Source of the DNA: Microbacteriaceae bacterium | Lineage (GTDB): Bacteria; Actinomycetota; Actinomycetes; Actinomycetales; Microbacteriaceae | Direction of reading: 5' to 3' | Length of the DNA stretch: 64,000 bases | Assembly (NCBI GenBank): GCA_025464975.1 | Contig: JAODMT010000024.1 | Location: 62,001 to 126,000, forward strand | Notes under the pieces: model-generated | Told to the model about the DNA's origin: nothing | Seen by the model: the letters and a program-made list of their open reading frames with translations, nothing else | Databases searched by the model: none | Made by a program: the position numbers and the translations under genes | Part shown: positions 1-64,000 of the stretch, in pieces | Layout: each line of letters opens with the position of its first letter | Numbering within the stretch: position 1 is the first letter of the stretch

Positions 1-519
1 GTCGGCGAGTACATCGCCAAGCAACTCAACGGCAAGGGCAAGATCGTCGAGATCACCGGGACTCCCGGAGCATCCCCGACTATCGCCCGCCACGACGGGT
101 TCATGAAAGGCATCTCCGCCTACCCCGGCATCAAGGTGATCGCCAGCGAGAACGGCGACTACCTGCGCGCTCCAGCCCTGACCGCGATGGAGAACATTCT
201 CCAGCGCTATGCCGCCGGCAGCTTCCAGGCAGTTTACGCGCAGGCCGACGACATGGCCTCGGGCGTAGTCCAAGCACTTCAGGAGTCCAATCGTCTGAAG
301 GGCACCCTTGTCGGATCCATCAATGGGCAGCAGGTGGGACTCGACCTCGTCAAGAAGGGCGACCTGACGGCGACTGCGGTCTATGCGACGGTTGCTCGCG
401 AGGGAATCCTCGCTGCCGCGAAGGTCCTCTCAGGTGAACCTCTGCCAAAGAACGTGTGGTTGACCAGCACTCTCGTCACCAGCGAGAACGTGTCCGACGT
501 CATGGGCAAGACCTGGTAG
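1..519 (+). CDS. Sugar ABC transporter substrate-binding protein (C-terminal part)
   Basis: The frame is open from the first base, so only the last 172 residues are present and the start lies upstream. It resembles the second lobe of ribose/xylose-type periplasmic binding proteins (Peripla_BP_4): a segment with a TPGASPTIARHDGF-like substrate loop, then YAQADDMASGVVQAL, then SINGQQVGLDLVKKGDLTATV-like strands near the C-terminus. Such proteins are exported, bind a monosaccharide or polyol, and deliver it to an ABC permease. No permease or ATPase follows, so partners must be upstream. The genes downstream (lactonase, SDR, GMC dehydrogenase) fit catabolism or oxidation of the imported sugar. 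The ligand cannot be read from the sequence. Confidence 0.85.
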   Translation, partial: VGEYIAKQLNGKGKIVEITGTPGASPTIARHDGFMKGISAYPGIKVIASENGDYLRAPALTAMENILQRYAAGSFQAVYAQADDMASGVVQALQESNRLKGTLVGSINGQQVGLDLVKKGDLTATAVYATVAREGILAAAKVLSGEPLPKNVWLTSTLVTSENVSDVMGKTW

Positions 520-578
520 CCGGCGAGACGCCCTCGCCTCTCGCCATAACTCGATACAACGAAATAGGAGAAACAGCA

Positions 579-1274
579 ATGCCTTTGGAAATCGACCTCG
601 ACCAGCTGATGGACCGTTCCGTACGTCTGGCACCTGGCTTTGACCTGAGCCGCACGTGGCTGCACGTCACGGACATGCAGACGACATGCACCGACCCGAG
701 CGCTAGTGGCTACATCCGCGGCGGAGGCGGCACCCCGAGCGGTGATGACTGCGTCACCGCATGTAACGACATCATCGACCGCGCACGTGAGCTCGCGATC
801 CCGGTCTCGTGGTCGCGGTGGGGTGTTCGCGCGGATGGTCTCGATGCGGGTCTGTACAACGACAAGGTCCGCTTTTGGTACCCGAACGGCGGCTCCGACG
901 GTAAGTTTGGCGACGCCGAGACGGAGATCGACCCTCGCATGCACTACCAGGAGGGCGAACCCGTGTTCGACCGCCCGAAGTTCAGCGTCTTCAATGGAAC
1001 GACGTTCGAGAACATGCTTACCGCGAACCGTATTGAGTACCTCATCCTGGTCGGACTGTCCACGTCGTACTGCATTCGCAATACGGCGATTGACGCCTGG
1101 AACCTTAACATCCGCTCGGTCGTCGTAGCGGATGCGACGGCAGCATACGACCACGATCCGGAGAACCCGGCTTATCGCGAAGCCCTCAAGAACATCCAGG
1201 GCACCTACGGCGATGTCGTCACGTCGCCGGAGCTGTTCGCGATGTTCGACAACGCCACGGCCAAGGCCGCATAG
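579..1274 (+). CDS. Isochorismatase-family cysteine hydrolase
   Basis: Encodes 231 residues of the isochorismatase/N-carbamoylsarcosine amidohydrolase fold. The start is ATG at 579 behind AGGAGAAA; the open frame continues further 5' but that part overlaps the previous gene and is not family-like. The expected Asp-Lys-Cys triad is visible: D32 in HVTDMQ, K134 in FDRPKFSVF, and C165 in GLSTSYCIRNTAID. Family members hydrolyse amides, carbamoyl groups or vinyl ethers in the cytoplasm. It follows the sugar-binding protein by 59 nt and probably shares its transcript. Substrate unknown; an amide or ureido side group on the imported compound is possible but is only inference. Confidence 0.85.
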   Translation: MPLEIDLDQLMDRSVRLAPGFDLSRTWLHVTDMQTTCTDPSASGYIRGGGGTPSGDDCVTACNDIIDRARELAIPVSWSRWGVRADGLDAGLYNDKVRFWYPNGGSDGKFGDAETEIDPRMHYQEGEPVFDRPKFSVFNGTTFENMLTANRIEYLILVGLSTSYCIRNTAIDAWNLNIRSVVVADATAAYDHDPENPAYREALKNIQGTYGDVVTSPELFAMFDNATAKAA

Positions 1275-1387
1275 GGCTCACGCACACCTGTGTCGGGGGA
1301 CTGATTCGTGGTCGGCCCCCGAGACAGTTCCACCGCGCTGGCCGGTCTTGCCAGCGATCGAAACACTCAGAAAGACGTGCGCAAACG

Positions 1388-2263
1388 ATGAACACGACGG
1401 TTACGACATCCTTCGCGGGACCGCTTGTGGAGCGGGTCGCGACCGGCTTCGCCTTCACCGAGGGGCCTGTATGGGACAACCGTACCTCATCCCTGATCTT
1501 CTCCGATATTCCGAACAGCCGAATCCACCGTTGGGACGGCAGGGAGGTCACGACGTATCGCTCAGCGACTAACAAAGCGAACGGGCTGGCGATCGATTTG
1601 AGCGGGCGGCTGCTCGTCTGCGAGCACGCTACTAGCCGGGTCACGGCGACAGCCCCCGACGGCTCTATCGTCACCATCGCGTCGACGTATGCCGGCCGCC
1701 CCCTCAACAGCCCCAACGATATCGTGCAACGGGCGGATGGCACGATCTACTTCACCGACCCACCCTACGGACGGAACAATTCGTTCGTCGGAGTCAAACG
1801 TCCGCAGGACCTCGCATTCCAGGGGGTCTATCTCGTTCGTGAGGCCGCGGACGAACCGGAGCTTCTGTCAGACGACTTCGTCGCCCCCAACGGCCTGTGC
1901 TTCTCGCCCGACGAATCCCGTCTGTATGTGAACGATTCCGAGCAGCGTCACATCCGACGGTTCGATGTCGCCGCAAACGGCACCCTCACCGGGGGTGGCG
2001 TGTTCTTTTCCCAGACCGGGGACTTCGAACGCGGCGTTCCCGACGGAATGAAAGTGGACAGCCTCGGGAATGTGCTGTGCAGCGGGCCCGGGGGAATCTG
2101 GCGAATCAGTGAGGAGGGCGAGTTGATCGAGGTGCTCGATGTCCCGGAGGTCGTCGCGAACTTCTGTTTCGGCGGAGCCCAGAGGGACTGGCTGTACATC
2201 ACTGCATCCACCTCGGTCTATCGGGTTCCCGTAGCAGTGCCGGGGATCATTCCGGCGAGCTGA
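1388..2263 (+). CDS. SMP-30/gluconolactonase-family protein
   Basis: 291 residues of the six-bladed beta-propeller SMP-30/gluconolaconase/LRE family. Metal-ligand regions are present: E25 in FTEGPVWD, the Asn in LNSPNDIV, VAPNGLCFSPDE, and the Asp in PDGMKVDSLGN. These enzymes hydrolyse sugar lactones, the products of GMC- or SDR-type oxidation at an anomeric carbon. That fits the SDR and GMC dehydrogenase genes immediately downstream. No signal peptide is seen, so it is probably cytoplasmic. The specific lactone is not determinable. Confidence 0.88.
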   Translation: MNTTVTTSFAGPLVERVATGFAFTEGPVWDNRTSSLIFSDIPNSRIHRWDGREVTTYRSATNKANGLAIDLSGRLLVCEHATSRVTATAPDGSIVTIASTYAGRPLNSPNDIVQRADGTIYFTDPPYGRNNSFVGVKRPQDLAFQGVYLVREAADEPELLSDDFVAPNGLCFSPDESRLYVNDSEQRHIRRFDVAANGTLTGGGVFFSQTGDFERGVPDGMKVDSLGNVLCSGPGGIWRISEEGELIEVLDVPEVVANFCFGGAQRDWLYITASTSVYRVPVAVPGIIPAS

Positions 2264-2303
2264 GATCTAGCAGACGATTTCAAGACAAGACGAGGGAGAC
2301 AGA

Positions 2304-3059
2304 ATGAAACTGGCTGGTAAGACCTGCATCGTGACAGGTGGTGCCTCGGGAATCGGGCGATCATCCGCTATTGCGCTGGCGGCGGAGGGTGCGTCCGTCA
2401 CAGTGACCGACCTTTCGATCGAGGAGGGTGAAGCCACTGCTCGGACCATCCGCGAGGCCGGCGGGCGGGCGATCTTCGTGTCCTGCGACGTCTCCCAGGA
2501 CGAGCAAGCCAAAGCTCTCGTTGAGGCGACAGTAAGCGAATTCGGGTCAGTCGATGTGCTCTTCAACAATGCTGGCATCAACGTGATGGAGGGCAGCGTC
2601 GTGGATGTCTCCATCGAGAATTGGCGTCGCACGCTCGCGGTGAACCTTGACGGCATCTTTTTCTGCTCGCGGCACGCTATCCCCGAAATGCGCAAGGCGG
2701 GCGGCGGCCGGATCATCAACACGGCGTCCCCGGGTTCGTTCAAGGGGTGGGCGGGAAACGCGGCTTACCTCGCCTCGAAGGGCGCCGTGATGTCACTTAC
2801 TCGCGCCATGGCGATGGACCACGCGAAGGAGAATATCCTCGTCAATGCCCTGGTCCCCGGACTCATCATGACCGGCATCGGGCATAACTTCCTTGACGCA
2901 CAGCCCGACCCGGACGCGGTGGCAAAGGGTGCCAATCCGCTGGGCCGCGTGGGCCAGCCCGACGATGTCGCACCACTGGTTGTCTACATGGCCAGCGACG
3001 AGTCGCGTTTCTCCGTCGGGGCTCCTTTCTTCGTTGACGGCGGCGAGCTGGCCTCCTAG
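2304..3059 (+). CDS. SDR-family NAD(P)-dependent oxidoreductase
   Basis: 251 residues of a classical short-chain dehydrogenase. The cofactor motif TGGASGIG covers residues 11-18, the NNAG motif lies at 88-91, and the catalytic Tyr155 and Lys159 are in NAAYLASKG with a Ser near 142. The C-terminus VGAPFFVDGGELAS is typical. A purine-rich GAGGGAGACAG precedes the ATG. It oxidises or reduces a hydroxyl/keto group with NAD(H) or NADP(H). Position between a lactonase and a GMC dehydrogenase suggests a sugar or polyol substrate. Confidence 0.9.
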   Translation: MKLAGKTCIVTGGASGIGRSSAIALAAEGASVTVTDLSIEEGEATARTIREAGGRAIFVSCDVSQDEQAKALVEATVSEFGSVDVLFNNAGINVMEGSVVDVSIENWRRTLAVNLDGIFFCSRHAIPEMRKAGGGRIINTASPGSFKGWAGNAAYLASKGAVMSLTRAMAMDHAKENILVNALVPGLIMTGIGHNFLDAQPDPDAVAKGANPLGRVGQPDDVAPLVVYMASDESRFSVGAPFFVDGGELAS

Positions 3060-3109
3060 TCCGCCCGAAACCTACCAACTCACGAGGAACCCACAGTTAA
3101 GGAGAGGGC

Positions 3110-3730
3110 ATGGACATCATCCTCAAGAGAAATACGCCGCACCGCGCTATCCGAGACGAATCGATGAAACCGCCGATGGGTGGCTGGCTCCCGGGTATCA
3201 CCTTCACGTCGCTGCAGATCAGGACGCTAAATGCGTTCGTTGATCAGCTCATCCCGCCCGGCGGTGGTTTTCCGGCGCCGAGCGAAGTCGACGTGGTCGC
3301 CTTCTTCGCGCGGTACCTCGCGCCTGCGGGAGTAGAGCCGAAGTGGTACCCGTTCATCGGCGAGAACCAGTTCCGCAGCTGGCTCGACTCGCTCGGGGGG
3401 GCGTTCGCCCAGGCCGAATCGGCTGAGCAACTCGAGATCGTGGCGTCTGTCGAGAGATCGAATCCGGGTTTCTTCGAGATCGTGCGTGACATGGCCTATT
3501 ACGCCTACTACTCCCGGTCCGCGGTCATCACCACGATCAATCGGGAACTCGAAGCGGGCAAGGACCTCAGGAACGCGCCGCAGCCTTATGGCTACTCGGA
3601 CACGACCGAGGAGTGGGACGAGCGATTATTCGGCCAGATAACCGGTTCGTACACACGAACCGAAGACGTTCGGCGTGTCGAGATTCCGGATGTGTTGAGG
3701 GGCACCAGCAGTAAAGGAACCGAGGAATGA
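3110..3730 (+). CDS. Gluconate 2-dehydrogenase subunit 3-family protein
   Basis: 206 residues resembling the small (gamma) subunit of membrane-bound FAD sugar dehydrogenases: LQIRTLNAFVDQLIPPGGGFPAPSEVD is the typical opening of the subunit-3 domain. The start at 3110 has AAGGAGAGGGC before it. It overlaps the next gene by 4 nt (ATGA), as expected for subunits made in equal amounts. Many homologues carry a Tat signal that exports the folded complex; none is visible here (no twin-Arg followed by a hydrophobic stretch), so this complex may act in the cytoplasm. Confidence 0.82.
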   Translation: MDIILKRNTPHRAIRDESMKPPMGGWLPGITFTSLQIRTLNAFVDQLIPPGGGFPAPSEVDVVAFFARYLAPAGVEPKWYPFIGENQFRSWLDSLGGAFAQAESAEQLEIVASVERSNPGFFEIVRDMAYYAYYSRSAVITTINRELEAGKDLRNAPQPYGYSDTTEEWDERLFGQITGSYTRTEDVRRVEIPDVLRGTSSKGTEE

Positions 3731-5394
3731 GAGCCACATCACGCGATGAGACGGATGTCTTGGTCATTGGCGCAGGAGCGGGCGGCGCGGCCGTAAGCAA
3801 GCGTCTGAGTGACGGCGGAATCCGTGTCATCTGCCTGGAGCAGGGCGACTGGGTCAACCCCATGGAACGACCCCACATGTACGATTCGTGGGAGCTTGAG
3901 CGCGTTCGGTCCTGGGACTGGCGCGGCAACGTAAGGCAGGCGCCAGAGGACTACCCGGTCACCGGAAACGCCGCACCAATGATGATGAGCGGCGTTGGGG
4001 GAGCAACGCTGCTGTATGCCGGGGCATGGCCGCGCTTCAAGCCGGTCGACTTCCGCAAGGGCACCGAACACGGTGTCGAGGGCACGATCGACTGGCCTAT
4101 CAGCTATGAGGAGCTGGAGCCGTTCTACACGATCAACGATGCCGAGCTCGCGGTTGCTCGCCGCGTCGGGGACCCAGGGAACCCACCGAGGCCCGATGGT
4201 TGGGGTCCGGCGACCAAGGGCGGCTCGCTGGGGAACCTCGTCGGAGCAGGGTTCAACAAACTGGGCTGGCACTGGTGGCCGGCAGACAACGCGATCCTGA
4301 CACACGATCGGGAGGCGCGACTTGCATGCAACGATTGCGGTTTTTGTCTCAGCGGTTGCACCCGAGGCTCCATCGCGTCGGCGGACGTAACCTACTGGCC
4401 GCGCGCCCTGAACAACGGCGTGGACCTGCGCACGAACGCGCGCGTCGAGCGCATCAACGTGCGCGCCGGCAAGGCGACTGGCGCCACCTACATCGACCGG
4501 CTCAGCGGTCAACGACACGAGATCACAGCGAAGATTGTGGTGATGGCGGCCAACGCTATCGGGACTCCCCGCCTCCTTCTCATGTCGGCACAGGCCGGTC
4601 ATCCCGATGGGTTGGCCAACAGCAACGGCATGGTCGGGCGGCACCTCATGTTCCATAGCTGGGCGGCTGATGACTTCTGGTTCGACCGGCCCCTCGAAGG
4701 CTTCAAGGGGGTGGAGACTGCTGTCGCATACTCGCAACAGTTCTACAACACCGATTCGAGCCGAGGGTTCGTCAACGGCTTCTCCCTTCAGGTCGGTACG
4801 TCTCTCGGAGCGGCCAACAGCGCGCTCGGCACAAACACCGGCAGGCGCGCACCGTGGGGCAAGGATCACCGTGACTACTTCGCGAACCACTTCGGGCGTC
4901 ACGCGCTGATCCAGGTGCAGGGCGAAGACCTGCCGGTGGCGACAAACAGGGTTACCCTCGACCGGGATGTCGTTGACTCCTCCGGACTTCCAGCGCCCCA
5001 TGTGCACTATGAGGTGCACGACAACGACCGGCGTCTCGTCGAATGGGGCCGCACGAAGGCACTCGAAGCGGCACACGCCGCTGGCAACGTGGTCGATACT
5101 GCCACCACGGGCGTTCGCGGACTCTCGGAGCCGGCTCCTGGCTGGCACATCATGGGCACATGCCGCATGGGGAATACGCCAGAAGACTCCGTCACGAACA
5201 AGTGGAACCAGACCTGGGATGTTCCCAACCTGTTCATTACGGATGCCAGCTCGCTCACGACAGGCGCCGCAGTGAATCCGACGAGCACACTTCAGGCGGT
5301 CGCCGTTCGTGCGGCCGAGTACATCAAGCACCGTTTCACGGACATCGTGAGCCAGTCCGTGACCCCGGGCAACGCCGACGCACCCACCATGTGA
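3727..5394 (+). CDS. GMC-family FAD-dependent oxidoreductase (dehydrogenase large subunit)
   Basis: 555 residues. The FAD dinucleotide motif VIGAGAGG is at about 13-20. The C-terminal GMC signature has the catalytic His in GWHIMGTCRMGN and the Asn in GAAVNPTSTLQA. A compact cysteine motif (C201, C204, C207, C211) sits where FAD-dependent glucose/fructose dehydrogenases carry a [3Fe-4S] cluster, suggesting electron transfer to a carrier rather than oxygen. It is coupled to the subunit-3 gene by an ATGA overlap. No cytochrome c subunit gene follows. Likely role: oxidation of a sugar, glycoside or polyol, with the lactonase and SDR acting around it. Substrate unknown. Confidence 0.88.
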   Translation: MRATSRDETDVLVIGAGAGGAAVSKRLSDGGIRVICLEQGDWVNPMERPHMYDSWELERVRSWDWRGNVRQAPEDYPVTGNAAPMMMSGVGGATLLYAGAWPRFKPVDFRKGTEHGVEGTIDWPISYEELEPFYTINDAELAVARRVGDPGNPPRPDGWGPATKGGSLGNLVGAGFNKLGWHWWPADNAILTHDREARLACNDCGFCLSGCTRGSIASADVTYWPRALNNGVDLRTNARVERINVRAGKATGATYIDRLSGQRHEITAKIVVMAANAIGTPRLLLMSAQAGHPDGLANSNGMVGRHLMFHSWAADDFWFDRPLEGFKGVETAVAYSQQFYNTDSSRGFVNGFSLQVGTSLGAANSALGTNTGRRAPWGKDHRDYFANHFGRHALIQVQGEDLPVATNRVTLDRDVVDSSGLPAPHVHYEVHDNDRRLVEWGRTKALEAAHAAGNVVDTATTGVRGLSEPAPGWHIMGTCRMGNTPEDSVTNKWNQTWDVPNLFITDASSLTTGAAVNPTSTLQAVAVRAAEYIKHRFTDIVSQSVTPGNADAPTM

Positions 5395-5395
5395 C

Positions 5396-5647
5396 GTGAC
5401 GCCATTTGAAGAACACTCCTCCTCTACCTACCTGGTGGCAGACCATGGAACCAACAGTGCTGACTGGCGCACCAAGGCTTGGATGGTCGACTGGGTTCGC
5501 AAGAACCCTCTCATCGCGTACGTCAAGGGTCCGACTAAGGCCGCATACGTGTACGCGATCGCAAATCCCAGCGGTAACCCATATTTGAGGACGGCCGCCG
5601 ATAACGAATGGAGCGACCATCTCCTGTCGCTCACCGTCTACAAATAG
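5396..5647 (+). CDS. Small protein resembling DUF3892
   Basis: 83 residues from a GTG start one base after the GMC stop. The C-terminal half resembles DUF3892 proteins: a strand carrying AYVYAIANPSGNPYLRT followed by a WSDHLLSLTVY ending. The N-terminal 25 residues look unstructured. No signal peptide or membrane segment is seen. The tight spacing suggests expression with the GMC gene, but the family has no known function and this may simply be the first gene of the decayed region that follows. Start choice is uncertain because no clear ribosome-binding site separates it from the previous gene. Confidence 0.5.
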   Translation: MTPFEEHSSSTYLVADHGTNSADWRTKAWMVDWVRKNPLIAYVKGPTKAAYVYAIANPSGNPYLRTAADNEWSDHLLSLTVYK

Positions 5648-5902
5648 GCCGCACGCAGTGACGCGCTCCTAACAAGTGCCGGGCGGCAAGTTTCAAGTCG
5701 ACCGCACCTCAAAGGGCTTGCCGACCGCTACGCTTCACTCATCCTCAACGTCCGCTCCGCCATCTGGTAATCGAGCGGGAGGCGGCCCGGCAAGAGTTCA
5801 CCCACTCACTTCAGGACATTAAGAAGCTCATGCGTCCCACGCCCTCATTCCTGCAAATGTCGGGGTGCATCTCCGTCGACATCACAACGAAGGGTCGCGA
5901 GC
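5648..5902. other. Gene-poor junction at the start of the decayed island
   Basis: No complete gene is supported. A plus-strand frame is open to a TGA at 5914-5916, overlapping the start of the AlbA_2 fragment; its last ~40 residues (reading AARQEFTHSLQDIKKLM) look protein-like and may be the tail of a lost upstream gene. I could not assign it to a family. Confidence 0.3.
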
Positions 5903-6080
5903 ATGAGGCTGCATGACCGCGACCAACTTCTCCACATAGTTCCGCAATTGGCAGCGCTCGCGGGCGAATCAGAGTGGTTCGAGTTCAAGGTCGATAACGA
6001 TGATCCTGAGACGCTGGGTGAAAATGTGGCCGCGCTCGCGAACTCGGCGCGGCTGGCAGGCGAACCATTCGCGTACTCGT
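5903..6080 (+). pseudogene. AlbA_2 (Schlafen-type) putative DNA-binding domain, N-terminal fragment
   Basis: The first ~59 codons read as the start of an AlbA_2-domain protein: ESEWFEFKVDNDDPETLGEN followed by VAALANSARLAGEPFAY, the conserved opening of these putative DNA- or ATP-binding proteins, which are often found near restriction and other defence genes. Homology stops at about 6080. From there the coherent reading frame lies on the opposite strand (OLD-type ATPase remnant). The gene normally continues for several hundred residues, so this is a truncated remnant joined to another truncated gene. Confidence 0.7.
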
Positions 6081-6681
6081 CCAACACTCTTTTTACAAGT
6101 TGCTCGACGGGCGCGATGGCTGCCGCGAATTCTTGTTGAAGCAGGGTGCTTCTCGTTGCTCCACTTCGAATGAGTACGCTCTCCAATGTGTTGAAGAACC
6201 GCTCGAGGGATTGAGCCTCACCTCGCTCTCCCTCGCCCGCGACGCGAACAGAGGGAATTTTTACGAACTGGAATCGGGTCAGAAGCTCCTCATAGCTCTT
6301 TCGCGATTGCTCTGCTGTGGCGTCACGTGAGCCGTTGTAGCTGATGTTTCCTTTTCTGCTGCAGCGAATAGAGACTCAGAAACGACTGTCTTGACGGATA
6401 AGCGGACCGAATGCTTGCCTATCGTCATCGGACAGATCGGAGAACCAGAGCTGAATTGACGACAGAGTTCGGGGACCGAGTGCCGCGTAGTACGTGTTCA
6501 GGGGAAGCATCCCGACTAGCGTCTCCCCGTTGGGATCGCTAAAGAACGTCTCGATCAAGCGAATCAGCGATGACTTGCCAGCGTTGTTCGGCCCAGCAAT
6601 CAATTGCAGGTCGTGGTCGATATCAACGACAACCTTCTTGAAGCCAAGAAAGCGCTCGACTTCTACTCGACTTAGCTTCAT
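6070..6681 (-). pseudogene. OLD-type AAA ATPase/nuclease, truncated and interrupted by TGA
   Basis: Starts at ATG 6681 with MKLSRVEVERFLGFKKV and a Walker A motif GPNNAGKSS (residues 30-38), typical of OLD/RecF-like ATPases used in anti-phage systems. A TGA at 6376-6378 stops it after 101 residues. The same frame then continues without another stop for about 100 codons, with family-like content (SRKSYEELLTRFQFVKIPS, then a RGEAQSLERFFNTLESV helix and EQLVKRVLDEYANGS). So a nonsense change, plausibly CGA to TGA, split the gene. The 3' part ends near 6070 against the AlbA_2 fragment, losing the TOPRIM half. Non-functional as written unless the TGA is read through. Confidence 0.75.
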
Positions 6682-6736
6682 GACGCGGAACCTATCAGAA
6701 GGCGAACAACGTCGGCGGCAGGCGGCACCCTGCGGA

Positions 6737-7200
6737 GCCCCACTTCACAAAGATGGCGGCGCCATCCAGAACGCGATTGAACTCGTCGCGATGGCCGGGC
6801 TGGCTTCATCGGAAGTGGCGACGGGTGCCAAAGTCTCAATCACGGTCAAGTTGGAGCCAGTAAATGGAGCGACGTGCTTGTTCCAGCCAGATTGGGCGTA
6901 CCGCCCAGCAAGCACGACGGCTTTAATGATGGCAACAGTCGCACGAGGCTGCGTAGCTCCATCGCACCTTGAGCGAGTTCGGCGGCGGTCGGCTTAGTGC
7001 TAGTGGGTCCGAGGTGCCACATGTCGCGCTGTCTAGCTGCCTCAGCATCCGGCCAATTCACTACCGAAGTCTTGAAATGAATGAGAACAGTCTCACTTTG
7101 CGTGAGAACTGACAAGCACACCCGAAAACGCGGGTTCGCTCGGACCGAAATCCCAAATCGGCTGCCAGCTTGGGAAGCTGAAGAACTGCCATACATTCAC
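6737..7200 (-). pseudogene. Uracil-DNA-glycosylase-superfamily gene, multiply frameshifted
   Basis: Three minus-strand frames together rebuild the C-terminal half of a UDG-superfamily protein. The first reads VVNWPDAEAARQRDMWHLG and AELAQGAMELRSLVRLLPSL. After a shift near 6940 the next reads VVLAGRYAQSGWNKHVAPF and GSNLTVIET. After another shift come the motif TWHPSP and, after a third, QPGHRDEFNRVLDGAAIF. The His-Pro-Ser-Pro loop and the VVLxGxxAQ strand are hallmarks of the fold. At least three frameshifts make it a pseudogene. It lies upstream of and in the same orientation as the OLD remnant. The N-terminal half could not be traced confidently. Confidence 0.65.
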
Positions 7201-7549
7201 AGTGCCAATCCCAGTCAAGTCGTGGCCAGATCGCCGATCGCGAGTACGGCTCGACCGTGGAAACGCGAAAGTGCTGTCGCGTCGAGCGCAAGAAGCTGGG
7301 AGGATCGGCGCGCTCTCGGCGCGAGGGGCGAGTTCTCAGGACGTTCGAGATTTCCCGAGAAATCAAGGCTTTCGGGCCCATAGGACAAGTAGTTCGAACG
7401 CTAGCGGCTTAGGAAGCTGCGGGGCCGCGATGGGGCTACAGCCGTGAGACAAATTAACCTAGTCGCGCCGTGAGATCGGTACGTGGGTGGCCCTTCCGGT
7501 GCACGCGTTCATGTGGTTGATGTGCCGAGGAGGCCCGCGTGCTTACAAA

Positions 7550-7585
7550 AATGTAGCGTGAGGATTGACAACAATGTAGCGCGAG
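7550..7585. repeat. Tandem 13-bp direct repeat, IS-end-like
   Basis: AATGTAGCGTGAG at 7550-7562 recurs as AATGTAGCGCGAG at 7573-7585 (12 of 13 matching, 23-nt period). Repeats of this form are common at insertion-sequence termini, but no transposase is next to it, so it may be the scar of a lost element. Confidence 0.4.
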
Positions 7586-7763
7586 CAAGGCGAAAAGCGT
7601 ATGCGATGCACTCTGGCCGACCGGTGACTACGGAGCAGTCACAGTGGTCTTGACTACCGGTCGGTGATCTGGGTTGGGCGGCGTGCGCCTTCGGGCGTCG
7701 ACTAAACGGCCATTTCCAAACGGACACCAGCCAATCTGGCCGCCGCATAGAGACCTTGAGCGC

Positions 7764-8696
7764 ATGTCGTGCTCCGCCCGACACGCGGGCGACAGTGCCA
7801 AGGAACCTCCATTGCCCAAGTCCGCTAGCGACCCCACCAGCCCCACCATTGCGAAGTTCATTGAAAACTGCGTCACGGACGCAGCCGGAGCAACCCCGTA
7901 CGACGTGACCGAGCTCACCCGGGCCGTCGCCGCCCTTGTCCACTGGTACCTCAGGACGCCGGGCACACCGACGCTTGAGCGGGCGGAAGTCTTCAGCCGC
8001 CCGGTCATCGTCGAACACATTGCCACCGGTCTGCCCTCGTTCGGGCACGCGACCCGGACGAACCGGCGCTCACAGTTGCTGCGAGTGGCCGAAGCGCTGC
8101 TGCCCGCGGAGTTGGCCCCGCGGCCGCTGCCGACCATGGCACCGTCAGACCCGACAGCCCCGTACACCTCCGATGAAGTGGCGTCGTTGACCCGGTGGGC
8201 CAAGGCCGAGAAGCGGAAGGGTCACGGGGCCGACGCGCTCGTGTTGCTTGCGCTCGGGTTCGGTGTCGGGCTATCGGCGGTCGAAGTCATGAGCGTGCGG
8301 GCAGCGGGTGTGAGCCGCCATGATGGCGCCGTCCTCATTCAGGTGACCGAGGGTCGAATCCGGACGGTCCCAGTGCTGCGCCAGTGGGAATCGGTCGTCG
8401 CGGACCGGGCCGCCGAGCTGGAGGCGAACGCGTTCCTGTTCAAACCGGGCCGGGCAGGTGCGGGGAAAAACCTCATCAGCAACTTCGTCGCACGGGCGAA
8501 CCCAGACGGGGTGCACGCTCAGACGCAGCGGATGCGCAGCACCTGGCTGGCGACGCAGATGAGCGCCGGGACCGGGCTGCCCGAGCTGGTGGACGCAGCC
8601 GGGGTGGACTCGCTCGAGGCGCTCACCCGGTACCTGCCGTTCGTGCGTCGCCTGTCCGCAGAGCACACGGTCGCTCAGCTGCGACGAGCGGCCTAA
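7764..8696 (+). CDS. Tyrosine-recombinase-like protein with degenerate active site
   Basis: 310 residues from ATG 7764 (the frame is open to a TTG at 7674). The C-terminal half follows the tyrosine recombinase/phage integrase fold: the box I region reads FGVGLSAVEVMSVRA, where integrases have an Arg after GL, and box II reads QRMRSTWLATQM, matching HxLRHT with His replaced by Gln. The later His/Trp position reads AAGVDS, and a Tyr remains in ALTRYLPFV (about residue 290). Two or three of the usual catalytic residues are therefore missing, so it may bind DNA without recombining it, or be decaying. It borders the decayed defence region. No attachment site was recognised. Confidence 0.6.
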   Translation: MSCSARHAGDSAKEPPLPKSASDPTSPTIAKFIENCVTDAAGATPYDVTELTRAVAALVHWYLRTPGTPTLERAEVFSRPVIVEHIATGLPSFGHATRTNRRSQLLRVAEALLPAELAPRPLPTMAPSDPTAPYTSDEVASLTRWAKAEKRKGHGADALVLLALGFGVGLSAVEVMSVRAAGVSRHDGAVLIQVTEGRIRTVPVLRQWESVVADRAAELEANAFLFKPGRAGAGKNLISNFVARANPDGVHAQTQRMRSTWLATQMSAGTGLPELVDAAGVDSLEALTRYLPFVRRLSAEHTVAQLRRAA

Positions 8697-9275
8697 AGCC
8701 CGAGCTCGTTTACTCGTCGGCGTCTCGAGCGCGAGTCACAAGAGTCTGGGACGTGCTACAACCTCGAGTGCTGGCGCATGGCCACGTTCACGTGCATGGC
8801 GAGTTCGTGGGTTCACGGGTCAATAGGTACTCAGCGCTACCGAACTTCGAGGGTTCAGAGCTGCAGACCCAGTTCACGGAACCCGTGATTCGCGCTCTGA
8901 CGCTTGGAAGGTTTCGCGGGTCGAGCACCGTCAGAGAGTTTAGCAAAAAAAGCCGTTTTACCAGACGAACTTCGGTTCCGCGATGCCTGATGGGTTCGGC
9001 GTTATCGCCGTGAGGTTCAGCCGAAATAGGCCGCGAACTCGAAACATCATGTCCTTCGGTTAGCCGCCACCTCGGCGACAGCCCGCGATGACCAGTCTCC
9101 GGCCACGCGGGTAGCCGTCCTTCGTCTCTCCTGATCTCCCTGCTGACAAAATCATGACAATAAGAAATGCCCCTTCACTGCTACCCACCACGGGGTCAAA
9201 CCCGCCACTACCTAGAGTACAAAAACCGGCAATCGCGGCAACGGTCCATCCGATCGACGGGCGTCGCTGCACCAA
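8697..9275. other. 579-base stretch with no supported gene
   Basis: No open frame in this stretch looks protein-like in either strand. The only structure I noted is a small inverted repeat TCACGG-AAC-CCGTGA at 8874-8888. It is probably non-coding DNA or decayed sequence between the recombinase-like gene and the MFS gene that ends at 9276. Confidence 0.5.
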
Positions 9276-10487
9276 TCAGCACTTCGGCACAACTGGCCGC
9301 AGAAATGCGTGAACAAGTGCGGTTGCCGAGAAGAGACCTACGAACCCGATGTATGCATAGCTGGTGGCCTCCAGACCCCATATGGGAGCGACAATTCCGG
9401 CCGCAAGGGAGGGCACGCTCAGCGAAAGATAGCTGAGCAGGTAGACCGCAGCGAATGTCTCTGAGCGCGCCTCTGATGCGGTGACTGCACCGACTGCGCG
9501 GAGGTTGCCGCTGAAGGTGAGACCAACGCCCATCCCGACCGCGAGCGCTGCCGCCGCGAACCCCACGGTTGATTCTGTCGTTAGCGCGAGGGCGAGACTG
9601 GCTGCCCCGCTGGCCATGAGCGCAGCCCCGAGAATTGCCGTGGCACGAGCACTAAGACGTACCGACCAGATGCCGCCTGCAGTGACTGCCACATAGAGAA
9701 CAGCAATGGTGAAGCCTCCTGCGGCCGGGAACTGATTGTGAAGTACGTCGCGGACGAGGGAGGGAATGAGTGCTAGGAACAGCCCAGTCGCGGCCCAGCC
9801 TGCAATGGTGCTAGGAACGGTGGCCCAGAACTCGGAGCGAGCCCCGGCTACTAACCGGATTCTTGGACGAATGGCCGTCAGCGCTCGCCAATTTGGCCTT
9901 GTGTTTTCAGGCAGAGCAAGGGAGACAGCCGCCAGGCCGAGAAACATCAGCGTCAGGACCGGAAAAAGGTAGAAGTCAGGGCTCGAGGTCCATTGGACGA
10001 GCAGACCTACGACCGCAGCGCCGATAGCCATGCCGCCACTGGTTCCCACAGCCGTCAATATGGCTCCCAAGTGTGGACGCGTTCTGGGAGCGAAGTCGAG
10101 CAGTCCGGCCGCCAGAGCGCTCATCGCTGTCCCGGACGCGACGCCTTGGACTAGCCTGGCCAGGATGAGAGTCTCCGGGCCACTGGCCGTCCAGAAGATC
10201 GCCGTACTCGCCGCCGCCACGACAAACGCGGCGACCAATACGGGCCGGCGACCAACGTGGTCGCTGAGGGAGCCAACGGTCAGCAGCGCGCCGAGTAAGC
10301 CCACGACATATACGGCGAAGATGACGGTCAACACGGTCACTGAGAAGTGCCAACGCCCCTGGTAGATCGGGTAGATCGGCGACGGCGCGCTGGCGGTGGC
10401 CATGATGACCACGGTCGCAATCGCCAGCACGACGAAGGCACTCTTTGGTTGTAGTTGCCCAGATGTGGTGGTCTTCGCGTGTTGCAT
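9276..10487 (-). CDS. MFS transporter (drug/metabolite exporter type)
   Basis: 403 residues from ATG 10487; the frame is open further 5' but that part overlaps the HD gene and is not membrane-like. About twelve hydrophobic segments are visible, with motif A between segments 2 and 3 (GSLSDHVGRRPVLVA) and a long central loop. Major facilitator proteins of this length act as proton-driven exporters or importers in the cytoplasmic membrane. It lies 22 nt after the HD-domain gene and is very likely co-transcribed with it. Substrate unknown. Confidence 0.85.
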   Translation of the reverse strand: MQHAKTTTSGQLQPKSAFVVLAIATVVIMATASAPSPIYPIYQGRWHFSVTVLTVIFAVYVVGLLGALLTVGSLSDHVGRRPVLVAAFVVAAASTAIFWTASGPETLILARLVQGVASGTAMSALAAGLLDFAPRTRPHLGAILTAVGTSGGMAIGAAVVGLLVQWTSSPDFYLFPVLTLMFLGLAAVSLALPENTRPNWRALTAIRPRIRLVAGARSEFWATVPSTIAGWAATGLFLALIPSLVRDVLHNQFPAAGGFTIAVLYVAVTAGGIWSVRLSARATAILGAALMASGAASLALALTTESTVGFAAAALAVGMGVGLTFSGNLRAVGAVTASEARSETFAAVYLLSYLSLSVPSLAAGIVAPIWGLEATSYAYIGFVGLFSATALVHAFLRPVVPKC

Positions 10488-10509
10488 TTGTGCGATCCGG
10501 GGCAAGCAC

Positions 10510-11148
10510 TCAGGCAGACCAGGACGATGCAATGACGCGTTCGACCATGCTGGTACGGCGAAAATCGGGGACGAAGTGTTCGAGAATGTCAGCGTTGATC
10601 GTGCCGTAGGTGGTACTCGGCCGATGCTTGAGTCCCTGGTGGAAGGTCTGTAGGAACTCGTTCTTGAAGTCGCCGCGCGGATGCGCGGCGGTGATCTCAT
10701 CGACCATCGCAGGATCGAGTTCATTCAATCCGAGGCCGATGGCGTCGGTCAAAACACCGAGATTGGTGGCAGCGACCTCCGGGGCCATGCGCCCCGGGAT
10801 CCCCGGTGTGGTGTGGAGTGCGATCGCATTCCAGACGACTTCGATGGCCCGAGAGCAGAAGCCACGCTCCAGAAGGAACGCTCGGGCATGATCAGCGCCA
10901 TCAATCTCGAATCGCTGCTCCGCCTCCGAGAACGGAGTCAGCAGCCCTGTGTCGTGAAACAGCGCGGCCACATAGAGGAGCTCAGGGTCGGGATCAAGGC
11001 CCAAAGTACGGGCATGAATCGAGCTGAAGAGGAACACGCGGCACGAGTGGTGAAACAGAAGTGGGTTGGTCGTTTCCCTGATGAAACGGGTCGCCTCGGC
11101 GACAGTGGAGGTCTCGGGGATCTCCACTCCTGCGATAATTTCAGACAT
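10510..11148 (-). CDS. HD-domain hydrolase, cyanamide-hydratase-like
   Basis: 212 residues from ATG 11148. The HD metal-binding pattern is present: H33/H34 in LLFHHSCRVFLF, H65-D66 in AALFHDTGLL, then His in DGADHARAFL and in AIALHTTPGIPG. The spacing and the FHHSCRVF, FHDTGL and ALHTTPG blocks resemble HD proteins of the cyanamide hydratase (Ddi2-like) group, which hydrate a nitrile-type group to a urea or amide. Catalysis here is inference; generic HD phosphohydrolase activity remains possible. It is transcribed with the MFS gene and diverges from the GlxA-type regulator with a 99-nt promoter region between them. Confidence 0.75.
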   Translation of the reverse strand: MSEIIAGVEIPETSTVAEATRFIRETTNPLLFHHSCRVFLFSSIHARTLGLDPDPELLYVAALFHDTGLLTPFSEAEQRFEIDGADHARAFLLERGFCSRAIEVVWNAIALHTTPGIPGRMAPEVAATNLGVLTDAIGLGLNELDPAMVDEITAAHPRGDFKNEFLQTFHQGLKHRPSTTYGTINADILEHFVPDFRRTSMVERVIASSWSA

Positions 11149-11247
11149 GCAATGCTCACTCTCGGGTCTTGACAACGTGGAAGCGGACAACTCGTCCGAG
11201 TTCCACACTGCCAGCGAGCCACCTGTATTCGCCGCCTCGGTTGGGCC

Positions 11248-12285
11248 ATGAATCACCCACATCGGGACAACGCTGAGCCCCGCCGCACGGCAAGTGTCGG
11301 CGGCCATCTTGTCGCAGTCCTGGTGTATGACGGTGTCAAGCTTCTCGACGTTGCTGGCCCGGCCGAGGTCTTTGCGGAGGCGAACCGGCTCGGTGCCGAC
11401 TATCGCGTTGCATTGGTGTCGCCCACCGGCGAAGACGTCACCACCTCGATCGGCATACGGATCGCGGTCAACGGCGGGCCTGACTTCCAGACGGCGCCCC
11501 ATACCTTCCTAGTCGCCGGCGGCGACATTTATCCGCGCACCGCCGTGCCACGAGATCTGGTTGATGCTGCGGCGACCGTCTCGGTCGGCGCAAAACGGGT
11601 CGCCTCTATTTGCACCGGAGCGTTTATCCTCGCCGAGGCCGGGCTTCTAGACGGTAAACGTGCCACAACGCATTGGAAGGTCGCTCACATTCTCGCCTCG
11701 CGTTACCCCCTGACTCGGGTCGAGCCCGACGCAATCTATGTCCGTGATGGCACCACCTACACCTCGGCGGGGGTAAGCGCTGGAATTGACCTCGCGCTGG
11801 CTCTCGTCGAAGAGGACCACGGGTCGGACCTCACTCGTGAGGTTGCACGCGCGCTAGTCGTCTACCTCCAGCGGGCGGGTGGTCAGTCACAGTTCTCCGC
11901 ACCTTTGCAGGGTTCACCACCCCGTACGCCAGCCCTGCGAAGCATCGTCGATCTCGTCACAGCCGAACCGTCGTCGAACCATTCCCTTACAGAGCTTGCA
12001 GATCACTTGAATCTGAGCCCCCGACACCTCACTCGTCTGTTCCGCGACGAACTGTCCACGACACCGGCCAGGTATGTCGAATCGATTCGCTTCGACATTG
12101 CGAAGGCCCTCCTGGACCGGGGGCATACAGCCACCCAGGCCGCCGAGCGCGCAGGCTTTCCCAGCTACGAGGCCCTACGCAGGGTCTTTGCACGCGAACT
12201 GGAAATGTCACCTGCTGCCTACCAGCGCCGGTTCCGGACTGCGCACCGGAGCGAGACTGCCACAGGTCACGCGACGCGTTCCTGA
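11248..12285 (+). CDS. GlxA-family transcriptional regulator (DJ-1/PfpI + AraC HTH)
   Basis: 345 residues. Residues ~14-190 form a DJ-1/PfpI-like domain (VAVLVYDGVKLLDVAGPAEVF, and the nucleophile-elbow region RVASICTGAFILAEAGLLDG). Residues ~225-330 are a two-helix-turn-helix AraC domain (LADHLNLSPRHLTRLFRDEL and a second helix pair ending PAAYQRRF). GlxA-type proteins are DNA-binding regulators, often next to the catabolic or transport genes they control. Divergence from the HD/MFS pair makes those the likely targets. Confidence 0.88.
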   Translation: MNHPHRDNAEPRRTASVGGHLVAVLVYDGVKLLDVAGPAEVFAEANRLGADYRVALVSPTGEDVTTSIGIRIAVNGGPDFQTAPHTFLVAGGDIYPRTAVPRDLVDAAATVSVGAKRVASICTGAFILAEAGLLDGKRATTHWKVAHILASRYPLTRVEPDAIYVRDGTTYTSAGVSAGIDLALALVEEDHGSDLTREVARALVVYLQRAGGQSQFSAPLQGSPPRTPALRSIVDLVTAEPSSNHSLTELADHLNLSPRHLTRLFRDELSTTPARYVESIRFDIAKALLDRGHTATQAAERAGFPSYEALRRVFARELEMSPAAYQRRFRTAHRSETATGHATRS

Positions 12286-12480
12286 GCGAATGCCCATACA
12301 GACCGCCGGACGCGACGCCCCAGACCCAACAGCACTACCGCACGCTGTCCAGATTCGGGTGATTCCTGACCGGATGGGCGTTGCTTCGAGAACTTTACGC
12401 CCCCAGGCTTAGTGGATAGCGCGCAAGCCGGAGCTCTTCGTATCCGGTGCTCGCGACCAGGGCAAAATGGAGGATCGAAA

Positions 12481-13452
12481 ATGGATGCTGAGCCTACCGC
12501 CACTAACACAACACCTCCGATGATGGCACTCCGCGCGCATGAGCGTGGTGGGCCCGAGCGACTTGTGTACGAAGACGCACCGCGGCCGATTGCCGGCCCG
12601 GACGAGATCTGCGTCGCTGTGCGGGCAGCAGCCATCACATTCGCTGAATTGACCTGGCCAGAGACTTGGGAAGTTAATGGCATCGATCGGACGCCTATAA
12701 TCCCGTCGCATGAATTCGCAGGAGTGGTCTCCGAAGTTGGCCCGGGTGTAATCGACTTGGCTGTGGGCGACTCGGTCTTCGGGATCGCGCCATTCAACCG
12801 CGATGGCGCAGCGGCCGAGTTTGTGGTCGTTCCCGCTGCGTACGTCGCGCGGAAGGGGACCAGGGTCTCCGATGTCGTCGCCGCCGCCGCCGCCCTGCCC
12901 GCGCTGACCGCCTGGGAGGCTCTGGGCGGTCAGGCGCACTTGGCTGCAGGTCAGCGCATCCTGATTAGGGGCGGAACCGGTGCGGTCGGGGCATTCCTCA
13001 CACAGTTCGCGCACGGGATGGGCGCCGAGGTCACGGTGACGGTCACCTCCGCATTGGCCGGGGCCCGCGCCAGGAACCTAGGTGCTGACCATGTCGTCGT
13101 GACAGGTCCTGACTCGGAGGCGCGCGACCTGCAAGCGTTCGACGTCGCAATCGATGCTGTCGGCGGCAACGTGCCCGAATGGTTGTATGCCTCGGTCCGC
13201 CCGGGCGGAGAACTCGTTGTTCTCCAGGAGCCCCCGAGCCAAGAGCTGGCCGACAAGTACGGCGTGAACGCGGTCTTTTTCGTCGTCCGCCCACGCCGAG
13301 AACGGCTAGAGGAACTGGCCGGGTTGATCGCCGCGGGTCAAGTCGAGGTGGCTATCGCTCAGACGTTTCCCTTATCTGCTGGTAGGGCTGCCTATGAGAG
13401 CGGGTCTTTGCCGAAACCCGGGCCCGGCAAGACAGTCATCCTCGTTTCCTAG
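12481..13452 (+). CDS. Zinc-type alcohol dehydrogenase/quinone oxidoreductase-like (MDR) protein
   Basis: 323 residues from ATG 12481, chosen because GGAGGA lies at 12469-12474; an upstream in-frame start at 12412 lacks such a site. It has the GroES-like N-terminal domain (IPSHEFAGVVSEVGPGV) and a Rossmann domain with the NADPH motif RGGTGAVGAFLTQFA. No structural-zinc cysteines are present, as in quinone oxidoreductase/enoyl-reductase-like MDR proteins. It probably reduces an enone or quinone with NADPH. It follows the GlxA gene on the same strand after about 195 nt; a shared role is not shown. Confidence 0.85.
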   Translation: MDAEPTATNTTPPMMALRAHERGGPERLVYEDAPRPIAGPDEICVAVRAAAITFAELTWPETWEVNGIDRTPIIPSHEFAGVVSEVGPGVIDLAVGDSVFGIAPFNRDGAAAEFVVVPAAYVARKGTRVSDVVAAAAALPALTAWEALGGQAHLAAGQRILIRGGTGAVGAFLTQFAHGMGAEVTVTVTSALAGARARNLGADHVVVTGPDSEARDLQAFDVAIDAVGGNVPEWLYASVRPGGELVVLQEPPSQELADKYGVNAVFFVVRPRRERLEELAGLIAAGQVEVAIAQTFPLSAGRAAYESGSLPKPGPGKTVILVS

Positions 13453-14034
13453 TTTGAACTCACCCATGGGGATACCGCCCAAATCGTGCCGGCGAATCCC
13501 TACCTTCGCGAACTGGCTCGAGGCCTTCCTGTCGGTACAGCACTGGACGCCTGAATGAGGCACGACTCGGCGGCGGCCCGGGCCGTGACCCACCCCTCGC
13601 GGTCAACCCCCTCGGCTGCGAATAAGCTCAACCACTTTTCTGCCACTCCGCAGATAGCCGCGAAAAAGGTAACCCGTCTGTTCTGTAGCCCTGACTTCAG
13701 GGAGGACAAACCGCGTGTACCCTGGCTCCACACACATCCCAAGAGCAGACATCCCCGTGTGGGCGGGCCCGGACAGTTGGGAATAGATTTCAAGTCCAGC
13801 ACGATTTCAATCACGCATAGCTGTCGATAGCAGGTCTTGAACCATCAACTGAACGCTTGGGCGCTTCACCTCCGCCAATCTGAGCTCCGACGCCATCTTG
13901 GAATGCAGTCGAGGGAAGGTCTCGTTGTCGATGATCTAGCCAGCATTGTCCTGGAACTTCGATACCCGCAGTGGATAAATTTAACGCCGACGGGTGCCGG
14001 GACAACGCTGGGTGAACAGGGCCAATCGGTAAAT
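13453..14034. other. 582-base stretch with no supported gene
   Basis: Open frames here are short and look like chance frames in high-GC sequence. The stretch leads into a frameshifted remnant starting near 14035 and may contain decayed upstream parts of it, but I could not recognise any. Confidence 0.5.
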
Positions 14035-14559
14035 TGGAGACCTTCCGACTGCTACAGATGAATCAAAACGATTCCGAGGCATTGAGCAAAAGTGGAAGAG
14101 CCTCGAGTCGCAACTGCAGAGAGCCGTCTTCCATACTGTCGAGCTTGTGGAACCATTCATGATCAGACTGGTCAGCGGCGCCCAGCCGGCCGAGTCGGCG
14201 TTGAGCGTGCTCCCTGAGCTGCAAAACCGAGACAAGCATGCGAGCTTGAGGGTCGTCACCGACCACGTCATCCATCAGGCGGGTTCATCGTGGTGGGCGA
14301 CCGCCGAATTCCGGTCAATTACCCGGTACTGATCGAAGACGGGATGATTCCGAACGGTAGCCGAGTGCTCGTTTCTCTCGATGACCTAGTGGTCGACTTC
14401 GAGGCCGAAATAAAGCTTGCCGCAATCGCGGGTCCTCTAGCTCGGCATAGGCCGTTGCCAAAGTCGTTCGACGACTTAGGCGCAGAAGTCGAAGCGGTCC
14501 TTGGCTCTGCAGAAAGAGCATGTCGTGAGGGGCCCCCGACCGGACCTCGGGAGGTCTAA
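14035..14559 (+). pseudogene. Frameshifted hypothetical protein remnant
   Basis: Two plus-strand frames join near 14275-14290 into one coherent protein-like sequence. The first, without a normal start codon, reads EQKWKSLESQLQRAVFHTVE, then LVSGAQPAESALSVLPELQN, and ends in RVVTDHVIHQAG. The second continues as GFIVVGDRRIPVNYPVLIED, then SRVLVSLDDLVVDFEAEIKL and a charged C-terminus ending at 14559. The simplest reading is a single gene of about 170 codons broken by a frameshift and lacking its start. I do not recognise the family. Confidence 0.45.
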
Positions 14560-14570
14560 TGAGACTGGTT

Positions 14571-16502
14571 CTAGCGATAACGCCCCGTTACGGGAAAGGC
14601 CGTCCACCGGAGGGTAGTCGCGCCTAGTGGCACCAGGCGGATGCTTTTCTCGCCGCTACCGTCAAACGCGTCGTCTTTGGGATTTGGGTCGATCGCTTGT
14701 GCGACCAGAGCGAGCGTGGGCTCACTCCATGGCGAAACCGAGGTGTCGTTTGTGAATTCCGTTGCCACGTCATGGAGCTTTGAGCCAACAAGCGCAGGCG
14801 GATACAGCACAGCTGCCGATGTGCGAACGAGGTCGAGGTCGGCGTATCCCGTCTGTTCATAGTCGCGGTGCGGCGTGGCCGCACTTTCGACGGGAAGCGA
14901 GTAGACGAGCGGACCGGCTGCCAACGACGTGCGACCGTCACTGGTCGACACCGTCCTTACATGGTGCGGTAGTTCGACGACTATCACGCTGCCGGGCAGC
15001 CATCGAGCCGAAAAGCGGAGGCGATCGGACTGCCGTATCTCGGTGACCTCTTCGGCCCCGGTTACTGTTAGCGTCGCTTCTTCGCACCATGCGGGTATGC
15101 GGACCTCCACATCGAATTCCGACTCGGACTCGGGGTCGATGTGGACTTCTACTCGTTCGTCGAAGGGGAAGGACGTTTCCTGAGTTACTAGCACTGGCCG
15201 ATCATTGATGCTAATAACGACGCTCATCGGTCCGAAAAGTTGGACACTGAGTCCTCGGGGGGTCTGGAGAATCATCCGCTCAGCCACGATCGGAAGGATT
15301 CGGCCGGCGTTCGGTGCGCAGCACACTGCGACATCGTCATGCGTTGGGGAGTAGTCCCACCGTGTTCCGAGTCGGTGGCTCGCTTCGATCTGATTCTCCG
15401 CCACAAGGTAGGCAACGGAGCGGCCGTCCTTCGCTATCGCTGCCTGAGCGGAGTTAAGGAAGAGATGCTCAGCCTGGTCGACGAAACCGAAGTCGCCGGT
15501 TATACGAGCTGCTTCGAGGAGGCTTAGCGTGAGTTCGGTCATGGCGCAGAATTCGTAGCCAGACTCGGGAAGGGGCACGGGGTAGGAGCCCGGTGAGCCG
15601 ATAGTCTCATCGCTCTTCAGGGCGCCGCCGACGCCGATCGCAGCCCGGACTTTTTGATAGCCGGAGTCGAATGCGGCCTGCAACTCCGGGTTTCCAGTAA
15701 ACGCTGCCAGGAGGAGGGGAATTCTGAGGTGCTCGGCGGTGTGTGCGCCGTGACCGATGGCCGGCTCCTCGGATAGGAGCCTCCACAATTGGCCGTCCGC
15801 GTCGGGCCAATCGAGCTCGGCTTGAGAAAAGTCAGCATAGAGAGTCGAAGCGAAATGGAGCAGGTCTGGATTGAAGGCATGCGAGATCTGCTCGATGAGG
15901 ACCTCGACCATCATGAGGTCGTGGCCGCGGCCACAGCTGTCGCCGGTATGTTTGGCGAACGCCTCTCCACTCCGCGCGGCCTCTTCGTAACGAGCGTGCG
16001 TGTAGGCGAGGGCGCGATCGACACTTTCCCAGACGTCGTCCGCCTCGGTGTAAATCGCCCAGATCTGAAGAGCGCGGAGAACGCGACTTTGCGTCCACAG
16101 ATCGCCTCCGATGTGAATCCTCTCGGCGCGGGCGCGGTCCGTGAACATGCCGATGTAGCCGTCTTCTCCCTGTGCGGCAAGTATTCGCTCAAGATATTTT
16201 CCCACGCTCACGAGAGCGTCTGAGTCGTGAAGGACTGTAGCGTGTGTCACCCACGCGAGCAGCCAATTGCCTTCGCTCTCGCCATTCCACCACTCGATGT
16301 TGGCGACATTTGAACCGCTGGAGGAGGAATCGGGTCCCAACCTCCCGCTCGCGAAGACGTCACCGCCGACCTCCGTGCTTAACTGAGGCATCGCGCCAAC
16401 GTATCCGCCTAGCGCCGTTCTCGCTTGATGTTCGAGCCAACCGCCAAGGGTGAGCCCCCGGGGATGAACTAGCGAGTAGCTGGTCTTCATATCGGATAGC
16501 AA
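14571..16502 (-). CDS. GH127-type beta-L-arabinofuranosidase-like glycoside hydrolase
   Basis: 643 residues. I choose TTG at 16502 as start because AAGGAGG lies exactly six bases upstream (16509-16515); an ATG at 16490 is the alternative. It is a DUF1680/GH127 enzyme: an alpha/alpha-barrel with the zinc/catalytic site as GYEFCAMTE (E317, C319) and DDVAVCCAPNAGR (C394, C395), matching the Glu-Cys-Cys-Cys zinc site of HypBA1 in which the second last Cys is the nucleophile. No signal peptide is visible, so it acts on sugars already imported. It is preceded by a ROK regulator and lies beside a CUT1 importer. The bond cleaved is inferred only from the family. Confidence 0.85.
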   Translation of the reverse strand: MLSDMKTSYSLVHPRGLTLGGWLEHQARTALGGYVGAMPQLSTEVGGDVFASGRLGPDSSSSGSNVANIEWWNGESEGNWLLAWVTHATVLHDSDALVSVGKYLERILAAQGEDGYIGMFTDRARAERIHIGGDLWTQSRVLRALQIWAIYTEADDVWESVDRALAYTHARYEEAARSGEAFAKHTGDSCGRGHDLMMVEVLIEQISHAFNPDLLHFASTLYADFSQAELDWPDADGQLWRLLSEEPAIGHGAHTAEHLRIPLLLAAFTGNPELQAAFDSGYQKVRAAIGVGGALKSDETIGSPGSYPVPLPESGYEFCAMTELTLSLLEAARITGDFGFVDQAEHLFLNSAQAAIAKDGRSVAYLVAENQIEASHRLGTRWDYSPTHDDVAVCCAPNAGRILPIVAERMILQTPRGLSVQLFGPMSVVISINDRPVLVTQETSFPFDERVEVHIDPESESEFDVEVRIPAWCEEATLTVTGAEEVTEIRQSDRLRFSARWLPGSVIVVELPHHVRTVSTSDGRTSLAAGPLVYSLPVESAATPHRDYEQTGYADLDLVRTSAAVLYPPALVGSKLHDVATEFTNDTSVSPWSEPTLALVAQAIDPNPKDDAFDGSGEKSIRLVPLGATTLRWTAFPVTGRYR

Positions 16503-16508
16503 GTCGAG

Positions 16509-16515
16509 CCTCCTT
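16509..16515 (-). promoter_or_regulatory. Shine-Dalgarno site deciding a TTG start
   Basis: AAGGAGG on the minus strand, six bases before TTG 16502. The match is strong and the spacing ideal, while the next ATG (16490) is 18 bases away, so the GH127 protein probably begins with TTG. Confidence 0.55.
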
Positions 16516-16575
16516 GGTCGAATCAATTGGTTCGTACAGTAGCCGAACCAACCCATCTCCACAAACACATGGCTT

Positions 16576-17817
16576 TCAGCGGGCGAGTAGACCCCTACGA
16601 GGTTCGTCAACCTGTTGTAATGCGGTGAGGGTGGCACCACGAAGCTTTGCGCGACTGTCCAAGTAGCTCCGACGCACCGTCACTGTGTCGGCGACAGCAG
16701 CCATCGCTGACTCGCGGAGTCCGGCACGCAGAGGTTCCATTATTAGGTTGCCTAGGGCGCTCACTCCGCCGCCGATCACGAGAGTGTCGGGGCCTGCAAT
16801 TTGAAGCAGCCAGGCAGCCGCATGCCCCAGATCGCGCCCGACGTCGTCGAGAAGCTTTCGGGCCGCGCGATCTCCGCTGATCGCCGCACGACCGATTAAT
16901 TCCGTGGAGGCCTGGCCGTCCAAGCTGCCCTCGAATCCGGCCTCTTGACTTCGGCGAGCGATCGCAGGACCTGAAACCAGAGTCTCTAGGCAGCCGACTT
17001 TTCCGCAGCTGCACAGAATTCCAGAACCCACTCCGACGTGCCCGATTTCGCCGGCATAGCCGGACCGGCCGCGGAACAGTCTGCCGTTGTCCACGACTGC
17101 TGCTCCAATCCCGGTTCCCACGTAAAGGAGAGCGAGGTCGGGGCTTTCGCCTCGAGCGCCGACGTACTGGGATTCTGCGACAGCCATGGCCTGCGTGGTG
17201 TTGTTGACGAAGACAGGAACGTTTAGCTCGCTTTGAAGGACGTCGGCCACAGGAATGTCTCGCCATCCGAGATTTGGCGCAATGATGCAGGTGCCCGTGT
17301 CCGGCTGCACGACTCCAGGCAAGGCGACACCCACGGCGGCCAGTCTCGAGAACGGGATTTTCGTTCGCGACAGTAGCGTTCGCACGGTCGTCGCTGTCTC
17401 TTGTAGCGCTGACGTTGGAGTCTTTTGGGACGTTCGCTTAGTGACGCTATCGACCTCGTTCCCTTGGGCGTCGGCCAGCACAACGGTCGTCTGTCGGACC
17501 CCTATGTGGATGCCGGCGACTATGTGAGACTCGGGGTTCACTTCGAGCAAAACAGCACGCCGCCCACCGGTGGAACTGCTCTGGCGGAGGCCGTTCTCCT
17601 TGATGAAACCCGAATCGATAAGATCGTCCACATGGCTCGATACCGTCGATTTGGTGAGGCTGGTTTTCCGCACCAGGTCACTCCTCGAGACCGGACCCTG
17701 CTGCCAAATGATCGAGTAGATGAGCGAACGATTGGATGCAGCTGCTGCGTCCTCGTTCGTGGTCTCTATGCGTGAAGTGCTCATTAACTCGCGGAGTCTA
17801 TCGTTCTCCCGTTCCAT
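16576..17817 (-). CDS. ROK-family transcriptional regulator (zinc-containing)
   Basis: 413 residues: an N-terminal winged helix (about 25-90, LVRKTSLTKSTVSSHVDDLI) and a ROK sugar-kinase-like domain. The zinc motif of repressor-type ROK proteins is complete: GEIGHVGVG followed by CSCGKVGCLE. It lacks nothing obvious for sugar-responsive repression of the NagC/XylR kind. It is divergent from the sugar importer and upstream of the GH127 gene on the same strand, so both are likely targets. A second in-frame ATG lies 12 codons downstream and could be the true start. Confidence 0.88.
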   Translation of the reverse strand: MERENDRLRELMSTSRIETTNEDAAAASNRSLIYSIIWQQGPVSRSDLVRKTSLTKSTVSSHVDDLIDSGFIKENGLRQSSSTGGRRAVLLEVNPESHIVAGIHIGVRQTTVVLADAQGNEVDSVTKRTSQKTPTSALQETATTVRTLLSRTKIPFSRLAAVGVALPGVVQPDTGTCIIAPNLGWRDIPVADVLQSELNVPVFVNNTTQAMAVAESQYVGARGESPDLALLYVGTGIGAAVVDNGRLFRGRSGYAGEIGHVGVGSGILCSCGKVGCLETLVSGPAIARRSQEAGFEGSLDGQASTELIGRAAISGDRAARKLLDDVGRDLGHAAAWLLQIAGPDTLVIGGGVSALGNLIMEPLRAGLRESAMAAVADTVTVRRSYLDSRAKLRGATLTALQQVDEPRRGLLAR

Positions 17818-17838
17818 GACGCGCTCTTCCAGGGGATA

Positions 17839-17864
17839 AATTTTGGTCGCTATCCGAACAAATT
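17839..17864. promoter_or_regulatory. Candidate ROK operator (inverted repeat)
   Basis: AATTTTGGTCG (17839-17849) and CGAACAAATT (17855-17864) form an imperfect inverted repeat with a 5-nt spacer in the divergent promoter between the ROK gene and the importer operon. The right half is repeated near two other genes of this locus. A TATACT box (17870-17875) lies just downstream. Confidence 0.5.
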
Positions 17865-17998
17865 GTGCGTATACTCCTACTCACCGAACCACCACGGCAG
17901 TCCCCTCCTTCGAGTCGGCTGTTGCGGTCGGGTCGTCTGCCGCTCTGCCCTTGCCTCTGCTGACTTGGGTTGGCACGAGTCAGATCAAAGGAGATTCT

Positions 17999-19234
17999 GT
18001 GAAAAAACAATCCGCGCGTCTTGCAGCAGGCGCAACGCTCGTGGTCGCACTGGCGGCGCTCACTGGTTGCTCTGCGTCGGCCTCAGGAGGGGGCTCCTCT
18101 TCCGTCACGCTGAACATTCTCGACGAATTCACGACTGCCCCCGCGTCGCCGAAGCTAAACGAGCTCATCAAAACCTATGAGAGCGCCAACCCCGGGGTAA
18201 AGATCGTCCGCACTAGCGTCCCTCAAGGGCAGGGTGTCACGAAGCTTACCCAAGGCGTCTCCACGGGGAATGCTCCGGATGTCGTATTCTTCGACAGTCC
18301 GAACACGCAGCAGTACGCCGCGCAAGGCCTCGTCGAGAATCTGAATTCAAAGGTTGCTGGGTGGGCGACGAAGTCCGAATACTATAAGGGCGCATGGGAT
18401 TCGACACAGTACAGTGGCGGCACCTACGGAGTTCCGCTATATAGCGACGCCCCCGGTATTTATGTGAATCAGGACATGCTCACGGCGGCCGGCATCTCAA
18501 AAGTGCCGAGCACTTGGACCGAGTTGCGAACCGATGCCAAAGCGCTCACCAAGAATGGGGTCTCGGGCCTTTGCTTCGGGACCACCCCCGGCGCGGCAGC
18601 GGACTATTTGTTCATGCCTTACATCTGGCAGTCCGGCGGCAGTCTCAACACTGTGGCAACAAGCGCCCTTCCGAGTCTTCAGCTGTTTCAGGCCCTGAAA
18701 GCTGACGGCTCCATCCCTCAAGACGTCCTGAACTGGACATGGCAGGACGCCTTTACGGCGTTCCAAAATAAGTCGTGTGGCATCGTCTTTGGTGGGCCCT
18801 GGAATGCCGGCGACGCAGCCAAGCTTCCGTTCAAGGTTGCGGCCGGCATTCCGCCCCAGAAGGATGGAGGCACAAAAGCCTCCGTCCTTGGTGGTTACAA
18901 CGTCGGCACCGGCAAGGGCGGCAACGTTGACGCTGCCTGGAAGTTCATCGACTGGTTCACCTCAAAGAAGGTGCTTGCTAGCTACCTTGAGGCCACCACG
19001 CAGTTGCCCAACCGGAAGGACCTTGCGGATCTATCATTCGTGAAGTCGAGTCCGTTTCTGCCCACGTTCGTGAAGTCCATCTCGATAGGGAAGCCCCGCA
19101 CGTTCGGTGCCCAACTTCCTCAGATCGATTCAGCAATCATGTCGATGTTCCAATCGGTCCTCGCCGGGAAGTTGAGCCCGACTGAGGCCGCAAAGCAGGG
19201 AGAATCTGCTATCGGTCCGCTTCTGAGCAAGTAG
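17999..19234 (+). CDS. CUT1 sugar ABC transporter substrate-binding lipoprotein
   Basis: 411 residues from GTG 17999, with AAAGGAG at 17987-17993; the longer upstream frame lacks a signal. It has a lipoprotein signal peptide with lipobox LTGC (Cys24), so the protein is tethered outside the membrane. The body is a family-1 extracellular solute-binding protein (ANPGVKIVRTSVPQG, WTELRTDAKALTKNGV, GGPWNAGDAAKLPFKVA). It captures an oligosaccharide or glycoside for the two permeases downstream. Ligand unknown. Confidence 0.92.
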   Translation: MKKQSARLAAGATLVVALAALTGCSASASGGGSSSVTLNILDEFTTAPASPKLNELIKTYESANPGVKIVRTSVPQGQGVTKLTQGVSTGNAPDVVFFDSPNTQQYAAQGLVENLNSKVAGWATKSEYYKGAWDSTQYSGGTYGVPLYSDAPGIYVNQDMLTAAGISKVPSTWTELRTDAKALTKNGVSGLCFGTTPGAAADYLFMPYIWQSGGSLNTVATSALPSLQLFQALKADGSIPQDVLNWTWQDAFTAFQNKSCGIVFGGPWNAGDAAKLPFKVAAGIPPQKDGGTKASVLGGYNVGTGKGGNVDAAWKFIDWFTSKKVLASYLEATTQLPNRKDLADLSFVKSSPFLPTFVKSISIGKPRTFGAQLPQIDSAIMSMFQSVLAGKLSPTEAAKQGESAIGPLLSK

Positions 19235-19240
19235 CAATCG

Positions 19241-19278
19241 GTCGGGGTGGCGCCATCGGTAGGCGGCGCCACCCCGAC
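19241..19278 (+). terminator. Intercistronic hairpin between binding protein and permease
   Basis: A perfect 14-bp inverted repeat, GTCGGGGTGGCGCC (19241-19254) and GGCGCCACCCCGAC (19265-19278), with a 10-nt loop, seven bases after the binding-protein stop. No T-run follows, so it more likely stabilises the upstream mRNA 3' end or causes partial attenuation, giving more binding protein than permease, than ends transcription completely. Confidence 0.75.
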
Positions 19279-19297
19279 TCCTAGCGGAAGGATCGTC

Positions 19298-20224
19298 ATG
19301 ACTCCCATTACTTCGGCTGCACCGATCCGGGCGAATGTCCGTCGTCTTCGACGGCACGGACGCTTGACCGGGATTCTCTTCCTAGCGCCCGTCGTTCTCT
19401 TTCTCGTCGGGGCGCTCGGGTACCCCATCTTTGTCAACGTCCGGTTTAGCTTCACGAGCACAACCGCCGGAACGCTTCTCAGCGGGGGCCCCTGGGTCGG
19501 CCTGGCCAACTACACTGCGGTATTCACCGATCCGAAGTTCCTCGAATCCGCCGGTAACACGGTGGTGTTCACCGTAATGTCCATTGTGTTTCAGCTCGGT
19601 CTCGGACTGCTGCTCGCCGCCTTCTACAACCAAAGGTTTCCCGGAGCCACGCGGATGTCGTCGCTATACCTCCTGGCTTGGGCGGCTCCCGTCGTAGCTA
19701 CTGGTGCCGTTTTTCGCTGGCTTTACGATCGTCAGTACGGGGTCATCAATTGGCTCCTGGGGATGCTTCATCTGACAGATGGACACACGGCTTGGCTTTC
19801 GGACACTCAATTTGCCCTGGGCGCCGTGACTGTGGCCAATATCTGGACCGGGGTTCCTTTCTACGTCACCTTCTTCCTCGCAGCGCTTAAGAACATCCCC
19901 GAGCAGGTCCATGAGGCCGCCTCAATGGATGGGGCGGGCGCGATTCGGCGATTCGTCTCGATCACCGTGCCGATGCTTCGGCCGCCGCTACTCATCGGGG
20001 GCGTCTTCGGAATCATTTTCACTCTCAAGGCCTTTGACATGATTTGGATCATGACGCGCGGGGGGCCTCTCGGGTCGACGGAAACGCTGTCCACCTACGG
20101 TTACAACCAGTTCTTTACGTTCTTCCAATTCGGCGCGGGTGCCGCGGTGATGAACGTGTTGTTAGTCGTCATGATCATCGTGGCGGCGATTTATCTGCGT
20201 GTCTCGCGAGGAGAAGAATCATGA
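19298..20224 (+). CDS. CUT1 sugar ABC transporter permease 1 (MalF-type)
   Basis: 308 residues from ATG 19298, preceded by GGAAGGA. Six hydrophobic segments and the EAA loop that contacts the ATPase are visible (HEAASMDGAGAIRRFVSITV). It forms the heterodimeric membrane channel with the next gene, which it overlaps by 4 nt (ATGA). No ATPase gene is present in the locus; actinobacteria commonly use one shared MsiK-type ATPase for such importers, so that is the likely partner. Confidence 0.92.
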   Translation: MTPITSAAPIRANVRRLRRHGRLTGILFLAPVVLFLVGALGYPIFVNVRFSFTSTTAGTLLSGGPWVGLANYTAVFTDPKFLESAGNTVVFTVMSIVFQLGLGLLLAAFYNQRFPGATRMSSLYLLAWAAPVVATGAVFRWLYDRQYGVINWLLGMLHLTDGHTAWLSDTQFALGAVTVANIWTGVPFYVTFFLAALKNIPEQVHEAASMDGAGAIRRFVSITVPMLRPPLLIGGVFGIIFTLKAFDMIWIMTRGGPLGSTETLSTYGYNQFFTFFQFGAGAAVMNVLLVVMIIVAAIYLRVSRGEES

Positions 20225-21129
20225 CCTCAACCCTTGCCCGACCAGCGGTCGCTGAGAATTTGCGGACGAACGAGCGATTTCGTTCTAAAGGGAAGACCGC
20301 TCGAAAACAGGAGCCCAGGCGTTGGTTACTCACGCTCATCGGGCTGTTGCTCCTTCTGATCTTTCTATTCCCCATCTACTGGATGATCGCCACCTCGTTC
20401 AAATCGGAGGCTCAGGCGTTCAGCAGCCCGCCACGGTTGTTCCCCTGGCCGATCGATCTAACTGCCTGGCACACCGCGCTAAGCGACCCGTCTCTGGGCA
20501 GATACCTTGTTAACAGCCTCATACTGGGCTTCGGCACGGCAATCTTCACTCTGGCTCTCGCGGCGCCAGCGGCATATGCCCTGACCCACCTGAAAGTGGC
20601 GGCAAAAGGTGTCGTACTCGCTGTCAGTCTCACATCGCTGATGTTCCCTGCGGTCATGCTCGTGATGCCGCTCTATCAGGTTTTCGCGCAGACCCACTTG
20701 CTTAACAGCTATCTGGGCCTCATCCTCGCAAACTCGACACTGACGGTGCCGTTTTCGCTCCTCTTAATGCGTCCCCTGATCTCAGCAATTCCCCACGAAC
20801 TCGTCGAAGCGGCGCAACTCGACGGTGCTTCGATGTGGGGAGTTTTCTGGCGAATCATTCTCCCGCTAGCGAGGCCGGCTCTGGCAACTACGGCCGTCTT
20901 CGCGTTTCTGATGTCATGGGGCGACCTGGTATTCGCCATCTCCCTTACGAGTTCCAACACGATGTGGCCGATCACCGCCGGGCTCTGGAACGCAATCGGT
21001 CAGAACGTTACCAACTGGCCGCAGCTCACGGCGATGGCGACCATTGCCCTGCTTCCGACGGCCGTGGTGTTCTTGCTCGCCCAGCGATTTGTAGTGTCGG
21101 GCCTCGCCTCCAGCGGGCTCAAAGACTAG
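20221..21129 (+). CDS. CUT1 sugar ABC transporter permease 2 (MalG-type)
   Basis: 302 residues from ATG 20221, coupled to permease 1. A charged N-terminal tail of about 40 residues precedes six membrane segments; the EAA loop reads ELVEAAQLDGASMWGVFWRI. It completes the importer channel in the cytoplasmic membrane. The operon ends at a strong hairpin just downstream. Confidence 0.92.
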   Translation: MTSTLARPAVAENLRTNERFRSKGKTARKQEPRRWLLTLIGLLLLLIFLFPIYWMIATSFKSEAQAFSSPPRLFPWPIDLTAWHTALSDPSLGRYLVNSLILGFGTAIFTLALAAPAAYALTHLKVAAKGVVLAVSLTSLMFPAVMLVMPLYQVFAQTHLLNSYLGLILANSTLTVPFSLLLMRPLISAIPHELVEAAQLDGASMWGVFWRIILPLARPALATTAVFAFLMSWGDLVFAISLTSSNTMWPITAGLWNAIGQNVTNWPQLTAMATIALLPTAVVFLLAQRFVVSGLASSGLKD

Positions 21130-21145
21130 CTGGTGGATCGAAGAA

Positions 21146-21186
21146 GAACTGCGAGCCCGGGCCAGACTGACGTGGGCTCGCAGTTC
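21146..21186. terminator. Bidirectional terminator between convergent genes
   Basis: A perfect 13-bp inverted repeat, GAACTGCGAGCCC (21146-21158) and GGGCTCGCAGTTC (21174-21186), with a 15-nt loop, lies 16 bases after permease 2 and 9 bases after the convergent NHL-protein stop. It can serve both transcripts. Confidence 0.75.
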
Positions 21187-21195
21187 GTCTGGCTT

Positions 21196-22167
21196 CTATC
21201 TCGCCAATGAATCGGCCAGAACGGCTGGCTTCAGCCGTATCTGCCGGCCCCCGATCATCCACTCGGTCAGGAAAATGCTGCCGTCGGTGCCGACGGCGAC
21301 TCCGTGCGGACTGTTCAAATATTGATCGCTGAGATCTGGGCGCACGAGGTGGTTCTCGCGGAGCGCATTGGGCCACGCGGGACCCCGGACAACGTCGGGA
21401 ACTTCGACGACGACCGAGAGAGTGTCGTTTCGACCGAGCGCGAGGATCCCACCCCGCAGCTCGGTGAAGACGATCTTGTCGCCGAGTACAGCTAAACAGC
21501 TAGGGGAGGTAATCAGCGGATCGTTGACGATGCGATCAACGTTTCCGTCCAGCCGATAAAACACCAGGCGGCGGTTTCCCCGGTCGGCTACGACAAGTCG
21601 ATGCACTGATGAGCGATCGTCGAGGACGAGCCCGTGTGGACAGTCGAATTGTTGTCCGGTCTCGGCGCCGGTCAGAGTGAACAAAAGCCGCCCTGCGCGG
21701 TCGAACTTGTGTACAAGGCTTGCGCCGTAGCCGTCTGCGACCCACACCCCGCCTTGCCCATCTCCCACCACCGATGTTGGGCGCCACGGCGCGGACCGAT
21801 ACTCGTCCCGGTCAGGCTGAGTGAATTCGAAGGACGAGGAAGCGTCGATTGCGACGTTGAGAACCCGTCCTTGCCTGCGCTCAGCTGCATAGTCGCGTTC
21901 AGGCCGGGGCTTTTCGCCGGGGTCCGCCAGCCAAAGCGAGCGGGGCGACTCGGGATCCACGCTGATTCCATGGATTTCAAGCAGACCTGTTGTCAGGGTT
22001 GTTGAGCTCCCCCCGTCGGGGGAGACAAAGACCAGGTCGCCTCCCTCCGGGGCGCTGAATACGACACGTCCGTCAGGGAGGACCGCGATGCCTGAATGGG
22101 ACCACTCTTGGGAGCAAGTCCCCTCTTCCCACAGGAGCTGCCAGATGTACGCACTTATCGAAGTCAT
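21196..22167 (-). CDS. NHL/SMP-30-like beta-propeller protein
   Basis: 323 residues with repeated beta-propeller blades: GIAVLPDGRVVFSAPEGGDL, PTSVVGDGQGGVWVADGYG, CPHGLVLDD followed by LVVADRGNRRL, and SPHGVAVGTDGSIFLTEW. No signal peptide is seen. Family members include lactonases and lyases acting on oxidised substrates, but blades alone do not fix a reaction. It is the last gene of the ferredoxin - ferredoxin reductase operon (overlapping the reductase by 4 nt), so it probably acts on the product of the P450 system, for example a lactone or hemiacetal. That is inference. Confidence 0.8.
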   Translation of the reverse strand: MTSISAYIWQLLWEEGTCSQEWSHSGIAVLPDGRVVFSAPEGGDLVFVSPDGGSSTTLTTGLLEIHGISVDPESPRSLWLADPGEKPRPERDYAAERRQGRVLNVAIDASSSFEFTQPDRDEYRSAPWRPTSVVGDGQGGVWVADGYGASLVHKFDRAGRLLFTLTGAETGQQFDCPHGLVLDDRSSVHRLVVADRGNRRLVFYRLDGNVDRIVNDPLITSPSCLAVLGDKIVFTELRGGILALGRNDTLSVVVEVPDVVRGPAWPNALRENHLVRPDLSDQYLNSPHGVAVGTDGSIFLTEWMIGGRQIRLKPAVLADSLAR

Positions 22168-23444
22168 TGCCGCGCTTTCGGTGTGTCAGCTCGCGAGGAA
22201 GTAAGTAGGAATGGCGCGGGATCGCTGCCGTTCGAGCCGCTCTGCTGCGCAAGTTGGTCACGGTAGTGCATGACCATTGAACGGTTTCCGATTCCGCAAA
22301 CGCCGACGAGGGTTTCGCCGTGGAAGTACCCGAATATGCACTCGGTGCTCACTCGTCCATGAACCAGCTTTATTCGGTCGGCGCGACCGAGCATTCCATA
22401 AGCAAGCAGGTGCGCATCGAATTGGTCGCTCCAGAAAGACGGGATCGGCGCGAATCGACGGCTTAGAGCAAGCTCAAGGGCTTCTGGGCCGACGACTCCC
22501 GCAGCGATGATCTCCGCTGCACGCTTTGCGGTCTCCGTCGGGATGTTCCAATGCTCGACTGTTGAGGCTTCATCGCCGAAAAGTTTGTTGGGGAATCGGG
22601 CGACATCGCCCACCGCGAAGACGTTTTTCCATGCTTGACCATCGCGTCTGAGTACCCGCATGGCCGAATCTGTGAGGATTCCTTGGTCAGCATCGATGTC
22701 GTTTCCGCGAAGCCATTCTGTGTTTTGTTGAGATCCGACCGCCTCGACGACGACGTTGCATTCCATTGTGGTGCCGTCGTCGAGCGCGACCCCTGTTACG
22801 CGGTCTTCCCCGAGAATCTGCTTCACTCGGGTGAGCATTCGGAAGCGGATCCCGTGATCTTCGTTGCGCCGCATCAGCTCTGCGGCCAATTCGGTTCCAA
22901 GGGGCCGTTGCATTGGGAATTCGTCTCGTCCAATCACTGTGACTTCGCAGCCCAGGCTTCGCACAGTTGCGGCTACTTCGCAGCCGATGAAGCCTGATCC
23001 GACAACAACGACTCGTGACTCTGGCGTCAGTGCCGACCGCAGCTCGACTGCGTCATCCAAGGTTCTCAGTGCAAAGCAGCCCCATAACTCGGAGCCTGGT
23101 ATCCGGAGGCGTTTCGGTCGCAGTCCGGTCGCGATGATGAGTGAGTCGTAGGAATAAGTATCGGAATGTGCCGAAGTGAGCGTTTGCTCGTCGAAATCGG
23201 CCGAGGTGATCCTAGTTCCGACGTGCCACGAGACGTCAGAGACTAGCGAGCGTCGAGGGAAAAATATCGCCTCGAGCTCTATTTGCGACGCGAGGAAATG
23301 CTTTGATAGGGGCGGCCGATTGTAGGGGAGGTGTGCCTCGTCGCCGATGACAGTTATGGCTCCTGAAAATGCGGATCGTCTCAGCGCCTCGGCCGCACGG
23401 ATACCTCCGAGCGATGCGCCAACAATGACGACTGATTCAACCAT
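22164..23444 (-). CDS. Ferredoxin reductase (FAD/NADH, rhodocoxin/putidaredoxin reductase type)
   Basis: 426 residues. The FAD motif VIVGASLGGIRAAEAL opens the protein, followed by the PYNRPPLSKHFL signature of this reductase group. The NAD(P)H motif VVVVGSGFIGCEVAATV lies near residue 150, and the second FAD contact is VFAVGDVARFPN. It passes electrons from NAD(P)H to the ferredoxin encoded 12 nt upstream. With the nearby P450 gene this makes a complete three-component monooxygenase chain. Confidence 0.92.
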   Translation of the reverse strand: MVESVVIVGASLGGIRAAEALRRSAFSGAITVIGDEAHLPYNRPPLSKHFLASQIELEAIFFPRRSLVSDVSWHVGTRITSADFDEQTLTSAHSDTYSYDSLIIATGLRPKRLRIPGSELWGCFALRTLDDAVELRSALTPESRVVVVGSGFIGCEVAATVRSLGCEVTVIGRDEFPMQRPLGTELAAELMRRNEDHGIRFRMLTRVKQILGEDRVTGVALDDGTTMECNVVVEAVGSQQNTEWLRGNDIDADQGILTDSAMRVLRRDGQAWKNVFAVGDVARFPNKLFGDEASTVEHWNIPTETAKRAAEIIAAGVVGPEALELALSRRFAPIPSFWSDQFDAHLLAYGMLGRADRIKLVHGRVSTECIFGYFHGETLVGVCGIGNRSMVMHYRDQLAQQSGSNGSDPAPFLLTSSRADTPKARQ

Positions 23445-23456
23445 CCCGCACGCACC

Positions 23457-23648
23457 CTATTCAGCGAGTGAAATTGCCTGCATCGGGCAGATATCGATAG
23501 CGGCTTCGACGTTGCTTAGCTCGGCGTCGTCCGCCGTTGCTTTCCACTCGAGACGGTCTTGAGCGTTCAGCTGAAACACGTTCGGTGCTTCAAAGACGCA
23601 CTGCCCGTAGTGCTGGCATCGATTCATGTCGACGCGGATCTCGATCAT
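23457..23648 (-). CDS. [3Fe-4S] ferredoxin, P450 type
   Basis: 63 residues from ATG 23648, preceded by AAAGGAAA. Cysteines at C11 and C17 (CQHYGQC) and a late Cys in ICPMQAIS give the C-x5-C...CP arrangement of [3Fe-4S] ferredoxins that serve actinobacterial P450s. It is acidic, as usual for such carriers. It is the first gene of the Fd - reductase - NHL operon and is divergent from the second ROK gene. Confidence 0.9.
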   Translation of the reverse strand: MIEIRVDMNRCQHYGQCVFEAPNVFQLNAQDRLEWKATADDAELSNVEAAIDICPMQAISLAE

Positions 23649-23691
23649 GCCATTTCCTTTCTGAAAAATGTGCCATCGCCAGTCTTGCATA

Positions 23692-23701
23692 AATTGTTCG
23701 G
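23692..23701 (-). promoter_or_regulatory. Shared element CCGAACAATT (ferredoxin/ROK promoter)
   Basis: AATTGTTCGG on the plus strand is the reverse complement of CCGAACAATT, nearly identical to the element at 17854-17864. TTCGG here (23697-23701) is mirrored by CCGAA at 23715-23719. It lies between the divergent ferredoxin operon and second ROK gene. Confidence 0.45.
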
Positions 23702-23779
23702 TAAGTGTCTAAATCCGAATCGGCCAGCTTCGGCGCTCTCGAGGTTTGCTCCCTGCATGAATAGACGGAATGCGGGACA

Positions 23780-25027
23780 ATGATCGCGACGCTCGCGGAC
23801 TTGAAGCGTCTAATTGCGACTGGAGAGGAACGCGTGATCCGAAACCCGGACCTCGCCAAAAGCCAAGGCAAAGAGGCGATTCGCCGCTTGAATCTCACGG
23901 CCGCGCTTTCGATTGTTCGGCGAGCCGGTCGTCTGTCTCGAACCGAGCTAATCAAGGAGCTGCACCTCAGTCGTACGACCGTTTTCGAGCTGGTGAGCCA
24001 GCTGGCCGATCTTGGTCTGGTCGTTGAGGATGAAGCGCCTCAGATCATCGGCGTGGGGCGCCCGAGCTTCGTAGTGAGTGCATCAAATCAGGTGGGGGCT
24101 CTTGTTGTGAACCCTGAAAGCGATGCCATCACCGTAGGCTTGGTCACTCTGGGCGGCCAAGTGCTCGAAAAGGTCCGTCGGGTGTCCCGGCAACCGCTTG
24201 ATCCCGTGGCTACCGCTGACGTCGCGTGGGAACTTGTCGGTGAGATTCGGAAACGCGTTCCGTCGGGATTTCAGATCGCCGGGGCCGGGGTGGCTGTCCC
24301 CGGACAGGTGGCGCGCGAGACCGGCATCGTCCGTCTAGCGCCCCGGCTCGGCTGGAGCGAGGTGGACTTCGGTGGCTTGCTGGCGAAACGTCTAGCCATG
24401 CCCGTCGTGGTGGAAAACAATGCCCGACTCGTTACGCTAGCCGAACACCGGCTTGGCGTGGCTCGGGGCTACACCGACTTCGTATACGTATTCGCGGGTT
24501 CCGGCGGGATAGGCGGCGGAGTGGTTGCAAACGATCTCATCGTCAGCGGAAAGAGCGGGTTTGCCGGCGAGATTGGCCATATCAGGTTAAGGCAAGACGC
24601 GAACCCTGACTTTGGTGGATTGACCGGGACCCTGGAGGCGTTGGTCAAGCGGGACGACCTACTCGATCTTTTCGAACTCGCAGACGCGTCAGACGACGAA
24701 CTGGATGATCTGATCCAGGGCGCGTCGCCTGAACTGCTTTATCCGATCGCGGAGGCTCAGTTGCAGTCCATCGGGGTTGCTTTGGGGAACCTGGCCAACA
24801 TTTTTGACCCCCAGCTCATCGTGCTTGGGGGCTTTATCGGTTCGCTCCACACGCGGTTCCCTGACACGCTCCGGGTGGGTATGACTGGCGTCGTTCTGCC
24901 CGCGATCGGCCGGACGCTCGAGATCAGATCATCGGCCGACGCATCCGGGAAGGTCCTCTTGGGTGCCGCCGAATCCGTATTCGTCCAGGTCGTAGAAAAC
25001 CCTATCGACTTCCAATACGTGGACTGA
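23780..25027 (+). CDS. ROK-family regulator lacking the zinc cysteines
   Basis: 415 residues: an N-terminal winged helix at about 35-90 (RRAGRLSRTELIKELHLSRT) and a ROK domain (FAGSGGIGGGVV, FAGEIGHIRLRQDANPDFGG). Where repressor-type ROK proteins carry CxCGxxGCxE, no cysteine is present, so zinc binding as in the first ROK gene is not possible; the fold may be stabilised differently. It is divergent from the ferredoxin operon and 101 nt upstream of the P450 gene, so it probably regulates the oxidation half of the locus. Confidence 0.85.
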   Translation: MIATLADLKRLIATGEERVIRNPDLAKSQGKEAIRRLNLTAALSIVRRAGRLSRTELIKELHLSRTTVFELVSQLADLGLVVEDEAPQIIGVGRPSFVVSASNQVGALVVNPESDAITVGLVTLGGQVLEKVRRVSRQPLDPVATADVAWELVGEIRKRVPSGFQIAGAGVAVPGQVARETGIVRLAPRLGWSEVDFGGLLAKRLAMPVVVENNARLVTLAEHRLGVARGYTDFVYVFAGSGGIGGGVVANDLIVSGKSGFAGEIGHIRLRQDANPDFGGLTGTLEALVKRDDLLDLFELADASDDELDDLIQGASPELLYPIAEAQLQSIGVALGNLANIFDPQLIVLGGFIGSLHTRFPDTLRVGMTGVVLPAIGRTLEIRSSADASGKVLLGAAESVFVQVVENPIDFQYVD

Positions 25028-25104
25028 AACTCACTGGCCTCGTTCAACCTTGGCGATTGCTAGCCGCAAGTGTTACGTTCGTGTCTTAGGATTTAGCAAC
25101 TTAG

Positions 25105-25113
25105 CGAACAAAT
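25105..25113 (+). promoter_or_regulatory. Shared element CGAACAAAT upstream of the P450 gene
   Basis: CGAACAAAT lies 15 bases before the P450 start, in the short gap after the second ROK gene. It matches the right half of the candidate operator at 17855-17864 and the element in the ferredoxin promoter. A GTTCG (25077-25081) lies upstream in the opposite orientation. Confidence 0.4.
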
Positions 25114-25128
25114 CACTCCGGAGACCTG

Positions 25129-26295
25129 ATGACCGACGAATCGACGCGGACTCGGCAAGAAATCCGTGGTTACGAGGCCGTGAGGGCCGCAGCCAAAGAC
25201 TACGAAACCTATTCCAGCGATTTGCTCGGCGACCGCGATGTGCGTAGCTATCGGCAGCTACCCCTTGAGGCTGATCCGCCTCGACACACGCAGTTCCGCA
25301 CCGCACTTCAGCCGCTGTTCATGAGTGCGGCAATCGAGCCAAAGGCTGCCCAGTTCGAAGCGCTTGCTCTTGATCTCATCCAGGGCATTACCGCCAACGG
25401 AGGCGGCGAGATTACGGGCGATCTGGCGCTTCCGTTCGTCATCGGATGTCTCACGATCATCTACGACCGTCCGCAGGACTTCGACGAGTGGCTGTCGTGG
25501 GGCCCTGATGTCTGGACAGCGGAGGCGCACGCGGCGGGGCTCGTGTCCGCAGAATCTCAGCGCGCACAACGCGACCGCGCCTTCAACACTGCGAGTCAGC
25601 GATCAGGAACTCTTCTCGAGGCGTATCTGACAAGAGTATTCGACGAAGCCGAAGCAACGCCAGAAACCGATCCCGATCGGATGGATGTTTGGGACTCCGT
25701 AGCTCAGCTTCAGGTTGGGGGACAGGGACTCACTCGTGAAGAGATGCACGGCATCGCAAACGTGCTCCTCGCCGGCGGTCGTGACACTGTCGTCAAGCTC
25801 ATCACTGGACTGACATGGCACCTGTTGCGCTCTCAAGACGACAGGATGTATCTGACGCAGAACGAAGCGGCCTTCAACCAGACGATCGCCGAAATGGTTC
25901 GCTTTCTCTCCCCTCTTCCGAAGATGGAGCGCGTCCTTCCCGAGGATCGAACATTGACCGACGCTGACCGCGACACCAGCAAGTACGTGCTGCTCAGCTT
26001 CGTTTCCGCGAACTTCGACAAAACGGTCTGGCCAGATGCGGAGGACCTCAATATCCATCGCGACCGCAAGCCGCATCTCGCCTTCGGCTTTGGCCGACAC
26101 TCTTGCATGGGCATGAACATCACCGAGCACGAGGCTAAGGCCTTCCTGCGGACGATCCTCACGAACTGGCCAGACTGGACACTCGCTGCCGAACCCGAGA
26201 TCGAGTGGGTTGTCGAAGGAGAAGGCGACGAGGCCGTCACTGTCATCGATCGCTTCGCGTCGCTCCGAGTAAAGACCTCAGCGTCAAGCAATTAG
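25129..26295 (+). CDS. Cytochrome P450
   Basis: 388 residues from ATG 25129 behind GGAG. The heme-binding loop is AFGFGRHSCMGM with ligand Cys326. The K-helix ExxR is E255-R258 (EMVRFLSP), and the I-helix oxygen-activation motif is AGGRDT (215-220), with Arg where many P450s have a neutral residue. EADPPRHTQFR near residue 50 is typical of soluble bacterial P450s. It inserts oxygen from O2, for hydroxylation or O-demethylation, using electrons from the ferredoxin/reductase encoded nearby. No fused reductase is present. The surrounding glycosidase and sugar importer suggest a sugar or glycoside substrate, which is inference. Confidence 0.93.
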   Translation: MTDESTRTRQEIRGYEAVRAAAKDYETYSSDLLGDRDVRSYRQLPLEADPPRHTQFRTALQPLFMSAAIEPKAAQFEALALDLIQGITANGGGEITGDLALPFVIGCLTIIYDRPQDFDEWLSWGPDVWTAEAHAAGLVSAESQRAQRDRAFNTASQRSGTLLEAYLTRVFDEAEATPETDPDRMDVWDSVAQLQVGGQGLTREEMHGIANVLLAGGRDTVVKLITGLTWHLLRSQDDRMYLTQNEAAFNQTIAEMVRFLSPLPKMERVLPEDRTLTDADRDTSKYVLLSFVSANFDKTVWPDAEDLNIHRDRKPHLAFGFGRHSCMGMNITEHEAKAFLRTILTNWPDWTLAAEPEIEWVVEGEGDEAVTVIDRFASLRVKTSASSN

Positions 26296-26515
26296 GTTGA
26301 CCGCGGCGCGGCAGCTGTCTGAAATTTCGATCGCCGACGCCGGGATAGTGCACGCAAGGAGATCATCCGCGCCAGAGCCTGGACGGCGCAGAGGATTTTT
26401 CACCGCACGGCGGAGGATCCGCGTATGACCGCGGAAAACCGTGGCAAAAGTGCTCAGCGTTTTCAAGGGCTGAAGCGACCAGCTTGGGTTTTGCAATCAA
26501 CCCACCAAGATGGGT
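26296..26515. other. Intergenic stretch after the P450 gene
   Basis: No gene is supported. A weak hairpin (CCGCGG-AAAA-CCGTGG, about 26429-26444) could end the P450 transcript. The stretch leads into the 3' end of a transposase remnant. Confidence 0.3.
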
Positions 26516-26550
26516 TCAGCTTTTGAAGCCATCGAGTTCAGCTTTTGAAC
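26515..26550. repeat. Direct repeat GTTCAGCTTTTGAA at the transposase 3' end
   Basis: GTTCAGCTTTTGAA occurs twice about 21 bases apart (near 26515-26528 and 26536-26549), spanning the transposase stop codon. It may belong to the terminus of the former insertion element. Confidence 0.4.
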
Positions 26551-27100
26551 TGGGAACGGCCGATCCGGTGAAAACCGGGTCGGCCGTTCTGGTTTCTGGC
26601 GAGTTATTGCCGCCGGAATTGGCCCGGAGCACCTGTTTTAGCGTCGACAAGTCGGCGAATGGGAAGAGCCCCGCCTTTTGGGCAGGGTTATTCGAGTCGG
26701 TGTTGTACGCGTTGGGGTGCTGGGTGCTGCCGGGAGGCCGGCTATTCGTGCAGGGGCGGCTCCAGTTCGGTCTCGACGAATAGCTCGGCGTCGACGGGCG
26801 AGAGTACGACTTCCGGTTCTTCGACGTGACCGGGTTGGCTGATCCGAGCTGGGTGAGGAAGGCGATGATCCTCCGGATGTTGGCCGAGGAGGCGGCAAGG
26901 GCCATCGCAACGAACGCGAACGCGTCGCCACGTTTTTGGCGTTTCTCCGGGTTGCCGAGATCTTCGGCCATCGAGTCCTTGATATGGCTGTAGGAGGCTT
27001 CGACGGTGTTGCGGAGGGAATAGTACTTCTCCCATTTGTCGCTGCGGTGTGGGTACGGTTGCACTGGCCCCGTAGCCGGATTAGCAGGCGGACACTACCC
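26516..27100 (-). pseudogene. DDE transposase, C-terminal fragment
   Basis: The readable part from about 27064 matches the C-terminal section of actinobacterial transposases: DKWEKYYSLRNTVEASYSHI, then EDLGNPEKRQKRGDAFAFVA, then AASSANIRRIIAFLTQ. The catalytic N-terminal two thirds are missing; upstream of ~27100 the sequence changes to an unrelated plus-strand gene. The last ~30 codons run through a strong hairpin, so the original protein probably ended earlier or overlapped its own terminator. I could not assign the IS family with confidence. Confidence 0.7.
26554..26589. terminator. Strong GAAA-loop terminator hairpin
   Basis: A 16-bp stem (26554-26569 with 26574-26589, one G-T type mismatch) closed by a GAAA tetraloop. 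On the minus strand it falls within the 3' end of the transposase frame, on the plus strand it is followed by a T-rich TGGTTTCTGG. It probably ends transcription in both directions. Confidence 0.65.
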
Positions 27101-27144
27101 GGGCCATATCCGGCACCCTCGCCTGATATGCGAAGGATGATTTT

Positions 27145-27558
27145 ATGATTGTGGACCCGCGCGAGGTTCGGCTCACTCAGACGGCTGTTGTCGAGTCGTC
27201 GCGGACCCCGGACTCCTTTTTCGCCGATCTTTTCTCGTATTTGCAATTGAAGGGCGGGACAGTGGTATCCGTCGATGAGACTCGCCTGTCGGCCGTGCTT
27301 GGCTCCCGGCTAGCGCTGTACGTTTTCGGACCGATCATGAAGAAGGGGCGTGAGAGGCTACCGATCCTCGTCGACATCGCGGCACATCAGAGAGTAGGAA
27401 CAGCTCAGACCTACACGGTGAGGCTGATGAGCAACGAAGGGCGGTACCTTTTCGGTCGCATCTCAATCATGGACACGGCATTCCGGTTGTACTTTGACGA
27501 AGTCATGTCCGAGATACGGGCCATTGCCGCGAAGCCAGAAATTGCTCCGGGACTTTAG
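27145..27558 (+). CDS. Hypothetical protein of unknown family
   Basis: 137 residues from ATG 27145 with GAAGGA upstream. The sequence has clear alternating strand and helix patterns (GGTVVSVDETRLSAVLGSR, then YTVRLMSNEGRYLFGRISIM and a C-terminal helix) and no cysteines, signal peptide or membrane segment. I do not recognise the family. It abuts the transposase remnant, so it may have arrived with the element or been left by its insertion. It could be a full small protein or the tail of a longer one. Confidence 0.55.
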   Translation: MIVDPREVRLTQTAVVESSRTPDSFFADLFSYLQLKGGTVVSVDETRLSAVLGSRLALYVFGPIMKKGRERLPILVDIAAHQRVGTAQTYTVRLMSNEGRYLFGRISIMDTAFRLYFDEVMSEIRAIAAKPEIAPGL

Positions 27559-27674
27559 GGGTCAGGCCCAATTGGTCTCAGCCTGGCCCGACCAGGCAGC
27601 CCTGCTGTTTGGCTCTCGTCCAACTCGCGGCCCGCTCGTGGAATTAATTGCCATTTTGCGCGAAAGTCTTCCTT

Positions 27675-28085
27675 CTAGCTGACGGCCTTCTTCAGCAGTG
27701 CGACCAGCTGTTGCTCATCGGCGGCGGTCAACTTGGTCACGGCATAAGCGTTCGGCCAGAAGTTGCCCTCATCGAGATTCGCATCCGGCTGAAAGCCGAT
27801 CGTTGCGTATCGGACCTTGAACTTTGCGGCGCTCTGGAAGAACACCACGACCTTGCCGTCAGCGTTGGTGTACGCCGGCATGCCGTACCACGTTTTTGCC
27901 CCCAGGGTGGTGTGTGTCTGGACCAGCCGGTGCAGGGTCTCGGCCAACTCCTTGTCGGTGCCAGTCATATCGGCTATCGCTGCGAGGCACGCTGCTTCCA
28001 AATCGGCGCCGGCCTTTACGGCCTTTGCTTCCGCGGCCGCGGCCCGCATTGCGGCCTTTTCCTCCTTGCTGAAGGTGGTACTCAT
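27675..28085 (-). CDS. DUF1801-family protein
   Basis: 136 residues. The N-terminal third is a charged, Ala/Lys-rich helix; the rest matches the DUF1801 fold: GAKTWYGMPAYTNADGKVVV, then QSAAKFKVRYATIGFQPDAN and NAYAVTKLTAADEQQLVALL. Family members include YdhG/Fra-like proteins sometimes described as iron chaperones, but function is not established for this one. It stands alone, transcribed toward the hypothetical gene. Confidence 0.8.
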   Translation of the reverse strand: MSTTFSKEEKAAMRAAAAEAKAVKAGADLEAACLAAIADMTGTDKELAETLHRLVQTHTTLGAKTWYGMPAYTNADGKVVVFFQSAAKFKVRYATIGFQPDANLDEGNFWPNAYAVTKLTAADEQQLVALLKKAVS

Positions 28086-28214
28086 GGCGTGTTCCTTTCA
28101 AATGGGTCGCTTTACGCCGCAACTCTAGGCGGAACCATTGGGGCATGCTTCTTTGATTCTGCTTGGCTCAACGAGCATCCGCGCGATCGAGCAGCTGAAC
28201 CAGACAGCGAAACA

Positions 28215-28230
28215 GAGGCGTCGGCGCCTC
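28215..28230 (-). terminator. Candidate terminator of the thiOSGF operon
   Basis: GAGGCG-TCGG-CGCCTC forms a six-pair hairpin 56 bases after the thiF stop; on the minus strand it is followed by TGTTTCG, a short T-rich tail. Confidence 0.4.
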
Positions 28231-28285
28231 CTCGTCGATCTTGATTCAGACGCGATAGGCGATACCGGAGCGAGCAGGGCGGCGG

Positions 28286-30514
<2,229 letters not shown>

Positions 30515-30518
<4 letters not shown>

Positions 30519-31720
30519 GCTTCGGAGCTCCTGGGGGTAGGTGATGAGAATCGGTCGGGACGGAAACGATCCCACCGGCCATCCGCGGTGCCATCAACCA
30601 AGCGCAGGCAGTGCTGCGCCGCGATCGGAGTGAGAAGCACACCGTGACGGAAGAATCCCGTCGCGACGATCAGGCCGGGAATGTGATCTTCCGCCGCATC
30701 GACGCCGCGGGTGACCCGCCCTAGCAGCGGCGCGTTGTCGGGGGTCGCCGGGCGGGCGCGAGCGATGACTTCGATGAGTTCCAGTTCGGCGACGGCGGGC
30801 ACCAGCACCTGGGCATCCCGTAGAAGTTGATGCACACCACCCGCCGAGACCCCGCCGGACCCGTCCTCTCGCTGGGTGGCACCCAGTACGACCGTCCCGT
30901 CTGCGCGTGGGACGAGATAGACGGGGAGCCCCCGCACGAGTCCACGGATGGTGGAGGTCAGGAACGGTTGGAGGCGATCCGGAATCCGCAACCGGATGAT
31001 GTCGCCGTGCACCGGCCGCAGCGGAAGAGCAAGCCACTCGGGCAGCCCCTCGAGCTGGCCGGCGGATAGGCCGTTCGCGACGATCACCTCGCCCGCCCGC
31101 ACGGTGGAGCCGTCGGCCAGAGCGACGCCGTTAACGCGAGAACCGGCATCCGACTCGTGCAGCAGCGCGACCGCGTTTTGCTGGATGAAGGCGTCGTGAG
31201 TCCATCTTTTCGCGGCAGCCATTGCGGCGATCGCGGACCGCAGCCGGTCTGCCAACCGTCGCGGATCGACCTGGTGATCCTGGTCGATGCTGAATGCGCT
31301 CGAGAGTCGGGGGCTCAGGAGCGGCTCACGGGATCGAGCTTCGCGAATCGTCAGTTGTTCCACCGAAAGCCCGTGCGCCAACTGCGCCCGGCGGAGGTCG
31401 GCCAACGATTGCCGGTCGGCCGGGTCGGCACCGACGGTGATCGTCGCGGTCGTCCGATATCCGGCCTCGCCGGCGCCAAGCGGCTCGATGAAGGCGGGAT
31501 ACAGCTGCGCTGAGGCCAGCATGAGCTCGAGCAGGTCCTCCTCCTGGTAGTGCAGTTCACTGACCGGAGCGAGCATGCCCGCGGCGGCATACGTCGCGCC
31601 GGTGGCGGGGGCCGGGTCGATGACCGCGACAGTGCGCCCGGATTCCGCCAGGGCCCAGGCGATCCCCAACCCGACGATTCCGGCGCCGACCACTGCGACA
31701 TCGACGCTGCGTTCGGTCAT
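30515..31720 (-). CDS. thiO: Glycine oxidase ThiO
   Basis: 401 residues. FAD motif [20 protein letters not shown] at the N-terminus, the [11 protein letters not shown] loop after it, and the [11 protein letters not shown] and [11 protein letters not shown] blocks of D-amino-acid/glycine oxidases. It oxidises glycine to dehydroglycine (iminoacetate) for ThiG with O2 as acceptor. First gene of the thiO-S-G-F operon and divergent from thiE with a gap of only 56 nt. Confidence 0.93.
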
Positions 31721-31763
31721 GCGGAAACTCTCGGGAGCGGTCGGGGGTGTCGTACCTCGCCCC

Positions 31764-31769
31764 TATTCT
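31764..31769 (+). promoter_or_regulatory. Candidate -10 box of a leaderless thiE
   Basis: TATTCT ends eight bases before ATG 31777, placing the transcript start at or next to the start codon; no ribosome-binding site lies between. Leaderless genes are common in actinobacteria. Confidence 0.35.
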
Positions 31770-31776
31770 GGTTCAA

Positions 31777-32421
31777 ATGAACCACGATCGCGCCCACCTG
31801 TACCTCTGCACCGATGCCAGAAAGAACCGCGGTGATTTCGCAGAGTTCGTGGAGGCCGCCTTCGCCGGAGGCGTGGACATCATCCAGCTCAGGGACAAGA
31901 GTCTCGACGCCGCCGAAGAGTTGGAACTTCTCGGCGTGCTCCGGACGGTCGCCGAACGTCACGGGCGATTGTGGGCCGTCAACGACAGGGCCGACATCGC
32001 AAAGGCGGCTGGTGCGCCGGTTCTGCACCTCGGCCAGGACGACCTGCCGCCCGCCGCCGCCCGCAGAATTGTCGGCGACACCACCGCGATCGGGCTCTCC
32101 AACCACACGCACTCCCAGGTCGATGCGGCACTGGTCTCCCCGAGCCTGAGCTACTTCTGCGTGGGTCCGCTGTGGCCAACCCCGACAAAACCGGGGCGTG
32201 CCGCGGTGGGGCTGGAGCTCGTTCGGTACGCGAGCGAACGCGCACGCGAAACGGGAAGCACTGTGCCATGGTTCGCCATCGGCGGCATCGACCTCGGCAA
32301 CATCGATCAGGTTGTGGATGCTGGCGCGAGCCGCGTCGTGGTCGTTCGGGCGATCACCGAGGCGGATGATCCGACCGATGCGGCGCGGCGGCTCCTGGCA
32401 CGTCTGCCAACGAGGCAGTAG
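31777..32421 (+). CDS. thiE: Thiamine-phosphate synthase
   Basis: 214 residues from ATG 31777; an upstream GTG at 31747 would add 10 residues not typical of the family. TIM-barrel ThiE motifs: [45 protein letters not shown], and [10 protein letters not shown]. It couples the pyrimidine and thiazole units to thiamine phosphate. Divergent from thiO and convergent with the thiD-tenA fusion, with 7 nt between stops. TATTCT at 31764-31769 sits 8 bases before the ATG, hinting at a leaderless transcript. Confidence 0.93.
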
Positions 32422-32428
32422 GCGTTCA

Positions 32429-33949
32429 TCAGACCAGCGCATGGTGGCGCGGCGCATCGAAAAAGTCGACTTCGAACTGTGAGGATTGGGAAAAAGCCCT
32501 TCTCATCGCCGTTCTCTCCATGGTCGAGGCGTCCCTCGCCGCCGCGTCGGTGAGAACGATTGCCTGCCGGGTGGTTGCAGCAAAACCCTCATCGGCATAG
32601 GTGTTGAGCCAGTCGGCGTAGGGATGCGCACCGCGGTCTCCTCGCGAGCGGAATTGCGCGTGGAGTCGTTCCCCCACGTCGGCGTACAGCCAGTAGCACG
32701 GCAGAATAGCGGCGACGAGAACGGCATAATTGCCCTGCGCGCTGGCTGCGAGCAGATGATCCAGGTAGGCCTTCGTGACAGGTCCGGGTGCTTCGGCGAC
32801 TTGCCCACCCAGCCATCGACGGTGCAACTCGGCCTCGACCTGAAGGCACACCCGTGCCGAGTTCGCCCAGAACAGCCGGGCTGCCTCCGTTGGCGCGAGG
32901 GCGCTGGCCCTCTCGAGCACCCGTGAGTAGGTGCTCAGATAGAGGGCGTCCTGCGCCAAGTAGTAGGAGAATTGCCCTTCGGCGAGAGTGCCGTCGCCGA
33001 GCGCAGTGATGAATGGCAAGTCGAAAATCGCCACGCGGATGGGCTCGATGTCGCGCCACAGGCTCTCGCTGAATTCGTCGCCGACGGGATGCTTGTCAGC
33101 AAAAAGTTGGTGGAAGTGGTTGATCGGACCGTTGCCCGTGCCAACCTCCAGGGCGTCGGCGTGGAGGAGCGCATCCTGCAGCCAGGCTTTGACCTGCGTG
33201 AGGGAACGGGTCCAATTGCCTGTTTGGGCCTGCACGGTCGCCATGGCGGAGGAGAGCGAACAGCCCGTGCCATGCGTGTTTTTGGTGTTGACCCGCGGCG
33301 AGGCGAACTCCACGACATCATCCGCCCGAAGCCCATTGGTGTTGACCAGCGCATCGGGACAGATGGATTCGGTGAAATGCCCGCCCTTGACCAGAACGGT
33401 CACCCCCGTAGCCGACGACAGCCGTCTGCCCTGCTCCACCGCCTCATCCCAATTGGTGGCGGGTGATTCCTCCAGCAACACTGCCAGTTCGGGGATGTTC
33501 GGGGTCACGAGGTCGACGAGCGGGACCAGGTCGCGAAGCGCCTGTTCCGCCGATGGCTCGAGAAGCCGGTCGCCGCTGGTGGCCACGAGCACCGGGTCCA
33601 GGACGATGAGAGGCGGGCGGATGAGCTCAAGCCAGGAACGCACCTCCCGTATCACCGAGACGTCTCCTAGCATGCCGATCTTGACCGCGTCGATGCTCAC
33701 ATCGTCGCTAACGGCGTCCAGCTGTTGCCGGAGGAATTCCACCGGCGGGGTGTGGATCGAAACCACCCCGCGCGTGTTTTGCGCGACGAGCGCGCTCACC
33801 ACCGCCATCCCGTAGCCGCCGTTGGCAGCGATGCTCTTCAAGTCCGCGTGGATGCCCGCACCACCGGTCGGGTCGGTGCCCGCGATACTCAGTACCCGTG
33901 GCGTATCTCTCAGCTCGAGGCTCGAGGCGCGCATGTTCATCGTCGACAT
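32429..33949 (-). CDS. thiD: ThiD-TenA fusion (HMP kinase / thiaminase II)
   Basis: 506 residues. Residues ~15-275 are ThiD: SIAGTDPTGGAGIHADLKS and NTHGTGCSLSSA with Cys230, a ribokinase-fold enzyme that phosphorylates hydroxymethylpyrimidine twice. Residues ~290-506 are TenA: EGQFSYYLAQDALYL and the catalytic-Cys helix ILPCYWLYADVGERL, a thiaminase II that salvages pyrimidine from degraded thiamine. The fusion makes salvage and activation of HMP one polypeptide. ATG codons at 33949, 33940 and 33934 are all possible starts; 33949 touches the riboswitch 3' end. Confidence 0.93.
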   Translation of the reverse strand: MSTMNMRASSLELRDTPRVLSIAGTDPTGGAGIHADLKSIAANGGYGMAVVSALVAQNTRGVVSIHTPPVEFLRQQLDAVSDDVSIDAVKIGMLGDVSVIREVRSWLELIRPPLIVLDPVLVATSGDRLLEPSAEQALRDLVPLVDLVTPNIPELAVLLEESPATNWDEAVEQGRRLSSATGVTVLVKGGHFTESICPDALVNTNGLRADDVVEFASPRVNTKNTHGTGCSLSSAMATVQAQTGNWTRSLTQVKAWLQDALLHADALEVGTGNGPINHFHQLFADKHPVGDEFSESLWRDIEPIRVAIFDLPFITALGDGTLAEGQFSYYLAQDALYLSTYSRVLERASALAPTEAARLFWANSARVCLQVEAELHRRWLGGQVAEAPGPVTKAYLDHLLAASAQGNYAVLVAAILPCYWLYADVGERLHAQFRSRGDRGAHPYADWLNTYADEGFAATTRQAIVLTDAAARDASTMERTAMRRAFSQSSQFEVDFFDAPRHHALV

Positions 33950-34030
33950 CCCTTCGCTAGTGCTAACTAGACAGGTTCAACGGGTATAAATCTCAGCTCG
34001 CCCGTTGGCGGAGCACCCCGTGTCGATTAC
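33947..34030 (-). promoter_or_regulatory. TPP riboswitch (THI element)
   Basis: On the minus strand the leader of thiD-tenA carries the conserved TPP aptamer parts in order: CGGGGTGCTCC, GAGCTGAGATTTATACCCG, TTGAACCTG, then TAGCACTAGCGAAGGGATG. The GAAGGGA that closes the aptamer also serves as ribosome-binding site for ATG 33949, so ligand binding probably blocks translation initiation directly. Confidence 0.92.
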
Positions 34031-34163
34031 CAACCCTACCTCTGCGGGCCCGACCGAAGGCTGGGCGGTGGTTGAGCGTTGCTGACCCATTTGTGGCCCA
34101 AAGTTTCCCTCTCATTCACCGACAGGTCGTCCCCGGTTATCCGCACCCCAGCAATGTGCTCGT

Positions 34164-35819
34164 GTGAGCGATGAACAACAGAACAATGACGAAGAGATTT
34201 TCCAATCCGGCTTTTCGCGCCGCAACTTCCTGACGGTGGCCGGTGCCGCCGGTGTGGTGCTGGCGCCGCTGCTGGGAGGCGTGGCAGGCGCGACCGCTGC
34301 CACCATGCCTGCTCCCGCGGCGAACGTGACCACCGCAAAGTCGACGGCGGTCGGCAATCCGGTTACCACCCCCGTCGTAAACGGTTTGCATTTGCAATTC
34401 GGTGCGGATGCCTCCAGCGAGATCGTCGTGTCGTGGCACACGCTGCAGCCGGTGAACGGGGCCAGGGTAATGCTGGGTGACCAAAACGGGCGCTACGGCC
34501 GCAGCCAGAACGCCACGCAAACCAGCTACACCGACGCCAAGTCGGGGGAAGTCGTCTACGCGTACCACGCCCGGCTCACCGGCCTGAACTCGTCCCACGA
34601 CTATGCCTACGCGGCCATCCACGATGGGGCGCAGCCCGAGTTCGGTTCGTTCAGCACGGGTCCGCGGGGGCGCGCGGCGTTCACGTTCACGAGTTTCGGG
34701 GACCAGGGCACGCCAACCACGGGCAAGAAGTACGTTCCTCCGGCTGGCGTGACGATCGCGAACCCGCCGTGGGTCAACGACAACCTCGGTTCGCCGGCCG
34801 CGGGCGATATGCCCGCCGGCGTCGAGCGCGTCCAGCCGCTGTTCCACCTGTTCAACGGCGACCTCTGCTACGCCAACCTTGCCAACGACCGAGTGCGCAC
34901 CTGGACCGACTTCTGGGACAACAACTCCCGCAGCGCCAGGCACCGTCCATGGATGCCGGCCGCCGGCAATCACGAGAACGAGCTGGGAAACGGTCCCATC
35001 GGCTACGCCGCCTACCAGACGTACTTCTCGATGCCGCCACAGCAGGGCCAGACCGATGTGACGCGCGGACTCTGGTACTCCTTCACGGCCGGGTCCGTGC
35101 GTGTGATCAGCCTGGCCAACGACGACGTCGCCTACCAGGATGGCGGCAGCAGCTACGTCCACGGTTACTCACAGGGCGCCCAGAAGGCGTGGCTGGAGAA
35201 GGAACTGATCGCTGCACGCTCGGACAAGACCATTGACTGGGTCGTCATCTGCATGCACCAGGTCGTCATCAGTACCGCTAGCGCGCTCAACGGTGCCGAC
35301 CTCGGCGTCCGCGAAGAGTGGGTACCGCTGTTCGACAAGTACGGCGTCGACCTGGTTGTCTGCGGGCACGAGCACCACTACGAGCGGTCGCACCCGCTCC
35401 GCGGCCAGCAGCAGAACGCCACGTTGACGCCCATCCCTGCCGACACCCGCACGGATGTCATCGACACGACCAAGGGCACCGTCCATATGGTGCTCGGCGG
35501 GGGAGGCACCTCGGTGACCTCCAACCAGATGTTCTACAATCCCCCGGCCTGCCGCGTGATCACTTCGGTCGCCGCGCCGGACCCGATCACAGGTAAGCGC
35601 GCGCCCGTCTACACGAAAGAGGACGCGCCGTGGTCGGCGGTGCGCGACGCCGCACATTCCTACGGCTTCGCGGCCTTCACTGTCGACCCGGGTAGCAAGC
35701 CAGGTGGCATGACCAGCCTCCACGTCACCTATTACAACGTGCTGGGGCCGCAGGGGCAGCTTGCCGCCTTCGAGTCATTCACTCTGCAGCGTCCGCGCAC
35801 GGATGCGCCTCGCGGCTAG
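34164..35819 (+). CDS. Tat-exported purple acid phosphatase-like metallophosphoesterase
   Basis: 551 residues from GTG 34164. A twin-arginine signal (FSRRNFLTVAGAAG, Arg19-Arg20) leads an Ala-rich hydrophobic stretch. Residues ~75-165 form a fibronectin-like N-domain, as in plant-type purple acid phosphatases. The metal-site blocks follow: FTSFGDQG, NGDLCYAN, AAGNHENE, VVICMHQV and CGHEHHYERS. It is predicted to hydrolyse phosphate esters outside the cell after folding with its metals in the cytoplasm. No operon partner. Confidence 0.9.
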   Translation: MSDEQQNNDEEIFQSGFSRRNFLTVAGAAGVVLAPLLGGVAGATAATMPAPAANVTTAKSTAVGNPVTTPVVNGLHLQFGADASSEIVVSWHTLQPVNGARVMLGDQNGRYGRSQNATQTSYTDAKSGEVVYAYHARLTGLNSSHDYAYAAIHDGAQPEFGSFSTGPRGRAAFTFTSFGDQGTPTTGKKYVPPAGVTIANPPWVNDNLGSPAAGDMPAGVERVQPLFHLFNGDLCYANLANDRVRTWTDFWDNNSRSARHRPWMPAAGNHENELGNGPIGYAAYQTYFSMPPQQGQTDVTRGLWYSFTAGSVRVISLANDDVAYQDGGSSYVHGYSQGAQKAWLEKELIAARSDKTIDWVVICMHQVVISTASALNGADLGVREEWVPLFDKYGVDLVVCGHEHHYERSHPLRGQQQNATLTPIPADTRTDVIDTTKGTVHMVLGGGGTSVTSNQMFYNPPACRVITSVAAPDPITGKRAPVYTKEDAPWSAVRDAAHSYGFAAFTVDPGSKPGGMTSLHVTYYNVLGPQGQLAAFESFTLQRPRTDAPRG

Positions 35820-35867
35820 GCCATGCTCGACAATTTCCGCAACAACGAATCGCGGCCGTCCGCCGCG

Positions 35868-36788
35868 TTATTGGTGCGCGGCTGCGCACTGGTCGAAGGT
35901 CAGGTGCGAGGGGAGCAGTTGCTCTAAGAGGTCAACAATGCTAGTGCCCGACGGGAGGGGAGAGACGCCGCCCGCTACGAGGCATGCAGCGACCGTGTCT
36001 TGCACATAGATCTGCCAGGTGGAATCGACCTGTTTGAACTCGCTCGCATAGCAGCGGGCGTCCGCTCCCGAGCTGACAGCATTGTCCGTAATGGCGTATG
36101 GGTAGTAGACGTAGTCATCCGGAACCGCCTGAAGCGGATAGCCCGCTGCCGTCATGCATCCGGCGTACCGATTGAACGCCGCGAGATATTCGGCACGCGT
36201 GACCTTCCCATCAGACAGCGCAGCCGTCTGAGCGGCAGAGGGCCCGGGGAGGGGTGGCTCCTTGACCCAGGAGGCATAAACCGCATAGCGGTTACTCCCG
36301 GGAGACGTGATCTTGATCAGATGCTTATCCGCGGCGCTTGCAACCACCTCTTGACCGGAAGTTCCCTCGCAGTCCCCGGCAGAGACATCGGCGGAACCCA
36401 CTGTTACGAACAACGGCGCCCTGTCAATGCAGTCGACGGCAATGGCGATCCCGTTTGCGGTCGCCGGTGCACTTCCGAGATCGAGAACAGTGCTCCCCTG
36501 GCCGGAGTACGACAGAGGTGTACCAAGGAGTTGACCGTGCGTGCCGACAACCGATTGCACCATTGAGCGCGCGCTGTCGATCTCACTCGATTGGTTGCCG
36601 AGTGTGCCAGCGATTGCCGAGACCGCTCCGCCGGAGAGCGCGCCGGCAAGGGCGAACGCAGCAATGGCGGCTACAACAGTCCTAGTGGCCGGGCGCACTC
36701 GCAGGTTCGTGTTTGCACGAGCTACCGCTACTAATGTGCGACGTAGTTCGGCGTCTCGGCGACTGGAACGCGGGGTTTCAGTACTCAT
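35868..36788 (-). CDS. Membrane-anchored protein paired with ECF sigma factor (candidate anti-sigma)
   Basis: 306 residues from ATG 36788, overlapping the sigma gene by 11 nt. Residues ~1-35 are charged and cytoplasmic, ~36-56 form one membrane helix (TVVAAIAAFALAGALSGG), and the remaining ~250 residues would lie outside. The external part has six or more cysteines spread over it (AVDCIDRA, AGDCEGT, YAGCMTAAG, ARCYASE, AACLVAG, FDQCAAA), which may form disulfides. No zinc anti-sigma HxxxCxxC motif is seen. Topology and coupling fit a membrane partner of the sigma factor; I do not recognise the family. Confidence 0.6.
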   Translation of the reverse strand: MSTETPRSSRRDAELRRTLVAVARANTNLRVRPATRTVVAAIAAFALAGALSGGAVSAIAGTLGNQSSEIDSARSMVQSVVGTHGQLLGTPLSYSGQGSTVLDLGSAPATANGIAIAVDCIDRAPLFVTVGSADVSAGDCEGTSGQEVVASAADKHLIKITSPGSNRYAVYASWVKEPPLPGPSAAQTAALSDGKVTRAEYLAAFNRYAGCMTAAGYPLQAVPDDYVYYPYAITDNAVSSGADARCYASEFKQVDSTWQIYVQDTVAACLVAGGVSPLPSGTSIVDLLEQLLPSHLTFDQCAAAHQ

Positions 36789-37353
36789 GCGCAGCTTCCT
36801 TACTGAGTGGGAGGGCGACATGATCCGCCCTGTGGATTTGTGTAGCGAGCCGAGCCTTCGCGCGAGAGAGGCGCGATTTGACCGTTCCGGGCGGTATTTT
36901 GAGCGCGGAGGCGGTTTCCTTCTCGGACATCCCCTCGATGATGCACAGCGTGACCACCTGCTGGTCTCGAAGTGGGAGTGTGCGCAAGGCTGACAGTGCG
37001 TCGTCTTCACCGAAACTAGCTGCATGATCGGCAACTGGCTCGGCGTCTGGCAGCTTCATCAGCAGTCGCTCGTAACGACGGGAGCTACGCGCCAAGTTAT
37101 GCGAGACATTTGTCGCAGTGACGATCAGCCAGGGCAGCGCCGAACCATCAACGAAGCGGAGAGAGTGTCGTTTCCTCCACGCCTCCATGAAGACAATCGC
37201 AACAACATCCTCGGCGTCACCGCCCGCGACGACGAGCCGTAGGCTGTGCCGCAACACACGAGCCCGGTGGCGATCGAAGATCCTGCCGAACGCCTCGCCA
37301 TCTCCCGCGACCGCTAGGGCCCAATCGACACTGTCGTTCGCGAGAGGGCTCAT
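36778..37353 (-). CDS. ECF-family RNA polymerase sigma factor
   Basis: 191 residues from ATG 37353, chosen because the sigma-2 domain begins right after it; TTG 37392 or ATG 37389 would add 12-13 residues. Region 2 reads DGEAFGRIFDRHRARVLRHS with DAEDVVAIVFMEAWR. Region 4 reads LRDQQVVTLCIIEGMSEKET followed by a helix-turn-helix (PPGTVKSRLSRAKARL). It directs RNA polymerase to a specific set of promoters. The overlapping membrane-protein gene downstream is the likely signal-transducing partner. Confidence 0.88.
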   Translation of the reverse strand: MSPLANDSVDWALAVAGDGEAFGRIFDRHRARVLRHSLRLVVAGGDAEDVVAIVFMEAWRKRHSLRFVDGSALPWLIVTATNVSHNLARSSRRYERLLMKLPDAEPVADHAASFGEDDALSALRTLPLRDQQVVTLCIIEGMSEKETASALKIPPGTVKSRLSRAKARLATQIHRADHVALPLSKEAAHEY

Positions 37354-37398
37354 ATGAGGGAATGTCCGATCCGAGCGGATAGGTTCCATCAATCGATG

Positions 37399-39189
37399 TC
37401 AGCGTCCGGCGGCGTAGCCCTGCATTCCGCGCGGGTTCGCCCCGGCCGAGAGCACCCCGGTCGCGGGATCGCGAGCCACGGCGCACATCCGGCCAAGGCT
37501 CCACGGTCCCGAGACCCGGATGTCGTGTCCCCGCAGGGTCAGCGCGTCCATCACGTCGTCACCTATCCGATCCTCAACGACGAGGACGGCCGGCTCGATG
37601 TCGCGCGGGTGAAATGAGCCCGGAAAGCTTGTCGTGTGCCACATCGGTGCGTCGATGGCCTCCTGCAACGACTGCCCACCGACCAGGTGGCGCAGCAGGA
37701 AGAGCAGCTGCCACTGATCCTGTTGGTCACCGCCGGGGGAGCCGCAGGCCAACACCGGCACGCCGTCCTTGTGCACCATGGTGGGGGTCAGCGTGGTCCG
37801 TGGGCGGCGCCCCGGCACCAGCGTCGACGCGAGCCCCTCTTCCAGCCAGAACATCTGCAGCCTGCTGCCGAGGGCGAATCCGAGCTCCGGAATCGTCGGC
37901 GAGCTCTGCAGCCAGCCGCCGCTCGGGGTCGCCGAGATCATGTTGCCCCAGCGGTCGACGACATCCACGTGGCAGGTGTCCCCACGCACCACCCCGTTCG
38001 CCGCAACGGTCGGCTCACCGGTGGTCGCGTCCCGGCGAACGCCTTGACGCGCTGCCTGGTCTAGGAGGTAAGCGGCGATACGCGGTTGCCGTCCGTCGGG
38101 ACTGCCCGGTCGCACCTCGCGAGAGGCCAGGTCTCCGATCAGCCCTGCCCGCTGTGCGGCATACGCTGGCGAGAGCAGTGCGTCGAGCGGCACTTGCTGC
38201 TGGTCGCCGTACCACGCCTCCCTGTCTGCGAACGCGAGCTTAAGCGACTCAGCAATCGCGTGCATGCCCGCTGTCGTGGACGGATCCAGTGCGGTGGGAT
38301 CGTCCAGGGCGTCAAGGATGGTGAGGGTCTGGAGCAGGGCGGGCCCCTGGCCCCACGCCTGGGTCTTCGCGACCGAGTAGCCGTGCCAGTCGAGTACCAC
38401 CGGCTCTTCCCAGGTGGCGGAGAATGCCGCCATGTCTCTGCCGGTCACCAGCCCCGGGTGGGCTTCACCGCTTGAGTCGCGGAAGGCTTTCCTCGAGAAG
38501 GCGTCCACCGCTTCGGCCACGAAACCCTGGCTCCACACACGTCGCGCTGCCTCGATCTGGGCAACCCGGTCCTCCGACGCGGCCTCCGCTTCGCCGACCA
38601 GCCGGCTCAGCGTGCGCGCATAGGCCGGATTCGCGAACATCGACCCGGCTACCGGAGCCGTGCCGTCGCGCAACCACAGCTCCGCCGATGTCGGCCAATC
38701 GTTGCGGAACAGCTCGCTCACGCTGTCGATGGCCGAGCAGGTCGGCGCGCTGATCGGATGCCCGGCGCCGGCGTACTCGATGGCCGGCTGCAGGACCTCC
38801 GCGAGCGTCATCGTGCCGTGGTCACGCAGCAAGAGCAGCCAGGCGTCCACCGCCCCGGGAACCGCCGCGGCCAGCGGTCCTGAACCGGGGATGAGGTCCA
38901 TCCCCAGCGAGGTGAAATGCTCGATTGTGGCGCCCGCAGGTGCCGGACCCTGACCCGCGAGCACCCGGGGTGTCGGATCCGCGGCGGTGGCGATGATCGC
39001 CGGCACCTCACCGCCAGGTCCGTTCAGGTGGGGTTCCACCACATGCAGCACGAATGCCGCCGTGGCGGCAGCGTCGAAGGCGTTGCCGCCCAGCTCGAGC
39101 GAGCGCATCGCCGACTGGGAGGCCAGCCAGTGGGTCGAGGAGACCATGCCGAAGGTCCCCTTAAGGGTGGGACGGGTGGTGAAGCTCAA
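37399..39189 (-). CDS. Gamma-glutamyltransferase-family protein
   Basis: 596 residues of the Ntn-hydrolase GGT family. The autocleavage/nucleophile Thr is T405 in [19 protein letters not shown], and the C-terminal [12 protein letters not shown] and [10 protein letters not shown] blocks match. The start overlaps the last ABC ATPase gene by 4 nt (ATGA). No signal peptide is visible, so it would work in the cytoplasm on imported substrate, transferring or hydrolysing gamma-glutamyl (or acyl-amide) groups. Linkage to an oligopeptide importer suggests glutathione or gamma-glutamyl peptides. Confidence 0.88.
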
Positions 39190-40217
39190 TTCTTACTCCA
39201 AGCGTTTTCCGTGGTCTGACTGTGCGTGACATCCGGCGCCGTGCCGTCCGCCGTGATCAGGTGACAGCTGGCGAAGTGGGATCGACCGGTGACGTCGGTC
39301 AGCGCCGGGGACGTGTCACTGCACAGGGGTATCTGCGCGACCGGGCAGCGGGTGTGGAAGGTGCAGCCCGTCGGCGGATTTATGGGACTGGGGATGTCGC
39401 CTTGCAGCACGATCCGCTGGCGCGTGCGCTGCAGCTTCGGGTCGGGCACCACGGCGGCCGACAGCAAGGACTGCGTGTAGGGATGCTTCGGGGCCCGGAA
39501 CAGATCGGTGGTGTTCACCTCTTCGACGATCCGGCCGAGATACATGACCGCGACCCTGTCGCAGAGGAACTCGACGGTGGCGAGGTCGTGGCCGATGAAC
39601 AGGCAGGAGAACCCCATGTCGCGCTGGAGGTCCATCAGCAAATTGAGCACCGCGGCCTGTACCGAGACGTCGAGTGCCGAGACGGGCTCGTCCGCGACGA
39701 GCAGGCTGGGTTCGACGCTGAGGGATCTCGCCAGGCCGGCCCTCTGCCGCTGGCCGCCCGACAGTTCGTGCGGATAGCGGTGGCGCAGGTGGCTTGCGAG
39801 CCCCACCTTGTCGAGAAGACCCGCGACCTTGGTGTCCAACTCCCGGCCGCGGGCGAGCTTGTGCAACTGAAGCGGCTCGGCCACGATATCGCCGATCGTC
39901 ATTCGCGGATTCAGTGTCGAGTACGGGTCCTGGAACACCATCTGCATCTCGGTGCGCACGCCGCGAAGTTGCCGCCGCGATGCCGTCGTGATGTCCCTGC
40001 CCTGTAGTCGGATGGTTCCCTCGGTGGGTTCGAGCAGCCGAACGATGCACTTTCCGACCGTGGACTTGCCACTGCCGGACTCGCCCACGAGTCCGACAAC
40101 CTCGCCCTGGCCGATGGTGAGGTCGACGCCGTCCACGGCGTGCACCGTGCCCCCGCTGGACCGTGGCAGCGAAAAGTACTTCTTGAGTTGTCGTACCTCG
40201 AGCACGTTCTCGCTCAT
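39186..40217 (-). CDS. Oligopeptide ABC transporter ATP-binding protein (DppF/OppF-type)
   Basis: 343 residues from ATG 40217; the longer frame is upstream read-through. Walker [11 protein letters not shown]-loop [16 protein letters not shown], signature [15 protein letters not shown] and Walker [13 protein letters not shown] are intact. The C-terminal oligopeptide-transporter domain has a cysteine run ([13 protein letters not shown] and PLCSD) typical of these ATPases. It drives uptake with the second ATPase and two permeases. Overlaps both neighbours by 4 nt. Confidence 0.93.
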
Positions 40218-41218
40218 GCGCTGACCCCTTCGCTGTAATCGGCGACCCTGCTGCCGGGATGAAAGCAGGCCGCATGCTGACGCGGCTGCAGCAACTCCAG
40301 GGGCGGCATGGCTTCCCGGCACTCGGCCGTGGCCCGGACACAGCGCGGGGCGAACACACACGCCTCCGGTTCGGACCGCAGCACCGGAACCAGGCCGGGG
40401 ATCTCCTGAAGCCGAACCTGAATGCCGCCGGCGAGATCCGGACGCGGGACCGCCCCCAACAGTCCGACGGTGTACGGATGCTGCGGATTCGCGAAGAGGT
40501 CGTCCACCGGTCCCGACTCGACCTTGTGTCCGGCGTACATCACCTCGACGCGGTCGGCGATGTCGGCGACCACGCCCAGGTCGTGGGTGATCAGCACGAT
40601 GGAGGTGCCGACGCGCGCTCGGAGATCGCGGAGGATGTCGAGGATCTGAGCCTGGATGGTGACGTCGAGCGCGGTGGTCGGCTCATCGGCGATGAGCACT
40701 TTCGGGCTGCAAGCCACCGCCATTGCGATCATGACCCGTTGGCGCATGCCGCCCGAGAGTTGGTGCGGATACTCGTCGACCCGCGACCTTGGGGCGGGCA
40801 TCCGTACAAGCTCGAGCAGCTCGATGGCGCGCTCTCTTGCCTGCCGGCGTGACATGCCTTCGTGTCGCCGCAGAACCTCGCCGATCTGGAATCCGATCGT
40901 GAAGGACGGGTTCAATGAGGTCATCGGCTCTTGGAAGATCATCGAGATATCGCGACCCCGGATCTCCCGCATCTCGGCGGTCGAGAGCGTGGTCAACTCG
41001 GTGTCGTCCAGCAGGATGCTCCCGCTCACCGAGGCGATGCTCGGCAGCAGTCGCAGCACCGACATCGCCGTGACCGACTTGCCGCAGCCCGATTCGCCGA
41101 CCAGGGCGAGCACCTCACCGGGCTCGACGCTAAACGACATGCGGTCGACCGCGAGTATCTCGCCCTCGTCGGTGCCGAAGCGTACGGACAGATCTTTGAC
41201 CGCCAGCCGGGGGGTCAC
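40214..41218 (-). CDS. Oligopeptide ABC transporter ATP-binding protein (DppD/OppD-type)
   Basis: 334 residues with Walker A GESGCGKSV, Q-loop MIFQEPMTSLNPSFTI, signature LSGGMRQRVMIAMAV and Walker B VLIADEPTTALD. The C-terminal region again has the family's Cys motif (EACVFAPRCVRATAEC). It pairs with the next ATPase. Both ends overlap neighbours by ATGA, showing translational coupling. Confidence 0.93.
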   Translation of the reverse strand: MTPRLAVKDLSVRFGTDEGEILAVDRMSFSVEPGEVLALVGESGCGKSVTAMSVLRLLPSIASVSGSILLDDTELTTLSTAEMREIRGRDISMIFQEPMTSLNPSFTIGFQIGEVLRRHEGMSRRQARERAIELLELVRMPAPRSRVDEYPHQLSGGMRQRVMIAMAVACSPKVLIADEPTTALDVTIQAQILDILRDLRARVGTSIVLITHDLGVVADIADRVEVMYAGHKVESGPVDDLFANPQHPYTVGLLGAVPRPDLAGGIQVRLQEIPGLVPVLRSEPEACVFAPRCVRATAECREAMPPLELLQPRQHAACFHPGSRVADYSEGVSA

Positions 41219-42093
41219 TTGGTGGCCCTCGGGTCGAGGATGTCGCGCAGTCCGTCGCCCAGCAGGTTAAAGGAGAGGGCGGTGATCGCGATGGCCACGC
41301 CGGGAATAAGCGCGTACCACGGCGCTTGCGAGATGTAGCCCTGCGCTGAAGAAAGCATGATCCCCCATGAAGCGGTAGGTGGTTGTACCCCGATGCCGAG
41401 AAACGACAGGGCGGCTTCGCCGATGATCATCGTCGGAATGGTGATGCTCGCCTGTACAACCAGCGGGCTCACGCAGTTGCGCAGAATGTGGCGGAACAGG
41501 ATGACCCGGTCGGGCGCGCCATTGACGATCGCGGCCTGCACGTAGTCCTGCTCGCGCAGTCCGAGCACCTCGGCACGCGTGATCCGCACGTATCCGGGCA
41601 CGGACGAGATGGCGAGGGCGAGGATGGCGTTGTTCAACGACGGGCCGAGAATGGCGGCCAACCCGACGGCCAGCACGAGGAACGGGAATGCGAGCATCAC
41701 GTCCGTTGCCCGCATGATGATCGTGTCGAGCGGGCCGCGATAGTAACCGGCGAGGAGTCCGAACGACACCCCGACCACAGCCGCCAGCAGGGTGGCGGCG
41801 AGGCCGGCGGACAGCGAGGAACGCGACCCCTGCAGGATGCGGGACAGCACATCGCGGCCAAGGTCGTCGGTTCCGAGCACGTGGCCGGCGCTGAACGGCG
41901 CGAGGAATACGTGGTTGTAGTCGCCGTGTGCCGGGTCGTAGGGGGAGATCAGCGGGGCGAAGATGGCGATCAGAACCACGAGGATCACCCCGACGAGGCC
42001 CACGACGGCCGGTGGTCGGCTCGCGAACCGGCGGAACAGGCGCCGAGCCCGCCAGGCACGGGCGTTGTCAACGGCTAAAGCGGCGGTTGTCAT
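41215..42093 (-). CDS. Oligopeptide ABC transporter permease (DppC-type)
   Basis: 292 residues with a cytoplasmic N-terminus of about 25 residues, then six membrane segments. DppC hallmarks include HVLGTDDLGRDVLSRILQGS near residue 75 and the EAA-type loop QAAIVNGAPDRVILFRHILR. It forms the import channel with the DppB-type partner. Confidence 0.93.
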   Translation of the reverse strand: MTTAALAVDNARAWRARRLFRRFASRPPAVVGLVGVILVVLIAIFAPLISPYDPAHGDYNHVFLAPFSAGHVLGTDDLGRDVLSRILQGSRSSLSAGLAATLLAAVVGVSFGLLAGYYRGPLDTIIMRATDVMLAFPFLVLAVGLAAILGPSLNNAILALAISSVPGYVRITRAEVLGLREQDYVQAAIVNGAPDRVILFRHILRNCVSPLVVQASITIPTMIIGEAALSFLGIGVQPPTASWGIMLSSAQGYISQAPWYALIPGVAIAITALSFNLLGDGLRDILDPRATK

Positions 42094-43046
42094 GATGCCC
42101 CAGCCCCCACGCGGATGCGCGGATTGAGTAGCGAGTAGGTCACGTCGACGAGAAAGTTGATGACGATGTATGCGGTGGCGGTCAGCAGCACGACGCCCTG
42201 CAGGCCCGTGTAGTCGCGGCTGAACACCGAGTCGAGCGTCATCTTGCCGAGCCCCGGTATCACGAAGATCTGCTCAGTGATCACGACGCCGGAGATCAGG
42301 GCACCGAGCTCGAGACCGAGCACCGTGACGACCGTGGTCAGTGCGTTGCGCAACGCATGAACCCCGACGACGACTCGTTCGGAGAGCCCTTTGGCTCGGG
42401 CGGTGCGGATGTAGTCCGAACCCAGCGCCTCGATCATTGCGGACCGCATCTGTCGCATAAGCACAGCGGCCAACCCGATGCCCAACACGGATGCGGGCAT
42501 GATCATGCGGGACAGGTTGCCGACCGGCGACTGGCTGAAGGGAACATATCCAGACGCCGGCAACCACCCGAGGTTCACCGAGAAGGTGAGGATCAGCAGC
42601 AGGCCGAGCCAGAAATGCGGGACGGACAACCCGATCAGCGAGCCGGTCGTTGGCAGATAGTCGCGGGCGGTGCCCCGGTGAACGGCCGCCAGTTGCCCAA
42701 GGGGCAGGGCGATCGCGACGGCGATCAGCACCGCGAGAACGGCCAGCTCCAACGTCACGGGCAGTCTGGCTGCCAGCGCTCCCGCGACCGACAATCCGGT
42801 CCCCGCTGATGTGCCGAGGTCGCCGCGGACGGCGTGACCGATCCATTGGAGGTACTGGACGGGCCAGGGCTGGTTCAGTCCGTACTCCGCCCGAATCGCG
42901 GCGACCACTCCCGCGTCGGCGGATTCGCCCGCCATGACCTGGGCGGTATCCCCCGGCAACAGCCGAACCGCGACGAAGATCACCATCGTGGACAGGACCA
43001 ACGTCAGGATCGAGATTCCGAGCCTTCGAAGCACGTACCACTTCAC
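42090..43046 (-). CDS. Oligopeptide ABC transporter permease (DppB-type)
   Basis: 318 residues. The DppB opening (YVLRRLGISILTLVLSTMVI) is followed by a periplasmic loop and five more membrane segments; the EAA-type loop reads YIRTARAKGLSERVVVGVHA. The start lies 57 nt after the substrate-binding protein and the stop overlaps the DppC-type gene by 4 nt. Confidence 0.93.
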   Translation of the reverse strand: MKWYVLRRLGISILTLVLSTMVIFVAVRLLPGDTAQVMAGESADAGVVAAIRAEYGLNQPWPVQYLQWIGHAVRGDLGTSAGTGLSVAGALAARLPVTLELAVLAVLIAVAIALPLGQLAAVHRGTARDYLPTTGSLIGLSVPHFWLGLLLILTFSVNLGWLPASGYVPFSQSPVGNLSRMIMPASVLGIGLAAVLMRQMRSAMIEALGSDYIRTARAKGLSERVVVGVHALRNALTTVVTVLGLELGALISGVVITEQIFVIPGLGKMTLDSVFSRDYTGLQGVVLLTATAYIVINFLVDVTYSLLNPRIRVGAGAS

Positions 43047-43103
43047 GAGCTACCCCCACTCTCCATCGACACAGTTGTCAGCGATAACGGGCCAGCCGCT
43101 CCA

Positions 43104-44708
43104 TCAGCCCCCGGTGGTGAATCCGGCTGTCTTCAGGCGGATCACGGCGTCGCTGTAGTACTTGACGCCAGTGACGTCCTTGCGGACACCCATCATGAGC
43201 GCGTCGTGGAAGAGGACTATGTAGTTGCGGTCCTCGTTCATTTTCTCCGCGATCTGGGCGTACAGGGCCTTGCGCTTCGCGTTATCACCCGTGGTGCTAG
43301 CGGCCTTGGCCATGAGGTCGTTGATGTCCTTGTAGTTCGCGCCGGTGTAGTTCAAGGCGCTCGTCGGGGACCAGAACATCGACATGTTCTGGTCGGGGTC
43401 GATTCGTCCCGACCAGCCGTTCATGTAGGCGTCGAACGTGCCGGCCTGAGCGGAGGCGCCGCCGGCGGCGGACTCCGTCGGCTTGACGCTGACCGCGAAG
43501 CCGGCCTGTTTGGCCATGGCCTGGATCACCGTGCCGAGCTTGGTCTGTTCGTCGTTGGCGGCCTGGATCGTCAGTTCCACCGGAATGGGCGTCTTGACAC
43601 CGCTCGCGGCGACGATCTTCTTGGCCTGGGCCACGTTCGGTTTGCTGCAGGGGATGTTGGTGTACCAGGGGCTCGCCGGCGACAGCGGGCTGCATCCGGG
43701 AGTCTTAAATCCGCCGTAGACGACCTTGTTGATGGCATTGCGGTCGAGGGTGAGCTCGAAGGCCTTGCGCAGATTGGCGTTGGCCAGTGGCGTGCTGACG
43801 GGTGAGTATGGCGGCTTGCCCGAACCGCCGCTGTTCGCGACGTTGATGGTTAGAAGCTGGAATCCGAGACTCACCACGTCGTCCATCGTGATGTTCGGAT
43901 CGGACTTGAGGCTCGCGACATCCGCCGGCGCGATGTCGATTGCGGCCTGAATGTCACCGGAGCGCAGGTTGGTGGCCCGAACGTTCGGCTGGGTGATGAC
44001 CTGGAACGTCACGGTGTCGAGGTTGACTTTGTTTTTGTCGTAGTAGTACTGAGACTTCTTGAGGTTGATGGTGTCGGCGGACGGTCGGGACACGAACGAG
44101 AACGGCCCGACGCACACGGGGTCGGTGCCGAAGTTGTCACCGAGCTTCGCCAGCTGGGTCGGCGAGGCCATCATTCCCGAACGGTTGGCGAGCACCGAGA
44201 TCAGCGGTGCGGTGGGCGCCGACAGGTCCAGCTGCACCGTGTTCTGGTCGATGACCTTGGTGTCGATGACGTTTTTCAGGTTGGGTGCTTCTGCCGAACG
44301 CGGGTTGGTGCGGTAGCGGTCGAGGTTGACCTTGACCGCGTCGGCGTTGAAGGCCGTGCCGTCGTTGAACTTGATGCCGGTGCGGAGCTTGATCGTGACC
44401 GTCTTGCCGTCGGGGCTGATGGTCGGCAACGCGGCCGCGAGCTGTGGGATGATGTTGAGCTTGGCGTCGACGTCGAAGAGCCGCTCGCACCAGTTCGGCA
44501 TGGTGTAGGTGCTGTACTTCGATGTCGTGAACGCCGGGTCGAGGGTGTCGGGGGCTCCGGAGATGGCGACCACGAGATGTCCGCCCTTCTTTACGGCGCC
44601 TGCCGAGCTGGGGGAAGTCGCCGGCTGGGCACCTCCGGCGGCGCAACCGGCCATTGTGAGGGCGAGAACCGCAGCAGACGCTGCTACGAGAAACTGACGA
44701 ACATTCAT
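43104..44708 (-). CDS. Oligopeptide ABC transporter substrate-binding lipoprotein (family 5)
   Basis: 534 residues with a lipoprotein signal (lipobox MAGC, Cys22). The family-5 signature region reads GAPDTLDPAFTTSKYSTYTM, then KLRTGIKFNDGTAFNADAVK. C-terminal blocks (ILFHDALMMGVRKDV) are typical. It binds a peptide or similar ligand outside the membrane. First gene of a six-gene operon ending in the gamma-glutamyltransferase-like enzyme, which suggests gamma-glutamyl peptides as cargo (inference). Confidence 0.93.
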   Translation of the reverse strand: MNVRQFLVAASAAVLALTMAGCAAGGAQPATSPSSAGAVKKGGHLVVAISGAPDTLDPAFTTSKYSTYTMPNWCERLFDVDAKLNIIPQLAAALPTISPDGKTVTIKLRTGIKFNDGTAFNADAVKVNLDRYRTNPRSAEAPNLKNVIDTKVIDQNTVQLDLSAPTAPLISVLANRSGMMASPTQLAKLGDNFGTDPVCVGPFSFVSRPSADTINLKKSQYYYDKNKVNLDTVTFQVITQPNVRATNLRSGDIQAAIDIAPADVASLKSDPNITMDDVVSLGFQLLTINVANSGGSGKPPYSPVSTPLANANLRKAFELTLDRNAINKVVYGGFKTPGCSPLSPASPWYTNIPCSKPNVAQAKKIVAASGVKTPIPVELTIQAANDEQTKLGTVIQAMAKQAGFAVSVKPTESAAGGASAQAGTFDAYMNGWSGRIDPDQNMSMFWSPTSALNYTGANYKDINDLMAKAASTTGDNAKRKALYAQIAEKMNEDRNYIVLFHDALMMGVRKDVTGVKYYSDAVIRLKTAGFTTGG

Positions 44709-44770
44709 TGGCGCGTGTTCCTTTGCGTTGGCTGAACGATGACGATCGATGAAGTATAGTTCGCAACATT

Positions 44771-44813
44771 ACGTTCCGTTCTTTTCCGGCCTGTTACGTT
44801 CGTAATACGTTCG
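44771..44813. promoter_or_regulatory. Candidate operator upstream of the peptide-importer operon
   Basis: ACGTTC occurs three times (44771, 44796, 44807), and TTACG-TT-CGTAA at 44794-44805 is a perfect inverted repeat. The cluster lies 60-105 bases before the binding-protein start, a usual place for a repressor or activator site. Confidence 0.45.
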
Positions 44814-44926
44814 AGTGACGCCCGCCGGGGCAGGTGCTGCCGACCGTGCGACGAATGGGTCGCAATCGCATCCGAAAAACTGGCGAGGATCGCGTGAGTG
44901 CGAGCGACGACTTGGCGCGCTCCGCG

Positions 44927-45664
44927 CTACTTCAGCGCCTGGTGCGACGGGACGAAGGAAATCGAGTCCGCGGTCACGCCCACGAGGCCCAGGTTGGCCC
45001 GCATGAGAGTCGGCGGCACGTCGTTCCCGGGCGCAGGAGTCGAAGCGCCCAGTGTGAACGGACTTCCGTCGAGCATGGTGGCCGTGATCGAGTCGACGTA
45101 GACCTGGATGTTGCCGTGCAGTTCCATCCGGCTCGAATCCGAGACCAGAGCGGGACCGGTCGCTTTGCGCACCGTGAGGTGGAAGTCGGTGATGACAATG
45201 TCGTTGGCGGTGAGCTTGATGACGGGTGTTCGGCGACCGTCGGCGAGCGGCACCGTCACGTATGTGACCGAGTGCAACCCGGTGAATGAGATCGAGGACC
45301 CGGTCAGCTGCGCCGCAGGCAGCGTGAATGTCGGGGCGTTCGGGTCGGGCGCGCCGACAGGCAGCGTGTCCGGTGGCGGCGGCTCGGTTGTCGGCGTCGG
45401 GCTGCTCGGCGCGAGGGTGCCGAGCGGGGGCGACCCCGGGCTCGGCACGGGCGCGATCGGCAGGGGCGCGGCGGGACCTGGGCCTGAACCCGGCGCCGGG
45501 GACGGCGTCGGCGAACCACAGGTCGTGAGCAGCGGGATGCAGACAGACGCCGGAGCGCCCGCGGGCACTCCGGCCGCTCCCAGTCCGGTCAGCGCGACGA
45601 CCAGGCTGAGGGCGACCAGGCTGCTGTCGACCGCACGCGCGCGACCCTTGCCGCGGGGCCTCAG
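44927..45664 (-). CDS. Secreted proline-rich protein, apparent CTG start
   Basis: About 245 residues if begun at CTG 45664. The first standard start (GTG 45568) falls after a hydrophobic stretch that clearly is a signal peptide (LVALSLVVALTGLGAAGVPA preceded by an Arg/Lys-rich segment). No ATG, GTG or TTG precedes that stretch in frame, but CTG at 45664 overlaps the upstream TGA as CTGA, with GAGG eight bases upstream. The mature protein has a long Pro/Ser/Thr linker (~45-100) and a beta-rich C-domain (ITDFHLTVRKATGPALVSD, then LHGNIQVYVDSITATML). The C-domain resembles the DUF6230 protein of the same operon in style. Function unknown. Confidence 0.6.
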   Translation of the reverse strand: MRPRGKGRARAVDSSLVALSLVVALTGLGAAGVPAGAPASVCIPLLTTCGSPTPSPAPGSGPGPAAPLPIAPVPSPGSPPLGTLAPSSPTPTTEPPPPDTLPVGAPDPNAPTFTLPAAQLTGSSISFTGLHSVTYVTVPLADGRRTPVIKLTANDIVITDFHLTVRKATGPALVSDSSRMELHGNIQVYVDSITATMLDGSPFTLGASTPAPGNDVPPTLMRANLGLVGVTADSISFVPSHQALK

Positions 45665-46167
45665 GGTCGCCGCCTCACGGGAGCGACCGGGATCGCGGCG
45701 GGCACCCCGGTAAGAGTCTCCGCCTCGACATCGGCCGCTTCGGGTGCCCGCTCGGACTCTGCATCGGCATCAGCCTTCGGCATCCACGACACGATCAGGA
45801 TGCCGCCGACCGCGCCGAGCAGCATCCCGACAAAGAATCCGCCCAGGTTCACGCCCACGATCGAGTACACCGACACGGTTAGCGAGATGACGCCGTAGAA
45901 GACGCGGTGCACCGGCATCGCAAGGACGAGGATGCCGAGCAGCACAAGCAGGACGGGGATTATCGTGGCCTGCAGACCCTCGATGCCGAGCTGGACGTGG
46001 ATCTTGCCGATGTCGAGCTGGCCGGAGAAGAACATTTCCACGCCGGCGAGCACGGTGAGTACTCCGCCGACGAAGGGTCGCTGCCGGCGCCAGGCGGAGA
46101 ACCCGGACGAGCGCGCGCGTCTTGCCGGTTCACGCCTTCCGCGACGAGACGTCGCGCTCAAAAGCAT
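45661..46167 (-). CDS. DUF6114-family membrane protein
   Basis: 168 residues from ATG 46167, overlapping the DUF6230 stop by 10 nt. A basic N-terminus of ~30 residues precedes four hydrophobic segments (FVGGVLTVLAGVEMFF, TIIPVLLVLLGILVLAMPV, FYGVISLTVSVYSIVGVNLG, FVGMLLGAVGGILIVSW) and an acidic tail. DUF6114 proteins occur beside DUF6230 proteins in actinobacteria; neither has a proven function. It may anchor or export its secreted neighbours. Confidence 0.8.
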   Translation of the reverse strand: MLLSATSRRGRREPARRARSSGFSAWRRQRPFVGGVLTVLAGVEMFFSGQLDIGKIHVQLGIEGLQATIIPVLLVLLGILVLAMPVHRVFYGVISLTVSVYSIVGVNLGGFFVGMLLGAVGGILIVSWMPKADADAESERAPEAADVEAETLTGVPAAIPVAPVRRRP

Positions 46168-46754
46168 CCTTTGGACCCATCCGTGAGCTGAACGTGCATA
46201 CCGGTGAGGGTGAACACCGACGCCTGCGTGCTCCACGCGGTCTGTTGCAGCCCGGCGATCTTGATCGTGGCGGCGTCCTGCGCGAAGTCGCCAGCCGAGC
46301 CCTTGGCACTCGTGTTGACAGTGGAGGCGTCGACACCGATCCGGATGTTTCCGAAGGTCGAGTCTCCCTTGAGGTCGGTCATGCCAATCTGGAGGTCGGT
46401 CGCAGTCGCCGGCTTGCCGCCACCGCCGGCCGTGATGAGCAGCCCCGCCTTGCCGAGCGGTGTGTCCGTGACTACCGACTGGCACAGGTCCGACAGGCTT
46501 GCCGAGCCGATGTTCGCGATGGCGACCTGGTGCTGCGTGCCTGCGGTGTCCGGGGCGACTCCTGCGTACTGCGAGAAACCGGTCCCGTCGAGCTGGGACG
46601 CGCTGATCTGGAATTGGCTGCCGGAAACCGCGAAGGAGACCGGCACGGCGCCGTTGGCCACACCCGCCATCAGGAAAGTCGAGACGACGGCCACGGGAAC
46701 CGCGGCAAGAACGATACGCCCCGCGTGCGTGCCAGTGAGCTTTCGGAACTTCAT
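46158..46754 (-). CDS. DUF6230-family secreted protein
   Basis: 198 residues from ATG 46754 with GGGGGA upstream. A Sec-type signal (RIVLAAVPVAVVSTFLMAGVANGA) is followed by a beta-rich domain: FAVSGSQFQISASQLDGTGF, QHQVAIANIGSASLSDLCQS, and a C-terminal LTGMHVQLTDGSKGCF. Two cysteines (in LCQS and at the end) could pair. First gene of the three-gene operon with DUF6114 and the Pro-rich protein, and divergent from a TetR gene across a perfect palindrome. Confidence 0.82.
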   Translation of the reverse strand: MKFRKLTGTHAGRIVLAAVPVAVVSTFLMAGVANGAVPVSFAVSGSQFQISASQLDGTGFSQYAGVAPDTAGTQHQVAIANIGSASLSDLCQSVVTDTPLGKAGLLITAGGGGKPATATDLQIGMTDLKGDSTFGNIRIGVDASTVNTSAKGSAGDFAQDAATIKIAGLQQTAWSTQASVFTLTGMHVQLTDGSKGCF

Positions 46755-46837
46755 AGATCCCCCTTGATCCCAATGGCCGGTCACCAAGAGAAGGCCCCCA
46801 TTAGGGTGACATCCGGTCCTGTAGAGGGAGCATATTC

Positions 46838-46860
46838 GCTATTGACGGAATGTCAATAGC
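46838..46860. promoter_or_regulatory. TetR operator: perfect palindrome
   Basis: GCTATTGAC (46838-46846), GGAAT, GTCAATAGC (46852-46860): a perfect 9-bp inverted repeat with 5-nt spacer in the 176-nt divergent region between the DUF6230 operon and the TetR gene. This is the size and placement expected of a TetR dimer site controlling both directions. Confidence 0.75.
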
Positions 46861-46930
46861 ACCGGGAGCAGTGCGCTATCGTGTCGGAAGCGCCAGGATC
46901 CACTGCGCGAGGCGAGGATAGGCTCCAATC

Positions 46931-47548
46931 ATGGAAGCGGATCGGCGCACCCGGCTGGCTCCCGACGAGCGCCGCGCGCAGCTCGTTGCGCTTGGCGTGG
47001 CCTACCTTGTCGACAAGCCGCTTGAGTCGCTCACGATCGAGTACCTGTCTGCGCAGGCGGGTGTCTCACGGGGACTTCTCTTTCACTATTTCGGCTCAAA
47101 GAAGGGCCTCCACGGCGAGGTCGCACGCACTGCGCGCGACAGCATGCTCAATGCCACGGCTCCGTCGGCGGAGCTCGCGCCGCTCGACCGCTTGCGCGAC
47201 ACGCTTACGCGGATCGTTCAGTTCGTGCGCGATCATCGCGGAACCTTCTATTCGCTGGTCCGCGGGGCTTCGAGCGGCGCCGTCGACGTGCGTGAGGCGC
47301 TCGAGCAGGCCCGAGCCGTTCAGGCCGACCGGTTGATCGCCGTCTTCCGGGAACTGGGGGCCGCAGACTCCGCGCTGCTTCGCATCGCGCTGCGCTCGTG
47401 GGTAGCGTTCGCCGAGGAGGCTCTCGTCGAGAGCGCGCTCGATACGGACATGTCCTCGGAGCAGATAGCGTCATTCCTCGAGCGAACCGCGAGAGCGGTC
47501 GTGGCATCCGTCGACCAGGTGGGCCCGGGGGCTAGCGACGTGCGTTAG
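46931..47548 (+). CDS. TetR-family transcriptional regulator
   Basis: 205 residues. The N-terminal helix-turn-helix reads LTIEYLSAQAGVSRGLLFHYFGSKKGLH (residues ~36-64), followed by an all-helical ligand domain. It is divergent from the DUF6230/DUF6114 operon and has the palindrome at 46838-46860 in its upstream region, so it probably represses that operon and itself. Ligand unknown. Confidence 0.9.
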   Translation: MEADRRTRLAPDERRAQLVALGVAYLVDKPLESLTIEYLSAQAGVSRGLLFHYFGSKKGLHGEVARTARDSMLNATAPSAELAPLDRLRDTLTRIVQFVRDHRGTFYSLVRGASSGAVDVREALEQARAVQADRLIAVFRELGAADSALLRIALRSWVAFAEEALVESALDTDMSSEQIASFLERTARAVVASVDQVGPGASDVR

Positions 47549-47579
47549 GCGAGCCAAGTCCCGCTGGAGTGAACTCGCC

Positions 47580-49271
47580 CTATACCGGCAGTTCGTTGAC
47601 GGTTTCCGAAGTCGCGACGACTTTTGGGTCGTGTTCATCCGCGCCATAGTCGCTCGGGGTCGTGCTGTCCCGGCGGTCCGGGACATTCAGCGCACGGAAG
47701 ATCAGCGTGAACACGACGGAGACCAGGGCGTTGATCACGAACGCGGTGATCGCGATGTAGATCGGAATGTTCGTGAACGGGATGGGCGCGATCGACCCGC
47801 CGAAATGGGCATGCGTCACCGGGTTGACGACGCCGTACGCAGCCGCCGTGCCATAGACGATTCCGGTGGCCCAGCCGATGAGCAGCGCCCAGCGGTGGAA
47901 CCAGCGTGTGTAGAGACCGGCGACGATCGCCGGAAAGGTCTGCAGAATCCAAACCCCGCCGAGTAGCTGCATGTTGATGGCGGCCGATTGGTCCATCACG
48001 ATCACAAACAACAGCGCTCCGAGCTTCACGACCAGGGAGACGAGCTTCGAGACCTTCGCCTCCTGGGTTGGCGTGGCGTTCGGTCGGAACAGGTCGCGGT
48101 AAATGTTCCGCGTGAACAGGTTGGAGGCGGCGATCGACATGATCGCAGCAGGGACCAACGCTCCGACGGCTATCGCGGCGAGGGCCACGCCCGCGAACCA
48201 GCTGGGGAAGTTGTCCAGAAAGAGCTGGGGCACGACGAGTTGCGGGTTGATCTTCCCATCCAGGCCGATCGGTTTTGTGCCGGCCTTGATGGCGACATAT
48301 CCGAGGAGAGCCAGGAAGCCGAGCATGAGCGAATAGATCGGCAGCACGACGGCGTTGCGGCGGATCGTGTTGCGGCTCTTAGTCGCAAGGACGCCGGTGA
48401 TCGAGTGCGGGTACATGAACAGCGCCATCGCCGAGCCGAGGGCGAGTGTCCAGTAGGCGTTAAAGCTCCCGGCGTCCGGGATGACGGATCCCACCGGCTT
48501 GCCGGTGGCGGGATTCGTCGCAGCCATCTTCGCCGATGCCGCATCGAATATTTGGCCCCAGCCGCCGAATTGTGCGGGAAGCCAGATGATCGCGACGATG
48601 ATCGCGATGTAGATCAGGAGGTCCTTCACCACAGCGATCACTGCCGGTGCGCGGAGCCCGGCCGTGTACGTGTAGGCGGCCAGCACGACGAACGCGATGA
48701 TCAGTGGCAGGTCCTGGGTGAGCGCATTGGTGCCGCCGCCCACGCCGAGCACGGTCAGCACCGACTTGATCCCGACCAACTGCAGCGCGATGTACGGCAT
48801 CGTGGCGACGATCCCTGTGACCGCGATTGCCGTCGACAGTGCTTTGCTGCCATAGCGACCGCCGACGAAATCCGCCGGAGTAACGTAGCCGTGCCGGTGG
48901 GAGACAGACCACAAGCGTCCCATCAGGAGGAAGACGATGGGGTAGAGCACGACCGTGTACGGCACGGCGAAGAAGCCGCTGAGGGCCCCGGTGCTCCACA
49001 TCGCTGCCGGCACGGCGATGAAGGTATATGCCGTATACAGGTCGCCGCCGAGCAGGAACCAGGTGATCCAGCTTCCGAATCCGCGACCGCCGAGACCCCA
49101 CTGATCGAGCGACTTCAGGCCGCGCTCCTCGGGCGTGATCCGCCACCGTGCCGCCACGAATCCCAGGATCGCGACGGCGACGAAAATCACGATGACGACG
49201 GTCAGGGCGATGCCGTTGACGGGATGGGGGGCGGTCGCGGCGGCGACGAGAGTGACGGATGCGGCACTCAT
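47580..49271 (-). CDS. Sodium:solute symporter, monocarboxylate type
   Basis: 563 residues with about 13 hydrophobic segments of the SSS (LeuT-fold) family: GGDLYTAYTFIAVPAAMWS, YVTPADFVGGRYGSKALS, and GVALAAIAVGALVPAAIMSI near the sodium site. Pairing with an upstream DUF3311 gene (4-nt overlap) matches the MctP/MctC-type monocarboxylate uptake systems for acetate, propionate, pyruvate or lactate. The C-terminal ~45 residues are polar and cytoplasmic. Substrate is inferred from the pairing. Confidence 0.9.
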   Translation of the reverse strand: MSAASVTLVAAATAPHPVNGIALTVVIVIFVAVAILGFVAARWRITPEERGLKSLDQWGLGGRGFGSWITWFLLGGDLYTAYTFIAVPAAMWSTGALSGFFAVPYTVVLYPIVFLLMGRLWSVSHRHGYVTPADFVGGRYGSKALSTAIAVTGIVATMPYIALQLVGIKSVLTVLGVGGGTNALTQDLPLIIAFVVLAAYTYTAGLRAPAVIAVVKDLLIYIAIIVAIIWLPAQFGGWGQIFDAASAKMAATNPATGKPVGSVIPDAGSFNAYWTLALGSAMALFMYPHSITGVLATKSRNTIRRNAVVLPIYSLMLGFLALLGYVAIKAGTKPIGLDGKINPQLVVPQLFLDNFPSWFAGVALAAIAVGALVPAAIMSIAASNLFTRNIYRDLFRPNATPTQEAKVSKLVSLVVKLGALLFVIVMDQSAAINMQLLGGVWILQTFPAIVAGLYTRWFHRWALLIGWATGIVYGTAAAYGVVNPVTHAHFGGSIAPIPFTNIPIYIAITAFVINALVSVVFTLIFRALNVPDRRDSTTPSDYGADEHDPKVVATSETVNELPV

Positions 49272-49576
49272 GCGTCACCCTCCGTCTTTCCGAAGCGAGC
49301 ATGAGCCGGGCTGGCCGGGTCGCTGCGGGTTGAGTCACGGCGACGCCTGTCCTCACGCGTGACGAGGATGTAGCAAATCCAGAGCAGCACGCTGTCGATG
49401 AGTACCCAGAGCATCTGATACCAGTAAAAGAAGGGCATGCCGAATAACGTCGGGGCCAGCCTGGCGTAGATCGGAATCAGCAGGGGGAGGACGATCCCTG
49501 TGACGATCAGAATGCCGGAAACGATGTAAGGCGCGGGGCGGGCTGCCCCTCGCGTGGGAACTGCGGGAATGGACAT
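49268..49576 (-). CDS. DUF3311-family small membrane protein
   Basis: 102 residues from ATG 49576. Two hydrophobic segments (YIVSGILIVTGIVLPLLIPI and YQMLWVLIDSVLLWICYILV) match DUF3311, the small partner encoded with SSS monocarboxylate symporters. It probably forms part of, or stabilises, the transporter. Its stop overlaps the symporter start. Confidence 0.88.
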   Translation of the reverse strand: MSIPAVPTRGAARPAPYIVSGILIVTGIVLPLLIPIYARLAPTLFGMPFFYWYQMLWVLIDSVLLWICYILVTREDRRRRDSTRSDPASPAHARFGKTEGDA

Positions 49577-49798
49577 TGACCGCCCTCTCGACCACATCGT
49601 CCGGACGGCGCCTCCGCCGGACCTTTACTTCGACAGGTCTACGCGAGGCCCGCCGACTATGAACCGGATAGCGAAAACAAACATACCCCCAGGGGTAGAA
49701 GCAGGCGCAAGGACCAATTGCATCGGGGGCGGTCGCGACGTTCAGGGTGAACTAATATCATCCAGTCGCAAATAAACACGGTTCGGGGGACTCCGCCA

Positions 49799-50101
49799 AT
49801 GGGCAGGCTGATGTACGGAAAGTCGATCGACCTAACTTTCGATGATCGGGTGCTGGCCCACCTGCAGGTGGTAATCGGCGCAAAACTACGCCGGGGCGAG
49901 AGCTTCTATCTGTCGTGGAGCGATCCGGGCGAAGGTCGAAGCACGGTGTGGCTCGACCGCAGCATGCCGCTTGTCTTTCGTTACATGGGTGGAAGGACGC
50001 CATCGCTGAACCGGGAGTGGTTGGAAATCCTCACGGCCTCAGCGAACAGTTCGCAGGGCCTGCAGGTGACTGCCGAACCGGGAACTGTCGCGGAGAGGTA
50101 G
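49799..50101 (+). CDS. DUF7882-type small protein
   Basis: 100 residues. MGRLMYGKSIDLTFDDRVLA, then LQVVIGAKLRRGESFYLSW, then VWLDRSMPLVFRY and a LTASANSSQGLQV block are characteristic of a small protein family found mainly in Microbacteriaceae, sometimes called DUF7882. Function unknown; the fold appears mixed alpha/beta with no signal peptide. It stands alone between the symporter promoter and a TetR gene and is mainly useful as a taxonomic pointer. Confidence 0.78.
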   Translation: MGRLMYGKSIDLTFDDRVLAHLQVVIGAKLRRGESFYLSWSDPGEGRSTVWLDRSMPLVFRYMGGRTPSLNREWLEILTASANSSQGLQVTAEPGTVAER

Positions 50102-50287
50102 GCCCGGAGTGTACTCGGTACGGCCGGATAGTGAGCGCTTGTTTATAATTCCGGGCACGCGTAGTTTTGTCGTCTGGCCCCGGCACCGCGAGAGAATGCC
50201 GCAGACGTGTTCGTTGCTCCCGGGATCGGCTCTCATGAGTCGGTGTCAGTCGGGGATGCAACATCCATGAGCCGGCTCCTAAGCTCA

Positions 50288-50299
50288 AACCAAATGGTT
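50288..50299. promoter_or_regulatory. Inverted repeat before a TetR gene
   Basis: AACCA-AA-TGGTT is a perfect short palindrome 12 bases before the TetR start; just upstream CATGAGTCGG (50234) and CATGAGCCGG (50266) form a direct repeat. Possible autoregulatory sites. Confidence 0.35.
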
Positions 50300-50310
50300 A
50301 AGAAGGCACA

Positions 50311-50937
50311 ATGTTGAGCGACGCGCGCGACCGCATCATTTCCGCTGCCTACCCACTCTTTTTGGAGCGAGGCATACGTGCTGTCAGCATTGACGAAGTT
50401 CAGTCGTTGGCCGGAGTGTCGGTAATCGAATTCGATCGCGAATTCTCCTCCCGCGATGCTCTAGTTGCGGAATGTCTGGAAAAGCGCGAACTCGACTGGA
50501 CCTTTGGCATCGTAGAAGCTGGGGCTCGCTCAAAGGGAGCCAGTCCCGAGGGACGACTGCTCGCGATCTTCGACGTGTTCGATGAGTGGTTCCAGCGCGA
50601 CGACTACGAGGCGTGCACCTTTATTAATGTACTTCTCGAAATGGGCGCGGAACACCCACTTGGGCGGGCGAGCGCCGTCTATTTGGCACACATCCGCCTG
50701 CTGGTGGAGACCCTCGCCGCTGAGGCGAATCTGAACGACCCGCAGCGGTTCGCCCTGTCTTGGCACATCTTGATGAAGGGCTCGATCATCAACGCGGTAG
50801 AAGGCGATCAGCAAGCCGCCGCCAGAGCCAAAGTCATGGCCGGAGACCTGATCGCCCGTCACCGGAGGTCCTCCCAGGCGACTCCAATCGAGCCGGACGA
50901 ACTGTGGAGCTTCGAGCTCGACCCGTATGCGGCATAG
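50311..50937 (+). CDS. TetR-family transcriptional regulator
   Basis: 208 residues with an N-terminal helix-turn-helix (AVSIDEVQSLAGVSVIEFDREFSS region, residues ~24-50) and a ligand-binding helical bundle containing EWFQRDDYEACTFINVLLEM, typical of TetR proteins with this C-terminal domain. It converges on the FtsX-type permease gene with only 3 nt between stops; regulation of that exporter is possible but not shown. Confidence 0.85.
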   Translation: MLSDARDRIISAAYPLFLERGIRAVSIDEVQSLAGVSVIEFDREFSSRDALVAECLEKRELDWTFGIVEAGARSKGASPEGRLLAIFDVFDEWFQRDDYEACTFINVLLEMGAEHPLGRASAVYLAHIRLLVETLAAEANLNDPQRFALSWHILMKGSIINAVEGDQQAAARAKVMAGDLIARHRRSSQATPIEPDELWSFELDPYAA

Positions 50938-50940
50938 TCG

Positions 50941-52365
50941 TCAGTCGACGGCTGCCGCCTGCACAGGCGAGATTCGCGTCGCGCGACGCGTGGGCAGCAG
51001 GGAGGCGACCGTCGCCAGAATAGCCGCGGCAATGATCAGGCCGACAAAGAGCCACCACGGGAACGACAACCAGAAGTAGCCACCGACGTGACCGTCCGAG
51101 GAAATTGCGGTGAGCGCGCCGGCCCATCCGTAGATCGTTCCCAGCACCAGTCCGCAGATGGTGCCCGTCACCGTGAGCTGGATGCTCTCGGCGAAGATCA
51201 TCTGCCGCACCTGGCGTCGGCTGAATCCGAGCGCCCGGAGTAGGCCGATCTCCCTGCGACGCTGGATGACGTTCAGGCTCAGCGAGTTCACGAGACCGAC
51301 CGCGGCAATGAGCAGAGAGAACCCTACGAGGATTCCGATGATGCCGAGGACGAGAGTGAGGAAGGCGGTCACCGAGTTCTGTTCGCCCTGCGGTAGCCCC
51401 CCGGCGATTCGGCTCGCCTCGGTCTGATACGACTGGCCGGCCACTCCGAACATCGTGACAAGTGTGATGCCGATTACCAGTCCCAGCGTGGAGCGCGCGG
51501 ACCGCGCCGGGTATCTCATCGCGTTTGCCGCCGCGAGCTTGCTCGCCGCCGATGTACCCATCAGTCGTCCCGACCAGCTCAAGATGGGCGGCAGGAATGC
51601 GGTTGCCCCGCTGATGAACCCGATGAAACTGAGCGCGCCGCCGGGGACGGCGAGGAGGAGGCCCACCGGCGAGACGGCGCCCACGCCCACGCCGGCGAGG
51701 AGAAGCACGGCACCGATGATCACCAGGGCGGCGGTCAAACGTCGACGTCGACGGGCGGCACCTCGAACCGTCTGGATGCTCGGCTCCTGAATGCGCCCGA
51801 GCGCTTCGATCGGTGAAACCTCCGTGATGGTGCGTGTGCCGATCCGAGCTGCGATGGTCGTCGACAAAACACCCACGACAACCGGGAAGACGAGGGGCAA
51901 GGACACCAGGTTCATGGGCAGGTTGAGGAAGACCTTGGTGGCGATCAGTGACGCGCTAATCGCGTAGGCGACCGCGACTCCGACCGCGACCCCGATCGCG
52001 GAGCCGATAAAACCGACGATGGCACCTTCCATCGTCACCGCGCGCCGGAGCGATTTCGCGGTGGCGCCCAGCAGCCGGAACAACGCCGTGCGCTGTGCCC
52101 GGCCGGCCAACACGATCGCGAAGGTGTTCGACGTGACGGTGATGGCCACGAAGGTGGCGATGGCCACGAAGACGATTCCGAGAACGCCGAGCAGCTTCGG
52201 AACGAAGGGATGCGAGAAGAAGCCGCCTCCGGACGCTTGCGCGTTGAGGATCGCCTCGGACTCGATCAGCATCGTTCCCAGAATCGAACCCAGGAACGCA
52301 ACGATCACACTCGCCACGTGCTGGGACCGGTTGAATCGCAGCTCTCGCACCGCCATTGCGAACAT
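50941..52365 (-). CDS. FtsX-like ABC transporter permease
   Basis: 474 residues. It carries a cytoplasmic start (MAVRELRFNRSQHVASVI), paired FtsX-type domains with membrane segments at ~15-35, 55-80, 110-185 and 330-470, and the signature IQRRREIGLLRALGFSRRQVR and LLPTRRATRISPVQAAAVD. In the MacB/LolC-type family it moves lipids, peptides or antibiotics out of the membrane, powered by the ATPase encoded 6 nt upstream. Large external loop domains are small here. Confidence 0.9.
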   Translation of the reverse strand: MFAMAVRELRFNRSQHVASVIVAFLGSILGTMLIESEAILNAQASGGGFFSHPFVPKLLGVLGIVFVAIATFVAITVTSNTFAIVLAGRAQRTALFRLLGATAKSLRRAVTMEGAIVGFIGSAIGVAVGVAVAYAISASLIATKVFLNLPMNLVSLPLVFPVVVGVLSTTIAARIGTRTITEVSPIEALGRIQEPSIQTVRGAARRRRRLTAALVIIGAVLLLAGVGVGAVSPVGLLLAVPGGALSFIGFISGATAFLPPILSWSGRLMGTSAASKLAAANAMRYPARSARSTLGLVIGITLVTMFGVAGQSYQTEASRIAGGLPQGEQNSVTAFLTLVLGIIGILVGFSLLIAAVGLVNSLSLNVIQRRREIGLLRALGFSRRQVRQMIFAESIQLTVTGTICGLVLGTIYGWAGALTAISSDGHVGGYFWLSFPWWLFVGLIIAAAILATVASLLPTRRATRISPVQAAAVD

Positions 52366-52371
52366 GACCGC

Positions 52372-53148
52372 CTACGCCTTCGGCTCGAAGCTGAGAATCA
52401 ACGATGACAGGGTCTGTGCGTCAGATCGGGGGACATCATGAGCGATGCGACCGTCGGCGATGAACACGACACGGTCGGCGTAGGACGCGGCGACTGGGTC
52501 GTGCGTGACCAGAATCACCGATTGCTGGTATTCGCGCGTGGCTTGTGTGAGCAGTTCCAATACCTCGCGGCCGGTTCGCGAGTCGAGCGCCCCCGTCGGT
52601 TCGTCGGCGAAGATGAGCGTCGGTTTCATGGCGAGCGCCCGGGCGATCGCCACCCGCTGCTGCTGGCCGCCCGACAGTTCGTATGGGCGTCGCCCACGCA
52701 ACGATTGAAGTCCCAAATTGGTTAGGAGACTCTCAATCCACGTCAGGCGCTCGGCCGTCGGCTTCGTCCCGTCCAATTCGAACGGAAGCAAAATGTTGCC
52801 CATTACGTCGAGTGTTGGCACCAGGTTGAACGCCTGGAACACGAAGCCGATCTCTCTGCGCCGCAGCAGAGTGCGTGCGTCATCGTCGAGCCCGGTGATC
52901 TCGGTACCGTCGAGAAGCACCGAGCCGCTCGTGGCACCGTCCAGTCCGGCCAGCACGTGCATGAGAGTCGACTTGCCCGAGCCGCTCGGGCCCATGATCG
53001 CCGTCATTTGCCCGCGACGGATATCGAGGTCGATCCCGTTGAGTGCCTGTACCCGCCCTTCTCCGTCTCCGTACACCTTCGTAACCTGCCTGGCGCGAGC
53101 AACCAGATCGACAGTCGTCTCAGTTGGTTCGGTTAGAAAAATTGACAA
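52372..53148 (-). CDS. ABC transporter ATP-binding protein (LolD/MacB-type)
   Basis: 258 residues. Walker [11 protein letters not shown]-loop [18 protein letters not shown], signature [15 protein letters not shown] and Walker [13 protein letters not shown], all typical of the MacB/LolD family. It energises the FtsX-like permease encoded next. The pair is divergent from the single-chain ECF transporter gene. Confidence 0.93.
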
Positions 53149-53314
53149 GTTGGGTCCCTTCGTCGTCTAGCATCGCCAATATTTCGCAACCACGACCCAG
53201 ACCGCACTAAGAATTGCTTCGGTCGACGGCGTCGCCCTGCGGGCGGCATCCGGCGCCCAACCGATCGTGCTGCACCTTCGCAAATTCTTAGCGGTGTGCT
53301 GGTGGAATCTGAGA

Positions 53315-56128
53315 ATGAGCGCACCGATTCGGACTGCGAAACGACGCATTGGTCCGCGCACGTGGCCAACGCGCTCGCGCCGGGGCTTGCGTTCGGGTGA
53401 AGCGGCCGACGCGGGCATGTTCGCCGCGCTCGCGGTCGTGATCGTCTCTATCGGCTCGTTGCTGCCCCATCTCGGAGCGATTGAGCTTCTCTCGGTGGTG
53501 CCGCTCGCCTTGGTGGGCTTGCGCAACCGCTGGGGAACGGTGGTAGCCGCGGCGGTGGCGGGCGCCTTTGCGGCGTTTCTGGTCGCCGGTCCGACGGCAG
53601 CGATCGTGCTCGCCGGGTGCGCGGCAATCGGAGGGACGTGCGGCATCATTCGCAAGCGCAAGCGAGGTGCGGGCACGGTCCTTCTCGTCGCAATCGTCGT
53701 CGCACCAGTGACAGCCGCCGTCGCCATCGGAGCACTGTTCGTCTTTTCCGCGGCGCGGGATCTCGCGTTCGGGTCGGTGCGGGCGACGCTATCCGGGCTC
53801 GTGACCGTTTTGGCGGCGACGCCCGTCGATCCGTCCGTCGGTCACAGTTCGTTCCAAATCCTCGACGCACTGCTCAGCGCGTGGCCAGCCACCGTCGCGG
53901 TTCTCGCGTTGGTCGGTGTCCCGCTCGGGATGCTCGTCACGAACGTGTTCGTCGTCGTTGTCGTCCGTCGCGTCGAATGGCTCAACCGCGCGGACGCGCT
54001 CGACGATGCCGCGCGCGATGAAGCGCTCGACGAGCGCGTCGCACCGTTACCGGTCGTCCTCTCCGGCCTCGCGTTCCATCATCCGGGGATGTCGACGAGG
54101 GCACTCAGCGGCGTCGACCTGACCATCGAAGCGGGCGAGTTCGTCGTCATTGCCGGGCCGAACGGATCGGGCAAGTCAACCCTCGTCTCGGTGCTGGCAG
54201 GCGCAAAACCGTCCGGCGGTTCGGTTTCCAGACCCGGCGGCGTCGGGCTGGGACTCATCGGCGGGACGGCCATCGTGCATCAACGACCGGAAGCCCAAGT
54301 GATCGGCGGGACGGTGGAGGAGGATCTGCGTTGGGGCGTGCCGCCGGGCGAGCCACTCGATATCGATGCTCTCCTCGCTGCCGTCGGCCTGGATGGACTC
54401 TCCGCCGCCGCCACCGATTCCCTCTCTGGCGGCCAGTTGCAGCGACTCTCCATTGCGGGCGCCCTCGCCCGGCGCCCCGCTCTCCTTATCTCGGACGAGT
54501 CGACCTCAATGCTCGATGCCGGCGGCCGGCTGGACGTGCTCGAGCTCCTCGCGTCGCTTCCGGCGCGCACGGGAACGACCGTGGTCCACGTGACCCACGA
54601 TCCCGCCGAAGTTGCCCGCGCCGACCGCGTCGTCCGACTCGCGCATGGCCGGATCGTCAGTGAGCAGGTCTTCAGCAAGCAGAGCATCGACGAGCGGGTC
54701 GTCGGCGTACCGATGACCCGCGAGCCCGAGCACCCAGACGGGCAACCCCAGAACGAGCCCATGATCCGCGTGCGCGGTCTTGGCCACCGCTTCAATGACA
54801 GAACCCCGTGGCAAGTCACCGCGCTGGAGTCCGTCGACCTGGACATCTACAGCGGCGAGGGCCTCCTGATCACTGGCCAGAACGGCTCCGGCAAGTCGAC
54901 GCTCGCGTGGCTGCTCGCCGGGCTCGTCGTCCCGACGCACGGCTCCATCACTCTCGACGGCCTCCCGCCGTCCTCGGTACTCGGCGCGGTCGCGTTGTCA
55001 TTCCAGCACGCGCGACTGCAGGTACAGCGGCCGACGGTCGGCGAGGACATCCTGAATGCCGCCGGTCCCGAAGCACCGACCGGAGTGGTCGGGGAGCCCG
55101 ATGCGGATGCGTTCGTCGCCGCCAATCTGCACGCGGTCGGACTTCCCGTCGGGCTCGCGTCCCGCTCCGTCGAGGAGCTCAGCGGTGGTCAGCTGCGTCG
55201 GGTGGCGATCGCCGGACTCATCGCGTCGCGACCGAAGGTGCTCGTGCTCGACGAGCCGCTGGCCGGCCTTGACCGTGACGGACGACTCGAGCTGCTCACC
55301 CTGCTGGGAACTCTCCGCCGGACTGAGGGGCTCACCCTGGTGATCATTTCGCACGATATCGAGGACATGGCACTGGCGTGTTCCAGGCAGGTCCGGATCA
55401 CGAACGGCGTAGTCCGCGCGGTTCGCGCGGTCGATCTCTCCGCGCCAGAAGCTCGACGTCCCCGAGCACGACGCGCTGGCCTTGTGCTCCGCCCCATCCC
55501 GGGCGACACGCCGCTCCACCGACTGGGCGCCGCGGTGAAACTCGCCGCGCTGGCTGCCATCACCGTCGCTTCCCTCCTGTTCCCCGGATGGCCCGCAATC
55601 GCCGTCCTCGCCGTGCTCGTCGCCGGAGCAGTCGCCGTTGCCCGCATTCCAGCCGCGGCGGTACCGCGGGTTCCGGTCGCGGTCACCGCCCTGGTGCTGA
55701 TCGGGGCGGTCGCCTCGTTCTTTGGTCATGGCCTCGCGCTTTATGCGCAGTCCATCCTTCTGACGGTGCTCCTCTTCGCGCTCTCCCTTGTGGTCGTCTG
55801 GACGACGCGTGTCGAGCAGCTGCCCGGCGCGTTCACCGCACTTGCCCGGCCGTTTCGCCTCGTGGGCGCACCGATCGAAGACTGGGCGCATGCGCTCGCT
55901 CTCACCGTGCGGACATTACCTGTGTTGCAGGACGAAATCCGGGTCCTCCTCGCTGCCCGTCGCCTGCGGCATCCCTCCCCGTCGGGAACCCGAAGGGCGC
56001 TACTCGCCTCCCGGGCAAGAGAGCTCACCGACCTCCTCGTCGCCATCGTCGCGTCGGCAGGCAGGCGGGCCACCGACCTGGCCCACGCGATGACGATCCG
56101 CGGCGGCCTTCCCCGGTCGCCGCTATGA
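53315..56128 (+). CDS. Single-chain ECF-type transporter: membrane domain + two ATPases + EcfT
   Basis: 937 residues from ATG 53315; an earlier TTG (53267) would add 16. Four modules lie in one polypeptide: an N-terminal membrane domain (~35-225, S-component/DUF2232-like), a first ABC ATPase (Walker A GPNGSGKST ~281-289, signature LSGGQ ~370-374, Walker B with DE ~394), a second ATPase (GQNGSGKST ~521-529, LSGGQ ~622, VLDEP ~645), and a C-terminal EcfT-like transmembrane domain (~720-937). In most bacteria these are separate EcfA, EcfA', EcfT and S proteins. Such transporters import vitamins or metal ions. The substrate is not evident; a stand-alone S component elsewhere could also be used. 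Confidence 0.85.
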   Translation: MSAPIRTAKRRIGPRTWPTRSRRGLRSGEAADAGMFAALAVVIVSIGSLLPHLGAIELLSVVPLALVGLRNRWGTVVAAAVAGAFAAFLVAGPTAAIVLAGCAAIGGTCGIIRKRKRGAGTVLLVAIVVAPVTAAVAIGALFVFSAARDLAFGSVRATLSGLVTVLAATPVDPSVGHSSFQILDALLSAWPATVAVLALVGVPLGMLVTNVFVVVVVRRVEWLNRADALDDAARDEALDERVAPLPVVLSGLAFHHPGMSTRALSGVDLTIEAGEFVVIAGPNGSGKSTLVSVLAGAKPSGGSVSRPGGVGLGLIGGTAIVHQRPEAQVIGGTVEEDLRWGVPPGEPLDIDALLAAVGLDGLSAAATDSLSGGQLQRLSIAGALARRPALLISDESTSMLDAGGRLDVLELLASLPARTGTTVVHVTHDPAEVARADRVVRLAHGRIVSEQVFSKQSIDERVVGVPMTREPEHPDGQPQNEPMIRVRGLGHRFNDRTPWQVTALESVDLDIYSGEGLLITGQNGSGKSTLAWLLAGLVVPTHGSITLDGLPPSSVLGAVALSFQHARLQVQRPTVGEDILNAAGPEAPTGVVGEPDADAFVAANLHAVGLPVGLASRSVEELSGGQLRRVAIAGLIASRPKVLVLDEPLAGLDRDGRLELLTLLGTLRRTEGLTLVIISHDIEDMALACSRQVRITNGVVRAVRAVDLSAPEARRPRARRAGLVLRPIPGDTPLHRLGAAVKLAALAAITVASLLFPGWPAIAVLAVLVAGAVAVARIPAAAVPRVPVAVTALVLIGAVASFFGHGLALYAQSILLTVLLFALSLVVVWTTRVEQLPGAFTALARPFRLVGAPIEDWAHALALTVRTLPVLQDEIRVLLAARRLRHPSPSGTRRALLASRARELTDLLVAIVASAGRRATDLAHAMTIRGGLPRSPL

Positions 56129-56159
56129 CCAGGATGACGACGCTGCATACCGCGGGCTC

Positions 56160-56315
56160 CACGGCCTCGCCAGGCGCCTCCCACATGGCTATGTGGATCG
56201 TGAAGTGCTCGGGAGCGGCGCCGTGCCAGTGCCATTCGCCGGGCGGAGTCTTGATGGTGTCGCCGGGCCGTATCTCGACGATGTCGCCCGTGAACATCTC
56301 GGCGGGACCCTTCAC
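56160..56315 (-). pseudogene. Cupin-domain fragment
   Basis: A minus-strand stretch reads MFTGDIVEIRPGDTIKTPPG and EWHWHGAAPEHFTIHIAMWE, the metal-binding half of a small cupin (HWHGA motif). Before and after it the sequence is not cupin-like, and no start codon with a ribosome-binding site is evident. It is a remnant of a cupin gene, lying convergent to the end of the ECF transporter gene. Confidence 0.6.
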
Positions 56316-56420
56316 GCTGGGCCGCTTCGGCAGGTTTTTGCAGAGCAGTTGTGGTCGTACCGTGTGTGTGGCGGGATGGCTTGTGTCAGTTCGCCGGGAT
56401 GGTCGTTGAAAGGAACCCGA

Positions 56421-56795
56421 ATGCCTGACTGGAGTGAAACCGAGCTACACACAATCGGTGATGCTGAGGAGTTGCAGATCGCGTCGCGGCGCCGGGACGG
56501 AACGCTGCGGCCGTACGTCACCATCTGGGTCGTGCACGCGGGCGAGGGCATCTACGTGCGCTCCGCGTACGGGTCGACCAACCCATGGTTCCGACGCGCG
56601 AAAGCCAGCGGGACCGGTCGCATCCGCGCCGGTGGTGTCGAACACGACGTGACCTTTGAGGAGGCTGCGCCCGATGCGCACACGGCGATCGATGCTGCAT
56701 TCCATGCGAAATACGATCGCCACGGGCCGAACATCGTCGGAACCGTCGTCGGTGACCAGGTGCGGAACGTCACCATCCGGCTCGATCCGCAGTAA
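56421..56795 (+). CDS. DUF2255-family protein
   Basis: 124 residues from ATG 56421, with GAAAGGA upstream; the longer frame runs across the cupin remnant. It matches DUF2255: RDGTLRPYVTIWVVHAGEGI, YVRSAYGSTNPWFRRA, VEHDVTFEEA and DAAFHAKYDRHGPN. The fold is related to flavin-reductase-like/nitroreductase-like split barrels, but no function is established. It converges on the LysR gene. Confidence 0.82.
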   Translation: MPDWSETELHTIGDAEELQIASRRRDGTLRPYVTIWVVHAGEGIYVRSAYGSTNPWFRRAKASGTGRIRAGGVEHDVTFEEAAPDAHTAIDAAFHAKYDRHGPNIVGTVVGDQVRNVTIRLDPQ

Positions 56796-56821
56796 GGCTT
56801 GTTCCGCAGCGAAACAATCGC

Positions 56822-57703
56822 TCAGTCTTGCGTTCCGAGCATTCCGAGCAGCGCTGCGGCGGCATTGGACGGGGCTGGCGCGACGCGTACGGCGAGTGAC
56901 ACGGTCCATTCCAGCTCGTCGCCAGAGAGCGGGATGCGAACGAGATCTTCGCGTGGCGGGACGGCGAAGCGGGGTAAGAGCGCAATGCCGAGGCCGTGGC
57001 GAACGAAATCGGCCCCCGTTTCGGGATTTGTGACTTCGACCGCGACATGGCGAGGGATCCCCGCCCTCTCGAAGGCACGGTCCGTCAGAGTTCGGAGGCC
57101 GTAGCCGAGCGGAAAGTCGATGAACGGGTCCGGCGGTATGTCCCTCAGTGCGACCATGCGCCTACCGGACAGCCGATGATCCGCCGGCACCACGAGATCG
57201 ATCGGCGTGGAGCCGACCTGGTGCAGGCGTAGGCGGGGGTGCCCAGCATCCATCAGCGAGGCGAAGGTGAGGTCGAGCCGGCCGCCGAGTAGTGCTTCGG
57301 TCAGCCCCTGGGACCCGCTCGATGACGCGGTCAGCTGGATGTCTACGAGCGGGAAGCGGAGATGGTACCGCCCGAGCAAAGCGGGGATATCGAAGGGGAT
57401 GGCCGACGTCATTGTCCCGATTCGCAGGGTTCCGCTGACACGGCCGCTCACCCCCGCAACCGCATCCCGCGCTTCCCGTTCTGCCTCAAGTAGGGCTCGT
57501 GCGCGGGGGACGAGCTCTTCGCCTGCCGGAGTGAGTTGGAAGGTGCGCGCTGACCTCAGGATGAGCGAGGTGTCGAGTTCATCCTCCAGGCCTTTGACGG
57601 CCGCCGAAATGCTCGACTGGACGACATGAAGGGCGACCGCCGCCCTGCTGAAGCTCCGTTCGTCGACCGTGGCGACGAAGTACCGCAGCTGACGCAGATC
57701 CAC
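56822..57703 (-). CDS. LysR-family transcriptional regulator
   Basis: 293 residues. The N-terminal helix-turn-helix (FSRAAVALHVVQSSISAAVK) is followed by the effector domain (GTLRIGTMTSAIPFDIPALL and LPRFAVPPREDLVRIPLSG). It is divergent from an MFS transporter gene with 107 nt between starts, the classic layout in which the LysR protein controls its neighbour. Confidence 0.92.
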   Translation of the reverse strand: MDLRQLRYFVATVDERSFSRAAVALHVVQSSISAAVKGLEDELDTSLILRSARTFQLTPAGEELVPRARALLEAEREARDAVAGVSGRVSGTLRIGTMTSAIPFDIPALLGRYHLRFPLVDIQLTASSSGSQGLTEALLGGRLDLTFASLMDAGHPRLRLHQVGSTPIDLVVPADHRLSGRRMVALRDIPPDPFIDFPLGYGLRTLTDRAFERAGIPRHVAVEVTNPETGADFVRHGLGIALLPRFAVPPREDLVRIPLSGDELEWTVSLAVRVAPAPSNAAAALLGMLGTQD

Positions 57704-57724
57704 CCAATCATTATCGCCCTAACC

Positions 57725-57737
57725 GATGCAAAGCATC
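57725..57737. promoter_or_regulatory. Candidate LysR site GATGC-AAA-GCATC
   Basis: A perfect 5-bp inverted repeat with 3-nt spacer in the LysR/MFS intergenic region; GATGCAT at 57758-57764 repeats one half. Confidence 0.4.
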
Positions 57738-57810
57738 CAAAATGTTCGTTGGACACGATGCATGGGCCGGAGCATTCTGGAATAGACGCACACTGCAGAA
57801 AGGTCAGGGC

Positions 57811-59073
57811 ATGTCAGTAGAAGAGCATTTAGCCACCACCATTTCGTCGCGCTTTGAGGCCGGAGGCGAACCGCGGGCGACTCGGAGGCGCCACGGCATC
57901 GGGTTCTGGGTCGTGGCCCTCGCCTTCCTGACCGGCATGGCGTTCTCCACGATTCCGACCCCGCTGTACCCCCTGTACCAGCAGCGTGAGGGCTTTTCCA
58001 CCTTCACCGTCACCGTGGTCTTCGCGGTCTACGCGGTCGGCGTGATCATCAGTCTGATTCTCGCGGGCCACATCTCGGACTGGATCGGTCGCAAGCGTGT
58101 CCTCATTCCGGCCTTGGGAATCGAGGCGCTCGCCGCCATTCTCTTCCTGGTCTGGCCCGATCTTGCCGGGCTGCTGATCGCACGGTTCGTGACGGGCCTG
58201 GGAGTGGGGATGCTCACCGCCACCGCGACGGCGTACCTGAATGAACTGCACGGGGTCCATCATCCGAGTGGAGGTCGGGGCCGTTTCGAGATCGTCTCGA
58301 CAGCCGCCAACATCGGGGGACTCGGAGTCGGCCCTCTCGTCGCAGGGGCTCTCGCCCAGTTCGTGACCTCGCCGCTCACGGTCCCGTACCTAGTGTTCCT
58401 CGCTCTTCTGATGCTCAGCATGATCGGCGTCGCGGTTACCCCGGAGACCGTAAGACAGCTCCCGCAGCGCCCGTCGTATCGCCCGCAAGCTCTGGGAGGC
58501 GCGGCGTCGGGGCGGGTCTTCTGGGAAGCGGCGGGCAGCGCCTTCGCGGCGTTCGCAATCTTCGGGATATTCACCTCGGTCGCGCCCGGCTTCGTCGCCG
58601 GCACGCTGAACGAACCGAGCCGCTTGCTGGCCGGAGTGAGCGTCTTCGTCGTCTTCGGCGCCGCGGCACTGGCCCAGAGCACCACCAACCGCATCGGTGG
58701 AGGCGCGCGGCTGGCCATCGGCCTTGTTGGCGAGACTGCTGGGCTCATCACTCTCGCCGCAGGCATGATCGCCGTCAGCTTTCCCGCCTTCCTCATCGGC
58801 GGCGCGCTCGCCGGCGCCTCCGCGGGCATCCTGTTCAAGTCGGCGATCGGCACCGTCGTCGCCTCCACCGACGCGTCAAAACGTGGAGGAGCGCTCGCAA
58901 GCGTATTCCTCGTCGCCTACCTGGGTCTCATCGTTCCGTCTTTGGCGATAGGCGTGACGACGCTCTACACATCTGCCGCGTTGGCGATGCTCTGGTTCTC
59001 CGCCGCCCTCGTCGTCCTGCTCGCTGTCCTCGCGCGGTATTCGGTCAGAAGCCGATCCGCGAGCCGCGCCTGA
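57811..59073 (+). CDS. MFS transporter
   Basis: 420 residues from ATG 57811 behind AAAGG; the frame upstream is not membrane-like. About 40 polar residues precede twelve hydrophobic segments. Motif A is GHISDWIGRKRVLIP. The protein resembles the exporter at 9276-10487 (same FSTFTVTVVFAVYAVG versus FSVTVLTVIFAVYVVG opening and LARLVQG/LIARFVTG blocks), so they belong to one subfamily. Probably an exporter under LysR control; substrate unknown. Confidence 0.9.
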   Translation: MSVEEHLATTISSRFEAGGEPRATRRRHGIGFWVVALAFLTGMAFSTIPTPLYPLYQQREGFSTFTVTVVFAVYAVGVIISLILAGHISDWIGRKRVLIPALGIEALAAILFLVWPDLAGLLIARFVTGLGVGMLTATATAYLNELHGVHHPSGGRGRFEIVSTAANIGGLGVGPLVAGALAQFVTSPLTVPYLVFLALLMLSMIGVAVTPETVRQLPQRPSYRPQALGGAASGRVFWEAAGSAFAAFAIFGIFTSVAPGFVAGTLNEPSRLLAGVSVFVVFGAAALAQSTTNRIGGGARLAIGLVGETAGLITLAAGMIAVSFPAFLIGGALAGASAGILFKSAIGTVVASTDASKRGGALASVFLVAYLGLIVPSLAIGVTTLYTSAALAMLWFSAALVVLLAVLARYSVRSRSASRA

Positions 59074-59368
59074 ACGCCCGAGGGCGCCGGCCATGCCGCT
59101 GATCGCCGCCGCCACTGGCGCCGCTGGTCGAGTAGGCCGCCCGCGCCCGGGAAGACGCATCGCCAACGGCGATCGTTTCCATCGGAATCATTCGCTTTAC
59201 ACGATGACAAAACGGGCCGAGAATTTCCCCATGAACTCTCGCGCCACTCGACCGCGCGACCAGATCCTCCCAGTCCTCCCCCGGGACTATGAAGACCTCT
59301 TCGCCAAACTGACGGGCCAGCCTCTCGCCGAGGCGACACCCGGCCTTGGGCGGTTGCACCCGGCGTAA

Positions 59369-59546
59369 TTCGAGTGAATATGGCGGCCGAAAGGCCGCCC
59401 GGGGCCGGAAGGCTCCTGGCGTTCGTTCGCGCGAACGCCGCGCGCGCGGCGGCCTCCCGCCCATCGCCGCGCGAGGTCCAGAAGGGCTGGGCACCCGATG
59501 CCCGCGGCACAACCGCGGGTATCCAGCCACATGTAAAGGAGAAGTG
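59369..59546 (+). promoter_or_regulatory. Structured leader of the cyd operon with three hairpins
   Basis: Three separate perfect hairpins lie in order before cydA: GGCGGCC-GAAA-GGCCGCC (59382-59399), GGCGTTCG with CGAACGCC (59418-59439, 6-nt loop), and CCCGCGG-CACAA-CCGCGGG (59501-59519). AAAGGAG follows at 59535. No coding sequence is recognised. It may be a structured 5' UTR controlling cyd expression, or the first hairpin may be the terminator of the upstream MFS gene. Confidence 0.45.
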
Positions 59547-60980
59547 ATGAGTCTCGAAGACTTGTCGCGCTGGCAATTCGCCCTGACGATCGTGTTCCAC
59601 ATGATCTTCCCGTCGATCACGGTCGGTCTGTCGATCTTCCTGTCCATCGTCTACGCCGTCTATTGGCGCACCAAGAAGCCGATCTATCTGCAGATGTTCC
59701 GCTTCTGGCGCCGCATCTTCGCGGTCGGATTCGCACTCGGCGTCGTCGCGGGCGCCGTCATCACGTTCGAGATGGGGCTCAACTGGGGCGTCTTTGGCGC
59801 CAAGACCGGCCCGATCATCGGTCCGATCATCGGCATGGAGGTCGTCACGGCCTTCTTCGTGGAGGCTGGGTTCATCGGCATCCTGCTGTACGGAGAGAGC
59901 CGCGTGCGCAAGGGCACAATGTTCGCCTCGACCGTCATGGTCGCGATCGGCACGATCCTCTCGACGACATGGATCCTGGTCGCGAACTCCTGGATGCAGA
60001 CGCCAGCCGGGTATGCCATGAAGAACGGCCAGTTCGTGCCGACCGACTGGATGAAGGTGATTTTCAACCCGTCATTCGGGCTGCGTTTCACCCACATGTT
60101 CCTCGCGGCGCTCGTCGCCGCATCCCTCTTTCTCGTGGGGCTCTCGGCCTACTACCTGGTCAAGGGGCGCTCGGTCGGGTTCGCTCGCCGATCCCTTTCC
60201 ATTGGTCTCGGCGTCGCCACCCTGCTGCTGCCGCTCCAACTCATGGTGGGCGACACGCTCGCCGCAACTGTCGTCGCGCCCCACCAGCTCACGAAGCTCG
60301 AGGCGATCGAGGGCAACTGGACCTCGACGAACACGGGCTGGAACATCTTCGTCATCCCGGATCAGGAGGCACAACGCAACCTCGTGCAGATCTCCGTGCC
60401 GTGGCTCGGCAGCGCGATCGCCAAGGACCCCACCGGACACAGGCCGACTCCGGGGTTGTTGAACACGCCCAAGGCCGATCAGCCGAACATGGCGGCGACC
60501 TTCTGGGGATTCCGCATTATGTTCTTCGGCTCGCTGTTCATGTTCGCCAGCATCTTCGTCGGCATAATCCTGCGCATCCGGAACAAGCTGTGGGAGTCCC
60601 GGCGATTCCACAAGTACCTGATGTGGACCACGCCCGTCGGTATCCTGACCATCCTCGCCGGCTGGGTGACGTCGGAGGCGGGGCGCCAGCCGTGGGTCGT
60701 TTACGGCCTGCTCCGCACGTCAACTGCGGTCTCCCACCTCGCGAGCGGCGAGCTCGTGTTCTCGGTCATTGGGTTCGTCGCCCTCTACCTTGCGCTGCTA
60801 GTCGCTTTCATCGCGTACGTCGTTCGCACGATGAAGATCGGGCCGGAGCGGGACGATCCGCGCCTCGACGGCATCGAACCGCACGTCCCATTGCTCGACG
60901 AGCCGCTCGATGAGATCGACGAACTTGAGCGCATCAAAACGGCCGGATTGGCCGACGCACTGGAGGTGAGCGCCAAATGA
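59547..60980 (+). CDS. cydA: Cytochrome bd ubiquinol/menaquinol oxidase subunit I
   Basis: 477 residues from ATG 59547, behind AAAGGAG. CydA hallmarks: LSRWQFALTIVFHMIFPSIT with the heme His near residue 18, GMEVVTAFFVEAGFIGILLYG with the conserved Glu residues, and GWVTSEAGRQPWVVYGLLRT with the quinol-site region. The quinol-binding loop is short, as in actinobacterial and Gram-positive enzymes. It oxidises menaquinol and reduces O2 to water with high affinity. First gene of the cydAB-(77 aa)-D-C operon. Confidence 0.96.
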   Translation: MSLEDLSRWQFALTIVFHMIFPSITVGLSIFLSIVYAVYWRTKKPIYLQMFRFWRRIFAVGFALGVVAGAVITFEMGLNWGVFGAKTGPIIGPIIGMEVVTAFFVEAGFIGILLYGESRVRKGTMFASTVMVAIGTILSTTWILVANSWMQTPAGYAMKNGQFVPTDWMKVIFNPSFGLRFTHMFLAALVAASLFLVGLSAYYLVKGRSVGFARRSLSIGLGVATLLLPLQLMVGDTLAATVVAPHQLTKLEAIEGNWTSTNTGWNIFVIPDQEAQRNLVQISVPWLGSAIAKDPTGHRPTPGLLNTPKADQPNMAATFWGFRIMFFGSLFMFASIFVGIILRIRNKLWESRRFHKYLMWTTPVGILTILAGWVTSEAGRQPWVVYGLLRTSTAVSHLASGELVFSVIGFVALYLALLVAFIAYVVRTMKIGPERDDPRLDGIEPHVPLLDEPLDEIDELERIKTAGLADALEVSAK

Positions 60981-62023
60981 TGGTGACAATCTGGTTCCTG
61001 GTCATCCTGCTGTGCCTGGTCATGTATGTCGTGCTTGACGGCTACGACCTCGGCGCGGGGATCGCCTCGCTATTCGAGCGCAATCGGCACTTCAAGCACG
61101 AGATCGTGGAGGTCGTGGCGACGCGCTGGGACGGCAACGAGACGTGGCTCGTGTTGCTCGGCGTCGCGCTATGGGCCGGCTTCCCGCTTGCGTTCGGTGT
61201 CATCCTGCCGCACCTCTACCTTCCGCTCATCGTCACGCTGTTCGCACTCATCGCGCGGGGTGCGAGCGTCGAGTTCATCTCCCAGAACCCGCAGGCCAAG
61301 CAGGCCTGGGTCACCCTCTTCGGCGTGAGCTCGCTCGTCGCGGCCTTCGCACAGGGATTCGCGATCGGCTCGCTGACCTCCGCCGCTCCGATTGTCAACG
61401 GCGCCTTCGCGGGCTCCGCGTTCGGTGCCTTCACGCCGTTCAGCGTGCTCGGCGGCGTGACCGCGGTGCTGGTCTACCTCGCGCTCGGCTACGGATTCCT
61501 GAAGATCAAGTCGCACGGAGTAATGCGTGAGAGCGCAGCGCGGCGTGGCGCGGCGGTAGCCATCGCGGCGGTAGTCGCGATAGTGGCGACTCTCGTCGCC
61601 ATCAACGCGACGGCGGCGCCGCTCAATCTCTCGACCGCGGGCCGGGCGATTGCGTTCTGGGGGCTCCTGCTGTTCGCAGTGGCCGGAGTCGCGATGACCG
61701 TCGCAACGTTCCGCCGCACGACAGAGACCGTGCTCGCCGACCGGCTGCCCTTCACCGGAATTGTCGTCACGATCGTCTCGGTGATCCTCGCGATCACCGT
61801 CGCGCGCTACCCGGTGCTCCTGCCGCCGTCGCTCACGCTGAACGAGGCGCGGAGTCCGGATGGCTCGCTCATCTTCCTGCTCGTCGGGATCGGACTCAAC
61901 ATGCCGCTCATCCTCTTCTATAACTGGTTCTCGCATCGCACCTTCGGCGGCAAGATCGTCGCCGAACCGCACGCCGACGGCACCGCGACCGAGATCGCCG
62001 TCACCTCAGGGAGTAACTCGTGA
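60977..62023 (+). CDS. cydB: Cytochrome bd oxidase subunit II
   Basis: 348 residues, overlapping cydA by 4 nt. CydB blocks: YVVLDGYDLGAGIASLF, TRWDGNETWLVLLGVALWAG, and LRFARGASVEF-like FALIARGASVEFISQNPQAK. Eight hydrophobic segments are visible. It forms the oxidase heterodimer with CydA in the cytoplasmic membrane. Confidence 0.96.
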   Translation: MMVTIWFLVILLCLVMYVVLDGYDLGAGIASLFERNRHFKHEIVEVVATRWDGNETWLVLLGVALWAGFPLAFGVILPHLYLPLIVTLFALIARGASVEFISQNPQAKQAWVTLFGVSSLVAAFAQGFAIGSLTSAAPIVNGAFAGSAFGAFTPFSVLGGVTAVLVYLALGYGFLKIKSHGVMRESAARRGAAVAIAAVVAIVATLVAINATAAPLNLSTAGRAIAFWGLLLFAVAGVAMTVATFRRTTETVLADRLPFTGIVVTIVSVILAITVARYPVLLPPSLTLNEARSPDGSLIFLLVGIGLNMPLILFYNWFSHRTFGGKIVAEPHADGTATEIAVTSGSNS

Positions 62024-62253
62024 CCACCAAGACACCAGGCAATCGGGCGCTGCGCGCCATCGGCGGCACGATCAAGGTCATCGCGCTGACCATCCTTGCG
62101 CTCGTCATCTACTTCATCTGTGACGACCTGTTCGGCGGCTACCCGCAGTTCCACTCGACTCTCATCACGTGGATCCTGCTGCTCGGGTTCATGGCGTTCG
62201 GCCTCGTGATGTGGATCGTGGACGAGCGTCGCCACCTCGGCGACGATGACTGA
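62020..62253 (+). CDS. Small two-helix membrane protein in the cyd operon
   Basis: 77 residues, start overlapping the cydB stop (ATGA region) and end overlapping the cydD start by 8 nt. Two hydrophobic segments (VIALTILALVIYFICDDLFG and TLITWILLLGFMAFGLVMWI) are separated by a short loop; the C-terminus is acidic. It is longer than CydX (about 30-40 residues, one helix) of proteobacteria and I do not recognise it. Its position and double coupling suggest an accessory subunit or assembly factor of the oxidase. Confidence 0.75.
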   Translation: MTTKTPGNRALRAIGGTIKVIALTILALVIYFICDDLFGGYPQFHSTLITWILLLGFMAFGLVMWIVDERRHLGDDD

Positions 62254-63952
62254 TGTAGCGACCCGCTCACCCGACGGGACGGATGCGGCGGCCACGTTGC
62301 TGACGGGTGCGGAGCTGCTCGGCCGGCGCCAGCTGCGCCGGGCGGCCGCCTCGACCGTGCTCGAGACGGCGTTCGCGATCGGCCAGTGGGCCGCTCTCGC
62401 TCTCGTCGCCGAACAGGTGCTCACGAGGTCGCAGTCGGGCGTCGGGATCGGGCTTCTCGCGCTCCTGCTGTGCGGAGCGGCAGCCGCGTTCGCGCGCCGC
62501 TCGGCCACGCGTGCGGCGGCCGGTGGGCGTGAGGCGATCGCGACCGGCGTGCGCCGCCGGATTGTCGCCGCCGTGCTGCCGACGACTCGGCGCGGCGGCG
62601 ACCCGGAGCCGGCCGTGGCCGCGCACGCGTTGCTCGAGCTCGCCGACGACGTAGCGGATTACCACGGCGCGGTCGCGCCACTGCGCATCGCCGCCCCGGT
62701 CTCAATGGTGCTCATCTTCGCGGTGACGGCGATCGTGCACTGGCCGGCCGCAATCGTGCTGGCCGTCTCGAGCGCCCTCATCCCGCTGAATATGCGCCTC
62801 GCTGGAATGGTCGCGAAGGACGGCGTGGACCGCAACCTCATGGCGACCCAGCGCCTCACCGCGATGGTGCTCGACAGTTTTCGCGGCCTCCACACGTTGA
62901 AGAACCTCGGCGCTGTCCGGGCGCGCGGCAAGTCGATCGAGATCGCGTCGGGTCAGCTCGCCGGAACCACGATGTCGGTGCTGCGCCGGGTGTTCCTGTC
63001 CGGGCTCATCATGGATGTCGTCGTGACCTTCTCGATCGCCGTGAATGCGACCTACATCGGGCTCACGCTTCTCGGCTATGTGACGGTGCCCGGCATCCCG
63101 CGACTCACCCTCTTCGGCGGGCTATTCGTGTTGCTGCTGTGCCCGATGTATTTCGCGCCGATGCTCGCACTCGCGGCCGCATTCCACGACCGTGAGCGCG
63201 CGGCAAGCGCGTCGCGCGTGCTCGTCGACCTGCTCGCGGAGCCCGAACGGCCGGGCCCGACTGCCGCCACCGCCGGTTCGGCCATCGCCGTGCGGCTCGA
63301 CGCCGTGCGGTACCGCGCGCCAGGCGGCGGCCGGGAGATCCTGCGGATCCCGCTCTTGCGCATCCGCGAGGGGGAGTGGACGGTCGTGACTGGCGCGTCG
63401 GGGGCGGGCAAGACGACGCTGCTCTCGCTCGTCGCCGGATTCCGCGCACCAAGCTCCGGCACGGTCGAGTGGAGCGACTCAACGGCGCTGCTCGGGCCGC
63501 CCGTCATCGGCGGCGCCGCCTGGATCGGGCAGCAGACCGTCATCCTCGAGGGATCGGTCGCCGAGAATGTGCGGCTTGGCCGCGCGGATGCCACGGACGC
63601 TGATGTCGCTCGCGCGATCGAGGCCGCGGGACTCGCCGAGGTCGTGGCCAGACTCTCGGCCGGCGTCGACACGCAGGTCGGCGAGGGCGGCTGGGGGCTG
63701 TCGACGGGAGAGGCGCGTCGCGTCGCTATCGCGCGGGCGCTGCTGAGCGGAGCGCGACTGTGGCTGCTCGACGAGCCGACCGCACACCTCGACCCGCAGA
63801 CGGAGCGCGAGGTCCTGCGGGCGCTCAAGGCGGCAACACGCGAGAGCACCGTGCTCGTCGCGACGCACTCCGCCGCGGTGGTCGAGGGCGCGGATGCCGT
63901 GTGGTCGATCGAGTCCGGAACGCTGCATCGACTGGCCGAGGTCGCGCGATGA
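62246..63952 (+). CDS. cydD: Thiol-reductant ABC exporter subunit CydD-like
   Basis: 568 residues. Residues ~25-330 are an ABC-exporter membrane domain with six segments; residues ~350-560 are the ATPase, with Walker A TGASGAGKTT, signature [15 protein letters not shown] (the usual LSGGQ reads LSTGE) and Walker B LWLLDEPTAHLD. In the cyd operon it should pair with CydC to export cysteine/glutathione needed for bd-oxidase assembly. It overlaps the following gene by 4 nt. Confidence 0.9.
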   Translation: MTDVATRSPDGTDAAATLLTGAELLGRRQLRRAAASTVLETAFAIGQWAALALVAEQVLTRSQSGVGIGLLALLLCGAAAAFARRSATRAAAGGREAIATGVRRRIVAAVLPTTRRGGDPEPAVAAHALLELADDVADYHGAVAPLRIAAPVSMVLIFAVTAIVHWPAAIVLAVSSALIPLNMRLAGMVAKDGVDRNLMATQRLTAMVLDSFRGLHTLKNLGAVRARGKSIEIASGQLAGTTMSVLRRVFLSGLIMDVVVTFSIAVNATYIGLTLLGYVTVPGIPRLTLFGGLFVLLLCPMYFAPMLALAAAFHDRERAASASRVLVDLLAEPERPGPTAATAGSAIAVRLDAVRYRAPGGGREILRIPLLRIREGEWTVVTGASGAGKTTLLSLVAGFRAPSSGTVEWSDSTALLGPPVIGGAAWIGQQTVILEGSVAENVRLGRADATDADVARAIEAAGLAEVVARLSAGVDTQVGEGGWGLSTGEARRVAIARALLSGARLWLLDEPTAHLDPQTEREVLRALKAATRESTVLVATHSAAVVEGADAVWSIESGTLHRLAEVAR

Positions 63953-64000
63953 CCGCCCATCACCCCGCACAGCGCCCCGCCTCGCGTGGAGGTCGGCTGG
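63949..64000 (+). CDS. cydC: CydC-like ABC exporter subunit (start only)
   Basis: ATG 63949 overlaps the cydD stop as ATGA, and the frame is open to the window edge (17 residues, polar). Only position supports the call: the partner half of the CydDC exporter normally follows cydD. The rest lies outside the window. Confidence 0.55.
   Translation, partial: MTAHHPAQRPASRGGRL

Follow-up and report, generated by a model that had tools for sequence, protein, structure and literature searches.

Does the gene cluster at 14571–26295 encode a single pathway in which a glycoside is imported, cleaved by a GH127 enzyme and oxidised by a P450 with its own electron chain, as the initial annotation proposed? 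The cluster lies in a stretch of 64,000 nucleotides that was analysed as a whole and is called the window here. We consider the odds about even (probability roughly 0.5) that it is a locus for the use of a glycoside that has an oxygenase unit of its own, in which importer, GH127-like enzyme, P450 chain and NHL protein belong to one pathway.

Layout of the locus

The GH127 glycosidase, two ROK regulators, CUT1 importer, NHL protein, ferredoxin, reductase and P450 listed by that annotation are all present and adjacent in this span. For each of the ten proteins, at least one appropriate Pfam family scores above its curated cut-off. High-GC loci, in which the first gene caller misplaced genes, were read with a second caller and by six-frame HMM searches.

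14571–16640, minus strand: GH127-like glycosidase, 689 aa as called (PF20736, E 1.5e-15; PF07944, E 7.2e-9; both above cut-off)
16576–17817, minus strand: ROK/NagC-type regulator 1 (PF00480, E 5e-58; winged helix)
17843–19234, plus strand: CUT1 solute-binding lipoprotein (PF01547, E 1.8e-39)
19247–20224, plus strand: CUT1 permease A (PF00528; MalF/GlcT-like, below equivalog cut-offs)
about 20221–21129, plus strand: CUT1 permease B (PF00528; MalG/GlcU-like, below equivalog cut-offs)
21142–21185, no strand assigned: 13-bp inverted repeat, terminator-like, read by eye
21196–22167, minus strand: NHL beta-propeller protein (PF01436; fold model; Foldseek)
22164–23444, minus strand: FAD-dependent ferredoxin reductase (PF07992, E 1.5e-62; PF14759; HcaD-like, below cut-off)
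23457–23690, minus strand: three-cysteine P450-type ferredoxin (PF13370)
23780–25027, plus strand: ROK-type regulator 2 (PF00480, E 6e-32; helix-turn-helix)
25129–26295, plus strand: cytochrome P450, carbohydrate-active-like, with a GGRDTV I-helix (PF00067; best PDB match 6g5o; tree)

The gene for ROK regulator 1 overlaps the GH127-like reading frame by 65 bases. The importer comprises a binding protein and two permeases. The likely true start of the binding protein, as read from the sequence, is the GTG at 17999, which is preceded by AAAGGAG; the permease B frame opens at 20044, and its likely start at 20221 gives a 4-base overlap with permease A. No importer ATPase gene is found among the ten genes of the locus; shared ATPases are common. 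The inverted repeat, identified by eye, lies between the genes for permease B and the NHL protein, which are convergent. The P450 gene lies on the strand opposite to the ferredoxin and reductase genes. A zinc-type ADH gene is located at 12412–13452, 1.1 kb outside the locus, and an SMP-30 gene is found at the left end of the window.

The P450 and its electron chain

In the PDB search, 6g5o is by far the closest solved relative of the P450, and it alone among PDB sequences passes 1e-40 against the profile of the P450 subfamily to which the window protein belongs, P450-A (5e-52). We take 6g5o to be a marine 6-O-methyl-D-galactose demethylase P450. In a tree of 48 rows, 19 of them other P450s, the 16 P450-A sequences, 6g5o, two marine-type plasmid P450s and a GH127-linked P450 form one group with support 100/99; the tool warns of long branches. 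The I-helix GRD is present in all 17 P450-A and all 7 P450-B sequences, in L081 and in the marine type, and in none of 18 other P450s of the relatives (one has GRE) and neither of two P450-C sequences. The tree and the GGRDTV motif agree with the relation to 6g5o; O-demethylation and the substrate stay at the level of prediction from sequence. The identity to the marine-type plasmid P450s L082 and L083 is just 24–25%, which places the window protein outside their CYP family by the usual 40% rule and does not allow transfer of the substrate from the marine type.

The electron chain differs from the marine one. The window ferredoxin contains exactly three cysteines, arranged as C-x5-C (CQHYGQC) and CP, and this pattern fits the predicted [3Fe-4S] type, as expected. 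Its likely start is at 23648 (M15), and relatives with CQHYGQC begin near the same residue. The marine system, described for Formosa and Zobellia (PMC10033563, PMC8360166), combines CYP, redox partners, esterase and ADH (PMC10033563). The window locus shares with it one well-supported P450 group, GGRDTV, a ferredoxin and FAD reductase alongside and a glycosidase in the locus; it differs by an ABC importer, ROK regulators and an NHL protein, by the lack of an agarase and by the position of a zinc-type ADH gene outside the locus. The marine partner is a 2Fe-2S ferredoxin, as annotated in the plasmid loci, versus the three-cysteine Fer4_13-type in the window. Both plasmid P450s are accompanied by such a 2Fe-2S ferredoxin and an FAD oxidoreductase, and one is near genes for a beta-agarase, a Zn-ADH and an alpha/beta hydrolase. 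The P450-adjacent esterases of five relatives (L022, L024, L025, L026, L028) gave only weak local matches to the marine esterase.

The pathway would be in doubt if homologous P450s were found consistently outside sugar loci, and this is the case in part: of 17 P450-A loci, nine contain sugar genes, one contains aromatic-type genes and seven have no evident pathway. The sugar-type loci carry CUT1 importers, glycosidases, a rhamnonate-type hydrolase, a sugar-acid dehydratase-like gene or ROK regulators. In L023, L027 and L033 a rhamnonate-type hydrolase and an SDR lie directly beside the P450, and L023 additionally has lactate-dehydrogenase-like, CUT1 and rhamnosidase genes. This resembles the known non-phosphorylating L-rhamnose/L-fucose pathway; the rhamnonate-type genes score 329–334 bits, below the equivalog cut-off of 500, and such genes are absent from the window locus. 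L034 was initially grouped as a sugar locus since it has an FAH-family gene that fell into one cluster with the FAH-family genes of L023, L027 and L033. That gene is HpaG-like in NCBIfam and BLAST and 31–32% identical to the three, and L034 was therefore rejected as a sugar locus and reassigned to the aromatic class.

The HpaG-like neighbour in L034 is one reason to consider a non-sugar target of the P450, for example a methoxy-aromatic or a plant-glycoside aglycone, from which GH127 would only remove the sugar. Another comes from P450-A genomes without adjacent partners: in 8 of 10, a reductase homologue is located elsewhere. Of these eight regions, seven contain a called FAH-family gene and six a further P450; they have genes in common with the HpaD/HpaE/HpaG-like cluster found in L100, the one such region scanned. 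Against an aglycone substrate stand 6g5o as the closest solved P450, the absence of aromatic-pathway families among the window genes scanned and the nine loci with sugar genes, and we regard it as improbable.

Glycosidase, importer and shared promoter element

For the glycosidase, both the catalytic and the middle Pfam domain exceed their cut-offs. The E-x-C and CC residues, whose roles in GH127 are known, are kept: opposite ETC and CC of 4qjy, the window protein has EFC and CC. Domains and motifs are shared with GH127 enzymes of beta-L-arabinofuranosidase, aceric acid hydrolase and 3,6-anhydro-galactosidase type, and the protein differs from the aceric acid hydrolase by scoring far under the NCBIfam cut-off (80 versus 950 bits). 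No signal peptide is obvious by eye, and the enzyme is probably cytoplasmic.

Two related promoter elements, both with the motif SCGAACAAWT, and a third copy of this motif were located:

23692–23718, minus strand: shared promoter element upstream of the ferredoxin, with SCGAACAAWT at 23692–23701
25087–25113, plus strand: shared promoter element upstream of the P450, with SCGAACAAWT at 25104–25113
17854–17863, plus strand: third copy of SCGAACAAWT, upstream of the importer; over greater lengths the similarity does not clearly exceed chance

The promoters of the P450 and of the ferredoxin–reductase–NHL genes are identical in 22 of 27 bases, and none of 1000 shuffles is as good. When the importer promoter is compared with this element, between 60 and 452 of 1000 shuffles do as well, depending on length and partner. 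SCGAACAAWT occurs three times in the window, a number reached by 4 of 100 shuffles; a stricter pattern with one mismatch allowed occurs twice, which 27 of 100 shuffles reach. The motif count alone is weak evidence because the motif was picked after inspecting those regions.

These results bear on how far the pathway joining importer, GH127 and P450 holds together. Sugar genes at the nine P450-A loci and the element common to the P450 and redox-partner promoters speak for it, as does the distant genome G888, where a distant GH127-like homologue lies beside a GGRDTV P450 together with PhyH and GH31. Against it, no operator shared with the importer is demonstrable, and GH127 matches at E<=1e-60 are confined to the window's own genome among 398 genomes of the family. 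A conserved cassette of GH127, importer and P450 was rejected for this reason, and the complete ten-gene set has no second occurrence among the loci examined. The rarity of GH127 and the chance-level similarity of the importer promoter would fit two separate neighbours, with importer, ROK regulator 1 and GH127 serving an L-arabinofuranoside-like sugar and ROK regulator 2, P450, ferredoxin, reductase and NHL protein another job. We find such a division unlikely, given the renewed pairing of GH127-like, GGRDTV P450 and PhyH genes in G888 and the sugar-importer genes near several other NHL–oxygenase sets.

The NHL propeller and the predicted pathway

The initial annotation gave the NHL protein little weight, but no other gene of the locus has so conspicuous a conserved neighbourhood. 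In 14 of 19 NHL-bearing genomes, the NHL gene has a P450 or PhyH-type dioxygenase gene as a neighbour at a distance of 3 kb or less, against a random expectation of about 0.2. These neighbours belong to two unrelated superfamilies and, within them, to five separate groups of oxygenases, three of P450s and two of PhyH-type enzymes. In the window, the NHL gene overlaps the reductase gene by 4 bases and is probably translationally coupled to it. Fold model and Foldseek both point to a propeller; the model, built from two sequences, is of moderate confidence (pLDDT 72.7, pTM 0.79). The PAL structure 3fvz matches the profile at 4.6e-12 and ranks 14th in Foldseek with 14% identity in the alignment. 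The zinc site of PAL consists of three histidines, accompanied by Tyr and Arg. In the NHL alignment, H24, H66, H178, H288, Y147, R196, R200 and R308 are invariant across the 18 rows and are candidates for such a site.

In peptidylglycine alpha-amidating monooxygenase, the oxygenase PHM works with the propeller lyase PAL (PMC3241674). The likeness is an oxygenase paired with an NHL propeller; the differences are that PHM–PAL uses a copper oxygenase, while the NHL sets have heme or PhyH-type oxygenases, separate genes and sugar loci, and their NHL activity is predicted. By analogy, we propose that the NHL protein may handle the hydroxylated intermediate of the oxygenase as PAL does.

We infer the order of steps, the O-demethylation, the substrate and the NHL role as follows. 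The CUT1 importer would take up a glycoside or oligosaccharide, from which the GH127-like enzyme, probably in the cytoplasm, would free the sugar. The P450 would then oxidise a sugar carbon, most likely the methyl of a methyl ether, with electrons supplied via the three-cysteine ferredoxin and the FAD reductase. The product, a sugar-O-CH2OH hemiacetal, would yield sugar and formaldehyde, and the NHL propeller would act on the hydroxylated intermediate or its product. The substrate is perhaps an O-methyl-6-deoxyhexose, as rhamnosidase and rhamnonate-type genes lie near some P450 relatives. As far as formaldehyde removal by the mycothiol-dependent formaldehyde dehydrogenase (TIGR03451) is concerned, the genome speaks against this pathway: its best match scores 163.6 bits, under the cut-off of 512.9.

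Alternatively, the oxygenase could hydroxylate the sugar ring instead of the methyl, with the NHL protein as lactonase or epimerase on the oxidised sugar. SMP-30-type lactonases are also propellers, an SMP-30 gene is present in the window, and the PhyH–NHL locus L062 has a gene resembling phospho-furanose lactonases (167 bits against a cut-off of 630), of which L060 carries a 72% homologue. However, these two loci thereby already own a lactonase-like gene of another family, and the best 50 Foldseek matches include PAL and virginiamycin B lyase and no SMP-30 entry, so that we give ring hydroxylation little credence. Methyl oxidation followed by NHL action leads to a speculative extension, to which we assign a low likelihood: the NHL protein may represent a new class of enzyme that, as a lyase, splits the hydroxylated hemiacetal from O-demethylating oxygenases, the sugar counterpart of PHM–PAL. 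Since it would be used with five oxygenase groups of two superfamilies, it would mark O-dealkylation loci that were previously unrecognisable. Hemiacetals of the sugar-O-CH2OH type break down without an enzyme, so a lyase is perhaps unneeded. The company of the propeller with oxygenases raises the chemical question of whether the breakdown of hydroxylated ethers requires an enzyme in the cell.

P450 sugar demethylation is documented in marine bacteria. If the pathway holds here, it would extend this chemistry to Actinomycetota, where both the redox partners and the route of uptake would be different, and the propeller, as a companion of oxygenases with unrelated folds in sugar loci, would become a genomic finder for O-dealkylation pathways.

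Gene organization and redox partners

All ten genes that the initial annotation placed in the locus (14571-26295) are borne out by the ORF listing and by Pfam and NCBIfam scans of the window. The gene layout suggests four likely transcription units, and a 27-base element is shared by two of the promoters:

ROK1 and GH127-like enzyme, (-)
CUT1 importer: binding protein, permease, permease, (+)
ferredoxin, reductase and NHL protein, (-)
ROK2 and P450, (+)
23692-23718 (-), element copy in the ferredoxin promoter
25087-25113 (+), element copy in the P450 promoter

Translation of NHL is probably coupled to that of the electron chain, because its gene overlaps the reductase gene by 4 bases. The ferredoxin contains three cysteines, CQHYGQC...CP, and CQHYGQC is found in all five translated ferredoxins linked to P450-A, the subfamily of the window P450 (window, L028, L031, L032, L034). 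GC content is about 58-61% in the locus versus 64-68% at 28 to 40 kb (2-kb windows). Behind the P450, 26296-28250 holds small ORFs at about 59% GC, and the ORF at 26516-27064 is without Pfam match. Another sugar-type cluster is located at 1-5394, with a Peripla_BP_4 binding protein, an SMP-30 lactonase, an SDR of weak likeness to L-rhamnose dehydrogenase, Gluconate_2-dh3 and a GMC oxidoreductase; L036 has a related GMC-like gene upstream (13829-15499).

The ferredoxin and P450 promoters have 22 of 27 bases in common (0/1000 shuffles), with shorter matches of 17/20 (0/1000) and 12/14 (27/1000). For the importer and ferredoxin promoters, 60/1000 shuffles are as good at 20 bases, and 223 to 452/1000 in the other importer promoter comparisons. 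The genome holds three copies of the extended motif NSCGAACAAWTNNTG, two of which belong to the promoters of the importer and the ferredoxin; the P450 promoter copy does not match it.

Relations of the P450 and the GH127-like enzyme

Searching with the single P450 sequence ranks 6g5o first (6.4e-34), followed by CYP142 (1.3e-26), and 6g5o is the only PDB sequence that the P450-A profile of 15 members finds at E<=1e-40 (5.3e-52). We take 6g5o to be CYP236A2, a 6-O-methyl-galactose demethylase. A plasmid tblastn gave 19 records, all <60% identical, among them P450s of Catenovulum and Microscilla (~25%). Each of the two is accompanied by a 2Fe-2S protein and an FAD oxidoreductase, and in Microscilla a beta-agarase, fucosidases and Zn-ADH are also near. 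In a 48-row tree, for which the tool warned of long branches, 16 P450-A members, 6g5o, both plasmid P450s and a GH127-linked P450 of genome G888 form one group (100/99). The I-helix motif GGRDTV is present in every member and serves as a partly independent check. The broader signature G-R-D is found in 17/17 P450-A and 7/7 P450-B sequences, in 0/18 of the remaining P450s from relatives (L004-L021; GRE in L013) and in 0/2 of P450-C; P450-B and P450-C are further groups beside NHL homologues. P450 demethylation of 6-O-methyl-galactose is described in PMC10033563 and PMC8360166, the latter also covering GH127 enzymes active on 3,6-anhydro-D-galactose in carrageenan.

Domains are retained in the GH127-like protein, as are the motifs E-x-C and CC. 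At 1e-60 it occurs in the window's genome only among 398 family genomes, and at 1e-40 in two others among 286 phylum genomes. G888 combines it on a 10-kb contig with the GGRDTV P450, a PhyH dioxygenase, an AraC-type regulator (BLAST) and GH31; in G1002 it occurs alongside a gene of the URO-D family on a contig of 32.5% GC. The URO-D family includes corrinoid methyltransferases. These two contexts are suggestive, no more. In L086 (1657-5998; 32.5% GC contig) a GH127-like gene adjoins one of the URO-D family, along with a second ORF that has no match in Pfam. Three plasmid records show weak GH127 matches (24-27% identity).

Sugar-related and aromatic-type neighbourhoods

P450-A is found at 1e-30 in 7/398 family-sample genomes, including G340, G222, which may be the genome of L027, and G351, whose locus is outside the set compared here. 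We compared 17 loci, comprising 13 from GTDB contigs (MAGs labelled Microbacteriaceae, Microbacterium, Micrococcales, Actinomycetales or Actinomycetota), G022, G364, G320 and the window. By the neighbour genes that were scanned, nine are sugar-related (the window and the table), one is of aromatic type (L034, HpaG-like) and seven show no evident pathway (L022, L024, L025, L026, L035, L029, L030). The first five of these seven sit at the same conserved site beside PIF1- and CtaG/CopD-type genes and, in 4/5, an esterase-family gene (Pfam scan in L022, BLAST clustering in the others).

Sugar-related neighbours of P450-A in other genomes
L058: ROK
L032: sugar-acid dehydratase-like, SDRs, CUT1
L023, L027, L033: rhamnonate-type hydrolase and SDR; in L023 also CUT1 and GH78-type rhamnosidase
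L028: ROK
L031: GH125
L070: CUT1 and alpha-amylase

Where the P450 is without adjacent partners, 8/10 genomes encode a reductase homologue (48-55%) elsewhere, one with a second copy besides the region read. These eight remote regions, two on contigs that end first, contain an FAH-family gene (7/8), a ferredoxin (5/8) and a second P450 (6/8). NCBIfam was run on L034 and, as the only remote region, on L100, which gave HpaD-, HpaE- and HpaG-like matches, all below cut-off; the second P450 of L100 is of AGNETT type. L098-L105, from several MAGs, show an HpaD/HpaE/HpaG-like cluster (by the scan of L100) together with the reductase and, often, the CQHYGQC ferredoxin and a second P450. Since reductase homologues lie in FAH/Hpa-like regions of relatives, the electron chain is common to aromatic-type metabolism there, and this is what chiefly speaks against a role confined to sugars.

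O-methyl rhamnoses can be among the constituents of exopolysaccharides from cyanobacteria (PMC4500136). As a candidate substrate type they would be in keeping with the deoxy-sugar genes near some relatives. Queries on NHL/P450/demethylation, GH127/P450, sugar-demethylating P450 and freshwater Actinobacteria returned no paper on this gene set among titles and abstract starts, with most subscription papers outside, which is no proof of novelty.

The NHL protein beside oxygenases

NHL homologues occur in 12/398 family genomes (1e-40) and 8/394 class genomes (1e-50), and with the window's genome in both this gives 19 genomes. Whole-genome Pfam scans place a P450 near NHL in 11 (G000, G116, G121, G252, G347, G364, G404, G569, G587, G642, G652) and a PhyH, one per genome, in three (G008, G315, G373), at gaps of 23 to 2961 bases; five have neither nearby (G076, G354, G561, G597, G620). 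By BLAST, a rhamnosidase-like gene adjoins NHL in G076 and a sugar-MFS-like gene lies by it in G354. G597, G561 and G620 (L077, L078, L079) are small genomes (1.3-1.5 Mb) with P450s located away from NHL; an ABC-ATPase-like gene adjoins the homologue in L077 and L078. Random placement (5 kb each side) predicts 0.21 genomes with a nearby oxygenase (P ~1e-24), and counting each genus by its worst member leaves 8/12 genera (P 2e-13). Neither functional clustering nor common ancestry of the genera enters this model, so the statistic shows non-randomness, not mechanism.

Further sets, not counted in the 19, are L032 and the Embleya plasmid L084 (31% identity). L084 (3853-4438 and 12665-13438) carries the NHL homologue with PhyH and two adjacent PhyH-like pieces, two AraC-like genes (BLAST) and a sugar-binding-protein-like gene. 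The oxygenases beside NHL belong to P450-A, P450-B, P450-C and two PhyH groups, the latter 24-29% alike. The P450-B profile (4 rows) matches 6m4p in the PDB, then PikC/EryF-type enzymes, and P450-C comes with a Fer2 protein. Many sets are accompanied by CUT1-type genes, LacI/AraC/ROK regulators or GH78 genes. L060 and L062 share a block (Pfam run on L062 only) of ROK-like, SIS-domain, SDR, phospho-furanose-lactonase-like PTE, FAD_oxidored and CUT1-type genes, then NHL and PhyH. L074, L075 and L076 each hold NHL, P450-B, reductase, ferredoxin and importer-like genes, L074 also an alpha-N-acetylglucosaminidase (NAGLU) gene.

The NHL fold model, built from two sequences, is of moderate quality (pLDDT 72.7, pTM 0.79). 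In Foldseek, NHL domains and designed propellers match it best, with PAL (3fvz), the propeller lyase of peptide amidation, at rank 14 and streptogramin B and virginiamycin B lyase at 23, 37 and 49; these scores are owed in large part to the shared propeller fold. Across 18 NHL sequences, four histidines, one tyrosine and several arginines never vary. In amidation, the oxygenase PHM carries out the hydroxylation and PAL cleaves the resulting product, although in base this product also breaks down with no enzyme present (PMC3241674). By analogy with PHM and PAL, the NHL protein may complete a dealkylation that an oxygenase begins.
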